From a virus, in IMG/VR virus record IMGVR_UViG_3300007734_000988, positions 1-36,345 of that record: a DNA stretch of 36,345 nt; one strand, written 5' to 3'. The notes beneath the pieces are model-generated. The model was given only the letters and a program-made list of their open reading frames with translations. It ran no database searches and had not been told where the DNA came from. Both the position numbers and the translations under genes were made by a program. This document shows, piece by piece, positions 1-36,345 of the stretch. The number at the start of each line of letters is the position of its first letter. Positions within the stretch are counted from its first letter, which is position 1.

Positions 1-14
1 GGGCGGGACGCTCC

Positions 15-60
15 GTCAACGACAACTATTTCTCCTTTCAGCGACAACTATAATTCCCCA
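15..60. repeat. IS21-type terminal repeats (istB-side end of the element)
   Basis: Two direct copies of CGACAACTAT (20-29 and 42-51), 22 bases apart, lie just beyond the 3' side of istB. IS21-family elements carry multiple short repeats of this kind at their ends, where IstA binds. The outer tip is near or beyond the window edge. No matching inverted copy was seen at the istA side, in line with the loss of that end. Confidence 0.6.
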
Positions 61-98
61 GTGGGCATGAGGTGTTTGGCTTGCGGGTGGTGAGGATT

Positions 99-165
99 GC
101 CCCTGGCTGGTGGAGTGGAGCCAGGCGGGCGTAGCCCGACTGGCGGAACGGAACCAGCCAGGGGC
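99..165. repeat. 13-bp inverted repeat downstream of istB
   Basis: GCCCCTGGCTGGT (99-111) is the reverse complement of ACCAGCCAGGGGC (153-165). A smaller GCGGGCGTAGCCCG hairpin lies in the loop. It follows the istB stop and could form a strong RNA stem that ends or stabilises the IS transcript. There is no clear U-tract, so calling it a terminator is only a suggestion. Confidence 0.5.
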
Positions 166-174
166 TGGCGAACT

Positions 175-924
175 TCACGCGCTCTGCCGGATCTTGGCTT
201 TCTGCGCCCGCACACTCTCGCCATCGAACTCCAGGATCGTCGCGTGATGCACCAACCGGTCAATCGCCGCCAGCGTCGTCAGCGGGTCTTTGAAGATCTG
301 GTCCCACTTCGAGAACACTAGGTTGCTGGTGATCATCACGCTGCGCCGCTCGTAGCGCTCCGCCAGGAACGTGAAGAGCACTTCCATCTCCTCCCGGTCT
401 TGCTGCACATACCCAATGTCGTCGAGCACCACGACGGCATACCGGTCCAGCTTCTTGAGTGCGGCCTCCAGCTTCAGCGCTTTCTTCGCGTTCAGGAGCT
501 GCTGCACCAGCTTGAAGGTCGGTGTGAAGAGCACGGTCAGCCCGTGCCGCAGGATCAACTCCCGTCCCAGCGCGGCCACGAAGTGCGTCTTGCCCCGGCC
601 CGGCAGCCCAAAGGCCAACAGGTTCTCCCCGCGCTCGACAAAGCCCCCGTCCAGCAGCGTGGGTAATTGTCGCCGGATCTTGGCCGACAGCAATGACTCG
701 TCGAGATTGCCCAGGCTCTTGCCGTCCGGCAGGCCGGACTGTTTGAGCAGGCGGGCCACGCGCCGTTGTCGGCGTTCCTCCGCCTCGCTCTCGCAGAGGT
801 GTTGCAGGAACTTGCGGTAGCCCCAGTGGTCCGCTTCCGCGCTCTTCATCGTCGCGGCGTAAATCCCCGCCATCGTGGTCAGGTTGAAGCTGCGCAGCAG
901 CCCCGGCAGCGGGTCATGCGACAT
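175..924 (-). CDS. istB: IS21-family transposition helper ATPase IstB
   Basis: 249-residue AAA+ ATPase that partners the IstA transposase in target selection of IS21-family elements. The order is an N-terminal helical region, then Walker A GLPGRGKT (about 106-113), Walker B VVVLDD (about 164-169), and a sensor-like ITSN segment near residue 198. The length fits the family (about 240-260). The start at 924 is preferred because it overlaps the istA stop by 11 bases, the usual translational coupling in IS21; an in-frame start at 954 is also possible. The gene appears intact, unlike its partner istA. Confidence 0.93.
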   Translation of the reverse strand: MSHDPLPGLLRSFNLTTMAGIYAATMKSAEADHWGYRKFLQHLCESEAEERRQRRVARLLKQSGLPDGKSLGNLDESLLSAKIRRQLPTLLDGGFVERGENLLAFGLPGRGKTHFVAALGRELILRHGLTVLFTPTFKLVQQLLNAKKALKLEAALKKLDRYAVVVLDDIGYVQQDREEMEVLFTFLAERYERRSVMITSNLVFSKWDQIFKDPLTTLAAIDRLVHHATILEFDGESVRAQKAKIRQSA

Positions 925-2263
925 GCGCCACCTCCCCGCCCAGCAGGGCGTCATACACCGCCAGGTTCACGGGCGCTTCCACCAGCGTCACCACCAGCGA
1001 GGGACACAGGAACTGCCGCACACTCTCCGTGCGCCACGGGGGCACCGCCGCGCCCACCAGTTCGCTCAACCGCCCCGCCACCGCACTGCTGCCCAGCTCC
1101 GCCGTCAGCTTGAGCAGGCGCAGATACTCCAGTTCGCCCGGTCGCTGCCCGTGGTCGCGCACCAGCTTGTCGTGCGCCGCCCGATACGTTGCATCGGGAA
1201 AGAGTTCCTCCCGGTGCCGATACCGCGCAAACGCCCCGGGCTTGCGCAGCAATGCCTGGATGATGTGCCGGTAATCAATCACCGCCTGGCGATCCCGGGA
1301 GCGCGGCAACTCGGCCACCTGCTCGGGGCCGTGATACACGACCACCTGCTGCTCGCTCACCCGCACCCGCAGCCGTCGCCCGATGAACCGCGCCGGCACC
1401 GAATAGGTCACTTGCTTGACCCGGATCGTGCTGTGGCTGCTCACCCGGCAGTCCACCTCGTCATACTCGCAGAGCCGCGTGGGCGGCAGTTCCTTCATCA
1501 CGGCCAGTTCCTCCGCCACCTTCGCACGCCGCCCCTGATTGGCCCGCAGCAGCACGTCCTCGACGAACCGGTCGTAGTCCCCCTCGCTCGCAAAGTCCCG
1601 GGACCCGCGCAGCAAGAGATGCTGCAAGAGCCGCTGCTTCAAGTGCCCGTTGTGTGACTCGACATCCCCGTTCTGGTTCGGGCACTGAATGCCGATGGTC
1701 CGCGGCACCAGCCCGTAATGTTCCACCAGCGAGAGAAACTCGGTGTTAAACGCCCGCTTGCCCCCGACGCTGATCTGGTGCGTCGCCGCGCTGCTGTTGT
1801 CGATCTGCAACTGCCCCGGCACCTTGCCCAGCCGGTGCAGCGCCGCCTGCAACCCCTGCCGCACCGAGAGCAGCGACTCCGACTGGCACCGCGTCGCCCA
1901 TTGCCAGTTGGAATACGGCAGCACCGCCTGGCACAGCAGATGATCCAGCGGCTTGCCGGCGATGGTCACGCCCAGCTCCTTGGCATGCGTCCAGTCCACC
2001 TGCATCACCTCGCCCGGACGATGTTCCTGCGCGAAGATCACCTCGGGATCCGGCCCGTGTTCCAGCCGCCACTGCCGCACCCGCCGCTGAAACGTCCGCA
2101 ACTGCCCCGCCTGAATCGCCGCCCCCGCCGTCTCCAGCAGGTGCTCAAACAACGCCCTTGCCTCCAGCTCGGGTGCCGACTTCAAATACCCCTCCGCCAG
2201 GGACCACGCCGCGCCCAGCGGATCCGTCCGCGTGCGCCACGTGCGCGGCCCACGCGCCGCCAA
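914..2263 (-). pseudogene. istA: IS21-family transposase IstA, N-terminus missing
   Basis: The reading frame encodes the DDE (RNase H-fold) integrase core of IstA: Asp in VMQVDWTHAKE, Asp in LQIDNSSAA, and Glu in NGDVESHNGHLK, followed by the beta-barrel/C-terminal region. Recognisable similarity begins at about RTWRTRTDPLGAAW (near 2240). The first 70 or so residues, which normally carry the helix-turn-helix that binds the IS ends, are absent. The frame stays open back to 2623, but that part is only the antisense-like shadow of the tail gene at 2379-2801. The element is therefore 5'-truncated against prophage DNA and probably cannot move by itself, although IstB is intact. Confidence 0.82.
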
Positions 2264-2378
2264 CACCACCGCGCAGCCGCGAGAAACGGCGGAAAAGGGT
2301 CGCGGGAAAGGCGGAAATGGGTGGTTTCCGGTAGAGGCGACGGGCGCGGGAAAAGGGTGCGGCGGCGGCGCGGCGGGG
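2264..2378. other. Junction between truncated IS21 and prophage late end
   Basis: About 115 bases between the last phage gene and recognisable istA. The DNA is rich in purine/pyrimidine-skewed GGCGG and GGAAA runs. I see no gene, no IS terminal repeat and no clear target-site duplication. The phage end, if complete, should lie here, but I cannot identify it. Confidence 0.4.
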
Positions 2379-2801
2379 CTACGGCGGCGGGGCGGCGGGG
2401 AGGGCGCGGAGCCAGCGCGGCGGGTCGTCCGGGCACTGCTCGGTGGGGAGCCAGAGTTTGACCTCGTCACAGCCGCAGAGGGCGCAGTGGTGGCGGGTGC
2501 GGGTGCGGGTGTAAAAAGGGCAGTCCAGGCAGACGGATTCGCGGGCGAAATAGTCCGCCTGCGGGAGGACGGGGAAACCCTCGCTGGCCCAGCGCGCGAA
2601 GGCGGTAAAAACGCTCTTCCCACGCTCGGGCAGGGAGGGGGTAAATTTGTCGGTCAAGGCGGCGAAAATCTCGTCTTCAAATTCGACGATCTCGTGGGGC
2701 GGTTGGCCGACCAGTTTCCCCGCGGAAAGCAGCTCCAAAAGATAGCCCTCCGGGCGGTGATCCGCGAGGGCGTGGAGGGAGGTGAGCGGGACGCGTTTCA
2801 T
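2379..2801 (-). CDS. Small tail-region protein with C-terminal zinc ribbon
   Basis: 140 residues. The C-terminal third has a cysteine cluster C91-x2-C94, C106-x2-C109-x-C111 and C123, spaced as in a zinc ribbon (CLDCPFY, CALCGCDEVKLW, EQCP). The first 80 residues resemble no family I know. It is the last gene of the late operon and its ATG overlaps the stop of the upstream tail protein by four bases, so it is translationally coupled. Similar Cys-rich small proteins occur at the distal end of tail modules in other phages, so a tail-tip or assembly role is inferred. The following DNA belongs to the IS21 junction, so nothing shows whether further phage genes were lost. Confidence 0.65.
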   Translation of the reverse strand: MKRVPLTSLHALADHRPEGYLLELLSAGKLVGQPPHEIVEFEDEIFAALTDKFTPSLPERGKSVFTAFARWASEGFPVLPQADYFARESVCLDCPFYTRTRTRHHCALCGCDEVKLWLPTEQCPDDPPRWLRALPAAPPP

Positions 2802-3565
2802 GGGGCGATAGAGAGTCCGCCGCCGCAGCCGCAGCTTCCGCAATACTCAACGCCGTTGATCGTAACGCACCATCCGGAGATTGTTCCGGTTAAGCCACCG
2901 GTGAAGCTCGCCGCCAAAAGCCAAAGCCTTGAAAATCCACCGACATTTATCGTCGCCGCTGGAAGAGTTTTTGGCGGCGTAGCAAAATTAAGCGGGCTCT
3001 CGTCTGAACCGTTCCACGCAAAACCTTGCGTAAAAAACCATCGAAAGACTCCATTAACCTTTTGAAAATTCGTCGAGGCTTGGTTTGGTGCCTGGCCAAC
3101 ATACGGCTGAACACTGACTGGCCTGGTGGAATACAAGTTGGTTCCGGTAACGGTGTAATCGGAAGGGGTAACGCAGACGTCCGCAACCGGGGTGCGGGAG
3201 TAGAACGATGGATGGTAAGTTGTTCCGCTTACGATTTCTCCGTTTTTAGAAACGCGCTCGCCGGACGGGTCGAATATCACGTTGACTCCGTCCAGCGCGC
3301 CCACCCCGCCTGCATTCGACAAGAGACAGGCGGCGTCAACATGAGACTGGAGGTCGCTCGTGAAAATCAGTTCAAGGCTGTTCGCCTGCGGAAACGTGAT
3401 GCCAAATACGCGGACGCGGGATGGGGCGACAAACCGCGCTGAGAGCGGGAGAGCAACATAAGAAAGGTATGGCGTTCCCTTCTTGTTGCCCGGCGAAGTT
3501 CCCGCGCCCAGAAAGTTAATGGCGGTGGAATCGAGGGGGCACGGCGGGAAAAGGTTCACGCTCAT
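2798..3565 (-). CDS. Tail-tip/baseplate-associated protein, unknown
   Basis: 255 residues, probably a beta-rich structural protein of the tail tip. No catalytic motif is visible. The C-terminus is Gly/Cys-rich (YCGSCGCGGG), which may bind metal or form disulfides. The start overlaps the stop of the large hub protein by four bases and the stop overlaps the next start, so it belongs to a tight tail cassette. Its DNA is clearly less GC-rich, with more A/T third positions, than the flanking phage genes. That suggests a recently exchanged module, as is usual for host-contact tail genes. Function is assigned by position only. Confidence 0.65.
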   Translation of the reverse strand: MSVNLFPPCPLDSTAINFLGAGTSPGNKKGTPYLSYVALPLSARFVAPSRVRVFGITFPQANSLELIFTSDLQSHVDAACLLSNAGGVGALDGVNVIFDPSGERVSKNGEIVSGTTYHPSFYSRTPVADVCVTPSDYTVTGTNLYSTRPVSVQPYVGQAPNQASTNFQKVNGVFRWFFTQGFAWNGSDESPLNFATPPKTLPAATINVGGFSRLWLLAASFTGGLTGTISGWCVTINGVEYCGSCGCGGGLSIAP

Positions 3566-5700
3566 CTTACGGCGGTGTAAAGGGAATCAGCCGCCTTGGT
3601 CACGTTGCCGACGCACGGGGCGATCGGCTTGATTTCCATCACGTCCGTGGGCAACGCAAGTTTGGTGATGTCCAGGATGATCCGCCGGCCGGTGGCCACG
3701 CCGGCGGAGTTGACCACGCCGTCGTCGATCTGGAGGGTTTTGGCGACCGAGTCCACGATGAACCGGAACCCCTCTCCTCTCACGGTCAGCTTGGAATGCA
3801 GCGCGACCTGTTTGATGCCGCCGTCGCGCCCTGGGGTGGCCGTGAGGTTGGTGCCGGCGCTGGTGGCCAGTCCGCTTTGCTGGGTGGCGGGGTTGGTCCA
3901 CCGCCTCCGGACGCGGTTGAAGTGGAGGAGATCGTTGAGCGATCGGATGTCAAGCTGCCGGCAGAATCCAAAGCGCACGGAGACGCGACGGGTGCGGATG
4001 TCGGTACTGACGGACTGCACCAGCGCGCGGACGGTGGCGAGGGCGTCCTCTCCGTCGGTGAAGTTCAGCACGTCACCCATTTTGAACTGTTCCAAGTCGC
4101 CGTCAGTGTAGTCAAAGGACCCTTCCGCCTGGGGCTCGCTCAGGCTCGCATATATATATGCAGCCAGGCCGGTGGGGACGGCCTCGCCTTCCTCGGCCGA
4201 TTCCAGGGTGGCGTAGGTGTCGCTGGGGAGGTTGGTGAGCGTGGCCTCGCAGCGCAGTTCCTCGGCGAGGACGTGCTCGGCCGGTTTGGTGTCGATGTCG
4301 GCGGGGTTTTTGTGAAAATCGTAGCTGGCCTGGGCGGTGATGAACACTCGGCGAGTCTGTTGAGTTTCGGGCAACATCCACGGAAAAATGTCCCCGGCCA
4401 GCAGCTCCAGCGTCATGGCTTCACGGTCCAGGTCGGGGACCGGCTCAAAAGTCTCGTTACCATCACCATCGAGGACCGGCTCACCGCCGAGGTAGTAGGT
4501 GGGGTTGCCGTCGCCGTCCAGCACTGGCTCACCGCCGGCGTAATAGGTTGGCTGGCCGCCACCATCGAGCACGGGATCGCCATTGCCGTCCAGGATTGGA
4601 TCGCCGGCCAGGTGCAGGATGGGATCGCCGGGCTCGTGCAGGATTTTTTGCTCGACCGAGACTTCAGAGATTTTCAGGTTGCGCACGCGCTGGCTGGCCA
4701 GATCGGGCCGGCGGTTCTTGGCCTTCCACCACTTTAGCCGGGCCGCATTGGTTGGCTCATCTGGGCCGGCGGGATCATCCTGATGATCGGCGCGGAAGAT
4801 GCCGGTTGTGATGGTGCTGTAAACATTGGAGATGTTCGAGCCGGCGAGGTTGATGGTGGCGCTCAAGGCACCGTCCTCGTAGCCGGTGGCGCCGGGCGGG
4901 GCGATCTGCTGGATCAGCTCGGTCTGGGCCGCGCCGTCCACCACGTTGACGCGCTCGAAGAAGGCGGCCACGCAGGTGGGTACGAGGTCGTCGCGAATGA
5001 CGTATTGGAAGTTGTCGAGCTGCGGATCGAGGAGGCTGACGGTTTGCGCGGTGAGGCTGGTGCGGCGGCGGACGTGAATGGTGGGCGGGGTGGTCGCGTA
5101 GTCAAAATACGCTACGAAATCGGGCGAGCGATCAAGGCATTGGCGGAGGGCGGTGGCGCAGAAAAGGTCGGTCTTCTCGTCGATCGGCAGCCAGAGGGCC
5201 GGCTCGATGGTGCCGATCTGGAGCGGCGCACCGGCGAGGATGGCGCAGTTGAGGATGTCCGCGATCTGGAATCCGGTGTGCTGGTAGGCGCCAGTGAGTT
5301 CGCGCACGCCGAGGAAGACATGGGTGGTTTTGTAAAAGGATCCGCCGGACTTCCAGGTCTGGGTGAAGGGAATTTTCTCCAGCCAGTCCCAGGGCCCGGC
5401 GAAGTCGTAGGAGCGCGCGCGGGCTTTGGAGCTGAGGGCGTGGGGGGCGGTGATGCGACGGCCGTGAAAGGTGGTGGTGCCATCAAACCAGGCGGTGACG
5501 TTGGCGCGGGTCTCGTAAACGCGGTCCTGTTTGAGGGTGATGACGCCGCCGGAGGGGAAGATGGGCGCAATGGTCCGCGCACCGGGGGCGGCGTGGAGGC
5601 GGAGGGTGTCGGTGACGAGGGAGGTGCGGGTGTGGGAGGCCTCGATGAGGCCCCATTGGTGGAGGGATTTTTCAACGCCGAGATAGGTGAGGGTGGTCAA
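3562..5700 (-). CDS. Large tail hub/tip protein with DG-rich tandem repeats
   Basis: 712 residues directly downstream of the tape measure gene, the usual place for the distal tail/hub protein of siphophages. Residues 1-340 and 425-712 look globular and beta-rich. Residues about 357-420 contain tandem copies of a GGEPVLDGDGNPTYY-like unit, shortened at the start to GDPIL units, with DxDGN loops that could bind calcium. The only well-placed start is TTG at 5700; no ATG lies nearby. The 41 bases between this start and the tape measure stop are almost entirely heptamer repeats, with no Shine-Dalgarno sequence. The repeat block is likely a flexible or length-variable insertion. Confidence 0.72.
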   Translation of the reverse strand: MTTLTYLGVEKSLHQWGLIEASHTRTSLVTDTLRLHAAPGARTIAPIFPSGGVITLKQDRVYETRANVTAWFDGTTTFHGRRITAPHALSSKARARSYDFAGPWDWLEKIPFTQTWKSGGSFYKTTHVFLGVRELTGAYQHTGFQIADILNCAILAGAPLQIGTIEPALWLPIDEKTDLFCATALRQCLDRSPDFVAYFDYATTPPTIHVRRRTSLTAQTVSLLDPQLDNFQYVIRDDLVPTCVAAFFERVNVVDGAAQTELIQQIAPPGATGYEDGALSATINLAGSNISNVYSTITTGIFRADHQDDPAGPDEPTNAARLKWWKAKNRRPDLASQRVRNLKISEVSVEQKILHEPGDPILHLAGDPILDGNGDPVLDGGGQPTYYAGGEPVLDGDGNPTYYLGGEPVLDGDGNETFEPVPDLDREAMTLELLAGDIFPWMLPETQQTRRVFITAQASYDFHKNPADIDTKPAEHVLAEELRCEATLTNLPSDTYATLESAEEGEAVPTGLAAYIYASLSEPQAEGSFDYTDGDLEQFKMGDVLNFTDGEDALATVRALVQSVSTDIRTRRVSVRFGFCRQLDIRSLNDLLHFNRVRRRWTNPATQQSGLATSAGTNLTATPGRDGGIKQVALHSKLTVRGEGFRFIVDSVAKTLQIDDGVVNSAGVATGRRIILDITKLALPTDVMEIKPIAPCVGNVTKAADSLYTAVR
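4446..4635 (-). repeat. Tandem repeat block inside tail hub gene
   Basis: Degenerate tandem units encode GDPIL, GDPVLDGGG and GGEPVLDGDGN segments at residues about 357-420. The last two units are nearly identical in DNA and protein and are about 16 codons long; earlier ones are shorter. Such arrays expand and contract by slippage. Confidence 0.75.
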
Positions 5701-5741
5701 GGCGGGTTGAGGGTTGAGAGTTGAAAGTTGAGAGTTGAGAG
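5701..5741. repeat. Heptamer array between tape measure and hub genes
   Basis: On the minus strand this junction reads as successive heptamers CTCTCAA, CTCTCAA, CTTTCAA, CTCTCAA and CCCTCAA, filling almost the whole gap between a stop codon and a TTG start. It is the clearest example of a heptamer family that recurs at many gene junctions here. Confidence 0.85.
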
Positions 5742-7748
5742 TCAGTCCTTGCGGAGGGTGCCGCCGGTAAGTTCCTCGTTACGGCGGATCTCGTCCATGA
5801 TGATCGCGATCAACCGCGCGTCCTTCTCGGCCATGGCGCGGGCCAGCCGCTCAAAGGCGGTGGCGACGGGATCAGGGCCGGAGACGGCGGGCGCGGTGGG
5901 CACGCCCGCGACGCCGCGCACGCCGGGCGCGCCGATGGGTTCGTTTCCGAAGGCGAAGTCGCCACCGGCCTTGATGACGGCCGCCTGGGTGGAGGCTTCA
6001 CGCGTTCGGTCTGTGACCGCCTTTACGGCCGCGCTGCGCTCGCGGCGGTTCACCTCGCCGCGCACGATGTCACCGTGGGCGGGCAGGTTGGCTTCGTTGG
6101 CTTTTTGGATCGCGGCGAGCCGGGCAGCTTCATCCGCCTGCGTGGCCTCGGCGGCGGCGAGCGGCTGGCCATCCACCAGGCCCTTGCCGGCGGCGGCGGC
6201 CTTGCTTTCGTTCCGCGTCTTCTGGTCGCGGAGAAGTTTTTGCTGGGTCTCGGCCAGCTCGGTGCGGAGCTCGTAGGCCCGGCTGCCGACGAGCGCCTGT
6301 CCGCGATCTGATGTAACGGATGCCTGAATTTTTTTGATGGCGGCCTTGTCCTCATCTACCATCCGCTGCATGGCGGCGGCGGGTTCGACCAGTTCCTTTT
6401 GTTCCTTTCGGGCCTGGGCGATTTTCGGGGCGCGCTCATTGACGCTTTCTGCGAGGTCTCCCTCCTGGCCGAGGGCGAAGTTGATGGCGTCCTGCGCAGC
6501 TTTTTGTTTGGCCTCCGACAGCGCATCCGCCTGGCGGTGCAGCTCGTCGGCGATCTCTTTTTGGAGCGTCGCCTTGCGCTCGAGGTAAGCAATTTCATCG
6601 TCGGGATTTTGCGCTTTCCAGATTTCCAGCTCGGCCAGGGCAAGGGCGTTTTCGGCGGTGGCAAGGGCGGCGACGTGGGCGGCGGCGTCATCGAGGTCGG
6701 TGACGAGCTTTTGCAGGTTGGTGCTGGAGGCGGCGGCGGCAGTGCCGATGCCGGTGAGCACGGCGTCCAGCTTCGCCTTTTGACCGGCGAGTTCCTCGCC
6801 ACTCTCCTTGGTTTTTGTCAACGCGTTGGCCATGCCGTCGAGTTTCTTGGTGGTGCCGCCGGTGACTTCCGCCCACCAGGCGAAAGTGCGGGCGAGGCCG
6901 CCGACGACGCCACCCGTCTCCTGGCCGTCGTTGATGAAGCGGCCGATGTTTTCGAGGACGTTGCCGAGCTGGAGTTTCATCTGCGCCCAGTGGCCGTTCA
7001 AACTTTGGGCGCGGGCCTCGAGCTGGCCGCCGCCGCGCTGGGCGAGGTCCTCCATGAGGGTGGCCATCTTCTCAGTCTGGGTGCCGGCCTCGCTCACCAC
7101 GATGCCGTAGCGGGAGAACATGGTGAAGTTTCCCTGCATGGCTTTGCTCACGGCGGCGGCGGCGCTCTCGACGTCACCGCCCATGATGCCGGCGAGATTC
7201 TTCACCGCCTCGGTGTATTGTTCGATCTGGTCCGGGTTCGCACCGAATTGCGTGAGGCGGGTGAGGACGTCGAGCCATTTTTCACCGGAGATGGCGGTCT
7301 TGGTTTCCAGTTCGTCAGCGAGGGCGGCGTATTTTTCGCGCGTGGCATCGGTCAGGAGCTGGTTTTGGGCGAGGGCGGCGTCGAGTTTGAAAACACTCTC
7401 CTGGTTGGCGGCGAATTCCTCGCGGGCCTTGGCCATGACGCCGATCAGCGCGGAAAAGCCGGCGACGGCCGCGCCGACGGGCGTGGCCAGGGCGGAGAGG
7501 ACAGATCCAACACCGGGAATGCTGGAGGCGGCGTCCTTGAGGCCGCCGAAAAAGCCGCCGCCGGCGGGGCCGGTGGAGTTTTTCATGCGCGCCTGGAGCG
7601 CGGCGAGTTTGGCCTCGGCCTCCTTGGAGGAATCGCCCAGGGCCTTGAGCTTGCCGATCTCGCGCTGGAGGGCGTCCTCGGCGGCTTTCGCGCCGGCCAG
7701 TTCGGCCTTGGTTTTGAAGACGAGTTCCTGGACGAGGGGGGCGCTCAT
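5742..7748 (-). CDS. Tail tape measure protein
   Basis: 668 residues. Features of a tape measure are an N-terminal helical/coiled segment (KAELAGAKAAEDALQREI), a Gly/Ala-rich hydrophobic stretch at about residues 75-110 (GVGSVLSALATPVGAAVAGF), the conserved tape-measure region with ETKTAISGEKWLDVL and AMQGNFTMFSRYGI, and a long Ala/Glu/Lys coiled-coil C-terminal half. It sets tail length and occupies the tube lumen. If helical throughout, 668 residues would give a tail of roughly 100 nm. The start at 7748 overlaps the stop of the upstream small membrane protein by four bases. Coding capacity upstream of 7748 in the same frame is a shadow of that small gene. Confidence 0.87.
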   Translation of the reverse strand: MSAPLVQELVFKTKAELAGAKAAEDALQREIGKLKALGDSSKEAEAKLAALQARMKNSTGPAGGGFFGGLKDAASSIPGVGSVLSALATPVGAAVAGFSALIGVMAKAREEFAANQESVFKLDAALAQNQLLTDATREKYAALADELETKTAISGEKWLDVLTRLTQFGANPDQIEQYTEAVKNLAGIMGGDVESAAAAVSKAMQGNFTMFSRYGIVVSEAGTQTEKMATLMEDLAQRGGGQLEARAQSLNGHWAQMKLQLGNVLENIGRFINDGQETGGVVGGLARTFAWWAEVTGGTTKKLDGMANALTKTKESGEELAGQKAKLDAVLTGIGTAAAASSTNLQKLVTDLDDAAAHVAALATAENALALAELEIWKAQNPDDEIAYLERKATLQKEIADELHRQADALSEAKQKAAQDAINFALGQEGDLAESVNERAPKIAQARKEQKELVEPAAAMQRMVDEDKAAIKKIQASVTSDRGQALVGSRAYELRTELAETQQKLLRDQKTRNESKAAAAGKGLVDGQPLAAAEATQADEAARLAAIQKANEANLPAHGDIVRGEVNRRERSAAVKAVTDRTREASTQAAVIKAGGDFAFGNEPIGAPGVRGVAGVPTAPAVSGPDPVATAFERLARAMAEKDARLIAIIMDEIRRNEELTGGTLRKD

Positions 7749-7933
7749 GGGTGAGGGGGAACGCGGGCGAACGGTTTTGCGAGGCGCTCCATTTCGCGCA
7801 GGCGGCGGCAGCGGCGATCGCGGACGTGGCCGGTGATGACCGAGGCCACGGCCAGCGCCACGGGCGCGGCGAGGTAAACGATGAAGAGCGTGCCGGCGAT
7901 GGCGGCGAGGGCGGTGAGAACGAAAGGGTTCAT
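7745..7933 (-). CDS. Small membrane protein upstream of tape measure
   Basis: 62 residues with one long hydrophobic span (residues about 4-35, FVLTALAAIAGTLFIVYLAA) followed by a basic, Arg-rich tail (HVRDRRCRRLREMERLAK). The topology predicts a single-pass or hairpin inner-membrane protein with a cytoplasmic positive end. No family was recognised. It is translationally coupled to the tape measure gene. With the lipoprotein just upstream (8009-8224), it could form a membrane-linked pair, for example in lysis or superinfection control; this is inference from position and topology. Confidence 0.6.
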   Translation of the reverse strand: MNPFVLTALAAIAGTLFIVYLAAPVALAVASVITGHVRDRRCRRLREMERLAKPFARVPPHP

Positions 7934-7943
7934 GTTTGTTTCC

Positions 7944-7990
7944 CCCCCCGGCCCTCTCTCCCACAGTCGCGGGAAGAGGGAGGAGAGCGC
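7944..7990. repeat. Divergent copy of the CCGGCCCTCTCCC hairpin repeat
   Basis: The gap between the small membrane protein and the lipoprotein holds a degraded relative of the repeat seen at 11939, 15814, 18131 and 27426. CCCGGCCCTCTC is retained, with a longer loop before GAAGAGGGAGGAGAG. It forms an imperfect hairpin. Confidence 0.6.
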
Positions 7991-8008
7991 GGGTGCGCGG
8001 GCGGTCGG

Positions 8009-8224
8009 TTATTGGCCCACGGAGATCCCGCCATCAGCGGAAACTTTGTGTGCGGCGGTGTTGGTGGTCGGCGAGGTGCGGCTGATCTCCACCGTGCCGT
8101 AGATGGTGGTGATGCGCATGTGGGCGGTGGCCGGGTCCTTGGCAAGGGCGCGAATGAGGGATGAGTTGACGCAGCCGGAGGCGGCGAGGGCGAGAAGGGC
8201 GCAGAGGATGAAGGTTTTTTTCAT
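8009..8224 (-). CDS. Small lipoprotein
   Basis: 71 residues. A classic lipoprotein signal (MKKTFILCALLALAASGC) places the lipidated Cys at residue 18, leaving a mature chain of 54 residues. It has no transmembrane segment beyond the signal and no family I recognise. It lies between the fibre and the membrane protein preceding the tape measure. A lipoprotein within a tail operon could be an outer-membrane spanin subunit, a receptor-masking exclusion protein, or cargo. Position and size do not decide among these. Confidence 0.7.
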   Translation of the reverse strand: MKKTFILCALLALAASGCVNSSLIRALAKDPATAHMRITTIYGTVEISRTSPTTNTAAHKVSADGGISVGQ

Positions 8225-8258
8225 GGTGTTTTTTTTGGTTGGGGGTTGAGGGTTTCGA

Positions 8259-10634
8259 TCACGGCCGCGCGTAGATGATCAGCCGCCAGTTGGCGGTGTT
8301 GGTAAAGGTGGTGGTGCTGAGCGAGCCGGTCTTGTCCACCCACTCCACGGAAGACGCTGGTGCATTGTTGACGCTGACGCCGACGTTGGTGGAGTTGGCC
8401 CACACGGTGCCCCACGGACGGCTCACTCCGGTGTACCAGATCGCGGTTATCGGCACTTCGTCACCGGCCGTCCAGCCGCGCTCAGCCACGACGTTCCGCA
8501 GCACGGCGCGGACGACGGTGGGAGTGACGGGGAGTCCGTGCGCCATCTGGATCAAGGTCGAGAATCCGCAGGTGATGTTGGTCGAAACGAATTCGCGGAG
8601 GGCGATGGAGATGTTGGCGGCGGCGAGCGTGGCCGTGAAGTTGGTTTTGAAGTCGAGCGTGTAGCCGTTGGTCAGCGCTCCGGCGAAGGTGCTGTTGGTG
8701 GTGATGACGGTGTTCGTCTGAGAACTGCTGGCGTTGAAAACCACGCTGGTGCCGGTTGAGTAGATGACCATGTTGGTGCCCTGCTCGATGCCCCGGAACT
8801 CCGCGACGTGCAGGTTGGTCGGGCCGCTGGCGACGATGCCGCGAAAGAGCGGCTGAATCGTCGCGTTGGAAACGGCCACGTTGTAAATGTTCGTGATCGA
8901 GTTGGTCAGGTAGGTGTTGTTGAGGTCGGCCAACGTCACGTAAAGATTTGTGTTCCCCACGCCCGAGCCGCCGATGACGGTCCAGCGCGAATTGAGATAT
9001 TTCAATTTCACGGTCAGGTTGGTGCCGACGGGGAAATCGGCGGTCGTCATGTTGGCGATGCGCGTGTCGGAGGCGGACGTGAACCCGGATTCGTTGGCGA
9101 GGGTCATGGTGTAGCCGGACTGGTTGTGCAGGGTGATGACGCGATCCGTCCAGCGGTTGGTGATGGCGTCCAGATACCAGTTGGCTGACGGGCCGGAGAG
9201 GACGAAGTAGCTGGCCGAGTCCGAAATGGACATGATGTTATGACCGTTGGCGAGGCTGGTGATGGCGGTCGAGGTTTCAGTCCATGAGCTGGTGTTCGTC
9301 GAGTAGCCTTTGAACAGGGCGTTGCTGGAGACCGGCCCCATGATCGGCCCGGCGAAGGTGAAATAATTTGATGTATTCCCAAAAGCGAAATGATTGGCGG
9401 CCAGCGCGTCAACGTAGCTTCCGAAGACCGCACTGTTGACGTAAGAGGCGGTCGAGCGGCTCCCGACCGCAATCGAATTCACGCCCGTCGCGTACAGTTC
9501 CTCGACGCCCACCGCAACGGAATAGTTTCCTTCCGCGCCGACGCCGTACCCAACGCCGAGACTCGGTGATCCATACGACGTGACCGAGTTGCCAAGAGCG
9601 ATGCTTCCAGTGTTCGTTGCCACCGCATACCAGCCGATGCCCACGCTCTGTGCGCCGTTTGCTATGGAAAGTGCGCCGAGCTGCAAACTTTGATTGCCCA
9701 ATCCAGGGCTGTCGAAATTCGTCACCGTCAGGGAATGGATGACCACGTTGCTCATGTTGCCGCTGACGTTGGTGAGGACGGTGCCGCGAATGGTTCCGTT
9801 GGTGACGCTGCCGATGGTGCCGGAGATTTCACGCGCACCCTGAATCACGGCGTTGACGTTCGTGCTCATGCGCTCGGTGACGTTGGTGAGCGTGCCGGTG
9901 ACGAGGGCGATGTTGCTGCCGGAGATGGATGGGGCGTTGGTGATGGCGGAGTTGGTGAGGCCGCCGCCGGTGATGGCGGGGGCTTGGAAAATGGTGTTGG
10001 TGAAAATGTTGGTGGTGGGGACGGTGGTGAGGGCGTGGAGGAGGGCGGTCGCGCCGGCGGGGATGCGGTTGGTGCTGATTCCGAGGGCGGAGGCGAGCAG
10101 GGAAAAAATGTTGGTCTGCGCGCCGAGATTGGTGTTGTAGGTGTAGGGGACTATGACGGGGAAGGAGCTGGCCACGGTGCTGGTGGAGTAGGTGACATTG
10201 CCCCAGCCGGTGCCGCCGAAGGTGATGGTGAGGTTGGTGCTGACCGGGGCCTGGAAGGTGAGGGTGTTGGTGGTGCTGCCGTAGTTCACGACGAGCGGGC
10301 CGGTGAAGGGGTAGGCTTGGATCTGGAGGTAGAGGTTGGTGCGCGACCAGCCGATGGAGTTGGTGGCGGAGATCTGGGTGGCGGAGTTGGTGAGGTTGGT
10401 GGTCCAGGTGCGGGTGTCGCTGTTGACGACGAGCGTGTTGGTGTTCACCGGGGTGTTGGTGATGGTGAGGGTGGCGGTGATGCGGGTGGCGGCGGACGCG
10501 GAGAAGGCGAGAAGGAAAAAAAGGAGCGTAGCGCAGAGTTGCACTCTGCTGTGTCGCCGAATTGCATTCGGCAGGGCGGCGAAGCGGTGCGGCAGATTAA
10601 AAATCTGCGCTACGGGCGAGGTGAGATGTTTCAT
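8259..10634 (-). CDS. Exported tail fibre/adhesin with YadA-like head repeats
   Basis: 791 residues, very rich in Thr, Asn and Ser. The N-terminus has a signal-peptide-like core (LLFFLLAFSASAAT, ending near residue 49), although the gene lies in the tail operon. Residues about 315-420 contain SIALGNS, SVAVGVE, SIAVGSRS and similar 14-residue units typical of the trimeric beta-roll head of YadA-type autotransporters. Many phage fibres borrow this fold. The rest is beta-rich, consistent with a trimeric fibre shaft and C-terminal tip. Residues 8-36 are encoded by an inserted repeat element (10527-10614) lying between the start codon and the hydrophobic core. The stop codon is followed after 34 bases by the lipoprotein. 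Role: probably the receptor-binding fibre, or a surface adhesin made by the lysogen. Confidence 0.75.
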   Translation of the reverse strand: MKHLTSPVAQIFNLPHRFAALPNAIRRHSRVQLCATLLFFLLAFSASAATRITATLTITNTPVNTNTLVVNSDTRTWTTNLTNSATQISATNSIGWSRTNLYLQIQAYPFTGPLVVNYGSTTNTLTFQAPVSTNLTITFGGTGWGNVTYSTSTVASSFPVIVPYTYNTNLGAQTNIFSLLASALGISTNRIPAGATALLHALTTVPTTNIFTNTIFQAPAITGGGLTNSAITNAPSISGSNIALVTGTLTNVTERMSTNVNAVIQGAREISGTIGSVTNGTIRGTVLTNVSGNMSNVVIHSLTVTNFDSPGLGNQSLQLGALSIANGAQSVGIGWYAVATNTGSIALGNSVTSYGSPSLGVGYGVGAEGNYSVAVGVEELYATGVNSIAVGSRSTASYVNSAVFGSYVDALAANHFAFGNTSNYFTFAGPIMGPVSSNALFKGYSTNTSSWTETSTAITSLANGHNIMSISDSASYFVLSGPSANWYLDAITNRWTDRVITLHNQSGYTMTLANESGFTSASDTRIANMTTADFPVGTNLTVKLKYLNSRWTVIGGSGVGNTNLYVTLADLNNTYLTNSITNIYNVAVSNATIQPLFRGIVASGPTNLHVAEFRGIEQGTNMVIYSTGTSVVFNASSSQTNTVITTNSTFAGALTNGYTLDFKTNFTATLAAANISIALREFVSTNITCGFSTLIQMAHGLPVTPTVVRAVLRNVVAERGWTAGDEVPITAIWYTGVSRPWGTVWANSTNVGVSVNNAPASSVEWVDKTGSLSTTTFTNTANWRLIIYARP
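10527..10614. repeat. MITE-like element of three hairpins inside the fibre gene
   Basis: Perfect 11-bp terminal inverted repeats CGTAGCGCAGA (10527-10537) and TCTGCGCTACG (10604-10614) enclose three hairpins: CAGAGTTGCACTCTG (10534-10548), GCCGAATTGCATTCGGC (10556-10572) and GCAGATTAAAAATCTGC (10592-10608). It has no coding capacity of its own, but it is read as residues 8-36 of the fibre. It resembles repeat clusters I associate with Verrucomicrobia. Confidence 0.85.
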
Positions 10635-10637
10635 TGG

Positions 10638-11267
10638 TTAGTTGGTGTTCACGCCGGGGGTGCCGTCATCGGCGATGGTCTGCTCGAAGGTGTGGCCGTT
10701 GTTCTGGCTCTGTAAAATCAGGGTGGCTCCGGCGGGGTTGAGGCCGTATTTCACGCAGCCGGCGATCTTCGCGTTCATCACTTCCTCCCACGTCGGGATG
10801 GCCGGGGCCACGGCCACGGTGTTGTCGATGCCGGCATCGCGGATGGTAAAGGTGGAGGTGCCGTAAACGACACGGCCGTCAGTGGTGTAGCCCCAGACGG
10901 TGAGATCGTAATCGCCAGGCGTGAGGGCGGTCTCGGCGTAGGTGAAGGAAACATAGACGTGCTGGCCGGTGCCGGCGTTCCATTCGGCCACGGTCACCGC
11001 GTCATTGATCTCGGCGGCGGTGAGAGATTTCAACATCAGCGGGGCGCTGGCCGGGCTGTCCTTGGCCTTGACCTGGACGAAGACCTGGGTGGCGTTCGTC
11101 ATGTCGTACGGCTCGGCGGGATTCTTGTCGTCCATCATCAAAAACCGGAAGGCCATGTCGGTGGCTTTCCAGCCGGCGGGGTTCTGGTTGGTGGAGGCGA
11201 CAAAAGGTTTCCGCACGTCCTTGGGGGTGAGGATGCAGCTGATGACGGTTTCGGTGAATTGGCTCAT
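10638..11267 (-). CDS. Baseplate/fibre-attachment protein (BppU-like N-terminus)
   Basis: 209 residues. The first 130 residues form a beta-sandwich-like region (FRFLMMDDKNPAEPYDMTNA, then VFVQVKAKDS and YDLTVWGYTTDGRVV) resembling the N-terminal domain of baseplate upper proteins that anchor fibres to siphophage tips. The remaining part is probably a short linker. It directly precedes the fibre gene, in line with a connector role. Its start overlaps the stop of the upstream tail gene by four bases. The family call rests on sequence pattern only; the tail-tip location is better supported. Confidence 0.6.
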   Translation of the reverse strand: MSQFTETVISCILTPKDVRKPFVASTNQNPAGWKATDMAFRFLMMDDKNPAEPYDMTNATQVFVQVKAKDSPASAPLMLKSLTAAEINDAVTVAEWNAGTGQHVYVSFTYAETALTPGDYDLTVWGYTTDGRVVYGTSTFTIRDAGIDNTVAVAPAIPTWEEVMNAKIAGCVKYGLNPAGATLILQSQNNGHTFEQTIADDGTPGVNTN

Positions 11268-11704
11268 GGCGTGGGGACGGCGCTGGGTTGACCGACGGCG
11301 AAGGAATAGACGACGGAGAGGGAGGCATCGCCGCTGGGCTTGGCTTCAAAGCCGGCCAGCACGGCGTTGGGGTAGATGATCACGCCGCCGGCACCGCCAA
11401 TGATGCCGGTCTCCAGGGTGCCGATGTCCGCGATTTTCAGGGGGATTTCCTCGGCGAAGAGGAACGCCTCCTCCGCCGTGGCAAAATCAATCTCCGTTGT
11501 AAAAGTTTTGACGGCGGAGAGGCCGCCGAGGGAGAGGTGGGTGGAGAAAGTCACCTCCAGCCCGGCGCTGGTCTGGAGGTTGCGGGTCCACGGGGCAGTG
11601 TAGTCCATCAGCCACGGGACGCGGTAGCCGCGATCCACGCCGCTGGCGATGATCCAGGGAAGATCGGCGGCTCGAAGGCCGGTGAATTTAGCGTAGCGGG
11701 CCAC
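11264..11704 (-). CDS. Tail structural protein, unknown
   Basis: 146 residues, no membrane segment, mixed alpha/beta composition. I do not recognise the family. It lies between the tail tube region and the fibre-attachment protein and is coupled to the latter by a four-base overlap. A tail completion, tip or chaperone-linked role is inferred from position. The C-terminus is short and Pro-rich (QPSAVPTP). Confidence 0.55.
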   Translation of the reverse strand: MARYAKFTGLRAADLPWIIASGVDRGYRVPWLMDYTAPWTRNLQTSAGLEVTFSTHLSLGGLSAVKTFTTEIDFATAEEAFLFAEEIPLKIADIGTLETGIIGGAGGVIIYPNAVLAGFEAKPSGDASLSVVYSFAVGQPSAVPTP

Positions 11705-11716
11705 GGCGGTTGGGAG

Positions 11717-11920
11717 TTATTGCGGCGGGGCGGGCGCGGCTTTGCCGCCGGGGGGCAGCGGGGCGGCGGCGGGCGCGGCGCGGAGGGCGTCGCCCTCGCT
11801 CAACATGCGGACGACGTCGTCGAGCATGAGGGCGGCGTTGAGTTCCACGCCGGTGGTTTTTTTCCGGGTGCGAAGTTCGAGGGCTTGCTTTGCGATTTGT
11901 TCGATCAGTTTTTCATTCAT
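11717..11920 (-). CDS. Small helical protein downstream of tail tube, possible tail chaperone
   Basis: 67 residues: an N-terminal helical part (KLIEQIAKQALELRTRKKTT) and a Pro/Ala-rich tail. It sits just after the tail tube gene, where siphophages usually encode tail assembly chaperones, but it is shorter than typical chaperones and I see no frameshift partner. A chaperone role is a guess from position. Confidence 0.45.
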   Translation of the reverse strand: MNEKLIEQIAKQALELRTRKKTTGVELNAALMLDDVVRMLSEGDALRAAPAAAPLPPGGKAAPAPPQ

Positions 11921-11938
11921 GGTGGTTTCAGGTTGCCC

Positions 11939-11975
11939 ACCCTCACCCCGGCCCTCTCCCCCAGGAGAGGGAGAA
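11939..11975. repeat. CCCTCACCCCGG hairpin repeat, copy 1 (intergenic)
   Basis: The element reads CCCTCACCCCGGCC and then a hairpin of CCCTCTCC and GGAGAGGG with loop CCCA. It fills most of the gap between the tail tube gene and the small downstream gene. Near-identical copies occur at 15814, 18131 and 27426. Confidence 0.88.
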
Positions 11976-11995
11976 GCCGGGGCGGGCGGAGGGGT

Positions 11996-12997
11996 TTAGT
12001 AGGTGCCGGGGGCGACGAGGGTGGACATGGCGGCCTGGGCACCGGTGCTGAACGGGCGGGAGGCATACCAGCCGTATTCGCCCTGCCGCAGGACTTCATC
12101 ACCGAAGCGGAAGCCGGCGCTGACCAGCGAGGCGAGCGGGATGGTGAGGGTGGTGGTGGTGTCGGTGCCGGTGATGACCAGCGGCCAGGAGACGTGACTT
12201 TGCGCGCGGCCGGAGATCTGCGACGCGGCCGAGACACCGATGGCGGTGAGGAGCTGCGCGGGCGTCGGTCCCACGGGGACACACTTGGCCATGACCTCGA
12301 TGCCCTGGTAGGTGATCTTGCGGATGGTGCCCTGCACGGCGTGCATCTTGACCTTGAGGTTCGCGCTGATCGTCCACTTTGTTTCCGCCTCGAAGCTGGC
12401 AAAACCAGTGGGGCAGACGAGGGATGAGACGGGGTTGGTGCCGGACCAGGCGGCGGTGTAGGCCTGTTGTTTGGCCTGGGTGCTGGTGAGGGTGGTGTCC
12501 ACCACGGTGGTGTTCCCGCCGATGGTGTAGAGGGAGCTCGCGGCGGTGGGCGCGAGGCCGGTGCCGATGACGCCCGAGATTTCCATCGCGCCGAAGAGCG
12601 AGTCGTCCACGCCGAGATGGAGGTCGGGCAGCTTGGTGATGGCGCTGGCGATGATGGTGCCGCCGCCGTTGCCGCTGGAGTCGTGGAAGAGCGTGGGCAC
12701 GTCCGCGGCGGTGGTGAGGTCGAAGCCCATCGCGAGATTCATGTAGTCATTCCAGAGGAGCGCGGCGAGGTCGGCATTGACGTGGCCGCTGGGCGTGAAG
12801 CCGGCCTTCACGTGGGCGCCGAAAAAGGTTTTGTCGAACTCGCCGTGGAATGATGAAGTCTTCGGCTTGTACTCGGTGGCGATCTCCAGGGACACGTCGT
12901 CCTTGGTGAAGATGGAGCAGGAGGCGGCGGCGGTGTTGGCTTTGACGATGCGGCACGGCCCCACAAAGAGGGCGGCGCGGGTGGGATTGAGGGGCAT
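11996..12997 (-). CDS. Major tail tube protein
   Basis: 333 residues, Ala/Thr/Gly-rich, beta-rich, without signal or membrane segments. It lies after the connector, neck and terminator genes and before the chaperone-like gene and tape measure, the normal place for the tail tube protein of a long non-contractile tail. No sheath gene accompanies it. Sequence patterns such as EIATEYKPKTSSF and GFTPSGHVNADLAALLW are typical of tube proteins that handle the N-terminal arm and beta-sandwich, but I cannot name a precise family. ATG at 12997 is supported by a complete N-terminus right after the upstream gene's 3' spacer. Confidence 0.68.
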   Translation of the reverse strand: MPLNPTRAALFVGPCRIVKANTAAASCSIFTKDDVSLEIATEYKPKTSSFHGEFDKTFFGAHVKAGFTPSGHVNADLAALLWNDYMNLAMGFDLTTAADVPTLFHDSSGNGGGTIIASAITKLPDLHLGVDDSLFGAMEISGVIGTGLAPTAASSLYTIGGNTTVVDTTLTSTQAKQQAYTAAWSGTNPVSSLVCPTGFASFEAETKWTISANLKVKMHAVQGTIRKITYQGIEVMAKCVPVGPTPAQLLTAIGVSAASQISGRAQSHVSWPLVITGTDTTTTLTIPLASLVSAGFRFGDEVLRQGEYGWYASRPFSTGAQAAMSTLVAPGTY

Positions 12998-13019
12998 ATT
13001 TTATTCTTGGGTTGGGGGT

Positions 13020-13760
13020 TTAGGTGTAGAGGGAAAGCTGGGTGTCGCTCGGAAAACTGCCGGAGAGAAAGGCGCGGGCGCGGAGAATTTTCGGACCGCT
13101 CGTGAGGGCCACGGGCGAGGTGTAAAGGACGGCGGCGGCGTTCCCGCTCCAGGGCGGTGATCCGTCCAGCGTGTAGTAGACGCTCGATCCGACGGGCGCG
13201 GTGATGGTGACGGTCTGCGGGGTGACACCGCTCGAGGGCGAGAAGGTGGGGAGCGGCTGGACTTTGGCGATGGCCTCGCCGTCGTCTTCGAGGCAGACAA
13301 AATTGCACTGGTAGCCGATGAGGTTGGCCTCTTTCAAATTCAGCGGCGTGAGAAACTGCTCGTCGCAGCGGAAGGCTTTGGTGAGGCCGCGCAGGCAGTG
13401 GCCTTTAAGCACGTCCCGAATGCGTCGGGCAATGGTGCGCGCGGATTTGCCGGTGCCGGTGGGGCCGTTGTTGAGTTCAACGATCTCATAGACCTGGACG
13501 GCGGGCTGGAGTTCCAGCGGGCCGTAGCTGCCGCCGAGGTTGGGATCGCGGGCCTCGAGCTGGGGGATGACGACGGAGACGCCGCGCTTGCCGCCCTTGG
13601 CCGCGAGCACGGCCTGCTTGCGCTCGATCTCGAGGGCGACGTTGCCGCGCTCGGCGACGACGACGGTGATGTCCGTAAAGTAGGAATCGGATTCGAGGAT
13701 GGCCTCGATCTCGTAGGGGAGAAGATCGATGACGTCGATCGCGTTGATGGTGGTGCTCAC
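13020..13760 (-). CDS. Tail terminator/minor tail protein with C-terminal chitobiase-like domain
   Basis: 246 residues. The first 165 fit a tail terminator/completion protein by position, following the HK97 gp10-like gene. The last 75 (TPQTVTITAPVGSSVYYTLDG, then LYTSP and LRARAF) match the small beta-sandwich found at the C-terminus of chitobiases and many phage and secreted proteins, which acts as an adhesive or carbohydrate-contacting add-on. A decorating domain on this protein would lie on the outside of the tail. The start overlaps the upstream stop by four bases. The domain call for the C-terminus is firmer than the terminator call. Confidence 0.66.
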   Translation of the reverse strand: MSTTINAIDVIDLLPYEIEAILESDSYFTDITVVVAERGNVALEIERKQAVLAAKGGKRGVSVVIPQLEARDPNLGGSYGPLELQPAVQVYEIVELNNGPTGTGKSARTIARRIRDVLKGHCLRGLTKAFRCDEQFLTPLNLKEANLIGYQCNFVCLEDDGEAIAKVQPLPTFSPSSGVTPQTVTITAPVGSSVYYTLDGSPPWSGNAAAVLYTSPVALTSGPKILRARAFLSGSFPSDTQLSLYT

Positions 13761-14314
13761 TTTCCACCTCCGGCGGGGTAGGCGGACATGGCGGCGAAGA
13801 TGGCGCTGGCGTAGAGCGGGGTGCGGGCGGTGAGGCCGTCGCGCACGAAGTGGCGGCCGGTGATGGAGACGTGGCGGGTGTGGGCGCGCACCTGGCCGCG
13901 CGCGCGTTCCCCGGCGGTTTTGAGGCGTCCGTCGGCATGGCGGAGATTTCCTTTGCCGGCCAGCAGGCGGGTGTGGGCCTTGACCTGCACGTCGCCCTCG
14001 AATCCTTCCTCCTGCATCGCGGCGTAGCTCACGTTCGAGCCGATGCTGGAGACCAGGCTGTCACCCATGATGGTGGTGCGGCCGGCGCGGAGGGAGCCGC
14101 GCAGGCGGCCGGTGATGATGCGGCAGCCGATGGCGACGGTCGGGCCTTTGCGCGGGAAGTTGAGGCGCTCCTTTTGGATGACCGAGACGGTGAGCAGGTT
14201 CTCCTGGTCCATGGCGCGCGCGCCGGCGCGAACGAGGCCGACGGAATCCTGGGCGCGGGCCAGCAGGGGCTGGGTGCGGGGATCGACGGTGATGTACACT
14301 TCGTGAGTGGTCAT
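13757..14314 (-). CDS. HK97 gp10-like neck/tail completion protein
   Basis: 185 residues, basic. The central part (SNVSYAAMQEEGFEGDVQVKAHTR, split by a Gly loop) has the NxSYAxxxExG pattern of HK97 gp10-like and virion morphogenesis proteins that join head and tail. Position between the connector and the terminator agrees. Four-base overlaps at both ends show tight coupling within the head-tail joining cassette. Confidence 0.72.
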   Translation of the reverse strand: MTTHEVYITVDPRTQPLLARAQDSVGLVRAGARAMDQENLLTVSVIQKERLNFPRKGPTVAIGCRIITGRLRGSLRAGRTTIMGDSLVSSIGSNVSYAAMQEEGFEGDVQVKAHTRLLAGKGNLRHADGRLKTAGERARGQVRAHTRHVSITGRHFVRDGLTARTPLYASAIFAAMSAYPAGGGK

Positions 14315-14958
14315 ACCAGTTGCATGTGGACGTACTGGGTGAGGGTGCGTTTCACGTCGGGGAGGAATTCGAGCCCGGCGAGGCTGCCGGCCACGGTGGC
14401 GGCGGCGCTGCCAGTGGTGGTGATGTCCGCGCCGAGTTTATCCTTGACCTGCCAGGCGAGGGTGCATTGCTGAAGCCAGGCAAGTTTCAAATCTTCCGGC
14501 AGGGCGGTGGCGCCGGAGGGGAGGGCGGTGGGGTAGCCGCTGTCGGCGGGTTCGAGAATGTTCCAGAAATATCCGCCGGTGTAGGTGAATTTTATTTGCG
14601 CGGAAAAGGTTCCGGCGTCCCCGGTGGTGAGATAGACCACGCCGCTCGCGGGGTGGAAGGTGCGGATGAAATCGTTGACGGTCTGGGCGACGAAGCCAAG
14701 GGCCTCGGTCTGCTTGAGGGCGATGGCGGAGATGGATTCGACCGGGGTGCGGGCGAGGATGAACTGGGAATAGTCGGCCGGGAAGATTTCGACGGCGGAG
14801 GCGGTGCGGAGAAAACAGCGGTTGCAGAATTTCTCAAACTGGGCGGCGACGCCGAGGCCGATGTTTGCGAGGACGGTGTCGAACTCGGTGCCGGCGACGA
14901 GCGAGGGCGCGAGCAGGTGGCTCTTGAGGCTGTGGAGATTGGCGAGGCCGGCGTTCAT
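14311..14958 (-). CDS. Head-tail connector protein (gp6-like)
   Basis: 215 residues. The N-terminal helices with RTPVESISAIALKQ and a region around FCNRCFLRTASAV fit head-tail connector proteins of the gp6/HK97-type family, which form a ring under the portal. The order capsid, accessory, connector, neck protein is canonical. The start codon lies at the very edge of a hairpin-rich repeat element (14961-15066), so its ribosome binding region is made of repeat DNA. Confidence 0.68.
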   Translation of the reverse strand: MNAGLANLHSLKSHLLAPSLVAGTEFDTVLANIGLGVAAQFEKFCNRCFLRTASAVEIFPADYSQFILARTPVESISAIALKQTEALGFVAQTVNDFIRTFHPASGVVYLTTGDAGTFSAQIKFTYTGGYFWNILEPADSGYPTALPSGATALPEDLKLAWLQQCTLAWQVKDKLGADITTTGSAAATVAGSLAGLEFLPDVKRTLTQYVHMQLV

Positions 14959-15149
14959 TTGGAGTGCGGTGACTTGGCACCGCTTTTTGTTCCCGGCGAG
15001 TTCTCGCCGTTCGGGCGGCGCGACGAGTCGCGCGGGCAGGAAGGCGACGACGAGTCGCCGCGCTCCAGGGCCGCCGCAGGGCGGACGAAGGGGCGCGTGA
15101 GGGCATCACGGGTCTTCATCATCCGGTCCTGCGGCGGGTGTTGGTCCAT
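14955..15149 (-). CDS. Questionable 64-residue reading frame through a repeat element
   Basis: The first 20 residues (MDQHPPQDRMMKTRDALTRP) start 26 bases after the exported protein gene and could belong to a real small gene. The rest is encoded by the hairpin cluster at 14961-15066 and is Ser/Pro/Arg-rich without protein-like character. It may be a small gene truncated by the insertion, or not a gene at all. Confidence 0.25.
   Translation of the reverse strand: MDQHPPQDRMMKTRDALTRPFVRPAAALERGDSSSPSCPRDSSRRPNGENSPGTKSGAKSPHSK
14961..15066. repeat. MITE-like element of four hairpins
   Basis: Imperfect 13-bp terminal inverted repeats (GGAGTGCGGTGAC at 14961-14973; GTCGCCGCGCTCC at 15054-15066; two mismatches) flank a chain of hairpins: GCGGTG/CACCGC, GGCGAGTTCTCGCC (14995-15008), CGCGACGAGTCGCG (15019-15032) and GGCGAC/GTCGCC (15043-15059). 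It lies between the exported protein and the connector gene. Confidence 0.82.
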
Positions 15150-15175
15150 GGTTTTGCGTTTCGGGTTTGGAGTTG

Positions 15176-15769
15176 TTACTCGTAGCGGGCGACGGCGGAG
15201 TTGATTTTATTGGTGGACAACGCGGGGCTGATGATGACGCGCACGGGCCGGCCGACGGCACCGACGAAGAGCGCCTCGCCATTGGCCGCGTTGGTGGTCG
15301 CGCCAATCGGCACGGTCACCGCGGTGTCGAGCTGGTAGAGGCGATCGCCGACCGAGCTGAGAACGCCGAAGGCGCCGGATCCGAAGACGGCGTTGGTGGC
15401 GTTGTTCGTGGCAACGAGCAGCGCGTAGTAGCCGATGCCCGAGTGTTCGAGGATGAACCCGGTGTTGGTCACCATCCCCACCACGCTGTTCACGTATTGC
15501 GTGAGGTAGGTGGAGGAGGGGTTGGTGGCGGTGATGGAGTAGGCGCCCAGGCCGGTGGTGTAGCTGGCGGTGGCGGTGTTGCTGTCCGAGTTCCAATTCA
15601 GATTCACCAGGCGAATCTGCTGTTGGGAGACGGACGGGAAGATCACAGAGGCGCCAGTGGTGGCGTTTCCGTTTCCTGATTTGGTGACGTAGGCGGGCGA
15701 GGCGGCGGGCAGGCTGACGGCCAGCAGCAGCGCGGCGGAGAGGACAATGATTTTTTTGATGGTCTTCAT
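15176..15769 (-). CDS. Exported beta-rich protein in the head-decoration slot
   Basis: 197 residues. The N-terminus is a Sec signal peptide (MKTIKKIIVLSAALLLAVSL, cleavage after about PAASPA). The mature part is rich in Thr, Asn, Ser and Gly and probably beta-structured. The gene lies between the major capsid and the head-tail connector, where siphophages usually encode a decoration or head-fibre protein. It resembles the exported fibre gene in composition (TNNATN, TNAANG). A signal peptide on a virion-operon protein is unusual. It may be a periplasm- or surface-directed cargo protein, or a structural protein with a signal-like N-terminus. No family was recognised. Confidence 0.65.
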   Translation of the reverse strand: MKTIKKIIVLSAALLLAVSLPAASPAYVTKSGNGNATTGASVIFPSVSQQQIRLVNLNWNSDSNTATASYTTGLGAYSITATNPSSTYLTQYVNSVVGMVTNTGFILEHSGIGYYALLVATNNATNAVFGSGAFGVLSSVGDRLYQLDTAVTVPIGATTNAANGEALFVGAVGRPVRVIISPALSTNKINSAVARYE

Positions 15770-15813
15770 TTTTTGTTGTGAGTTGTGGGGGTTGTTGGTT
15801 GAGAGTTTTTCCG

Positions 15814-15850
15814 CCCTCACCCCGGCCCTCTCCCCCAGGAGAGGGAGAGG
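15814..15850. repeat. CCCTCACCCCGG hairpin repeat, copy 2 (intergenic)
   Basis: Same element as at 11939, located between the capsid gene and the exported protein gene, next to a degenerate heptamer stretch (15776-15810). The stem-loop could slow polymerase or protect the 3' end of capsid mRNA; that is inference. Confidence 0.88.
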
Positions 15851-15872
15851 ACCAGGATGCGGCGGACACGGA

Positions 15873-17303
15873 TCAGCTGGCGGCGGTCTTGACCACGGCC
15901 ACGGCGTCGGTGGCCATGTAGTCGAAGTCAAACTCGGCGATCATCCGGGTGGTGATCAGGTCGTTGATAAAAGCGAAGTCCGAAGACTCGTCGATGCGCA
16001 GGCCGCCGTTGCGCGAACCCATCCACCAGTAGGAGAGATCCCCATACACGGCGAGGATGGCGCCGGGGTTGGCGTTGTCCTCGTCGTAAGCGGCGAGCAC
16101 TTCCGTCCAGACGATGGGGCGTCCGAAGAGCAGGGCCTGGCCGGCGTTGTTGTAGCGGAAGTTGTATTGATTCGCCTGGGTGTTCAGCTCGGGCAGGTAG
16201 GCTTCCCACGTGTTGTTGATATACCAGACGCCGGTGGAGCGGACGCGGCTGTTCACCTTGCCGAAGATGGCGCGGAGGTTGGCCACGGTCACGTCGCTGG
16301 TCTTGGTCTTGCCAGAGCCGAGCGTGACGAGCTTGGAGTTGGTCGTGGCGACTTTGCCGACGCCGGCGATGCTGTCGTAGGAGCCGGTGCCATCCGCGAG
16401 GAAAGCGTATTCGTCCTCGACTTGTGCTGCGGCGACGGCGGCCAGGCGGGCGATGTACTGGCCGAGGGCGATGATGCTCTGCTCGCGCAGTTCGCGGGGC
16501 GTGTAGATGAAGCCGGCGAGCTTGTGCGATTCAAGCGAAGCGAACTCGACGGTGAGGCCCTTCTCCGTGATGGCGGCCGCCATGGCGGTGCCGGAGAGCG
16601 TGAAGCGCGTGAGGAAGCGCGGCGGCTTGTCGGTTCCGCCGGAGAGCGGCCACATGGTGAACGCGTTGCGGGCGACGCCGTATTCTGCGATGAGCGCGTT
16701 GATTTCGGAGAAGAACTGCGAGGGCAGCGGAACGTCCGAGGCGCTCAGGGTTTTTTCCACCGACATGCCGAACACCCCGCGCGTCTCGTTGAGGAGCGCA
16801 GTGCGGAGGGAGGGATCAGCCAGGCAGAGGTCGAGCTTGTTGCAGCGCGCCAGGTGCAGGACGAATTGCGCGCCGAGCTGCTCGGCAGCCTTCTGCGACA
16901 ACATGCCGCGCGGGCGAACCTCCTGGGTGGCGGACATGCGAGATTTGAGCATCTTCGCGACCTGCCCGCGCAGCTCGTCGTTCTTTTTCTGCTCATCCTT
17001 GAACAGGGCCGGCAGGGATTTCAGCCAGGCCCAGCCGCCTTCGGTCTCGGAGAGGGTCTTCATGCCAGGGATGAAGTCCTTGAGCGGCGCAAGCTCCTTG
17101 CAGACGTCCCCGAACTCCTTGATTTGCTCGGGGGTGAGCACGGAGTTGTAAAGGTGGAAGGACCGTTTGCTCATGGCGAACTGGCTGAGTTGCCAGAGGG
17201 CGATGAGGGTGAAGCAGATTTCGAGCGGCACGCCGAGCAAGGCGAGCGAGAGAGATGCCGCGGCGACGAGGCCGAGGGCGATCAGATGTTTGTATTTGTT
17301 CAT
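15873..17303 (-). CDS. HK97-type major capsid protein with hydrophobic N-terminal extension
   Basis: 476 residues. Residues about 50-130 are helical and charged (LTPEQIKEFGDVCKEL, DEQKKNDELRGQVAKML), as expected for the scaffolding delta domain that the S78 protease removes. Residues about 170-476 look like the HK97 fold, with AVARLAAVAAAQVEDEYAFL-like helix and a C-terminal TRMIAEFDFDY strand. Residues 1-43 are odd: two adjacent hydrophobic spans (HLIALGLVAAASLSLALLG and LEICFTLIALWQLS) not found in ordinary capsids. An internal ATG at 17174 (MSKRSFHL) would give a normal 433-residue capsid. Either that is the true start, or a small two-span membrane protein is fused to the scaffold and removed on maturation. 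Upstream are heptamer repeats and the protease gene. Confidence 0.85.
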   Translation of the reverse strand: MNKYKHLIALGLVAAASLSLALLGVPLEICFTLIALWQLSQFAMSKRSFHLYNSVLTPEQIKEFGDVCKELAPLKDFIPGMKTLSETEGGWAWLKSLPALFKDEQKKNDELRGQVAKMLKSRMSATQEVRPRGMLSQKAAEQLGAQFVLHLARCNKLDLCLADPSLRTALLNETRGVFGMSVEKTLSASDVPLPSQFFSEINALIAEYGVARNAFTMWPLSGGTDKPPRFLTRFTLSGTAMAAAITEKGLTVEFASLESHKLAGFIYTPRELREQSIIALGQYIARLAAVAAAQVEDEYAFLADGTGSYDSIAGVGKVATTNSKLVTLGSGKTKTSDVTVANLRAIFGKVNSRVRSTGVWYINNTWEAYLPELNTQANQYNFRYNNAGQALLFGRPIVWTEVLAAYDEDNANPGAILAVYGDLSYWWMGSRNGGLRIDESSDFAFINDLITTRMIAEFDFDYMATDAVAVVKTAAS

Positions 17304-17347
17304 GGTCGGTGTTTGTTTGTGGAGTTTCGGGTTTCGGGTTTCGGGTT
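17304..17347. repeat. Heptamer array between protease and capsid genes
   Basis: Plus strand shows three successive GTTTCGG units (about 17324-17344), reading AACCCGA-type units on the coding strand. The array occupies the 44-base gap between the protease stop and the capsid start. Confidence 0.8.
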
Positions 17348-18037
17348 TTAGCGTCTCAGGATGCCTCGGAGTTCGCGGGCGAGGTTCAGCAGGTGCCCAT
17401 CATGGAGGCCCGCGCCGGATGGGCTGACCGGAGGCGCGGGTTCTGTCGCACTGCAAAAGTTTTTCAGGAGGTCGGCCACGGCGGCGAGATCACCCCTGGC
17501 GACGAAGCCCTGCTTGAGGGCGAGGCCGAGGGTGGCGCCGGGATTCGCGGGCACCACCACCATGCTGATCTCCAGCAGTTCGGCCTTGGTGTAGGTGCGG
17601 GCGGGGTCGTCCTTCGTTTTTCCGTTGGTCCATTCGAGCGGGATGAAGCCGACGCTCTGGGATTTGATGAAGCCGCCGGCGGCCATCTTGAAGGCGAGGT
17701 TGCCCAGGGGATTTTCCACGCAAAATTCCACGTCGTTGACGAGCTGGCCGTCCTTGTTCACCTCGATGTGCGCGGCGCGGCCAAGAATTTTCACGATGCT
17801 GGAGTAATCGTGACAGTCCGGGATGACGGGGTTGCGCTTGAAGTTCGTGAGGTTCCAACCTTTTTGATCGATGACCTCGTGGTAGCGGTCCACGGAGCCA
17901 TCGCTGCCGATGAAGCGCAGGGTGTTTTGTTTCGCGTCCACGTTCTTCACTTCGATGGTGAGACCGCCGCGCAGGCCGGCGTCGCCGGTGTGGAGGGCGA
18001 TGAGGCGGTTTCCAAATTCTTCGGAGAGTGGTTTCAT
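17348..18037 (-). CDS. HK97-family prohead protease (peptidase S78)
   Basis: 229 residues. Serine protease that processes the capsid scaffold during head maturation. The visible catalytic pattern is His76 in VIPDCHDYSS and Ser128 in IKSQSVGFIP, followed by the family's LLEISMVVVPANPGA strand. The position between portal and capsid is standard. The ATG overlaps the portal-MuF stop by four bases. After residue 190 the chain is Pro/Gly-rich and probably an unstructured tail. Confidence 0.9.
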   Translation of the reverse strand: MKPLSEEFGNRLIALHTGDAGLRGGLTIEVKNVDAKQNTLRFIGSDGSVDRYHEVIDQKGWNLTNFKRNPVIPDCHDYSSIVKILGRAAHIEVNKDGQLVNDVEFCVENPLGNLAFKMAAGGFIKSQSVGFIPLEWTNGKTKDDPARTYTKAELLEISMVVVPANPGATLGLALKQGFVARGDLAAVADLLKNFCSATEPAPPVSPSGAGLHDGHLLNLARELRGILRR

Positions 18038-20454
18038 GGGTTTTGCGTTTCGGGTTTCGGGTTCGGGAAGGACATGAGGCCGAGGCCGCAGATTTCAAAG
18101 GTGCGGAGGCTGTGATTGTTTTTGCGACCACCCTCACCCCGGCCCTCTCCCCCAGGAGAGGAAGAGGATTTTTCCTTGGGCGCGCGGGCGGCCAGCTGGA
18201 TGCACTGGCAGTTGATGATATTCGCGGCGGTGGCACCGAGGGAGTCGTCGCCGGGGAACATCAGCTCCTCGCCGCCGACGGTGAAGGGCTCGTCGAGGGG
18301 GATGGGGTTCTCCAGGGAGTAGGCGACTTCCGCGAGCTCGTGCGAGTAGCGCGCGTGGGGGCCGTGGGAACTGAGCCAGGCTTTGTATTCGATGCCGGCA
18401 TCGGCCATCGCGTCCTGGCGGGCGTCGTTGTAGGCGAGGTTGACCTCGGTGCGGGCGACGCGGGTGGCCTCGAATTTGGAGAGGTCGTTGAAGGCGGATT
18501 TAATCCGGTCCGCCAGCTCGCTCATGGTCTCGCCGGATTCGAGTCCGGACTGGAGCGCGGTGTTGATCTTGGAGCGGACGGTCTGGCCGCTGCCCATGAT
18601 CTCCTGGGTCCGGCTGTTGAAGTAGTCGATGGCTTTTTGGTTCGGCATTTTCCACGGGTCATCGAGGCCGATCTCTTTGCGGAGTTCGTTGCCGGCGGCT
18701 TGCAGGGTGTCGGTGATGGGGCGGCGAAGTTCGCCGGCGAGGTCGGTGCCGTAGGCGTGGGGGTCGAAGATGAGGTCGATCAGTGCGCGTTGTTGAGAGT
18801 TGGGGAGTTGAGGGTTGAGAGTTTTGAGATCGGAGGTCGAGAGTTTGGCAAGGACGCGGGCGCGGTGGGCGTTGAGGACTTTGGAGACTTTCGACTCGAA
18901 AGTTTTGACGGCGGACCGGCGGGCGGTGATGTGGGAGCGCCAGAGGCGGGCGAGGTCAGGGGCGCGGAGTTCCAAGTTGGGAGTTTCGGGTTTCGGGTTG
19001 GCCGCGGCGGACGCGAGCAGCTGTTGCATCCGAGTGATCGGGTCTACTTGCGCTTTCCCGCTTTCCCGCCTTCCGCTTTTGCCTTCCGCCGGGTCGCCGC
19101 TGTCTTCCGGCGGGAGGGGCGCGGCGTCGCCGCCGGCCTCCTGCAGGTTGAAGGGGAGGAATGATTTGTTCCCCCATGTCGGGTAATCGGGGAAACCGAG
19201 GTCGTAAACATGGTTGAGGTCGTTGAAGGTGACGCCGATGCCGAAGGCTTTCACGCCGGCGTCGAGCCGGGCGCGGCGGGCCTCCTGCATTTCCGGAAGG
19301 CTCTCGATGTCAAACCAACCGATCAGTCCGGGGCCGAAAGATTTGACGATGGGTTCGAGCGCGGCTTCGAGATTTTCGCAGAGCGGGGCGATGGTGTTGA
19401 CGACCCAGCCGATGGCCTCCTGGTTGATGGCGCTGCCGCCGCCGGAGAGGGCCGAGGCTTTCGCGTCGGATAAGCCCATGATGGAGTCCGGCACTTTGAA
19501 GATCGCGCCGATCTCCTGGCGGTTCATTTTTCGATTCTCGATGAAGGTGGTCTCCATGCCGGAGAGCTGGGGCTTGTCCATTTTCATTCCACCCCAGAGG
19601 AAGAGGGGGCGGTCCGGCGTGCCCGCCTTGCGTTTGCGTTCGCGCAGGGCGGCGTTGGTCTGCTGGATTTGTTCGGGGGTGAACTGTTGGTCGCTGGTGA
19701 CGACCATGCCGGTGTCGGCATTGTTCATCCAGTAACCCTTGTTGTACTGGCTGGCCGCGTAGTCCGCCCCGGCCGCGCCCATCGCGACGAGGAGCGGGGA
19801 CATGCCGCGCCAGTAGGTGTAGGGGTTGGGCCGGCGGCCGTGGATAAGTTCGCTCGGGAGCAGGAACTCCGAGGGGATGGGCGTGAGCAGCGGCGATCCG
19901 GTGTAGCGCCATCCGAGGAGATCGTAGCCAGCCACGTTATGCCAAAAAAGGGCGGTGTCCAGAGTGACGAGGCGGGTGATGCGGGCGGAGCTGGTGGCGA
20001 GATCGACGGGCTGATCGGCGTCGTCCAGGGGGAGGACGAAGAATTCGCCGCGCAAACAATTCCAGGTAACGACCATTTCCCAAAAAAGCTGGCGGCTCAT
20101 GGTGGGATGCGGCCGGTTGAAGAGGTCCACGATGGCCCCGGCCCCGATGATGTTCTCATCCATCGCCCGCCGGCACGCGGCACGGTGGCGTGGCTCAGAT
20201 GAGCGGCGCAGGGCGCGGACTTTTTTGGCGGGGTCATCGCCGAGGGAGGAAATGCGGAAAGGGATGGAGCTGATCTTCTCAGCCAGGCGGGAGACGGCGA
20301 TATAAACCCAGGCGCTTTGGGCGTAGGGGCTGGTGATCTGGGCACCGCCGGCGGAGGAGCCGTCGAGGTCGGCCCCGGTGAGGAAGTCGGCAACGGCGGA
20401 TTTGGCCTTTCCGAAACTGAACTGATGCCCGGCGATGGTGAGGGAGAGGTTCAT
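18034..20454 (-). CDS. Portal protein fused to MuF-type head morphogenesis domain
   Basis: 806 residues in one frame. Residues 1-435 are an HK97-type portal (NYxxW-like SAWVYIAVSRLAEKI, GMSPLLVAMGAAGADYAAS, IFKVPDSIMGL), the DNA gate of the head. Residues about 500-756 are a MuF/SPP1 gp7-type minor head protein (FEATRVARTEVNLAYNDAR, ANIINCQCIQLA). Mu and SPP1 carry these as two genes, so this is a fusion. The linker and tail are built from repeat DNA: GKSGRRESGKA (458-468), NPKPETPNLELR (486-497), LKTLNPQLPNSQQR (543-556), SSSPGGEGRGEGG (764-776) and NPKPETQNP (798-806). The ATG follows a repeat-filled gap. The fusion would tie each of the 12 portal subunits to one MuF subunit. Confidence 0.88.
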   Translation of the reverse strand: MNLSLTIAGHQFSFGKAKSAVADFLTGADLDGSSAGGAQITSPYAQSAWVYIAVSRLAEKISSIPFRISSLGDDPAKKVRALRRSSEPRHRAACRRAMDENIIGAGAIVDLFNRPHPTMSRQLFWEMVVTWNCLRGEFFVLPLDDADQPVDLATSSARITRLVTLDTALFWHNVAGYDLLGWRYTGSPLLTPIPSEFLLPSELIHGRRPNPYTYWRGMSPLLVAMGAAGADYAASQYNKGYWMNNADTGMVVTSDQQFTPEQIQQTNAALRERKRKAGTPDRPLFLWGGMKMDKPQLSGMETTFIENRKMNRQEIGAIFKVPDSIMGLSDAKASALSGGGSAINQEAIGWVVNTIAPLCENLEAALEPIVKSFGPGLIGWFDIESLPEMQEARRARLDAGVKAFGIGVTFNDLNHVYDLGFPDYPTWGNKSFLPFNLQEAGGDAAPLPPEDSGDPAEGKSGRRESGKAQVDPITRMQQLLASAAANPKPETPNLELRAPDLARLWRSHITARRSAVKTFESKVSKVLNAHRARVLAKLSTSDLKTLNPQLPNSQQRALIDLIFDPHAYGTDLAGELRRPITDTLQAAGNELRKEIGLDDPWKMPNQKAIDYFNSRTQEIMGSGQTVRSKINTALQSGLESGETMSELADRIKSAFNDLSKFEATRVARTEVNLAYNDARQDAMADAGIEYKAWLSSHGPHARYSHELAEVAYSLENPIPLDEPFTVGGEELMFPGDDSLGATAANIINCQCIQLAARAPKEKSSSSPGGEGRGEGGRKNNHSLRTFEICGLGLMSFPNPKPETQNP
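18131..18167. repeat. CCCTCACCCCGG hairpin repeat, copy 3 (in portal-MuF gene)
   Basis: The same hairpin element as at 11939 and 15814, here within the coding region. It is read as SSSPGGEGRGEGG directly after the MuF domain, showing insertion into or near the 3' end of an essential gene without breaking the frame. Confidence 0.88.
18785..19090. repeat. Three heptamer/octamer arrays in the portal-MuF linker
   Basis: CTCTCAA-type units at about 18787-18830, AACCCGA-type units at about 18970-19000, and CGCTTTCC units at about 19050-19076 are all in frame within the portal-MuF gene. Together they make much of the linker between the two domains. Confidence 0.78.
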
Positions 20455-21011
20455 TTCAGGAAGAGCGGAAAGCGGAAAGCGGAAACGAACTTCTCCCCAT
20501 CGGTGGGGGAGAGTGTCAGGGCGAGGGCGAACGTTATTTGCTTTTCAGCCTGTCGAGCGCGGCTTCGAGTTTGGGCAGCCAGCGTTTCGCGTTGACCTGG
20601 CCATCCCGGCAACGACGCCAACTGGCCCACCTCAGCCCGGACCACCGGGCGAGGTCCCGCTGGCTCCACGGTTCGGGTTGATGGGCGGCATGGGTCAGAA
20701 GGGTCTGGATGGCGGTCCGCAGCCGGTCCGCCAGCTCGTCGCTCCGCTGGCGCCGGGAGATGATCTTTTTCATGGCCGTCCGCCAGCGCCCGCCCAAACC
20801 GATTTTCCGGGCTTGGGCTTCGTCCAGTGGAAGGCTCACCAACGCGCCTGAAGGCTGGGCCATTGACTTTGGCCCAGTGGCGGGCGTCAGCACCGCGGAG
20901 GGCGGTTTTTGATCGGGATTCGCAGGCGTCATTTTTTGAGGACGCGGACAGGATGCCCGCGAGGAAAAAGATCGCAAGAAATATCAGTTGGAATGGGGAG
21001 TTTTTTTTCAT
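20451..21011 (-). CDS. Overlapping frame with membrane N-terminus (doubtful)
   Basis: This frame starts with an ATG that overlaps the terminase stop by four bases and encodes a good hydrophobic segment (MKKNSPFQLIFLAIFFLAGI). After about residue 26 it overlaps the helix-turn-helix gene at 20534-20932 in another frame and loses protein-like character, although it stays open until the portal start. The start could be a real short membrane protein, or the 5' part of an older gene cut off by a frameshift from the downstream frame near the A6 run at about 20934. Confidence 0.3.
   Translation of the reverse strand: MKKNSPFQLIFLAIFFLAGILSASSKNDACESRSKTALRGADARHWAKVNGPAFRRVGEPSTGRSPSPENRFGRALADGHEKDHLPAPAERRAGGPAADRHPDPSDPCRPSTRTVEPAGPRPVVRAEVGQLASLPGWPGQRETLAAQTRSRARQAEKQITFALALTLSPTDGEKFVSAFRFPLFLK
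20465..20531. repeat. Repeat-filled gap before the portal gene
   Basis: Three GCGGAAA units (about 20465-20484) are followed by a hairpin-forming CTCCCCATCGGTGGGGGAG (about 20492-20510) and GGGCGAGGGCG. The second part is a relative of the CCCTCACCCCGG element family. No Shine-Dalgarno sequence was seen. Confidence 0.7.
20534..20932 (-). CDS. Helix-turn-helix-like protein between terminase and portal
   Basis: 132 residues. The second half is well formed and basic: helices around RRQRSDELADRLRTAIQTLL, then WSQRDLARWSGLRWASWRRC, which looks like a winged or simple helix-turn-helix, then NAKRWLPKLEAALDRL. The first 40 residues are Pro/Ala-rich and probably disordered. No precise family was recognised. 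Its place between large terminase and portal suggests a packaging-linked DNA-binding or regulatory role, by inference. It overlaps in another frame with the longer membrane-start frame at 20451-21011, which is the weaker of the two. Confidence 0.6.
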   Translation of the reverse strand: MTPANPDQKPPSAVLTPATGPKSMAQPSGALVSLPLDEAQARKIGLGGRWRTAMKKIISRRQRSDELADRLRTAIQTLLTHAAHQPEPWSQRDLARWSGLRWASWRRCRDGQVNAKRWLPKLEAALDRLKSK

Positions 21012-22330
21012 CCGACGAAGATTCCGGGGGCGGTGTTGAGGTTCTTCCCGGCGTGGAGGGCGAGGGCCTTGGCCCAGAATCGGTCGCAGTGGGAATCGGC
21101 GGCTTCGCCCACGAAGCGGATGTTGCCGCTGGCGGTGGTTTCTTTTTTGATGCCGCGCAGATCGGCGCGGAGGGCGTCGCTCCGGGCGTAGCGGAGGGTG
21201 CGGTCCTCGTGGGCGGCGCGAAGTGGGAAGGCCAGCTCTTCCTTGACGGGGCCGGTAAAGCGGACGGCTTCGGCGCGGCTGCCCCAGCGGCGGACGGCGT
21301 TCTCGGCAAGCTGCATCCCAAGGCCGGTGGCGTCGATGCAGGCGCGGCGCATCTTGGGCAGGGCCATGAGGCGGGCGAGTTCAAACTCCTGCTCGGCGAA
21401 GGTTTTGCCGCGCATCTCCAGCCGCATCCGTTCCCACATCACATCGCCGACCTTTTCCTCGACGTCGATGACGCTGAGGTGGGTGGTGCGGGCCACGTCG
21501 AAGCCGAGGTAAAGGGGATTCACACAGGCCGCCAGGTAATTAAAATCCTTGAGCGCGGAATCATCTTCACAGGCCGCGATCATGTCGTAGGCGATGAAGG
21601 CGCTGCCCTCGTCGGCGGGGATGCAGCAGTACTCCTGGAGCCATTGTTCTTCGTCCAAACATTCGGCGCGCTGGCGGGCGAGCCACTCCTTGCGGGATTC
21701 CGTCCGGCCCGTGGCGCGGTTGATGCGCTCCACGATGCCCTGCTCGACGGCGAGCTGGATGGGAATGGTGTGGAGGGACCAACCCATTTTATTTCCCCGC
21801 TCCTTGATGTCGCGGATGATTTCCGCGAAGACGGTCTGCGAACCGCGATGCGTGGAAATGATGGTGAGGGTGCCGCCCCACTGGATGACGGGCTTGGCGA
21901 CGGCGTAAAGCTGGCGCTGCTCTTTGTGCAAGGCGAACTCGTCGAGGATGACGTGGCCGGATTTGCCAACGATGGCGTCCGGGTTGGAGGAGACGCAGTA
22001 GATGCAAAGGCCGGTCTTGAATTTGAGGACGTGGGCGGTGATGTCCTTGTCCGAGTCGAGCACCTGCTCGCCCAGATCTTCCGCTGCGAATTTGAGGACG
22101 CGCGCCCAGCGTTTGCAATAAAGGAGAAATTGTTTGGCCTGGATTTCGTCGCGGGACATGACCCACACATCGAGCCGGGCCTCCTTGTCGGCGGCGAGCT
22201 GCACGGCCTTGAAGCTGGCCGCGTAGCTCATGCCGATCTGCCGGCCTTTCTCGACGATGACCAGGCCGGACTCGTCGCGGATGAACCGCGCCTGGTATTC
22301 CATGAAAAATTTGTCGTCGGCTTTTTTCAC
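21008..22330 (-). CDS. Terminase large subunit (Mu gp28-like)
   Basis: 440 residues, DNA-packaging motor and nuclease. The ATPase half has a deviant Walker A (EKGRQIGMS, 27-35), Walker B VILDE (127-131) and a coupling-like STHRGS (159-164). The nuclease half shows acidic residues Asp278 (YLGFDVART), Asp333 (CIDATGLG) and Asp416 (DSHCDRFW) of the RNase H-like fold. The start is GTG at 22330, overlapping the small terminase stop as GTGA. A longer open frame to 22885 is a shadow of the small terminase. The gene order matches Mu-like packaging modules. Confidence 0.9.
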   Translation of the reverse strand: MKKADDKFFMEYQARFIRDESGLVIVEKGRQIGMSYAASFKAVQLAADKEARLDVWVMSRDEIQAKQFLLYCKRWARVLKFAAEDLGEQVLDSDKDITAHVLKFKTGLCIYCVSSNPDAIVGKSGHVILDEFALHKEQRQLYAVAKPVIQWGGTLTIISTHRGSQTVFAEIIRDIKERGNKMGWSLHTIPIQLAVEQGIVERINRATGRTESRKEWLARQRAECLDEEQWLQEYCCIPADEGSAFIAYDMIAACEDDSALKDFNYLAACVNPLYLGFDVARTTHLSVIDVEEKVGDVMWERMRLEMRGKTFAEQEFELARLMALPKMRRACIDATGLGMQLAENAVRRWGSRAEAVRFTGPVKEELAFPLRAAHEDRTLRYARSDALRADLRGIKKETTASGNIRFVGEAADSHCDRFWAKALALHAGKNLNTAPGIFVG

Positions 22331-22881
22331 AGGAGTTTTAGCTCGGCCTCGATCTTCCGCATGGTTTCCTTGGTGATGCCGCCCTTGGAGGTCTTGGCCT
22401 CGGTCAGGGCCTTCTCCGCGCGGTCGAAGGCTTCGGCTTTCTTCTCCAGAATTTTCAAACGCCGTTCGTCCATCCGCGCGCTGGTGGTCTTGCTGATCTC
22501 GGAGGAAACCTTCACGCCCAGGGTGAAGTCCTTCGCGGCCACCGACCAGGCGGAGGCTTCCGTCAGGAGCACAGACTGCGCCTCCTCCAAGGTCATGCCG
22601 CCGGCCAGCAGTTCCTTTTTGTGCTGCTCGTGCAGCTCCGCCATCCGCTCGCGCTGCTGGTTCGCTTCGTCCCAGCTCCGAAATTCCGTCAGCTGGCTGT
22701 CGCGCGTCAGGTTGATGGTGAGTTTTTTCAACAGCTCGGCACGGATCGCAGCCTGGCTGTCCGAGGAACAGAAGCGCTCCCGCCAGCAGTCGCGCGAGGT
22801 TTCGGCCATGCGCAACCATGACTCTTTGAGCTTCGTGACTTCCGAAGTGGATCCGCCGCGTAGTTTCTTTGGTGCGCTCAT
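22327..22881 (-). CDS. Small terminase-like protein (Mu gp27/DUF3486 position)
   Basis: 184 residues, almost all helical and charged, with a likely coiled coil at 120-180 (RRLKILEKKAEAFDRAEKAL). It directly precedes the large terminase and is joined to it by a GTGA overlap, as Mu gp27 precedes gp28. It would recognise phage ends and guide packaging. I cannot see a clear N-terminal DNA-binding helix-turn-helix, so the name rests on position, size and helical content. Confidence 0.68.
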   Translation of the reverse strand: MSAPKKLRGGSTSEVTKLKESWLRMAETSRDCWRERFCSSDSQAAIRAELLKKLTINLTRDSQLTEFRSWDEANQQRERMAELHEQHKKELLAGGMTLEEAQSVLLTEASAWSVAAKDFTLGVKVSSEISKTTSARMDERRLKILEKKAEAFDRAEKALTEAKTSKGGITKETMRKIEAELKLL

Positions 22882-22885
22882 TCAT

Positions 22886-23134
22886 TCACATCTCCAGTCG
22901 GGCCGCCTCGCCGGCGGAGCTGATGCTCCAGAGGACGCCCTTGAACTGCGTCTGCACACCATGCACGGCACGGGCCGCGTCCAGCAGGCGGAGGGTTTCA
23001 TCAAATTCCGCCGAGGTGCAGGCGGGCAGGCCGCCGATGTCCGCGTGCAGTGTGAGGGCGTGCATCTGGCCGCCGGCCAGCGCGTGCAGGGCGTTCAGGA
23101 TTTTCTTGGCAATCTGGGTTTCGCGGGCGGTCAT
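22886..23134 (-). CDS. Small protein of the lysis-packaging junction
   Basis: 82 residues, soluble. A compact helical N-terminus (ETQIAKKILNALHAL) is followed by a region resembling a winged-helix tail (ADIGGLP, FDETLRLLDAARAV, GVLWSISSAGEAAR). It is coupled to the membrane coiled-coil gene by a four-base overlap and precedes the small terminase by four bases. Mu-like phages carry a short conserved protein in this slot. A DNA-binding role is possible but not shown. Confidence 0.6.
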   Translation of the reverse strand: MTARETQIAKKILNALHALAGGQMHALTLHADIGGLPACTSAEFDETLRLLDAARAVHGVQTQFKGVLWSISSAGEAARLEM

Positions 23135-23505
23135 AATTTTCTCCGGTTGATCTCCAGCTCGCGGTTGATGGCGGAGAGTGTTTCGCGGACGAAGGTGAAC
23201 TGCTCATTGATCTCGTGGTCCGTGCGCGAGAGGCGGTCGTGAATGGCGGCGGCGCGGTGCTCGCCGGCGGTGAGGATGTCTTGCTTGTCCTCCTCCAGCT
23301 TGGCCATCAGGCCATCGCGCCAGTCCTCGAGATGTTTCACGCGGCGGGTGATGTCGTGGACGTTCTGGCCGAGGATGGGGTTGGCGGGCACGGGCGGTTC
23401 GCCGCTGGCGTTGCGCTTGAGTTTGAAGGCGCCATTGACCAGCATGACGACAAAGGCGAGGCAGGCCAGCCAGGCGGCGAAGTTGATGGAGACGAGGTCG
23501 TTCAT
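23131..23505 (-). CDS. Membrane-anchored coiled-coil protein (DUF2730-like)
   Basis: 124 residues: one transmembrane span at about 9-28 (FAAWLACLAFVVMLVNGAF), then a charged helical coiled-coil (RVKHLEDWRDGLMAKLEEDK to RETLSAINRELEINRRKL). Mu-like phages have a protein of this architecture between the holin region and the terminase, in some cases named DUF2730. It may act as an inner-membrane spanin-like component. It is coupled to the upstream secreted protein gene by a four-base overlap. Confidence 0.7.
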   Translation of the reverse strand: MNDLVSINFAAWLACLAFVVMLVNGAFKLKRNASGEPPVPANPILGQNVHDITRRVKHLEDWRDGLMAKLEEDKQDILTAGEHRAAAIHDRLSRTDHEINEQFTFVRETLSAINRELEINRRKL

Positions 23506-25529
23506 GGGGTGTTTGCCGTTTCCGCTTTTCCGCTTTCCGCTTCCCCGATTTTCCACACCATCGCGCCCTTGCCCCACTCGTCGTTGGAGATGACGGTCAC
23601 GGTGCCGTCCGGATTTTCCCAGGCGTCGAGCGAGAAGATGTTGCTGGCCGCGCCGGGGGCGTGGTCGATCTCGCCCCGGTGCATGAGCGGCAGGCCGAAC
23701 TGACGGAGAAATTTCCCGGTGGCTTTGTCGTGGATGAAGATTTGATTTCCCTGCCCGGTGTGGCCGTTCTTCCAAAACTCCATCTTACAGGCGGTGACGA
23801 CGTATTGGCCGGCGATGGCGATGCAGCCGGGTTGCGCAGTCTGGCCGGCGCGAAGGTCGAAGGTGCCATTGCCCGTGTTGTCGCCCGTGGGCATGGCCTG
23901 CCAGAGCGTTGCGCCGTTGCGCGTGGCGGTGAGATGGAAGCCCGGACCCTGGCTGGTGTTGAACGTGTAGCTGGTGCCAGCCACGGTGCGCGTGTCGGTG
24001 ACGATTGATCCGTCGCGTTCAAGCAGTGCCGTCGGAGCGATGATCTGGCCGGTCGGGAAGATTCCCGCCGGCGAGAGTTTGACGATCTGACGCTGGCCCG
24101 TGCTGTTCGCCAGCATGGTCGCCAGCGTCTCGCCGTTGACCGTGGCCACGCTGCTGAAGCCCTCGCCGAAACCGAAGACGACGTCCGGGTCGTTGCCGTA
24201 GAAGCGCACGGGCTGGCCGTCGAGATATTCGATGAAGCGGTTGAAGACGCGGCGGCGGTTGTTCTTGTCCACGGCCATGATGTAGCTGTGCGGTGTCCAG
24301 TGGATCACGGTGCCGTCCGGTGCGCCGTCGGCGTTGAAGCGGATGAGGCGGGTGGTGGCGGTGTCGGAGAGCCAGAACTTTCCGTCATTCTGGAAACAGG
24401 CGGCGGTGCGAGGGTTCCGTCCGCCGTCGATGAACCAGTGGCCGAAGCGGGTCAGCTTGATCTCGGTGCCGTTGGCGTAGCCGCCCGGCTCGCCGATCAC
24501 CTTGCCGTTGACGTTCCATGTCTGGTCAGCGAGCGGCACCGGGCGCGGAGCGGGGGTGGGGAAGGCAATGGCCGAGCCCTTGAGCGGGCTGAGGGCCGCG
24601 CCGGTGGACGGGTCGAACTTGGTCACGGTGCCGTTGGCGCATTTGACGTAGAGCAGATTGTCCGGACCGATGGCGAGATCAACGGGCACGCGCGGTTCGT
24701 CGATGGTGGCCAGATGGCGCATCCCGAATTGCAGGTCGGTGGCCTGGGGATTGTTTTTGTGGAAGCGGACCAGTTCCGGGAATGCCTCGTTGAATCCGAA
24801 GCAGACGAAGACGTAATCGCCCCAGGCGCACATGGCGTTGGCGGGAAAGAAGGTGGCCCACATGGACGGGCCGCGATTGGGCACGCTGGAATTGCCGATG
24901 ACGCCCTGCCAGCGGACTGGGGGGTTCAAACTCGAAACTTCAAACTCGGAACTCCGAACTCCACGCAGCGGGGTGTTGAAATTCACCGGACGCACGGGGC
25001 CGGTCGGGATCTCGGTGGTCTGAGAGTCGAGCCAGTCGCGGACGACGGTCACACCGTCACGTTTTATGGTGACGAATTGCAGGTCGTATTCGGCGGTGAT
25101 CTTGTGCCACGCGCCATCCGGCGCGGGCAGAGCATAGGTGACGATGCGCGCGCCCTGGTCGAGGCCGTGGTGCGCGGAGTTGAAGCGGAAGTGGAGCGCG
25201 CCGTTCGCACCGAATTGCCAGTCGCCTTCGACGGTGACCTGGCCGGTGCTGATGGCGAGGCCCTGGGGATTTTTTCCGGCGGTGGGCTGGATCTCGAATT
25301 CGAGGCGGAGGCCGGAAGCCGGTTTGGAAACCGGCGCGCCGTTGGTGGCCGGCGGAGCGCCGGTCTCCGAACCGGCACTGCGGATGATGGTGGTGACGCT
25401 GGAGACGACGGGCACCAGGTTGGTGGTGAAGACGGTGTTGGTGCTGTCCGCGCGGGCGGTGATGTCCGCGCGGGCGGTGAGGAGCGCGAGGGCAATCAAC
25501 GGAAACCAGAATGCGCGGGAAAATTTCAC
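23502..25529 (-). CDS. Secreted LamG-like and beta-propeller-like protein (probable cargo)
   Basis: 675 residues beginning with GTG. A Sec signal (FWFPLIALALLTARA) is followed by a LamG/concanavalin-like region at about 75-170 (LRLEFEIQP, WHKITAEYDLQFVTIKRDG) and then a long repeat-rich region resembling a propeller (LAIGPDNLLYVKCANGTVTK, WLSDTATTRLIRFNADG, FSLDAWENPDGTVTVISND). It has no phage family I know. It lies three bases after the holin stop and is coupled to the next gene. Repeat-derived segments are found at GAPVSKPASG, at EFEVSSLNPP and at its C-terminus (ESGKAETANTP). It may be a fitness cargo of the lysogen, a secreted carbohydrate-binding protein or an anti-phage surface factor. 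The catalytic role is unknown. Confidence 0.65.
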   Translation of the reverse strand: MKFSRAFWFPLIALALLTARADITARADSTNTVFTTNLVPVVSSVTTIIRSAGSETGAPPATNGAPVSKPASGLRLEFEIQPTAGKNPQGLAISTGQVTVEGDWQFGANGALHFRFNSAHHGLDQGARIVTYALPAPDGAWHKITAEYDLQFVTIKRDGVTVVRDWLDSQTTEIPTGPVRPVNFNTPLRGVRSSEFEVSSLNPPVRWQGVIGNSSVPNRGPSMWATFFPANAMCAWGDYVFVCFGFNEAFPELVRFHKNNPQATDLQFGMRHLATIDEPRVPVDLAIGPDNLLYVKCANGTVTKFDPSTGAALSPLKGSAIAFPTPAPRPVPLADQTWNVNGKVIGEPGGYANGTEIKLTRFGHWFIDGGRNPRTAACFQNDGKFWLSDTATTRLIRFNADGAPDGTVIHWTPHSYIMAVDKNNRRRVFNRFIEYLDGQPVRFYGNDPDVVFGFGEGFSSVATVNGETLATMLANSTGQRQIVKLSPAGIFPTGQIIAPTALLERDGSIVTDTRTVAGTSYTFNTSQGPGFHLTATRNGATLWQAMPTGDNTGNGTFDLRAGQTAQPGCIAIAGQYVVTACKMEFWKNGHTGQGNQIFIHDKATGKFLRQFGLPLMHRGEIDHAPGAASNIFSLDAWENPDGTVTVISNDEWGKGAMVWKIGEAESGKAETANTP
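25318..25335. repeat. GCCGGTTTGGAAACCGGC palindrome, copy 1
   Basis: Perfect 18-base inverted repeat with GG at the centre, within the secreted protein gene. It encodes part of GAPVSKPASG. An imperfect relative lies at about 25360-25377. The same palindrome occurs at 29793-29810. Confidence 0.85.
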
Positions 25530-25532
25530 TGG

Positions 25533-25730
25533 TTAACGAATTTCTTGGACGACCTTTGCGTCGGCGGCGGCCTTGCGGGCGGAGATGATGCCCCAGATGA
25601 AGCCGACGAGGGTGATGACGGCGCCGATGGCGGCCTCGAGCCCGGCGTCGGTGGTGAGGCCCTTGGTGGTGAGGGCGGCCCCGCCGACCTTGAGGACGGC
25701 ACGGAGGGTGGTGGCGGTGGTTTCGTTCAT
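25533..25730 (-). CDS. Holin (Pam3-gp28-like small membrane protein)
   Basis: 65 residues. Residues about 20-48 (GLTTDAGLEAAIGAVITLVG then FIWGIISARK) form a Gly-rich membrane span with a charged C-terminus, the pattern of small phage holins of the Pam3 gp28 type. It is the first gene of the late operon. The usual endolysin partner was not found in the window. Start at 25730 (MNETTAT); upstream in-frame codons come from the intergenic region. Confidence 0.72.
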   Translation of the reverse strand: MNETTATTLRAVLKVGGAALTTKGLTTDAGLEAAIGAVITLVGFIWGIISARKAAADAKVVQEIR

Positions 25731-25850
25731 GGGTTTTGGGGGTTGCGGAAAGAAAATGCGGACGGACCTCCCCGCATCGGGATGCAGGAACATACTGCGC
25801 GGAGCCGGGTGACGGAGGCGACCGCGCGGGCGGGCCGCCCGCAAAATGGA

Positions 25851-25883
25851 AAAGCCGCCGGGGGGAATTCCCCGGAGGCTTTC
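25851..25883 (-). terminator. Rho-independent-like terminator before the late operon
   Basis: On the minus strand, AAAGCCTCCGGGG pairs with CCCCGGCGGCTTT (one T-G wobble) around AATTC, followed by TTTT. This would end early transcription arriving from the helix-turn-helix gene at 26042. The loop and stem are symmetrical enough to act on both strands. Confidence 0.72.
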
Positions 25884-25942
25884 AAAACTTGAATCGTGTC
25901 ACCGTTCACGCGGGACACTTTGGGGGAGATCGGAGGTGAAGA

Positions 25943-26035
25943 CTAAAGACTGCGCGGATTATTCGGGACTGCGCGGGAAACTTTGTGAGATTTTTTTATC
26001 GGAACAGGCACCCAGTCTGGCAGCGCGCTGCTCAT
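25943..26035 (-). CDS. Possible 30-residue peptide after the regulator gene
   Basis: MSSALPDWVPVPIKKSHKVS and a short Arg/Pro tail, beginning six bases after the stop of the helix-turn-helix gene. Its end overlaps a GACTGCGCGG repeat region. It is too short for confidence and has no recognisable family. Confidence 0.22.
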   Translation of the reverse strand: MSSALPDWVPVPIKKSHKVSRAVPNNPRSL

Positions 26036-26041
26036 GCCGGA

Positions 26042-26377
26042 CTATGTCCGGCTGGCTCGAAATTTTTCAAGCGCAATCGGCGGGAGACCAGCGCGACGGC
26101 GCGAAAAATTTTCGCGACAATAGCCCACGGCCTCGGCGGCGATCTCGATTTTTCGCAGGCCCTGGTAGCGCAGCAGGGCTTCCGGGATTTCACCCTCGGC
26201 CGTCCAGCGATAGACGGTGTCGCGCGTCACATTAAATTCGCGGGCGAACTGGACAGGGCGCAGCCAGGCGACGGGCAGGCCGGGGGTGACGACGAGGTTG
26301 TTGGTGCCGGGCTGCCGGGTGAGGACGGGGGCGCAGAAGAACTGGAGCTGGTTTTCGTTGGAGACGTTTTTTTTCAC
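26042..26377 (-). CDS. Helix-turn-helix regulator, MerR/excisionase-like
   Basis: 111 residues, GTG start. The central AREFNVTRDTVYRWTAEGEI then PEALLRYQGLRKIE is an excisionase/MerR-type winged helix with the typical DTVYRW-EGxIP pattern. It is the last gene of the early operon, just before the terminator and late control region, which places it well to activate late genes, as Mu C does. Mu C itself is not clearly related. GTG lies within the stop of a 17-codon leader (GTGA), so expression may be coupled. Confidence 0.75.
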   Translation of the reverse strand: MKKNVSNENQLQFFCAPVLTRQPGTNNLVVTPGLPVAWLRPVQFAREFNVTRDTVYRWTAEGEIPEALLRYQGLRKIEIAAEAVGYCRENFSRRRAGLPPIALEKFRASRT

Positions 26378-26427
26378 GAGACAAGTTCGAGGGGGCTGGC
26401 GACAGCGCAGGCGGCGATGAGTTTCAT
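26374..26427 (-). CDS. 17-residue leader peptide coupled to the regulator
   Basis: MKLIAACAVASPLELVS, ATG at 26427, with its stop overlapping the GTG start of the regulator. A sequence box in the upstream 35 bases closely resembles that before the gene starting at 28343, with the same 7-base spacing to the ATG. That supports this start being real, but the peptide may be only a translational-coupling device or the remnant of a longer gene. Confidence 0.42.
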   Translation of the reverse strand: MKLIAACAVASPLELVS

Positions 26428-26434
26428 AATCGGG

Positions 26435-26469
26435 ATATGCTAACGGGTGGTTGCAGAATCACTGTTAGG
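26435..26469 (-). promoter_or_regulatory. Shared upstream box, copy B
   Basis: 35 bases matching the sequence at 28351-28385 at 27 positions without gaps (core GAATCA-TGTT and GCTA-CGG on the plus strand). The box ends seven bases before an ATG in both places. It may be a regulator binding site, an RNA element, or a duplicated gene-end fragment. Confidence 0.55.
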
Positions 26470-26516
26470 AGTGCTCGCGTGTGGAGCGTTTGGAAGGATT
26501 GAAGTCTGAGACGCCC

Positions 26517-26780
26517 TCACCAGGCGATTTTCGAGGTATTGACGCTGCTCTGACTCGTTGGGCGAGCATCGCGGCCATACCATGTTTCGCGCTGTTGCGT
26601 CGCCTGATTCCAAGCTCGCAGGCAGTTGGTCAGGTATTGAGCCAGTATGAAGTCCGGCGTGTTGCTGGCGTTCTCCATGCTGCGCTTGTTGAGCAGGTCT
26701 CGGAGTTCGCTGATGAAGTCAGGGCCGTCCGCCGGACCAGTCAGTGCAGGAGGCGTAGAAGATTCAGTTTGTGTTTCCAT
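26517..26780 (-). CDS. Conserved small phage protein (SNTPDFILAQYL type)
   Basis: 87 residues. Contains LLNKRSMENASNTPDFILAQ, then YLTNCLRAWNQATQQRETWYG, a motif typical of a small protein widespread in tailed phages and prophages, found in early operons. Its function is unknown. The C-terminal 18 residues (GRDARPTSQSSVN...) look low-complexity. The gene starts five bases after the short reading frame at 26786-26884. Confidence 0.7.
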   Translation of the reverse strand: METQTESSTPPALTGPADGPDFISELRDLLNKRSMENASNTPDFILAQYLTNCLRAWNQATQQRETWYGRDARPTSQSSVNTSKIAW

Positions 26781-26785
26781 AGCGT

Positions 26786-26884
26786 TCAGATTTTCGGCGC
26801 GGGGTTGCTGCGCTCTGCGTTCGGGTAGTGGGTTTCATTTTTCAAATCGGTTGGTAGCATGAGTTGCAGGCTCTTCGATTTCAT
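26786..26884 (-). CDS. Short reading frame, 32 residues
   Basis: MKSKSLQLMLPTDLKNETHY then PNAERSNPAPKI. Its ATG overlaps the stop of the upstream gene by four bases (ATGA) and its stop is five bases from the next start, so it fits the operon spacing. LPTDLKNE resembles the N-terminal part of small phage proteins, but no function can be named. Confidence 0.45.
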   Translation of the reverse strand: MKSKSLQLMLPTDLKNETHYPNAERSNPAPKI

Positions 26885-27315
26885 CGTTTCCTTTCCGCTC
26901 CACCGTTGCCGTCGGCGGCAGTCGGTGAGCTTGGGTCGTTCTCCAACTCCAAAATTCCCGCGGACACGGCGACGGGCGCGCGCGTGTAAAAAACTTTGTC
27001 CATGGCCAGCACGCGCTGCTGAAGTTTCTGCGCCTGGTGGGCCAGGGTGTTCCGGGCGTGGTGAAATTGTTCGAGGGTGAGGTTGCGGGTAAGGAGGTAG
27101 CCGGCCTGGCCGGAGCTGATGCGGCCGCCGCTGCGCTCGGCCAGTCCGCGGACCCAGCGCTTGGTGTTCTCGGTGACGGGTTTTCCCACGGAGACCAGCA
27201 CGTCCTCGGCAAAGGTCCAGTCGCGGTGCGCGAGGTAGCCGATGAACCACTCGACGTCGCGATCGTCCGGCGCGGGGCACGCGTCGAAGAGGTCGGGCTG
27301 GGGGGCGGGGGGCAT
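26881..27315 (-). CDS. Unknown early protein, 144 residues
   Basis: Soluble, mainly helical. DDRDVEWFIGYLAHRDWTFA, KRWVRGLAERSGGRISSGQA, and FHHARNTLAHQAQKLQQRV suggest a compact DNA- or protein-binding domain. No family was recognised. It is coupled to the following short frame. The 28 bases before it hold AT-rich AAATTCAA-type heptamer units. Confidence 0.55.
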   Translation of the reverse strand: MPPAPQPDLFDACPAPDDRDVEWFIGYLAHRDWTFAEDVLVSVGKPVTENTKRWVRGLAERSGGRISSGQAGYLLTRNLTLEQFHHARNTLAHQAQKLQQRVLAMDKVFYTRAPVAVSAGILELENDPSSPTAADGNGGAERKR

Positions 27316-27343
27316 ATCAATTAAAAATTGGGAAATTCAAAAT

Positions 27344-28009
27344 TCAAAATGGATCGGAGGCGGAGGGGAGTTCGTCGGGCCAGTCGGGGGCGGGGACGGG
27401 GACGCTGTGTCCAGCGGCGCGCCCGCCCTCACCCCGGCCCTCTCCCCCAGGAGAGGGAGAAGATTTCGGGCGGCGCACGCGCGGGGCGTGGCCGGGCTTC
27501 CAGGCGTTGGGTCGGGCGTGGAGGTGCTGGTAGAATTTCACGAACTGCGCCGGCGGTAGATTGGCGAAGTCGCGGGTGTCGTGGAGGCGGAGAGATTCGC
27601 TGATGACGTAGCCGAGGAGGCAGTGGTTGTTTATTTTGGCCAGCATCTCGGCGCGGTGGGCGGCGGCCGGGTCCAGGATCTTCACGGCGGTGGCGAGGTC
27701 GCCGGGGTTGATGAGGGTCTGGAAAAAATCGAGGAGCGCGTTGGTGTCGCGCCAGGTGAAGTGCTTCGAGTCCTTGGGCAGGCCGAGGGCGACGGTGGTG
27801 GTGGCGTGTTTGAGGTCGCGCTCGACGGGGGCGCGGTGTTCCGCGGCGGCGAGCTGGGCGGCGAGTTCCTCGATGCGCTCGAGGTCGGTGTTGAAGGGGC
27901 GGTCCGCGCGCGGGAGGAGGCGGCGGGATCCGCGCGGTCCATCGTGAATCCAGTTCGCGCGGAAAACGGATTTCCAGGTGTCGTGGTAGCGGATGAGGGT
28001 GGCGGTCAT
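27344..28009 (-). CDS. Unknown early protein with repeat-derived tail
   Basis: 221 residues. Residues 1-175 look like a stable, largely helical protein (DLERIEELAAQLAAAEHRA, FTWRDTNALLDFFQTLINPG, HDTRDFANLPPAQFVKFYQH). No known family was identified, although size and position recall the Mu gp16/GemA region. Residues 183-195 (SSPSPGGEGRGEGG) come from a copy of the CCCTCACCCCGG hairpin repeat; what follows is Pro-rich. The gene starts eight bases after the DUF3820-like gene's stop. Confidence 0.58.
   Translation of the reverse strand: MTATLIRYHDTWKSVFRANWIHDGPRGSRRLLPRADRPFNTDLERIEELAAQLAAAEHRAPVERDLKHATTTVALGLPKDSKHFTWRDTNALLDFFQTLINPGDLATAVKILDPAAAHRAEMLAKINNHCLLGYVISESLRLHDTRDFANLPPAQFVKFYQHLHARPNAWKPGHAPRVRRPKSSPSPGGEGRGEGGRAAGHSVPVPAPDWPDELPSASDPF
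27426..27462. repeat. CCCTCACCCCGG hairpin repeat, copy 4 (in gene 27344-28009)
   Basis: Near-identical to the copies at 11939, 15814 and 18131, in the same orientation. Like copy 3 it is read as PGGEGRGEGG in frame and lies near the 3' end of the host gene. Confidence 0.88.
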
Positions 28010-28016
28010 TTAGGAT

Positions 28017-28343
28017 TTATGATTTTGGATTGGCCGCGCGGAACTCGGCGAGGGCGGCGGCGGCGATGCGGTCACTCTCGGCCCGGCTGACGCGCGGCGG
28101 TGCAGGCGCGGCGGCGCGGCGGGGCTTCGGCGGCGGGGGCGCGAGGGATTGGATGACGCGCTGGGCGTAGTCGCGCACGGCCGGCCACTGGTCGATCCAG
28201 GGCTGGGTGAGAAAGTAGCGGTAGGAGCTGAGGGGGACAAACTGCATGGTGGTGCCGGCGGCGTGGTGCTTGCCGAAGGGGAAAATGTCGCCGTCCTGGA
28301 GGGGCATTTCGCGGGCGGGGATTTTTTTCCAGGATGAGCTCAT
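28017..28343 (-). CDS. DUF3820-like small protein
   Basis: 108 residues. MPLQDGDIFPFGKHHAAGTT and VPLSSYRYFLTQPWIDQWPA match the FGKxxG-xxPxxYxxWL pattern of DUF3820, a module also found at the C-terminus of exodeoxyribonuclease X-type nucleases. Here it stands alone with a Pro/Ala-rich tail. It may help bind DNA in phage recombination. Its start overlaps the methyltransferase stop by four bases, and the 35-base box shared with 26435-26469 precedes it. Confidence 0.62.
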   Translation of the reverse strand: MSSSWKKIPAREMPLQDGDIFPFGKHHAAGTTMQFVPLSSYRYFLTQPWIDQWPAVRDYAQRVIQSLAPPPPKPRRAAAPAPPRVSRAESDRIAAAALAEFRAANPKS

Positions 28344-28852
28344 GGGGGTAATACGCTACCGGTGGGTTGGTGAATCATTGTTCGGGCTTCTAGCGCCATC
28401 TCCTGCTGACACCGCTTGGCGGCAGATTCGCAGTGGGCTTCGTTGAGTTCGATTCCGATGGCCTTCCGACCGAGTTGCTTCGCGGCCAGCAGCATCGTGC
28501 CGCTGCCCATGAACGGGTCGAGGATTGTCCCGCCGTCCACCGTCGCCACTTCGAGCAGCTTGGCGATTACCTCGACGGGTTTCTGGCAGGCGTGGTCGCG
28601 TTCGCTGGTGTGGACACGCTTCGAGCGGATGACGTTCTGGCCGGTCTTGGCCGCGTATTCCGTCGCGTAGTCGGCCCCGTTCACACGGCCCCAGCCGGCG
28701 GCTTTGGCATCGGCGCGGAGGGAGGCAGTCGTGGGCGGGAGGATGAAGTGCTCGCAGAGTTCGAAACCGTCCAGCACGTTGACATCGGGGAAGGTGACAT
28801 CGCCGGTGCCGTGGTCGTTTTCGCAGAACAGGAGCTGGCTTTTTCGGATCAT
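28340..28852 (-). CDS. C-terminal half of an N4/N6 DNA methyltransferase
   Basis: 170 residues. Contains the SAM-binding motif LDPFMGSGT (about 117-125) with KPVEVIAKLLE before it and GRKAIGIELNEAHCESAAKR after it, characteristic of the beta class of DNA amino-methyltransferases. The catalytic D/S-PP-Y/W motif, which in this class lies N-terminal to the SAM motif, is not present, and no upstream frame restores it. The ATG at 28852 seems natural. The protein may be a SAM- or DNA-binding remnant, a partner for another subunit, or a 5'-truncated gene. Confidence 0.78.
   Translation of the reverse strand: MIRKSQLLFCENDHGTGDVTFPDVNVLDGFELCEHFILPPTTASLRADAKAAGWGRVNGADYATEYAAKTGQNVIRSKRVHTSERDHACQKPVEVIAKLLEVATVDGGTILDPFMGSGTMLLAAKQLGRKAIGIELNEAHCESAAKRCQQEMALEARTMIHQPTGSVLPP
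28351..28385 (-). promoter_or_regulatory. Shared upstream box, copy A
   Basis: 35 bases, 27 identical to the box at 26435-26469. It overlaps the 3' end of the methyltransferase frame and stops seven bases before the ATG at 28343. See the matching copy for the argument. Confidence 0.55.
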
Positions 28853-28861
28853 AAATTTTAC

Positions 28862-28894
28862 GGCGGCGCGGCAGCGCCGCCCTGCCTTTTTTTT
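28862..28894 (+). repeat. GGCGGCGC hairpin followed by T8
   Basis: GGCGGCGC (28862-28869) pairs with GCGCCGCC (28874-28881), followed by T8 at 28887-28894. It looks like a rightward terminator although no rightward gene precedes it. It fills the 40-base gap between Gam and the methyltransferase and is more likely another palindromic repeat. Confidence 0.5.
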
Positions 28895-29414
28895 ACGCGC
28901 CGGTTTTGGAGTCGGCGGCGGTTTCGGGTTTGGGGCGGATGAAGAATTGTTCGTCCTGCCGGAAGGTGAGGCCGGCGGAGATGAGCTGCTCGGGGGTGAG
29001 GTGTTCGCGGTTCGCCAGCAGGGCCTCCTTGTCCGGCGCCGGGGCGGGGGTGCGGATGTAGGCCGGTCCCCAGCGGAGGCGCGCGAGGCGGACCACGACG
29101 TCCTGCCATTTGATTTTTTTATTGGCGGTCTCGACGCGCCAGGGTTTGAGCTCGAAACCGAAGACGGCCAGGCCGGTCTCGCGGGATTTTTTCTCGGGGA
29201 AAAGATCGGCGCGGTTGTTCGCGCAGAAGTCGAGGATGGCGGATTCGTGGACGGCGATTTTTTCGAGGACGACGCCGATCTTGAGCTGGTGCTTTTTTTC
29301 GACGGCGATGAGTTCGGCCTCTTTGTCGGCCAGGAGGGTGGTGTGCTGGTTGCGGAGGGAGACGACGCGGGCGACGGCGGCGTCCAGGGATTCGGGGGAG
29401 GTGATGGGGTTCAT
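28893..29414 (-). CDS. gam: Host-nuclease inhibitor Gam-like protein
   Basis: 173 residues. Mu Gam protects linear phage DNA ends from exonucleases. The pattern is a long N-terminal coiled coil (HTTLLADKEAELIAVEKKHQ), then ILDFCANNRADLFPEKKSRE, matching the WC-x-NR-xxL segment of Gam, and FGFELKPWRVETANKKIKWQ, matching the Gam beta hairpin. Length fits (about 170). It sits after the transposition genes, as in Mu. Confidence 0.86.
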   Translation of the reverse strand: MNPITSPESLDAAVARVVSLRNQHTTLLADKEAELIAVEKKHQLKIGVVLEKIAVHESAILDFCANNRADLFPEKKSRETGLAVFGFELKPWRVETANKKIKWQDVVVRLARLRWGPAYIRTPAPAPDKEALLANREHLTPEQLISAGLTFRQDEQFFIRPKPETAADSKTGA

Positions 29415-29428
29415 GGGGAGTTGAGAGT

Positions 29429-29884
29429 TTAGGAGTTGAGAGTGGAGAGTTTTAATTGAGCTCGGAGGAGCTGGGTGAGGGCGTGGACTTCGGCGGCGCG
29501 ATGGTGGCTGGTGGCGGTCTGATGGGCGACGAGGTTGCGCAGGTTACTGATCGTGGCGGCGGTGCGGTGGAAGGCGGCGGCGAGGTCGTGGCGGTTGATG
29601 GTGAGGATCTCGCGGCAGAGGTGGACGGCCACGGCGCGCGCCCAGACGGTGTCCGCGGTGAGGCGGTTTTTGTGGAGGAGTTCGCCGAGGGTGATTTTGT
29701 AGTGCGCGCAGACGGCGTGCTGGATTTTTTCCACGAGCGGCCGGTGCGCGGCGACGGTGCGGCCGGGCTTGCGGCCGAGGGGGGCGGGGGCGGCCGGTTT
29801 GGAAACCGGCGCTCCGGGGCGGATGAGGCCCAGCTCGATGGCGCGGGCGGCGTAGTGGCGGCAGTCGGAGGGGGTCATGTTCAT
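29429..29884 (-). CDS. DnaA domain IV-like DNA-binding protein
   Basis: 151 residues. Residues about 53-125 (VCAHYKITLGELLHKNRLTA, DTVWARAVAVHLCREILTIN, AAAFHRTAATISNLRNLVAH) follow the C-terminal domain of DnaA, which binds DnaA boxes. No AAA+ module is present, so it would bind DNA without ATP-dependent assembly. It could recruit or block host initiation at phage DNA, or serve as a regulator. Residues 24-32 (GAPVSKPAA) come from a palindromic repeat at 29793-29810; the C-terminal STLNS comes from heptamer repeats. Confidence 0.76.
   Translation of the reverse strand: MNMTPSDCRHYAARAIELGLIRPGAPVSKPAAPAPLGRKPGRTVAAHRPLVEKIQHAVCAHYKITLGELLHKNRLTADTVWARAVAVHLCREILTINRHDLAAAFHRTAATISNLRNLVAHQTATSHHRAAEVHALTQLLRAQLKLSTLNS
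29793..29810. repeat. GCCGGTTTGGAAACCGGC palindrome, copy 2
   Basis: Exact second copy of the 18-base palindrome at 25318-25335, again in frame and again read as GAPVSKPA. Confidence 0.85.
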
Positions 29885-30072
29885 TGGGATCTCCGTTTGT
29901 TTTTTTTCGCGGCGGCGTCGAGTTCTACGCCGGCGCGGATGAGTTGTTCGATGGCGGTGAGGATCCAGTATTCGTGCGAGGATTTTTTCCAGGCAGGACC
30001 GTGGCCGAGGACGGAGGCCACCGAGCTGTGGGCGGCGCGGAGGAGGCGGCGGTAGGAGAGGGTGGTTTTCAT
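29881..30072 (-). CDS. Small basic early protein
   Basis: 63 residues, basic, helical, with a Lys-rich C-terminus (AAAKKNKRRSQ). No family was recognised. It overlaps by four bases both the MuB-like gene before it and the DnaA-like gene after it, so it belongs to the transposition operon. Confidence 0.55.
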   Translation of the reverse strand: MKTTLSYRRLLRAAHSSVASVLGHGPAWKKSSHEYWILTAIEQLIRAGVELDAAAKKNKRRSQ

Positions 30073-31130
30073 TTCGATTCCTCTCGGGCGGGCCGGCGTA
30101 ATTTTTTCTCTTCGCCGGGGTTGATGGAGCAGAGGTTTTTCACCTCGTCCACCACTTCATCGAAGGTCGGGTCGTCGATTTCCGCGTTGGACAGTTCGTG
30201 AATGGCCTCAATGAGCACGTCTATGTTGTAAAACTTGATCAGGGTGGACAGCAGCCGGGCGCGGACGGTGGACTCGTCGGCCTCGATGCCGTTGTGCTTC
30301 AAAACGACAACCACGTCGGCGGCCTTGGTGCCGTGCTGGTAATCGTCAAAGATGGGCTTGAGGCAGCGGCTGAGAAATTGCAGCGCCTCGGCGTCAACGG
30401 AGTTTTCCACCGTGTCGGTGACGAGCTTCCGATACTCGGTGGGGTATCCATAGTACATGAAGCAGGTTTTGGTTTCATCCATCCAGTGCCGGATGAGTTT
30501 CATCAGTTCCAGCCCGCCCTCGTGAGCCTCGTCGATGATGACGGTGCGCGGAAACTTCCGCAATTCCGTGGCAATGGCTTCGACCATCTGCTCTTCCGTC
30601 CAGGATCGGCTGAGAGTGAGTTGCATCCCGCGAGCCATCACCAGACAGATGGCCTTGCGCTTCTCGCGGCAGGAAGGATTGAGGCGGACGTAGCTGCGGA
30701 GCCGGACCTTGCTCTCGTCGGATCCGGTGATGTAGCGGCAGAAGACGGTCTTGCCAACGCCCTGGGGCGCGAGGGTCATGTGGCACCGCTGCCGGCGGTC
30801 GCCCTGGCCTTCGAGCCGGCGCAGGGCGGTGAGGGATTTTTTGAAGAAGGGCGTGTCGGTGTAAACCTCCTGCACCACCGTGCCGCCCTCGATCTGGCCG
30901 ATAACCTGGCGGAGTTTGGGGACCCACTTCTCGGCCGTGAGCGTCCCCTGCCAGTTGTCATGCCGCAGCCGTTCCCATGAGCTGTCGCTGCCGAGCAGCG
31001 GTTTGTTTTTCGCCGTGCGAAAATGGCTGACGAGTTCGGGGTTGGTGAATCCGCGCGCGGTTTGAAACGCGGTGATTTTTTCAACGTGCTGCTTTAATTC
31101 GGCGGCGAGGTCTTCGGTTTTTTGGTCCAT
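30069..31130 (-). CDS. MuB-like AAA+ ATPase, transposition target activator
   Basis: 353 residues. AAA+ protein with Walker A APQGVGKT (121-128; the usual first Gly is Ala) and Walker B TVIIDEAHEG (196-205). It follows the transposase gene as MuB follows MuA. MuB forms filaments on target DNA and stimulates MuA. An N-terminal helix-turn-helix-like stretch (about 20-70) agrees with this. The same fold occurs in TniB/TnsC-type proteins. Confidence 0.87.
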   Translation of the reverse strand: MDQKTEDLAAELKQHVEKITAFQTARGFTNPELVSHFRTAKNKPLLGSDSSWERLRHDNWQGTLTAEKWVPKLRQVIGQIEGGTVVQEVYTDTPFFKKSLTALRRLEGQGDRRQRCHMTLAPQGVGKTVFCRYITGSDESKVRLRSYVRLNPSCREKRKAICLVMARGMQLTLSRSWTEEQMVEAIATELRKFPRTVIIDEAHEGGLELMKLIRHWMDETKTCFMYYGYPTEYRKLVTDTVENSVDAEALQFLSRCLKPIFDDYQHGTKAADVVVVLKHNGIEADESTVRARLLSTLIKFYNIDVLIEAIHELSNAEIDDPTFDEVVDEVKNLCSINPGEEKKLRRPAREESK

Positions 31131-31169
31131 TGTGTCACCTTTGGAGTTGGGGGGTTGGGGTTGCTGCGG

Positions 31170-33296
31170 TTAAAATCTGTCAGCCCAGGGGTCGCGGCGT
31201 GGGGGGCGCGGTTTCTTGATTTCCGCCGGCGCGGGTTCCGATTTTTCCGTGAGCTGCGGGAGCTGCGGATCGACCAGGACGGTGGTGGGCTGGCCGTGGG
31301 CGTCTTGCGCGTGGTGGACGTGCTGGCCGGCCACGGCGGCACCGATGGCGATGTAGCTCCGCCGGGCGGCGGCGTTGGCTTTTTTGCGGTAGCCGAAATC
31401 CGGGTGGCTGAGATCGACCTGCGGCACGTCCGGCGCGTGCGCGGCCAGGATGATGAACTCGCCGGCGCGGAAGTTGTAGCGGTTGTTGCGGGTGAGTTCC
31501 GCGTTCATCACGAAGCAGCCGCGCTCGGGGAAGCCGGGGTGAAAGGCGACGAGGACGCGATGGCCGTGGTCCAGGTGGAGCTGGTCATCGACTCCGTTGA
31601 CGCGGAAGCGGAAGGTCTGCGGGTAGTGGTTGATGGAGATTTCAACGTGGCCGCCGCGCACGGTGGCCTCGCGTTTGACGGGGCTGAAAACCCAGCGTTC
31701 ATGGGCGAGCACGGCGCGGCCGCGCGTGTTCCGCAGGAGATCCGCCGGGACGACCTTGCCGCGGCCAAAGGCGCGACGGGTCTGGGGGCGCGAGTTGTAG
31801 CGGAGGGCGATGGCTTCCAAGGAGTGCGCGGCCTGCTCGGCGGAGAGGAATCGTTCGTCGATCTGGCCGCTCTGGTGCGCGCGCACGAGGGCCTTGGTGG
31901 CCTTCTCGAATTCGCCGCGGGTGCGCCCGATGTCGAGTGCGGCGTGGGCGCCGAGGGCCTGGACGGTGTTGAAGCTGCCCTCGATGTTGCCCTTGCCTTT
32001 CGATTTGAAGGTGTTCACGACGCGGGCGTAGGTGCAGATGCCGCCCCATTTTTTATCACCCCAGCCGGGGGCGGTGACTTTGATGCCGTGGAAGAATGCG
32101 CCGTCCCAGATCTCGCCCTTCTCCAGTCGATAAATATCCGGCCAGCCCCAGGCCTCGGCGCAGCAGCGGGTTTCCTCGGCCACGTCTTCGATCCGGTAGC
32201 TGTCGGCGTGGCGCGCGATCTGGGTGCAGTGCAGCCAGGCGTTCGAGTAGAGATCGAGGGAGGTGAGGGTCTGGCGGTTGAGCATGGGGCGGCCGGTCTC
32301 GGGATCGAGGCTGGAGCGCGGCATGTTGTCCGACCAGTCATCCATTTCACGGATGCAGTGCGGGCCGACTTGGAACTGGTTGCCGAATTCGTCGCGCCAG
32401 ATGAGCGCGCGGCGGTCCACGATTTCAAACGCCTGGGAATGTTTTTTCCCGCGGAAAGCGGCGCGTTCCTCGCGCGTGGGGTAGCCAACGCGGCGGAGGT
32501 AGGGCGGCCAGACCGGATCACGCTGCTCGCGGGCGGCGGCGTCCAGCTCGGCGCGGATGAATTCGCGCGTGGTCGGCAGGCAGGCGGGCTGGGTGAGGAA
32601 ATCTTCCATGGCCATCAGGAAGCGGAGCTGGCCTTCGGAGCTGCGCGCCAGCACGCAGCCGCGCAGGACGAGGGCTTCGTTTTCCGTGAGCATGAATTTC
32701 GGGCGGCGGCCGGTGAGGTGTTTGCGGTCGAGGAGGCCGAGCGGGCCGTGGGCGGCGAAGGCTTTCTGCAGCTTGCAAAATGTGGACTTGGTCATGCCCA
32801 GGGCGGAGGCGATGCGGCAGTCGTCCATGAGTTCACCGGCGAGCTGGGCGGCGTGGCGAATTTCGGCGGCGCGCTCGAGGAGGCGGAGTTTGGCGTGGGC
32901 CTCGGCGGTGGAGCGGGCGGCGGCGGCGGGATCGGGGGAGAGGAGGTGCGCGGGGATGGAGGGGGGGAGTTGAAAGTGGGAAAGGGGGCGGGGGGGAAAG
33001 GGGGAAAGATCGCGCGCGGGTGTTTCTATGGGGGGAGAGAACCCTGTCACCGGCGTCTCGCCGGGCACCATGCCCTGCGCGCGATCAAATTTTTCCCCGG
33101 CCCGCGGGTTGGTGTATTCGGTATCGGGCCGGGGCGAATCAGCCAACTGGCCCGCCGCGCGAGGCACGGGGAAAATAAAGGAGGCGGCGGAGCCGTGGGA
33201 TGGCTCCGCCGCGCGTGGAATTCCCGAAGCAACTGGCTTCATCGCGGCCGTGGCGCGGTTGGCCCCGGCCAGTTGTGGTGGGAGAATCGTTTGCAT
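31170..33296 (-). CDS. MuA-like DDE transposase
   Basis: 708 residues with the start at 33296, three bases past the previous stop. The first about 120 residues are Pro/Ala-rich and contain a hairpin repeat, so the true start may lie further in. A helix-turn-helix (DDCRIASALGMTKSTFCKLQ, about 158-177) is followed by the catalytic core: Asp319/320 in REMDDWSDNM, SLDLYSNAWLH (347-357), then GWPDIYRLEKGEIWDGAF (384-401), and KGNIEGSFNTVQ (435-446) with Glu439. The second catalytic position, normally Asp in a DNG motif, seems to be Glu392 in LEKGEIW. A beta-barrel-like Mu C-terminal part and a Pro/Lys-rich end follow, where MuB contact occurs in MuA. Confidence 0.88.
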   Translation of the reverse strand: MQTILPPQLAGANRATAAMKPVASGIPRAAEPSHGSAASFIFPVPRAAGQLADSPRPDTEYTNPRAGEKFDRAQGMVPGETPVTGFSPPIETPARDLSPFPPRPLSHFQLPPSIPAHLLSPDPAAAARSTAEAHAKLRLLERAAEIRHAAQLAGELMDDCRIASALGMTKSTFCKLQKAFAAHGPLGLLDRKHLTGRRPKFMLTENEALVLRGCVLARSSEGQLRFLMAMEDFLTQPACLPTTREFIRAELDAAAREQRDPVWPPYLRRVGYPTREERAAFRGKKHSQAFEIVDRRALIWRDEFGNQFQVGPHCIREMDDWSDNMPRSSLDPETGRPMLNRQTLTSLDLYSNAWLHCTQIARHADSYRIEDVAEETRCCAEAWGWPDIYRLEKGEIWDGAFFHGIKVTAPGWGDKKWGGICTYARVVNTFKSKGKGNIEGSFNTVQALGAHAALDIGRTRGEFEKATKALVRAHQSGQIDERFLSAEQAAHSLEAIALRYNSRPQTRRAFGRGKVVPADLLRNTRGRAVLAHERWVFSPVKREATVRGGHVEISINHYPQTFRFRVNGVDDQLHLDHGHRVLVAFHPGFPERGCFVMNAELTRNNRYNFRAGEFIILAAHAPDVPQVDLSHPDFGYRKKANAAARRSYIAIGAAVAGQHVHHAQDAHGQPTTVLVDPQLPQLTEKSEPAPAEIKKPRPPRRDPWADRF
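33185..33211. repeat. CGGCGGAGCC hairpin in transposase N-terminus
   Basis: CGGCGGAGCC (33185-33194) and GGCTCCGCCG (33202-33211) form a perfect 10-bp stem around GTGGGAT, in frame within the disordered N-terminal part of the transposase. Confidence 0.75.
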
Positions 33297-33297
33297 T

Positions 33298-33567
33298 TTA
33301 ATTGAGCGAGAAGGCCGGGCCGAACTGGCGACCGGAAAACTTGAAGGAGTTGACCGCGGCGGTCTTGGCGGCGGCGGCGTCATGGATGGGCCGGCCCATC
33401 CAGTGGCAGTGGACGGTGATGTGCTCAAGGGTGATGCCGTGGGTGGTCTCTGCCGTGCGGCGCTGCAGAGGCGCGATGAAACCGACCTCGCGCGTGAGCA
33501 GCAAATCGGGCTCGGGGCCGATGACGGCCTGGCTGTTCATGAGCAGCAATTCGGTGGGAGAGTTCAT
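33298..33567 (-). CDS. Unknown early protein, 89 residues
   Basis: Small soluble protein (ELLLMNSQAVIGPEPDLLLT, GITLEHITVHCHWMGRPIHD). No family was recognised. It overlaps the upstream gene by four bases and ends one base before the transposase start. Confidence 0.52.
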   Translation of the reverse strand: MNSPTELLLMNSQAVIGPEPDLLLTREVGFIAPLQRRTAETTHGITLEHITVHCHWMGRPIHDAAAAKTAAVNSFKFSGRQFGPAFSLN

Positions 33568-33851
33568 GTGGGGGTGGTTTCGGCGGCGGTGCAGAAGGGC
33601 TGGGGCAAAATGGGAATTGGACCGAGGACCTGCGCCGGCAGGATCAGCGCGAGCAGGTGGGTGGTCTGGCGGTGTTCCTCAAAGATTTCCGTGAGCTGCC
33701 GGACCGCGTCAAGGCTGAGATGGTCGGTGTCGAGCAGCCGGGTGACCACGTCGAGGATTTGGTCGCGGGACCGGCGCTGGCCGGCGAGGGTGATGGCGTG
33801 ATGGGCTCGGGTCATGGCCGCCTCCAGGCGTTGAGTTTCTTCGTGGGTCAT
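33564..33851 (-). CDS. Unknown early helical protein, 95 residues
   Basis: Helical and charged (TQRLEAAMTRAHHAITLAGQ, DAVRQLTEIFEEHRQTTHLL), no membrane span. Coupled to the next gene by a four-base overlap. Function unknown. Confidence 0.55.
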   Translation of the reverse strand: MTHEETQRLEAAMTRAHHAITLAGQRRSRDQILDVVTRLLDTDHLSLDAVRQLTEIFEEHRQTTHLLALILPAQVLGPIPILPQPFCTAAETTPT

Positions 33852-33854
33852 GGT

Positions 33855-33995
33855 TCAGGATTTACGGTTGAGGGTTTTGGTTTTGCGCGCGGCGGGCCGG
33901 GTGAGACGGGCGCCGGTGAGGACGCCGGCCCAGAAGAGCAGCGCGCCGGCGAAGAACGGAGCGAACTTCCAGAAAATGGCGAGGGGGGTGGACAT
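33855..33995 (-). CDS. Small membrane protein, 46 residues
   Basis: MSTPLAIFWKFAPFFAGALL then FWAGVLTGARLTRP and a basic tail. One transmembrane span at about residues 6-28. It starts four bases after the stop of the two-span membrane protein. Its 3' end contains heptamer-type sequence (KTKTLNRKS). Confidence 0.6.
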   Translation of the reverse strand: MSTPLAIFWKFAPFFAGALLFWAGVLTGARLTRPAARKTKTLNRKS

Positions 33996-33999
33996 GGAT

Positions 34000-34263
34000 T
34001 TACGCTTTCCCGCTTTCCCGCTTTCCGATCGCGCGGTTTTGGAAGGCGGCTTCGATCACGCCGTCCGTGCGCGGGGGCAGCGCGGGATGGCGGCGGGAGT
34101 GCCGCGCGGCGGCGGCGCACCAGCCGCAGAACCATGCGCCGGCGAGCAGCGGGAGGATGAGCGCGTAGAACATCAACGCCTCGCCAGTCGTCTCGGCGAG
34201 CTGGCTGACGAAGACCGCGAGCCAGGCGAAGAGGAACAGGAGGAAGAGGGTGAGGATTTTCAT
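34000..34263 (-). CDS. Two-span membrane protein, 87 residues
   Basis: Two hydrophobic spans, LTLFLLFLFAWLAVFVS (about 4-20) and ALMFYALILPLLAGAWFCGW (about 29-48), with a basic cytoplasmic tail. The end (IGKRESGKA) comes from three CGCTTTCC octamer units at 34003-34026. No family was recognised. Adjacent small membrane genes suggest a pair, maybe for superinfection exclusion. Confidence 0.62.
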   Translation of the reverse strand: MKILTLFLLFLFAWLAVFVSQLAETTGEALMFYALILPLLAGAWFCGWCAAAARHSRRHPALPPRTDGVIEAAFQNRAIGKRESGKA

Positions 34264-34270
34264 GGCGGGT

Positions 34271-35113
34271 TTAGGCGGCGGCGGCTTCACGGCGGGCGGC
34301 ACGGGCGGCTTTGAGTTCTTCACCCAGCACCGCGTGCAGGGTCTCGATCTGGCCAAACTGGTCGTTGTCAGCCCTGGCGAGCCGGTTGGAGAGGGAGAGG
34401 CGAAGCTCCTTGGACTCCAGCCCGTGCTTGAAAACCTTGCCGAAAAATCCGTCGAAGAGTTCAAACTGGTTGACCTCGGGCCGGGTGCTGCCGGTCTTCT
34501 TGAAGCCGTCATGGCCGGCGATGATGGCGCCGAGGCCGGGCGTGTCCTTGTCGGCCGCCCTCAGCAGGACTGGCTCGATGGCGGCCTTGTATTTGGGATC
34601 CTTGGCAAAGAGGGCGTAAACCTCGCGGGCCTGGTGAAACATCGTGCGGGACATGCCGAGGCGGTGGGCGAATTCTTCGACGGTCAGATCACCGGTGTTC
34701 ACTGAGTGAACACCGGTGGGAAACCGGCCTTTTTGGCGGTTTTTCTCCTGGTGAATGCGGGTCTTGGCGATCATTTCCTTGACGATCGGCCAGAGCAAAT
34801 ACGCCTGCTGGCCCTTGGTGTAGTGTAGGTGGAGGCACATCTCGGAGATGACGAGCGCGGCCTCGTCCGGCGGGACCTCGAAAACCGGCAGCGCGAGGAT
34901 GGAGCATTGCCGCGCGGCGAACATCATCCGGGCCGCATCCGGCGTGCAGACCTGGTGACCGACGACGGGCAGCGGGGTGAGCGGCGCGCCGGTCGCCAGC
35001 AGGTGATCGCAAAGGGTGTCAAAGTGCGCGCCGGTCTTGTAGGACTCGGGCGCGCCGGGGAGTTCGAGCAGGAGGGGGTGGAGTTTGAGTTGTCCGGGGT
35101 CGATGGTGTTCAT
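34271..35113 (-). CDS. ParB-like protein (ParB/Srx nuclease-like fold plus helix-turn-helix)
   Basis: 280 residues. The N-terminal part (LKLHPLLLELPGAPESY, LATGAPLTPLPVV, ARMMFAARQCSILALPVFEV) follows the ParB/Sulfiredoxin-like fold. Residues about 148-170 (LTVEEFAHRLGMSRTMFHQA) are the helix-turn-helix. It is the second gene of the early operon. Phage homologues can act as regulators, plasmid-like partitioning proteins or CTP-dependent clamps; no ParA partner is present. A 29-bp perfect palindrome lies within the gene between the two domains. ATG at 35113 is preferred; upstream in-frame sequence overlaps the RHH gene. Confidence 0.76.
   Translation of the reverse strand: MNTIDPGQLKLHPLLLELPGAPESYKTGAHFDTLCDHLLATGAPLTPLPVVGHQVCTPDAARMMFAARQCSILALPVFEVPPDEAALVISEMCLHLHYTKGQQAYLLWPIVKEMIAKTRIHQEKNRQKGRFPTGVHSVNTGDLTVEEFAHRLGMSRTMFHQAREVYALFAKDPKYKAAIEPVLLRAADKDTPGLGAIIAGHDGFKKTGSTRPEVNQFELFDGFFGKVFKHGLESKELRLSLSNRLARADNDQFGQIETLHAVLGEELKAARAARREAAAA
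34690..34718. repeat. 29-bp perfect palindrome within the ParB-like gene
   Basis: CACCGGTGTTCACT (34690-34703), G, AGTGAACACCGGTG (34705-34718). It is read as PTGVHSVNTG in the linker between the domains. It may be a protein-binding site such as a parS-like centre, or an inserted palindromic repeat. Confidence 0.85.
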
Positions 35114-35139
35114 TTTTTGGGGGTTGAGTTTGGAGGGTG

Positions 35140-35334
35140 TCACGCGGCTTGTTTTTCCGTCATTTGGAAGGGGAAGCCTTCGCGGGCAAGTTTTTCGCGG
35201 AGGGCCGCGCGAATGTATTTCGCCCGGTCGGTGTCGTTGCGCTCGACGGCCGCGTCCACCACGGGGATGAAGTCGGTCGGCATGAGCAAGGTAATGAGCC
35301 TCGTTTCTGGTTTCGTTGCAGCGTCGTTTTTCAT
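35140..35334 (-). CDS. Ribbon-helix-helix regulator heading the early operon
   Basis: 64 residues from ATG 35334 (GTG at 35343 would add three). TRLITLLMPTDFIPVVDAAV, then DTDRAKYIRAALREKLAREG is a CopG/Arc-type fold: a beta strand for DNA contact and two helices. A perfect palindrome lies 10 bases upstream, and a second RHH gene runs the other way. It is the first gene of the leftward operon, so it may repress its own promoter. Confidence 0.78.
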   Translation of the reverse strand: MKNDAATKPETRLITLLMPTDFIPVVDAAVERNDTDRAKYIRAALREKLAREGFPFQMTEKQAA

Positions 35335-35344
35335 GTCGCGCACA

Positions 35345-35361
35345 GATATACTCAGTATATC
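35345..35361. promoter_or_regulatory. 17-bp palindromic operator between divergent RHH genes
   Basis: GATATACT-C-AGTATATC is a perfect inverted repeat. The GATATA half (35345-35350) coincides with a possible minus-strand -10 (TATATC), 18 bases from a -35-like TTGTCA (plus 35369-35374). RHH dimers usually bind such short AT-rich palindromes. Confidence 0.75.
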
Positions 35362-35382
35362 GGGAATATGACAAGAATTATT

Positions 35383-35410
35383 TTGATTTTTTTTTGGATC
35401 GGACTAAAAC
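35383..35410 (+). promoter_or_regulatory. Candidate rightward promoter
   Basis: TTGATT (35383-35388) and TAAAAC (35405-35410) are 16 bases apart in an AT-rich stretch, and the ATG follows at 35420. The transcript would then have a leader of only a few bases. No Shine-Dalgarno sequence is present. Prediction only. Confidence 0.4.
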
Positions 35411-35419
35411 TCAATATTG

Positions 35420-35698
35420 ATGGGCAAAGTTTACACAGCGCAGACCAAGGTTTTGTTGCAGTTGAACGGGGATTTTCTGTGCCACATCGACAAAAATCTT
35501 CGGGGCATCGGCTACAGTGACCGGTCGAGTTTTATTCGTGATGCGATTGCGGAAAAACTGCGCGCCGAGGGCGTGGCGACGGAGGCGGAATTGTCCCTGG
35601 TGCCGAGCCGCGCAGGCAAGGGAGGAAGGCCTACGCACACAAAATATCCCGCGCACCGTCCCGGCGGCGCGGAGTTGAACGAAAAGAAGAAAGGTTGA
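35420..35698 (+). CDS. Ribbon-helix-helix regulator, rightward (candidate repressor)
   Basis: 92 residues from ATG 35420. KVLLQLNGDFLCHIDKNL and then YSDRSSFIRDAIAEKLRAEG fit the RHH fold (strand, helix, SSFIRDAI turn, helix). The C-terminal half is basic and disordered. It is divergent from the leftward RHH gene and shares the operator region, so the pair is a good candidate for the lysogeny switch in place of the usual Mu c repressor. Stop is three bases before the lipoprotein. Confidence 0.77.
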   Translation: MGKVYTAQTKVLLQLNGDFLCHIDKNLRGIGYSDRSSFIRDAIAEKLRAEGVATEAELSLVPSRAGKGGRPTHTKYPAHRPGGAELNEKKKG

Positions 35699-35701
35699 TC
35701 C

Positions 35702-36040
35702 ATGAAAATTCTGATGATGATCGCGGCGGTGGCGGTGGTGCTGGTGGCGGCGGGCGGTTGCCAGGAAAAACCGGCGGCGGTGGTGGCTCCTGCGCCCGAG
35801 GTTTTGCGGTGGGAATACGTGCAGGTACAGCGGCAATATCTGGGGCTGAGAAAACCTGGCGAACAGGCCACCGTCCGGCGGGTGACGATCAACGGAAAAG
35901 CGGTGTCCTCGGCGCTCGATTTTTTGAACCGGATGGGCGCGCTCGGATGGGAGATGGTGCCGAGCCTGGAGCCGGACGATTTGCTGCTGCGGCGGCGCGT
36001 CGGCAGCGGCCCGCAAACGGTGCTGGGCGACCGGCTTTAA
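35702..36040 (+). CDS. Lipoprotein with DUF4177-like domain
   Basis: 112 residues. A lipoprotein signal peptide (MKILMMIAAVAVVLVAAGGC; Cys at 20) is followed by a short Ala/Pro linker and a domain with WEYVQVQ and LDFLNRMGALGWEMVPS, matching DUF4177 (LN-xxG-xxGWExV). It lies three bases after the rightward RHH gene, so it is probably made by the lysogen with the repressor. A surface exclusion or fitness role would fit; it is not shown. Confidence 0.72.
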   Translation: MKILMMIAAVAVVLVAAGGCQEKPAAVVAPAPEVLRWEYVQVQRQYLGLRKPGEQATVRRVTINGKAVSSALDFLNRMGALGWEMVPSLEPDDLLLRRRVGSGPQTVLGDRL

Positions 36041-36345
36041 TTCGGGGGGGGGGGCCGCCTTGAAAAGCTAACCCGTAGCCGTCCGCCGGCGGCACCGGCG
36101 CGGCGCATCCGCCGGGCTGCCGCGAGGCCGGCGCTGGCGTCCGGCAGCGGTCTCTAAAAAGGAGTGAGCCGTCCAGTTTCCGCCGTTTCTCCGCCGCCGG
36201 TTTCCGGCTTGTTTCGCGGCCTCGCTGCAAAAGCCCGCCACCGCCACGCAAGTCCTTGGTTTTCGGCATCATCCGGCCTCTTACGGTCTGTTTCTCCCGT
36301 TGTGCACGCTGGCCTTGGACTTTGAACCTCGAACTCCCCTCACCG
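36041..36345. other. Right-hand flank without a recognisable gene
   Basis: 305 bases containing a G12 run near 36043, GC-rich CCGCCGGC stretches and an AACCTCGAACTCCC heptamer-like piece near the end. I see no gene, tRNA or clear phage end. Host DNA or the phage terminus could be here. Confidence 0.4.

Follow-up and report, generated by a model that had tools for sequence, protein, structure and literature searches.

The window, the whole 36,345-base stretch of DNA analysed, is an IMG/VR virus record and represents a Mu/B3-like transposable tailed phage with nearly all of its genes on the minus strand. Its gene content comprises MuA- and MuB-type transposition proteins (PHROG 310 and 296), Gam (PF07352), a holin, a large terminase, a portal fused to a head-morphogenesis domain, a protease, an HK97-type capsid protein, connectors, a tail-tube-like protein, a fibre, a tape measure and tail-tip proteins. 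The terminase is 42–44% identical to those of B3, Aussie and others, and the portal matches portal PHROGs. An IS21 istAB pair is present at the left end of the window. The genes considered here, from the small lipoprotein to the holin, are listed in Table 1.

Table 1. Coordinates and properties of the features considered (MCP, major capsid protein)
Feature	Coordinates	Strand	Properties
Small lipoprotein, 71 aa	8009..8224	-	signal ~8174-8224; predicted lipid-modified Cys = residue 18
Thr/Asn-rich fibre, 791 aa	8259..10634	-	predicted signal ~10491-10634 (residues 1-48); YadA-head repeats ~310-425
Protein before fibre	10638..11267	-	without signal
Decoration-slot protein, 197 aa	15176..15769	-	predicted signal 15704-15769; mature part 15179-15703
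MCP, HK97 type, 476 aa	15873..17303	-	N-terminal hydrophobic hairpin ~17166-17303 (residues 1-46)
MCP, layout after hairpin			delta-like region to ~residue 125; core from ~residue 179
Head maturation protease	17348..18037	-	PHROG 80 and 617
Portal fused to head-morphogenesis domain	18034..20454	-	without signal; internal control
675-aa protein	23502..25529	-	signal ~25467-25529; weak LamG-like region; adjoins holin gene
Holin (Phage_holin_10, Pam3 gp28 family)	25533..25844	-	PF23987 E 5e-10

The earlier note had reported export signals on four proteins: the fibre, the decoration-slot protein, the lipoprotein and the 675-aa protein. All four N-termini are features of open frames at or within the coordinates of Table 1, and Sec-type starts are predicted for each, as had been claimed. 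The detector was home-made (not SignalP); it requires a positive n-region, then a hydrophobic core free of charges and a cut site of A-x-A type, and its hit rate on codon-shuffled N-termini is 2.9%. The lipoprotein begins MKKTFILCALLALAASG^C and the 675-aa protein, from a GTG start, VKFSRAFWFPLIALALLTARA^D (the LamG-like region of the latter, PF13385 at E 0.005, is below cutoff). For the decoration-slot protein the supported start is the ATG at 15769, giving MKTIKKIIVLSAALLLAVSLPA^ASPAY, which aligns with four relatives; the reading frame itself is open to 15931, upstream of that start. The fibre starts at the ATG at 10634, a few bases after the preceding stop codon, and has a long n-region followed by RRHSRVQLCATLLFFLLAFSASA^A; because this n-region is ~32 residues, the protein fails the strict signal test and passes the relaxed one only. 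The Sec signals of the decoration-slot protein and the fibre are predictions, and from these N-terminal sequences we infer export and cutting. There is a fifth case, absent from the earlier note: the MCP starts MNKYKHLIALGLVAAASLSLALLGVPLEICFTLIALWQLSQFAMSKR, with two hydrophobic helices.

A terminase scan of viral contigs gave 42 related contigs (terminase 35–83% identical). In genome contigs, 15 loci were recovered, 14 of them on contigs labelled Verrucomicrobiota or a subgroup and one on a short Pirellulales contig; by sequence comparison the closest relatives of the window phage are mostly Verrucomicrobiota contigs. Though the terminase query succeeded, scans of the viral contigs with the fibre, MCP and decoration-slot proteins as direct queries recovered no relatives, and within the family no convincing relatives were found for the fibre, the lipoprotein, the tape measure, or the proteins at 10638-11267 and 23502-25529.

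The distribution of signals across the family is sharply divided. In de-duplicated records, 16 of the 27 MCP-connector-slot proteins with 100 aa or more have signal-like segments, as do 15 of the 21 downstream Thr/Asn-rich proteins with 250 aa or more. For these two groups together, the surface class (proteins expected on the outside of the virion), the figure is 31/48 (17 have no called signal), versus 0/162 for internal structural proteins (portals 0/37, proteases 0/31, connector-type proteins 0/29, 0/22 and 0/16, tail tubes 0/17 and tail-tip proteins 0/10). Fisher's p for this difference, ~4e-25, is a guide only, as the records are related to each other and were counted separately. In records with more distant terminases, the three Thr/Asn-rich large proteins have no signal. 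The length of the hydrophobic stretch separates exported proteins (16–27 residues) from the MCP (24–50 residues). [Counting A-x-A motifs as an argument for cutting was dropped, since their presence in 27/38 signal peptides and 10/18 MCP hairpins gives no separation.] The slot proteins of eight relatives begin with another domain, and the hydrophobic segment comes after it, at the boundary to the Thr/Asn-rich part; a segment in such an internal position is not an artefact of start-site choice. The confinement of predicted signals to surface-class proteins holds lineage-wide, more widely than the earlier note had reported; that note had overlooked both the lineage-wide pattern and the involvement of the capsid protein.

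The decoration-slot gene is directly behind the coat gene, a place conserved across phages, and its signal is retained in five members whose mature parts are 24–43% identical to the window protein. One homologue, L104, emerged when 387 Verrucomicrobiota genomes were searched with a profile, and a further scan from it found 41 contigs with L104 relatives. These phages (L104-L145) have a P22-type coat protein, unrelated to that of the window, with the homologue of the decoration-slot protein in the same place directly behind the coat gene but with an N-terminus that lacks a signal. The occurrence of signal-less homologues behind P22-type coat genes implies that this is a head-slot protein used in two unrelated head types, and that its signal is separable. 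On these sequence comparisons the family is taken to be a real head-slot family with a separable signal, and a position on the outside of the head is predicted. The mature protein gives a confident all-beta model (mean pLDDT 90.3) in which a small barrel is inserted into a jelly roll. In structure searches this barrel is similar to the inserts of tail-tube and baseplate proteins of phages (tail tube 9n71, Z 12.1 over 72 residues; HFTV1 turret, Z 7.4); no lambda gpD-type decoration protein was among the matches listed. The profile of this family is too divergent for a scan of the phage collection, where a second type of slot protein had no match.

The fibre contains YadA-type head repeats (PF05658 E 1e-7, with a match to Hep_Hag of PDB 3s6l), and its matches in the 387 Verrucomicrobiota genomes are mostly restricted to the YadA-head stretch. 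A signal peptide and head repeats are common to the fibre and the YadA-type trimeric autotransporter adhesins, but scans with Pfam and NCBIfam found neither a YadA anchor nor a sorting domain, and the gene is inside a phage late operon. Membership of that adhesin class was rejected, as the head repeats are present and the C-terminal anchor barrel is absent. Signal-bearing fibres from the same region of relatives have pectate-lyase/tail-spike, LamG or GDSL-like domains, and that of relative L060 has tail-spike PHROG matches. The fibres of nine relatives have a common domain right after the signal; it is undetectable in the window fibre, and a search of the phage collection gave no match to it. 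As the window fibre lacks relatives of its own, the case for a role in the virion comes from its position and composition (Thr plus Asn is 24% in the fibre, and 19–24% is the span of fibre and decoration-slot protein together). Disulfide formation as a reason for export was rejected on cysteine counts, which are zero in the decoration-slot protein and one, after residue 48, in the fibre.

The MCP core is of HK97 type (PF05065 E 5e-25; TIGR01554 E 4e-25). Hydrophobic N-terminal segments are present in 20 of 35 family MCPs. Their occurrence is patchy, and a quick tree of the core domain requires at least 10 changes, from which it follows that the head can do without the hairpin. For seven family pairs, dN/dS is 0.21–0.84 for the extension and 0.07–0.26 for the core; values below 1 indicate that the extension is translated and constrained, though loosely. 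An A/C-rich leader precedes M1 but not M44. The window MCP is a mosaic whose residues 1-120, the hairpin and delta-like region, resemble L046 and L067 and whose remainder resembles L016, L031 and L040, so the hairpin travels with the scaffold (delta) part. The structural model of the whole protein is weak (mean pLDDT 60.4), and nothing was taken from it but the pair of N-terminal helices (5-22 and 27-44), themselves of modest confidence. The window protease is closest to those of relatives whose MCPs carry the hairpin, and the head maturation protease is expected to remove the MCP N-terminal region. The HK97 delta region lies inside the prohead, and for this reason a membrane tether made by the MCP hairpin is a poor fit.

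With surface-only distribution and with signals that are both conserved and separable, Sec export of the decoration and fibre proteins is the best reading. Considered with the capsid hairpin, the signals suggest that particle construction is not confined to the cytoplasm and takes place partly at or across the membrane. The explanation preferred, at a probability of roughly 0.4, is that exported and trimmed surface proteins would dress virions when the inner membrane is breached, with the MCP often membrane-held by its hairpin. The decoration protein and the long fibres, made with Sec signal peptides, would cross the inner membrane and be cut by signal peptidase I. The MCP precursor would often be held at the same membrane by the N-terminal hairpin of its scaffold (delta) part, a tether role that is conjectured, and the prohead protease would take the hairpin off. 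Heads and tails would be built and filled in the cytoplasm with the exported parts waiting in the periplasm, and these parts might bind to them once the holin has breached the inner membrane at lysis (a conjecture, and the least demanding idea). In other phages, decoration proteins and fibres can be added to finished particles in vitro. Counting against the preferred explanation is that exported proteins would be kept apart from cytoplasmic virions until lysis; so do the patchy occurrence of the hairpin, the poor fit of a tether with the HK97 delta region, the lack of sequence relatives for the window fibre and the 17 surface-class proteins that have no called signal. A virion put together partly on each side of the inner membrane, with hairpin-held capsid precursors and with exported decoration and fibre proteins added from the periplasm, is possible though doubtful.

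The signal-bearing proteins may instead be exported without being virion components, to act at the envelope (receptor masking, superinfection exclusion, polysaccharide cutting or adhesion) or to be released alongside virions. This is on balance unlikely: signals and Thr/Asn-rich composition do fit secreted proteins, YadA-head repeats do occur in adhesins, and GDSL-, pectate-lyase- and LamG-type domains would fit envelope work too, but the decoration-slot family follows the coat gene in two head types that are unrelated, and the fibres have a late-operon position, no anchor or sorting domain and, for L060, matches to tail-spike PHROGs. The same evidence bears on the alternatives that the earlier note had left side by side. 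Its structural proteins with altered localisation are favoured by the signal-less homologues behind a coat gene and by the tail-spike, LamG and GDSL-like fibres of relatives. Its surface display by lysogens or separate release has the YadA head repeats in its favour and is less supported given the anchorless fibre and the placing of the genes inside the late operon; display on lysogens is the less likely.

It is decidedly improbable that the hydrophobic N-termini stay uncut as inner-membrane anchors (signal-anchor or SAR-like), freed on membrane depolarisation. SAR domains do occur in phage endolysins (PMC6116005), slot proteins in which a cytosolic domain comes ahead of the segment resemble N-in, C-out membrane proteins, and the length of the MCP hairpin would allow it to cross the membrane twice. 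Segments of the exported class, however, are short and often have A-x-A followed by A, Q or T, a weak point as the motif is also common near Ala-rich MCP segments. Export for modification, in which Thr/Asn-rich proteins are glycosylated or folded in the periplasm and then serve as virion or envelope proteins, would accord with the Thr and Asn content of both proteins; it is very improbable, as no glycosylation gene was recognised within the window, the cysteine counts exclude a disulfide need, and the Thr/Asn richness may simply reflect beta-rich fibres. There is just a slight chance that wrong start codons or chance hydrophobic N-termini account for the pattern. The predictor is home-made, the fibre n-region oddly long and the decoration-slot frame open upstream of its start, but the null rate is low, internal proteins give no hits, signals align among decoration-slot members and, for the MCP extension, both its dN/dS and the leader at M1 speak against an artefact.

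The usual view of tailed phages is that their assembly takes place entirely in the cytoplasm and that Sec signals are reserved for lysis and envelope proteins. If true, a lineage in which head-slot and fibre proteins carry such signals, with a matching signal-less family in other phages, would imply another route of assembly or an unsuspected extracellular use of virion proteins. A further caution is that a phage protein predicted to have a signal peptide may still be structural. In the open-access literature no report of head or fibre proteins with signals of this kind was found, and though membrane head assembly and Sec endolysins are precedents for single elements, none was found for the combination. 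In T4, head assembly begins at the inner membrane (PMC5694885), but the contact of the prohead is through the portal ring and not through a hydrophobic N-terminus of the capsid protein. Some tailed-phage endolysins use host Sec (PMC6116005), though the Sec-exported or SAR endolysins (fOg44 Lys44, P1 Lyz and phage 21 R) are lysis enzymes and not head-slot or fibre proteins. For P8625, a lytic phage of the Verrucomicrobiota phylum with tail fibre and LamG-type proteins, none of the proteins has a signal peptide according to its authors (PMC4642752), and screening of its proteins here found none; the trait is hence not general to phages of that phylum. The B3-like siphophages (Pseudomonas B3, Sinorhizobium Aussie, Microcystis Mwe-Yong1 and Leptolyngbya Lsp-JY19) have MuA/MuB genes and a terminase in common with the window phage, but their MCP N-termini, unlike that of the window, lack a hydrophobic hairpin. 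In B3 the called signals are on endolysin and Rz only, and Aussie has two signal-like N-termini in its own structural region.

Behind the major capsid protein gene of eight related loci (see table), the protein that occupies the slot before the connector genes begins with an extra N-terminal domain, to which a hydrophobic segment and then a Thr/Asn-rich part are joined in that order. A-x-A-type motifs close the hydrophobic segment, which, as read from sequence, is a predicted internal signal placed at the domain boundary.

Among phages with a P22-type coat, insertion of signal-bearing ORFs behind the decoration-slot homologue is a feature of some, namely L111, L116 and L117. The predicted signal-bearing ORFs there, of 370–1121 aa, follow the homologue's gene immediately, and the homologue that precedes them is without a signal.

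The window's own major capsid protein is a mosaic, with its N-terminal hydrophobic hairpin and scaffold-like delta region from one group and its core from another. Several late genes, those for the decoration-slot protein, the lipoprotein, the major capsid protein and the tail tube, have A/C-rich leaders, and a Shine-Dalgarno-like stretch is absent from these four. Repeat-like peptide strings, PHPGPLPLLGERAGVRA and SSPGGEGRGEGG, occur at the ends of ORFs and seem to be the in-frame translation of a family of intergenic repeats.

No endolysin was recognised in 22886–28000, where a holin is present; the predicted signal-bearing protein of 23502–25529 is also located in this region. The lipoprotein-like gene at the right end of the record is possibly host DNA.

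Features of the window and of related loci
Feature	Location	Strand	Remark
IS21 istB/istA pair	175–2623		left end of record
Peptide strings	7700–7964, 15770–15931, 18034–18200		ORF ends
Head-tail protein	13020–13760		C-terminal chitobiase/Fn3-associated domain
Major capsid protein	15873–17303	−	mosaic
Small lipoprotein-like gene	35702–36040	+	right end of record
Slot proteins, added N-terminal domain	L042, L047, L050, L054, L057, L058, L061, L064		behind major capsid protein
Sinorhizobium phage Aussie (L093, OR786373.1)	30701–33496, 20477–20983		signal-like N-termini

Outside the lineage of the window phage, a tail protein of Sinorhizobium phage Aussie also has a signal-like N-terminus, as has a 168-aa protein of that phage whose gene lies between those for the protease and the major capsid protein.

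Follow-up and report, generated by a model that had tools for sequence, protein, structure and literature searches.

Two diverged copies of a candidate gene-boundary sequence before start codons in the early region of a Mu-like phage

Introduction

The Start-Associated Sequences (SAS) of Cluster K mycobacteriophages were described as a 13-bp motif with a Shine-Dalgarno core, present at 93 sites in all (Pope et al. 2011, PMC3203893). The promoter early stem-loops (PeSLs) of T4-type phages are composed of an early promoter and a stem-loop (Arbiol 2010 and Comeau 2014, as cited in PMC4503421), and gene movement by recombination between copies belongs to the definition of such mobile regulatory cassettes. 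In Beggiatoaceae, TAACTGA heptamer repeats are found upstream of start codons, and a translational role was suggested for them (MacGregor 2015, PMC4679880).

Here, a pair of similar sequences before two start codons of a phage, referred to as the box, was analyzed. The window, i.e., the whole stretch of DNA under analysis, is the complete virus record of 36,345 bases. No paper on the box or on the phage was found in the literature search, in which no query was aimed at the exact sequence.

Results

Phage genome

The window is the record of a Mu-like phage. A Mu Gam-like protein, AAA ATPase, portal joined to a Mu F-like domain, terminase, and capsid are encoded in it. The 752-aa ORF adjoining the ATPase showed weak HTH matches only in Pfam. 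It aligned to L070, a Verrucomicrobia MAG, at 29% and to ORFs in two of the seven genomes of the same order at 31-33%, and it was called MuA-like because of its position and these alignments.

In the cellular genome collection, the Gam relative was found in one Verrucomicrobia MAG (L070, 59% identity; one of 66 candidate stretches). Gam matches were present in 14 of 236 genomes of the class, all at 36% or less except that of L070. Among viral contigs, the Gam relatives were L071 (61%), L073 (55%), and L054/L072 (54%, one contig), and searching viral contigs by transposase or ATPase gave no relatives. Insertion was not directly observed, because no close relative with an empty site, i.e., without the insert, turned up among the relatives searched.

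Several other repeats and unusual ORFs were noticed in the window. A 31-bp sequence was placed in four exact copies of the same orientation (11940-11970, 15814-15844, 18131-18161, and 27426-27456), and the copies at 18131 and 27426 are inside ORFs, near their 3' ends. It contains an internal inverted repeat (CCCTCTCC...GGAGAGG) and looks like a REP-type palindromic element. Tandem 7-bp arrays with differing units (5706-5742, 17324-17348, 20459-20485, and 29418-29451) were located 4-21 nt upstream of the minus-strand ORF starts 5700, 17303, 20454, and 29414. Enrichment of such arrays before starts was not supported in relatives (9/637 upstream versus 6/637 control). A near-perfect palindrome (34690-34718), symmetric at 28 of 29 positions, lies within ORF 34271-35374 and may be an operator. 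The 95-aa ORF at 33848-34135 showed strongly deviant codon usage (LL -1.58, GC3 0.56), and it is either no gene or imported.

The box pair and its surroundings

The initial annotation had reported a 35-bp box at an equal distance before two start codons, and this was confirmed. On the minus strand, 28385-28351 and 26469-26435 were identical at 27 of 35 positions without a gap, and seven bases separate each box from an ATG of the same strand (28343 and 26427). The four bases from each ATG onward (ATGA) are identical behind both boxes. The features of the two sites are as follows.

28340..28852, minus strand: ORF of 170 aa, a truncated methyltransferase on another N-terminus, by partial PF01555 match and codon usage
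28351..28385, minus strand: box copy 1, within the 3'-terminal part of the chimeric methyltransferase ORF, with ATG 28343 following after 7 nt
28017..28343, minus strand: p108, downstream of box 1, with a homolog in L061 (36% over residues 15-64)
26517..26780, minus strand: p87, accessory phage gene directly upstream of box 2 (phrog_31227, function not assigned)
26435..26469, minus strand: box copy 2, non-coding, behind the 87-aa gene, with ATG 26427 following after 7 nt
26374..26427, minus strand: ORF of 17 codons that begins with the ATG after box 2; the stop overlaps the GTG start of the HTH gene
26042..26377, minus strand: small DNA-binding protein of HTH_17/excisionase-like type, with Pfam and NCBIfam matches all below cut-off

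The similarity extended upstream to 33 of 45 positions (box 1 to 28395, box 2 to 26479), and its ends were sharp. The 7-nt spacers between boxes and ATGs agreed at only one position. For spacers differing at six of seven positions P = 0.003, a value biased by the trimming of the box to finish on a match. The differences within the box were even over codon positions (3/3/2), without codon-position bias, and the box is not palindromic. No third copy was found in the window, where the next best match was 17/27 versus 16-18 in ten shuffles, and no Rfam family was detected in the window at gathering scores.

In the 170-aa ORF, residues 79-145 matched only positions 154-220 of the 221 of PF01555 (N6_N4_Mtase), i.e., the last third. 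Because the match is limited in this way, the ORF was regarded as a truncated methyltransferase fused to another N-terminus. The fusion reading follows from domain truncation and codon usage rather than from an intact homolog. Residues 1-62 had no recognizable family (best phrog_14981, E = 0.31), and searches of 384 genomes and of the phage collection detected no homologs of these 62 residues. The codon-usage score of the methyltransferase part was in the lowest 7.7% of native windows, and the first 62 codons were typical (58th percentile). Box 1 lies within the last codons of this ORF, whose end overlaps the p108 start.

Relatives of p87 (87 aa) were found in 26 viral contigs and 13 phage records. 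Its codon-usage score was in the lowest 3.8% of native windows. The GC content was 57% in p87 and 52% in the stretches on both sides of it; all other tabulated genes had 59-70%. The sequence is suggestive of a foreign origin of both p87 and the methyltransferase part, codon usage being not strong as a sign. Behind box 2, the true start of the HTH gene is probably GTG 26377, in agreement with the start of the L061 homolog. Distant relatives of the HTH protein were present in 4 of 384 genomes.

Evaluation of chance similarity

Over the whole window, the box pair was only mildly unusual. The GC-rich window held 49 pairs with at least 27/35 identity, many of low complexity. The box pair ranked 24th of 590 segments with a composition-adjusted score of at least 22 bits, i.e., 23 scored higher, and a direct pair at least as good occurred in 2 of 20 codon-triplet shuffles.

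Aligned to start codons, the box pair was exceptional. It was the best of 435 pairs of annotated-like starts (33.4 bits; runner-up 13.9), and among 55,945 minus-strand ATG pairs its runner-up scored 29.0 bits; these start-anchored statistics concern a finding chosen after the fact, and ATG 26427 opens just a 17-codon ORF. Of the random-position sets, 3 of 60 held a pair scoring at least 33, and true repeats exist elsewhere in the window. Rough Karlin-Altschul expectations (K=1) were 0.12 for the whole window, 3e-4 for all minus-strand ATGs, and 2e-6 for the chosen starts. A further chance figure of 0.02 is circular, because its pattern was derived from the two copies themselves.

Search for the box in other genomes

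The search for the box suggested in the initial annotation recovered it from none of the relatives examined, nor did it turn up in the viral contigs and verrucomicrobial genomes that were screened, beyond control levels. L061 is a relative with homologs of both downstream genes, i.e., p108-like (36%) and HTH (46% identity), and no box-like sequence precedes either homolog. The 87-aa gene is also absent from L061. In verrucomicrobial genomes, the box with up to three mismatches matched 3 of 387, versus 5 genomes for the reversed pattern. A common verrucomicrobial repeat was thus rejected, there being no excess over the reversed pattern in the 387 genomes. Viral contigs gave no exact match to the 21-position or 18-position box pattern, a type of matching that misses diverged copies.

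Once three pattern-drawn loci were set aside, the 90 fetched loci (881,228 bases) showed no excess of box matches over the reversed control. The top scores out of 27, i.e., 22, 21, and one of two 19s, belonged to L076, L074, and L075, which had entered the locus set through the box pattern itself. Without them, one score of 19/27 (L041) was left, versus a reversed-control maximum of 18.

Repeats around p87 relatives in other phages

Repeats near start codons were found around p87 relatives of other phages. In L009, an exact 30-nt repeat including ATGAACGA, with ATG and the next codons in it, was placed before two genes, and in L011, an exact 24-nt repeat with a Shine-Dalgarno sequence was placed likewise. 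The p87 relative was the last gene between the two copies in both. In L025/L026, a 27/29 repeat had one copy on either side of the p87 relative, approximately 30 nt ahead of the next start. In their whole records, the 24-mer of L011 and the repeat of L025 were each present only twice at up to three mismatches. The window, L009, L011, and L025/L026 have in common a start-near repeat bracketing a segment, in which a p87-family gene is the last before the downstream copy.

The bracketing test covered the 26 viral-contig loci; for seven loci around phage-record relatives (L097-L103), the annotation was read. Repeats with a score of at least 18 bracketed the p87 relative in five of these 26 loci, of which L025 and L026 have one repeat in common and L003 has only a short-period, tandem-like repeat. 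The other 21 loci had no bracketing repeat. Among control intervals (n=156; best four per locus listed), none scored above 18.5. Repeats not bracketing the p87 relative were found in 7 of 26 loci, so bracketing may not be specific to the p87 relative. From these sequences, repeated gene-start boundaries recur in phage accessory regions, here of three other lineages, and the link to p87 itself is a lead. It is a long shot that phrog_31227 marks a widespread mobile accessory module bordered by start-associated direct repeats private to each phage. If so, phages would swap small genes via start-codon boundary repeats, with the p87 family as tag or agent.

Additional elements were observed in two of these loci. 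In L011, from an uncultured phage, a boundary element CAGCCGAGCGGAATTATA, mostly followed by a Shine-Dalgarno sequence, stands before several small genes (1827, 2789, 3288, and 3962). At these positions, the 18-nt core of the 24-nt repeat was exact at 1827, 3288, and 3962 and had three mismatches at 2789; a partner, CTCGGCTG, was found upstream at 3207. The boundary element resembles mobile regulatory cassettes. In L025, the 29-nt repeat (2922-2950 and 3293-3321) contains an inverted repeat and flanks the 87-aa relative, and a tRNA-like gene, judged by eye, lies just upstream.

Discussion

We give about an even chance to the reading that both boxes derive from a single gene-boundary (start-associated) sequence and have since diverged, within the mosaic early region of this Mu-like phage. 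Each copy ends an imported-looking segment, i.e., the truncated methyltransferase or the 87-aa gene, and adjoins the start of the following ORF. The boundary sequence would most likely have been brought in with, or duplicated by, the recombination that inserted these segments. The box may provide the following gene with a start region, with a short leader and no Shine-Dalgarno sequence, and may supply short homology for module exchange. This reading accounts for where the boxes lie and how they are oriented, for the sharp ends of the similarity, for the foreign look of the upstream ORFs, and for the missing box in L061. It is also supported by the outlying score of the box pair among start pairs (33.4 versus 13.9 bits) and by the similar repeat arrangement in L009, L011, and L025/L026. 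On the other side, no donor carrying the box was found in the genomes, contigs, and loci searched, the left ends of the two inserts share nothing evident by eye, the codon-usage evidence at 3.8% and 7.7% is only suggestive, and 21 of 26 p87-relative loci have no bracketing repeat.

The initial annotation had offered two explanations, i.e., a control element or a duplication including a gene start. The similarity is outlying at starts, the differences are even (3/3/2), and ATGA is shared; a common origin of both gene-start boundaries is therefore favored, and the control part of the proposal found no support in fold, sigma-70 site, Shine-Dalgarno sequence, or third copy. Shared control could mean a cis-acting operator or promoter used twice, e.g., by the small HTH protein whose gene follows box 2, or a promoter of the host yielding near-leaderless mRNAs, and the two variants together are a tentative, rather unlikely alternative. 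The fixed 7-nt distance to the ATG despite a diverged spacer is accounted for by a control element equally well or better than by the boundary reading. Both boxes lie within an early-type gene block, the HTH gene is directly behind box 2, and neither box nor spacer has an AGGAG-like core that would serve as a Shine-Dalgarno sequence for its start. Beyond the fixed distance and diverged spacer, however, nothing else measured favors shared control. No sigma-70-like site was found at the boxes, although a non-standard host promoter may still apply, and no stable fold of the boxes exceeded shuffles on either strand, whether as DNA or as RNA (z from -0.98 to 0.84). The lack of a further copy in the window, the missing box before the homologous genes in L061, and the non-palindromic box also speak against it. 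The spacers differ at six of seven positions, a pattern more in keeping with constraint on the box and start than with a duplicated block that diverged neutrally.

That the resemblance is accidental, a selection from the many pairs that could be compared, is unlikely. The as-good pair in 2 of 20 shuffles, the 49 pairs of at least 27/35, and the 23 higher-scoring pairs would allow it, but with all minus-strand ATGs counted, the start-codon alignment is still expected at only about 3e-4, and the second-best start pair trails by about 20 bits. Coding homology, with box 2 as a decayed methyltransferase 3' end, is very improbable. Box 2 is open in the methyltransferase frame and finishes at the same TGA of ATGA, but no methyltransferase domain lies upstream of it. 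As box 2 is in no recognizable methyltransferase gene and codon-position bias is lacking, methyltransferase coding needs do not explain the similarity. The most improbable of these explanations is that the boxes are integron-like attC recombination sites, each closing a gene cassette. An attC site is longer than about 30 nt and consists of paired R/L boxes giving an imperfect hairpin. Both boxes are at the 3' end of a segment, and box 2 contains an imperfect inverted repeat, CTAAC...GTTAG. However, this repeat is broken in box 1, a length of about 30 nt is too short, and the boxes showed no excess folding, so the hairpin of attC is not seen in them.

If repeats like those of the boundary reading recur around one accessory family in unrelated phages, they would offer a testable route for gene swapping that leaves the neighbors unbroken. 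For now, the window is one more diverged two-copy example.

Comparison with known systems

The SAS, as characterized in PMC3203893, are similar to the box in being short, non-palindromic, mostly in one orientation, and a few nucleotides before an ATG. They are also placed in the non-structural gene half and linked to genes of different families (PMC3203893). Their typical distance of 3-7 nt from the ATG in one orientation agrees with the 7 nt and minus strand of both boxes. In contrast to the many copies of the SAS, the window has two diverged copies of 35-45 bp, and their Shine-Dalgarno core is absent from the boxes and spacers.

The PeSLs share with the box that repeated gene-boundary elements occur in gene-shuffling regions (PMC4503421). 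However, the boxes have neither the early promoter, as no sigma-70-type site was found at them, nor the stem-loop, their z values being between -0.98 and 0.84. The TAACTGA repeats, also within several nucleotides upstream of start codons, are tandem heptamers (PMC4679880), whereas the box is not tandem. Because the box pair lacks defining features of SAS and PeSLs, it was assigned to neither and at most works like them. It would belong to a loose group of repeated gene-start boundary sequences.
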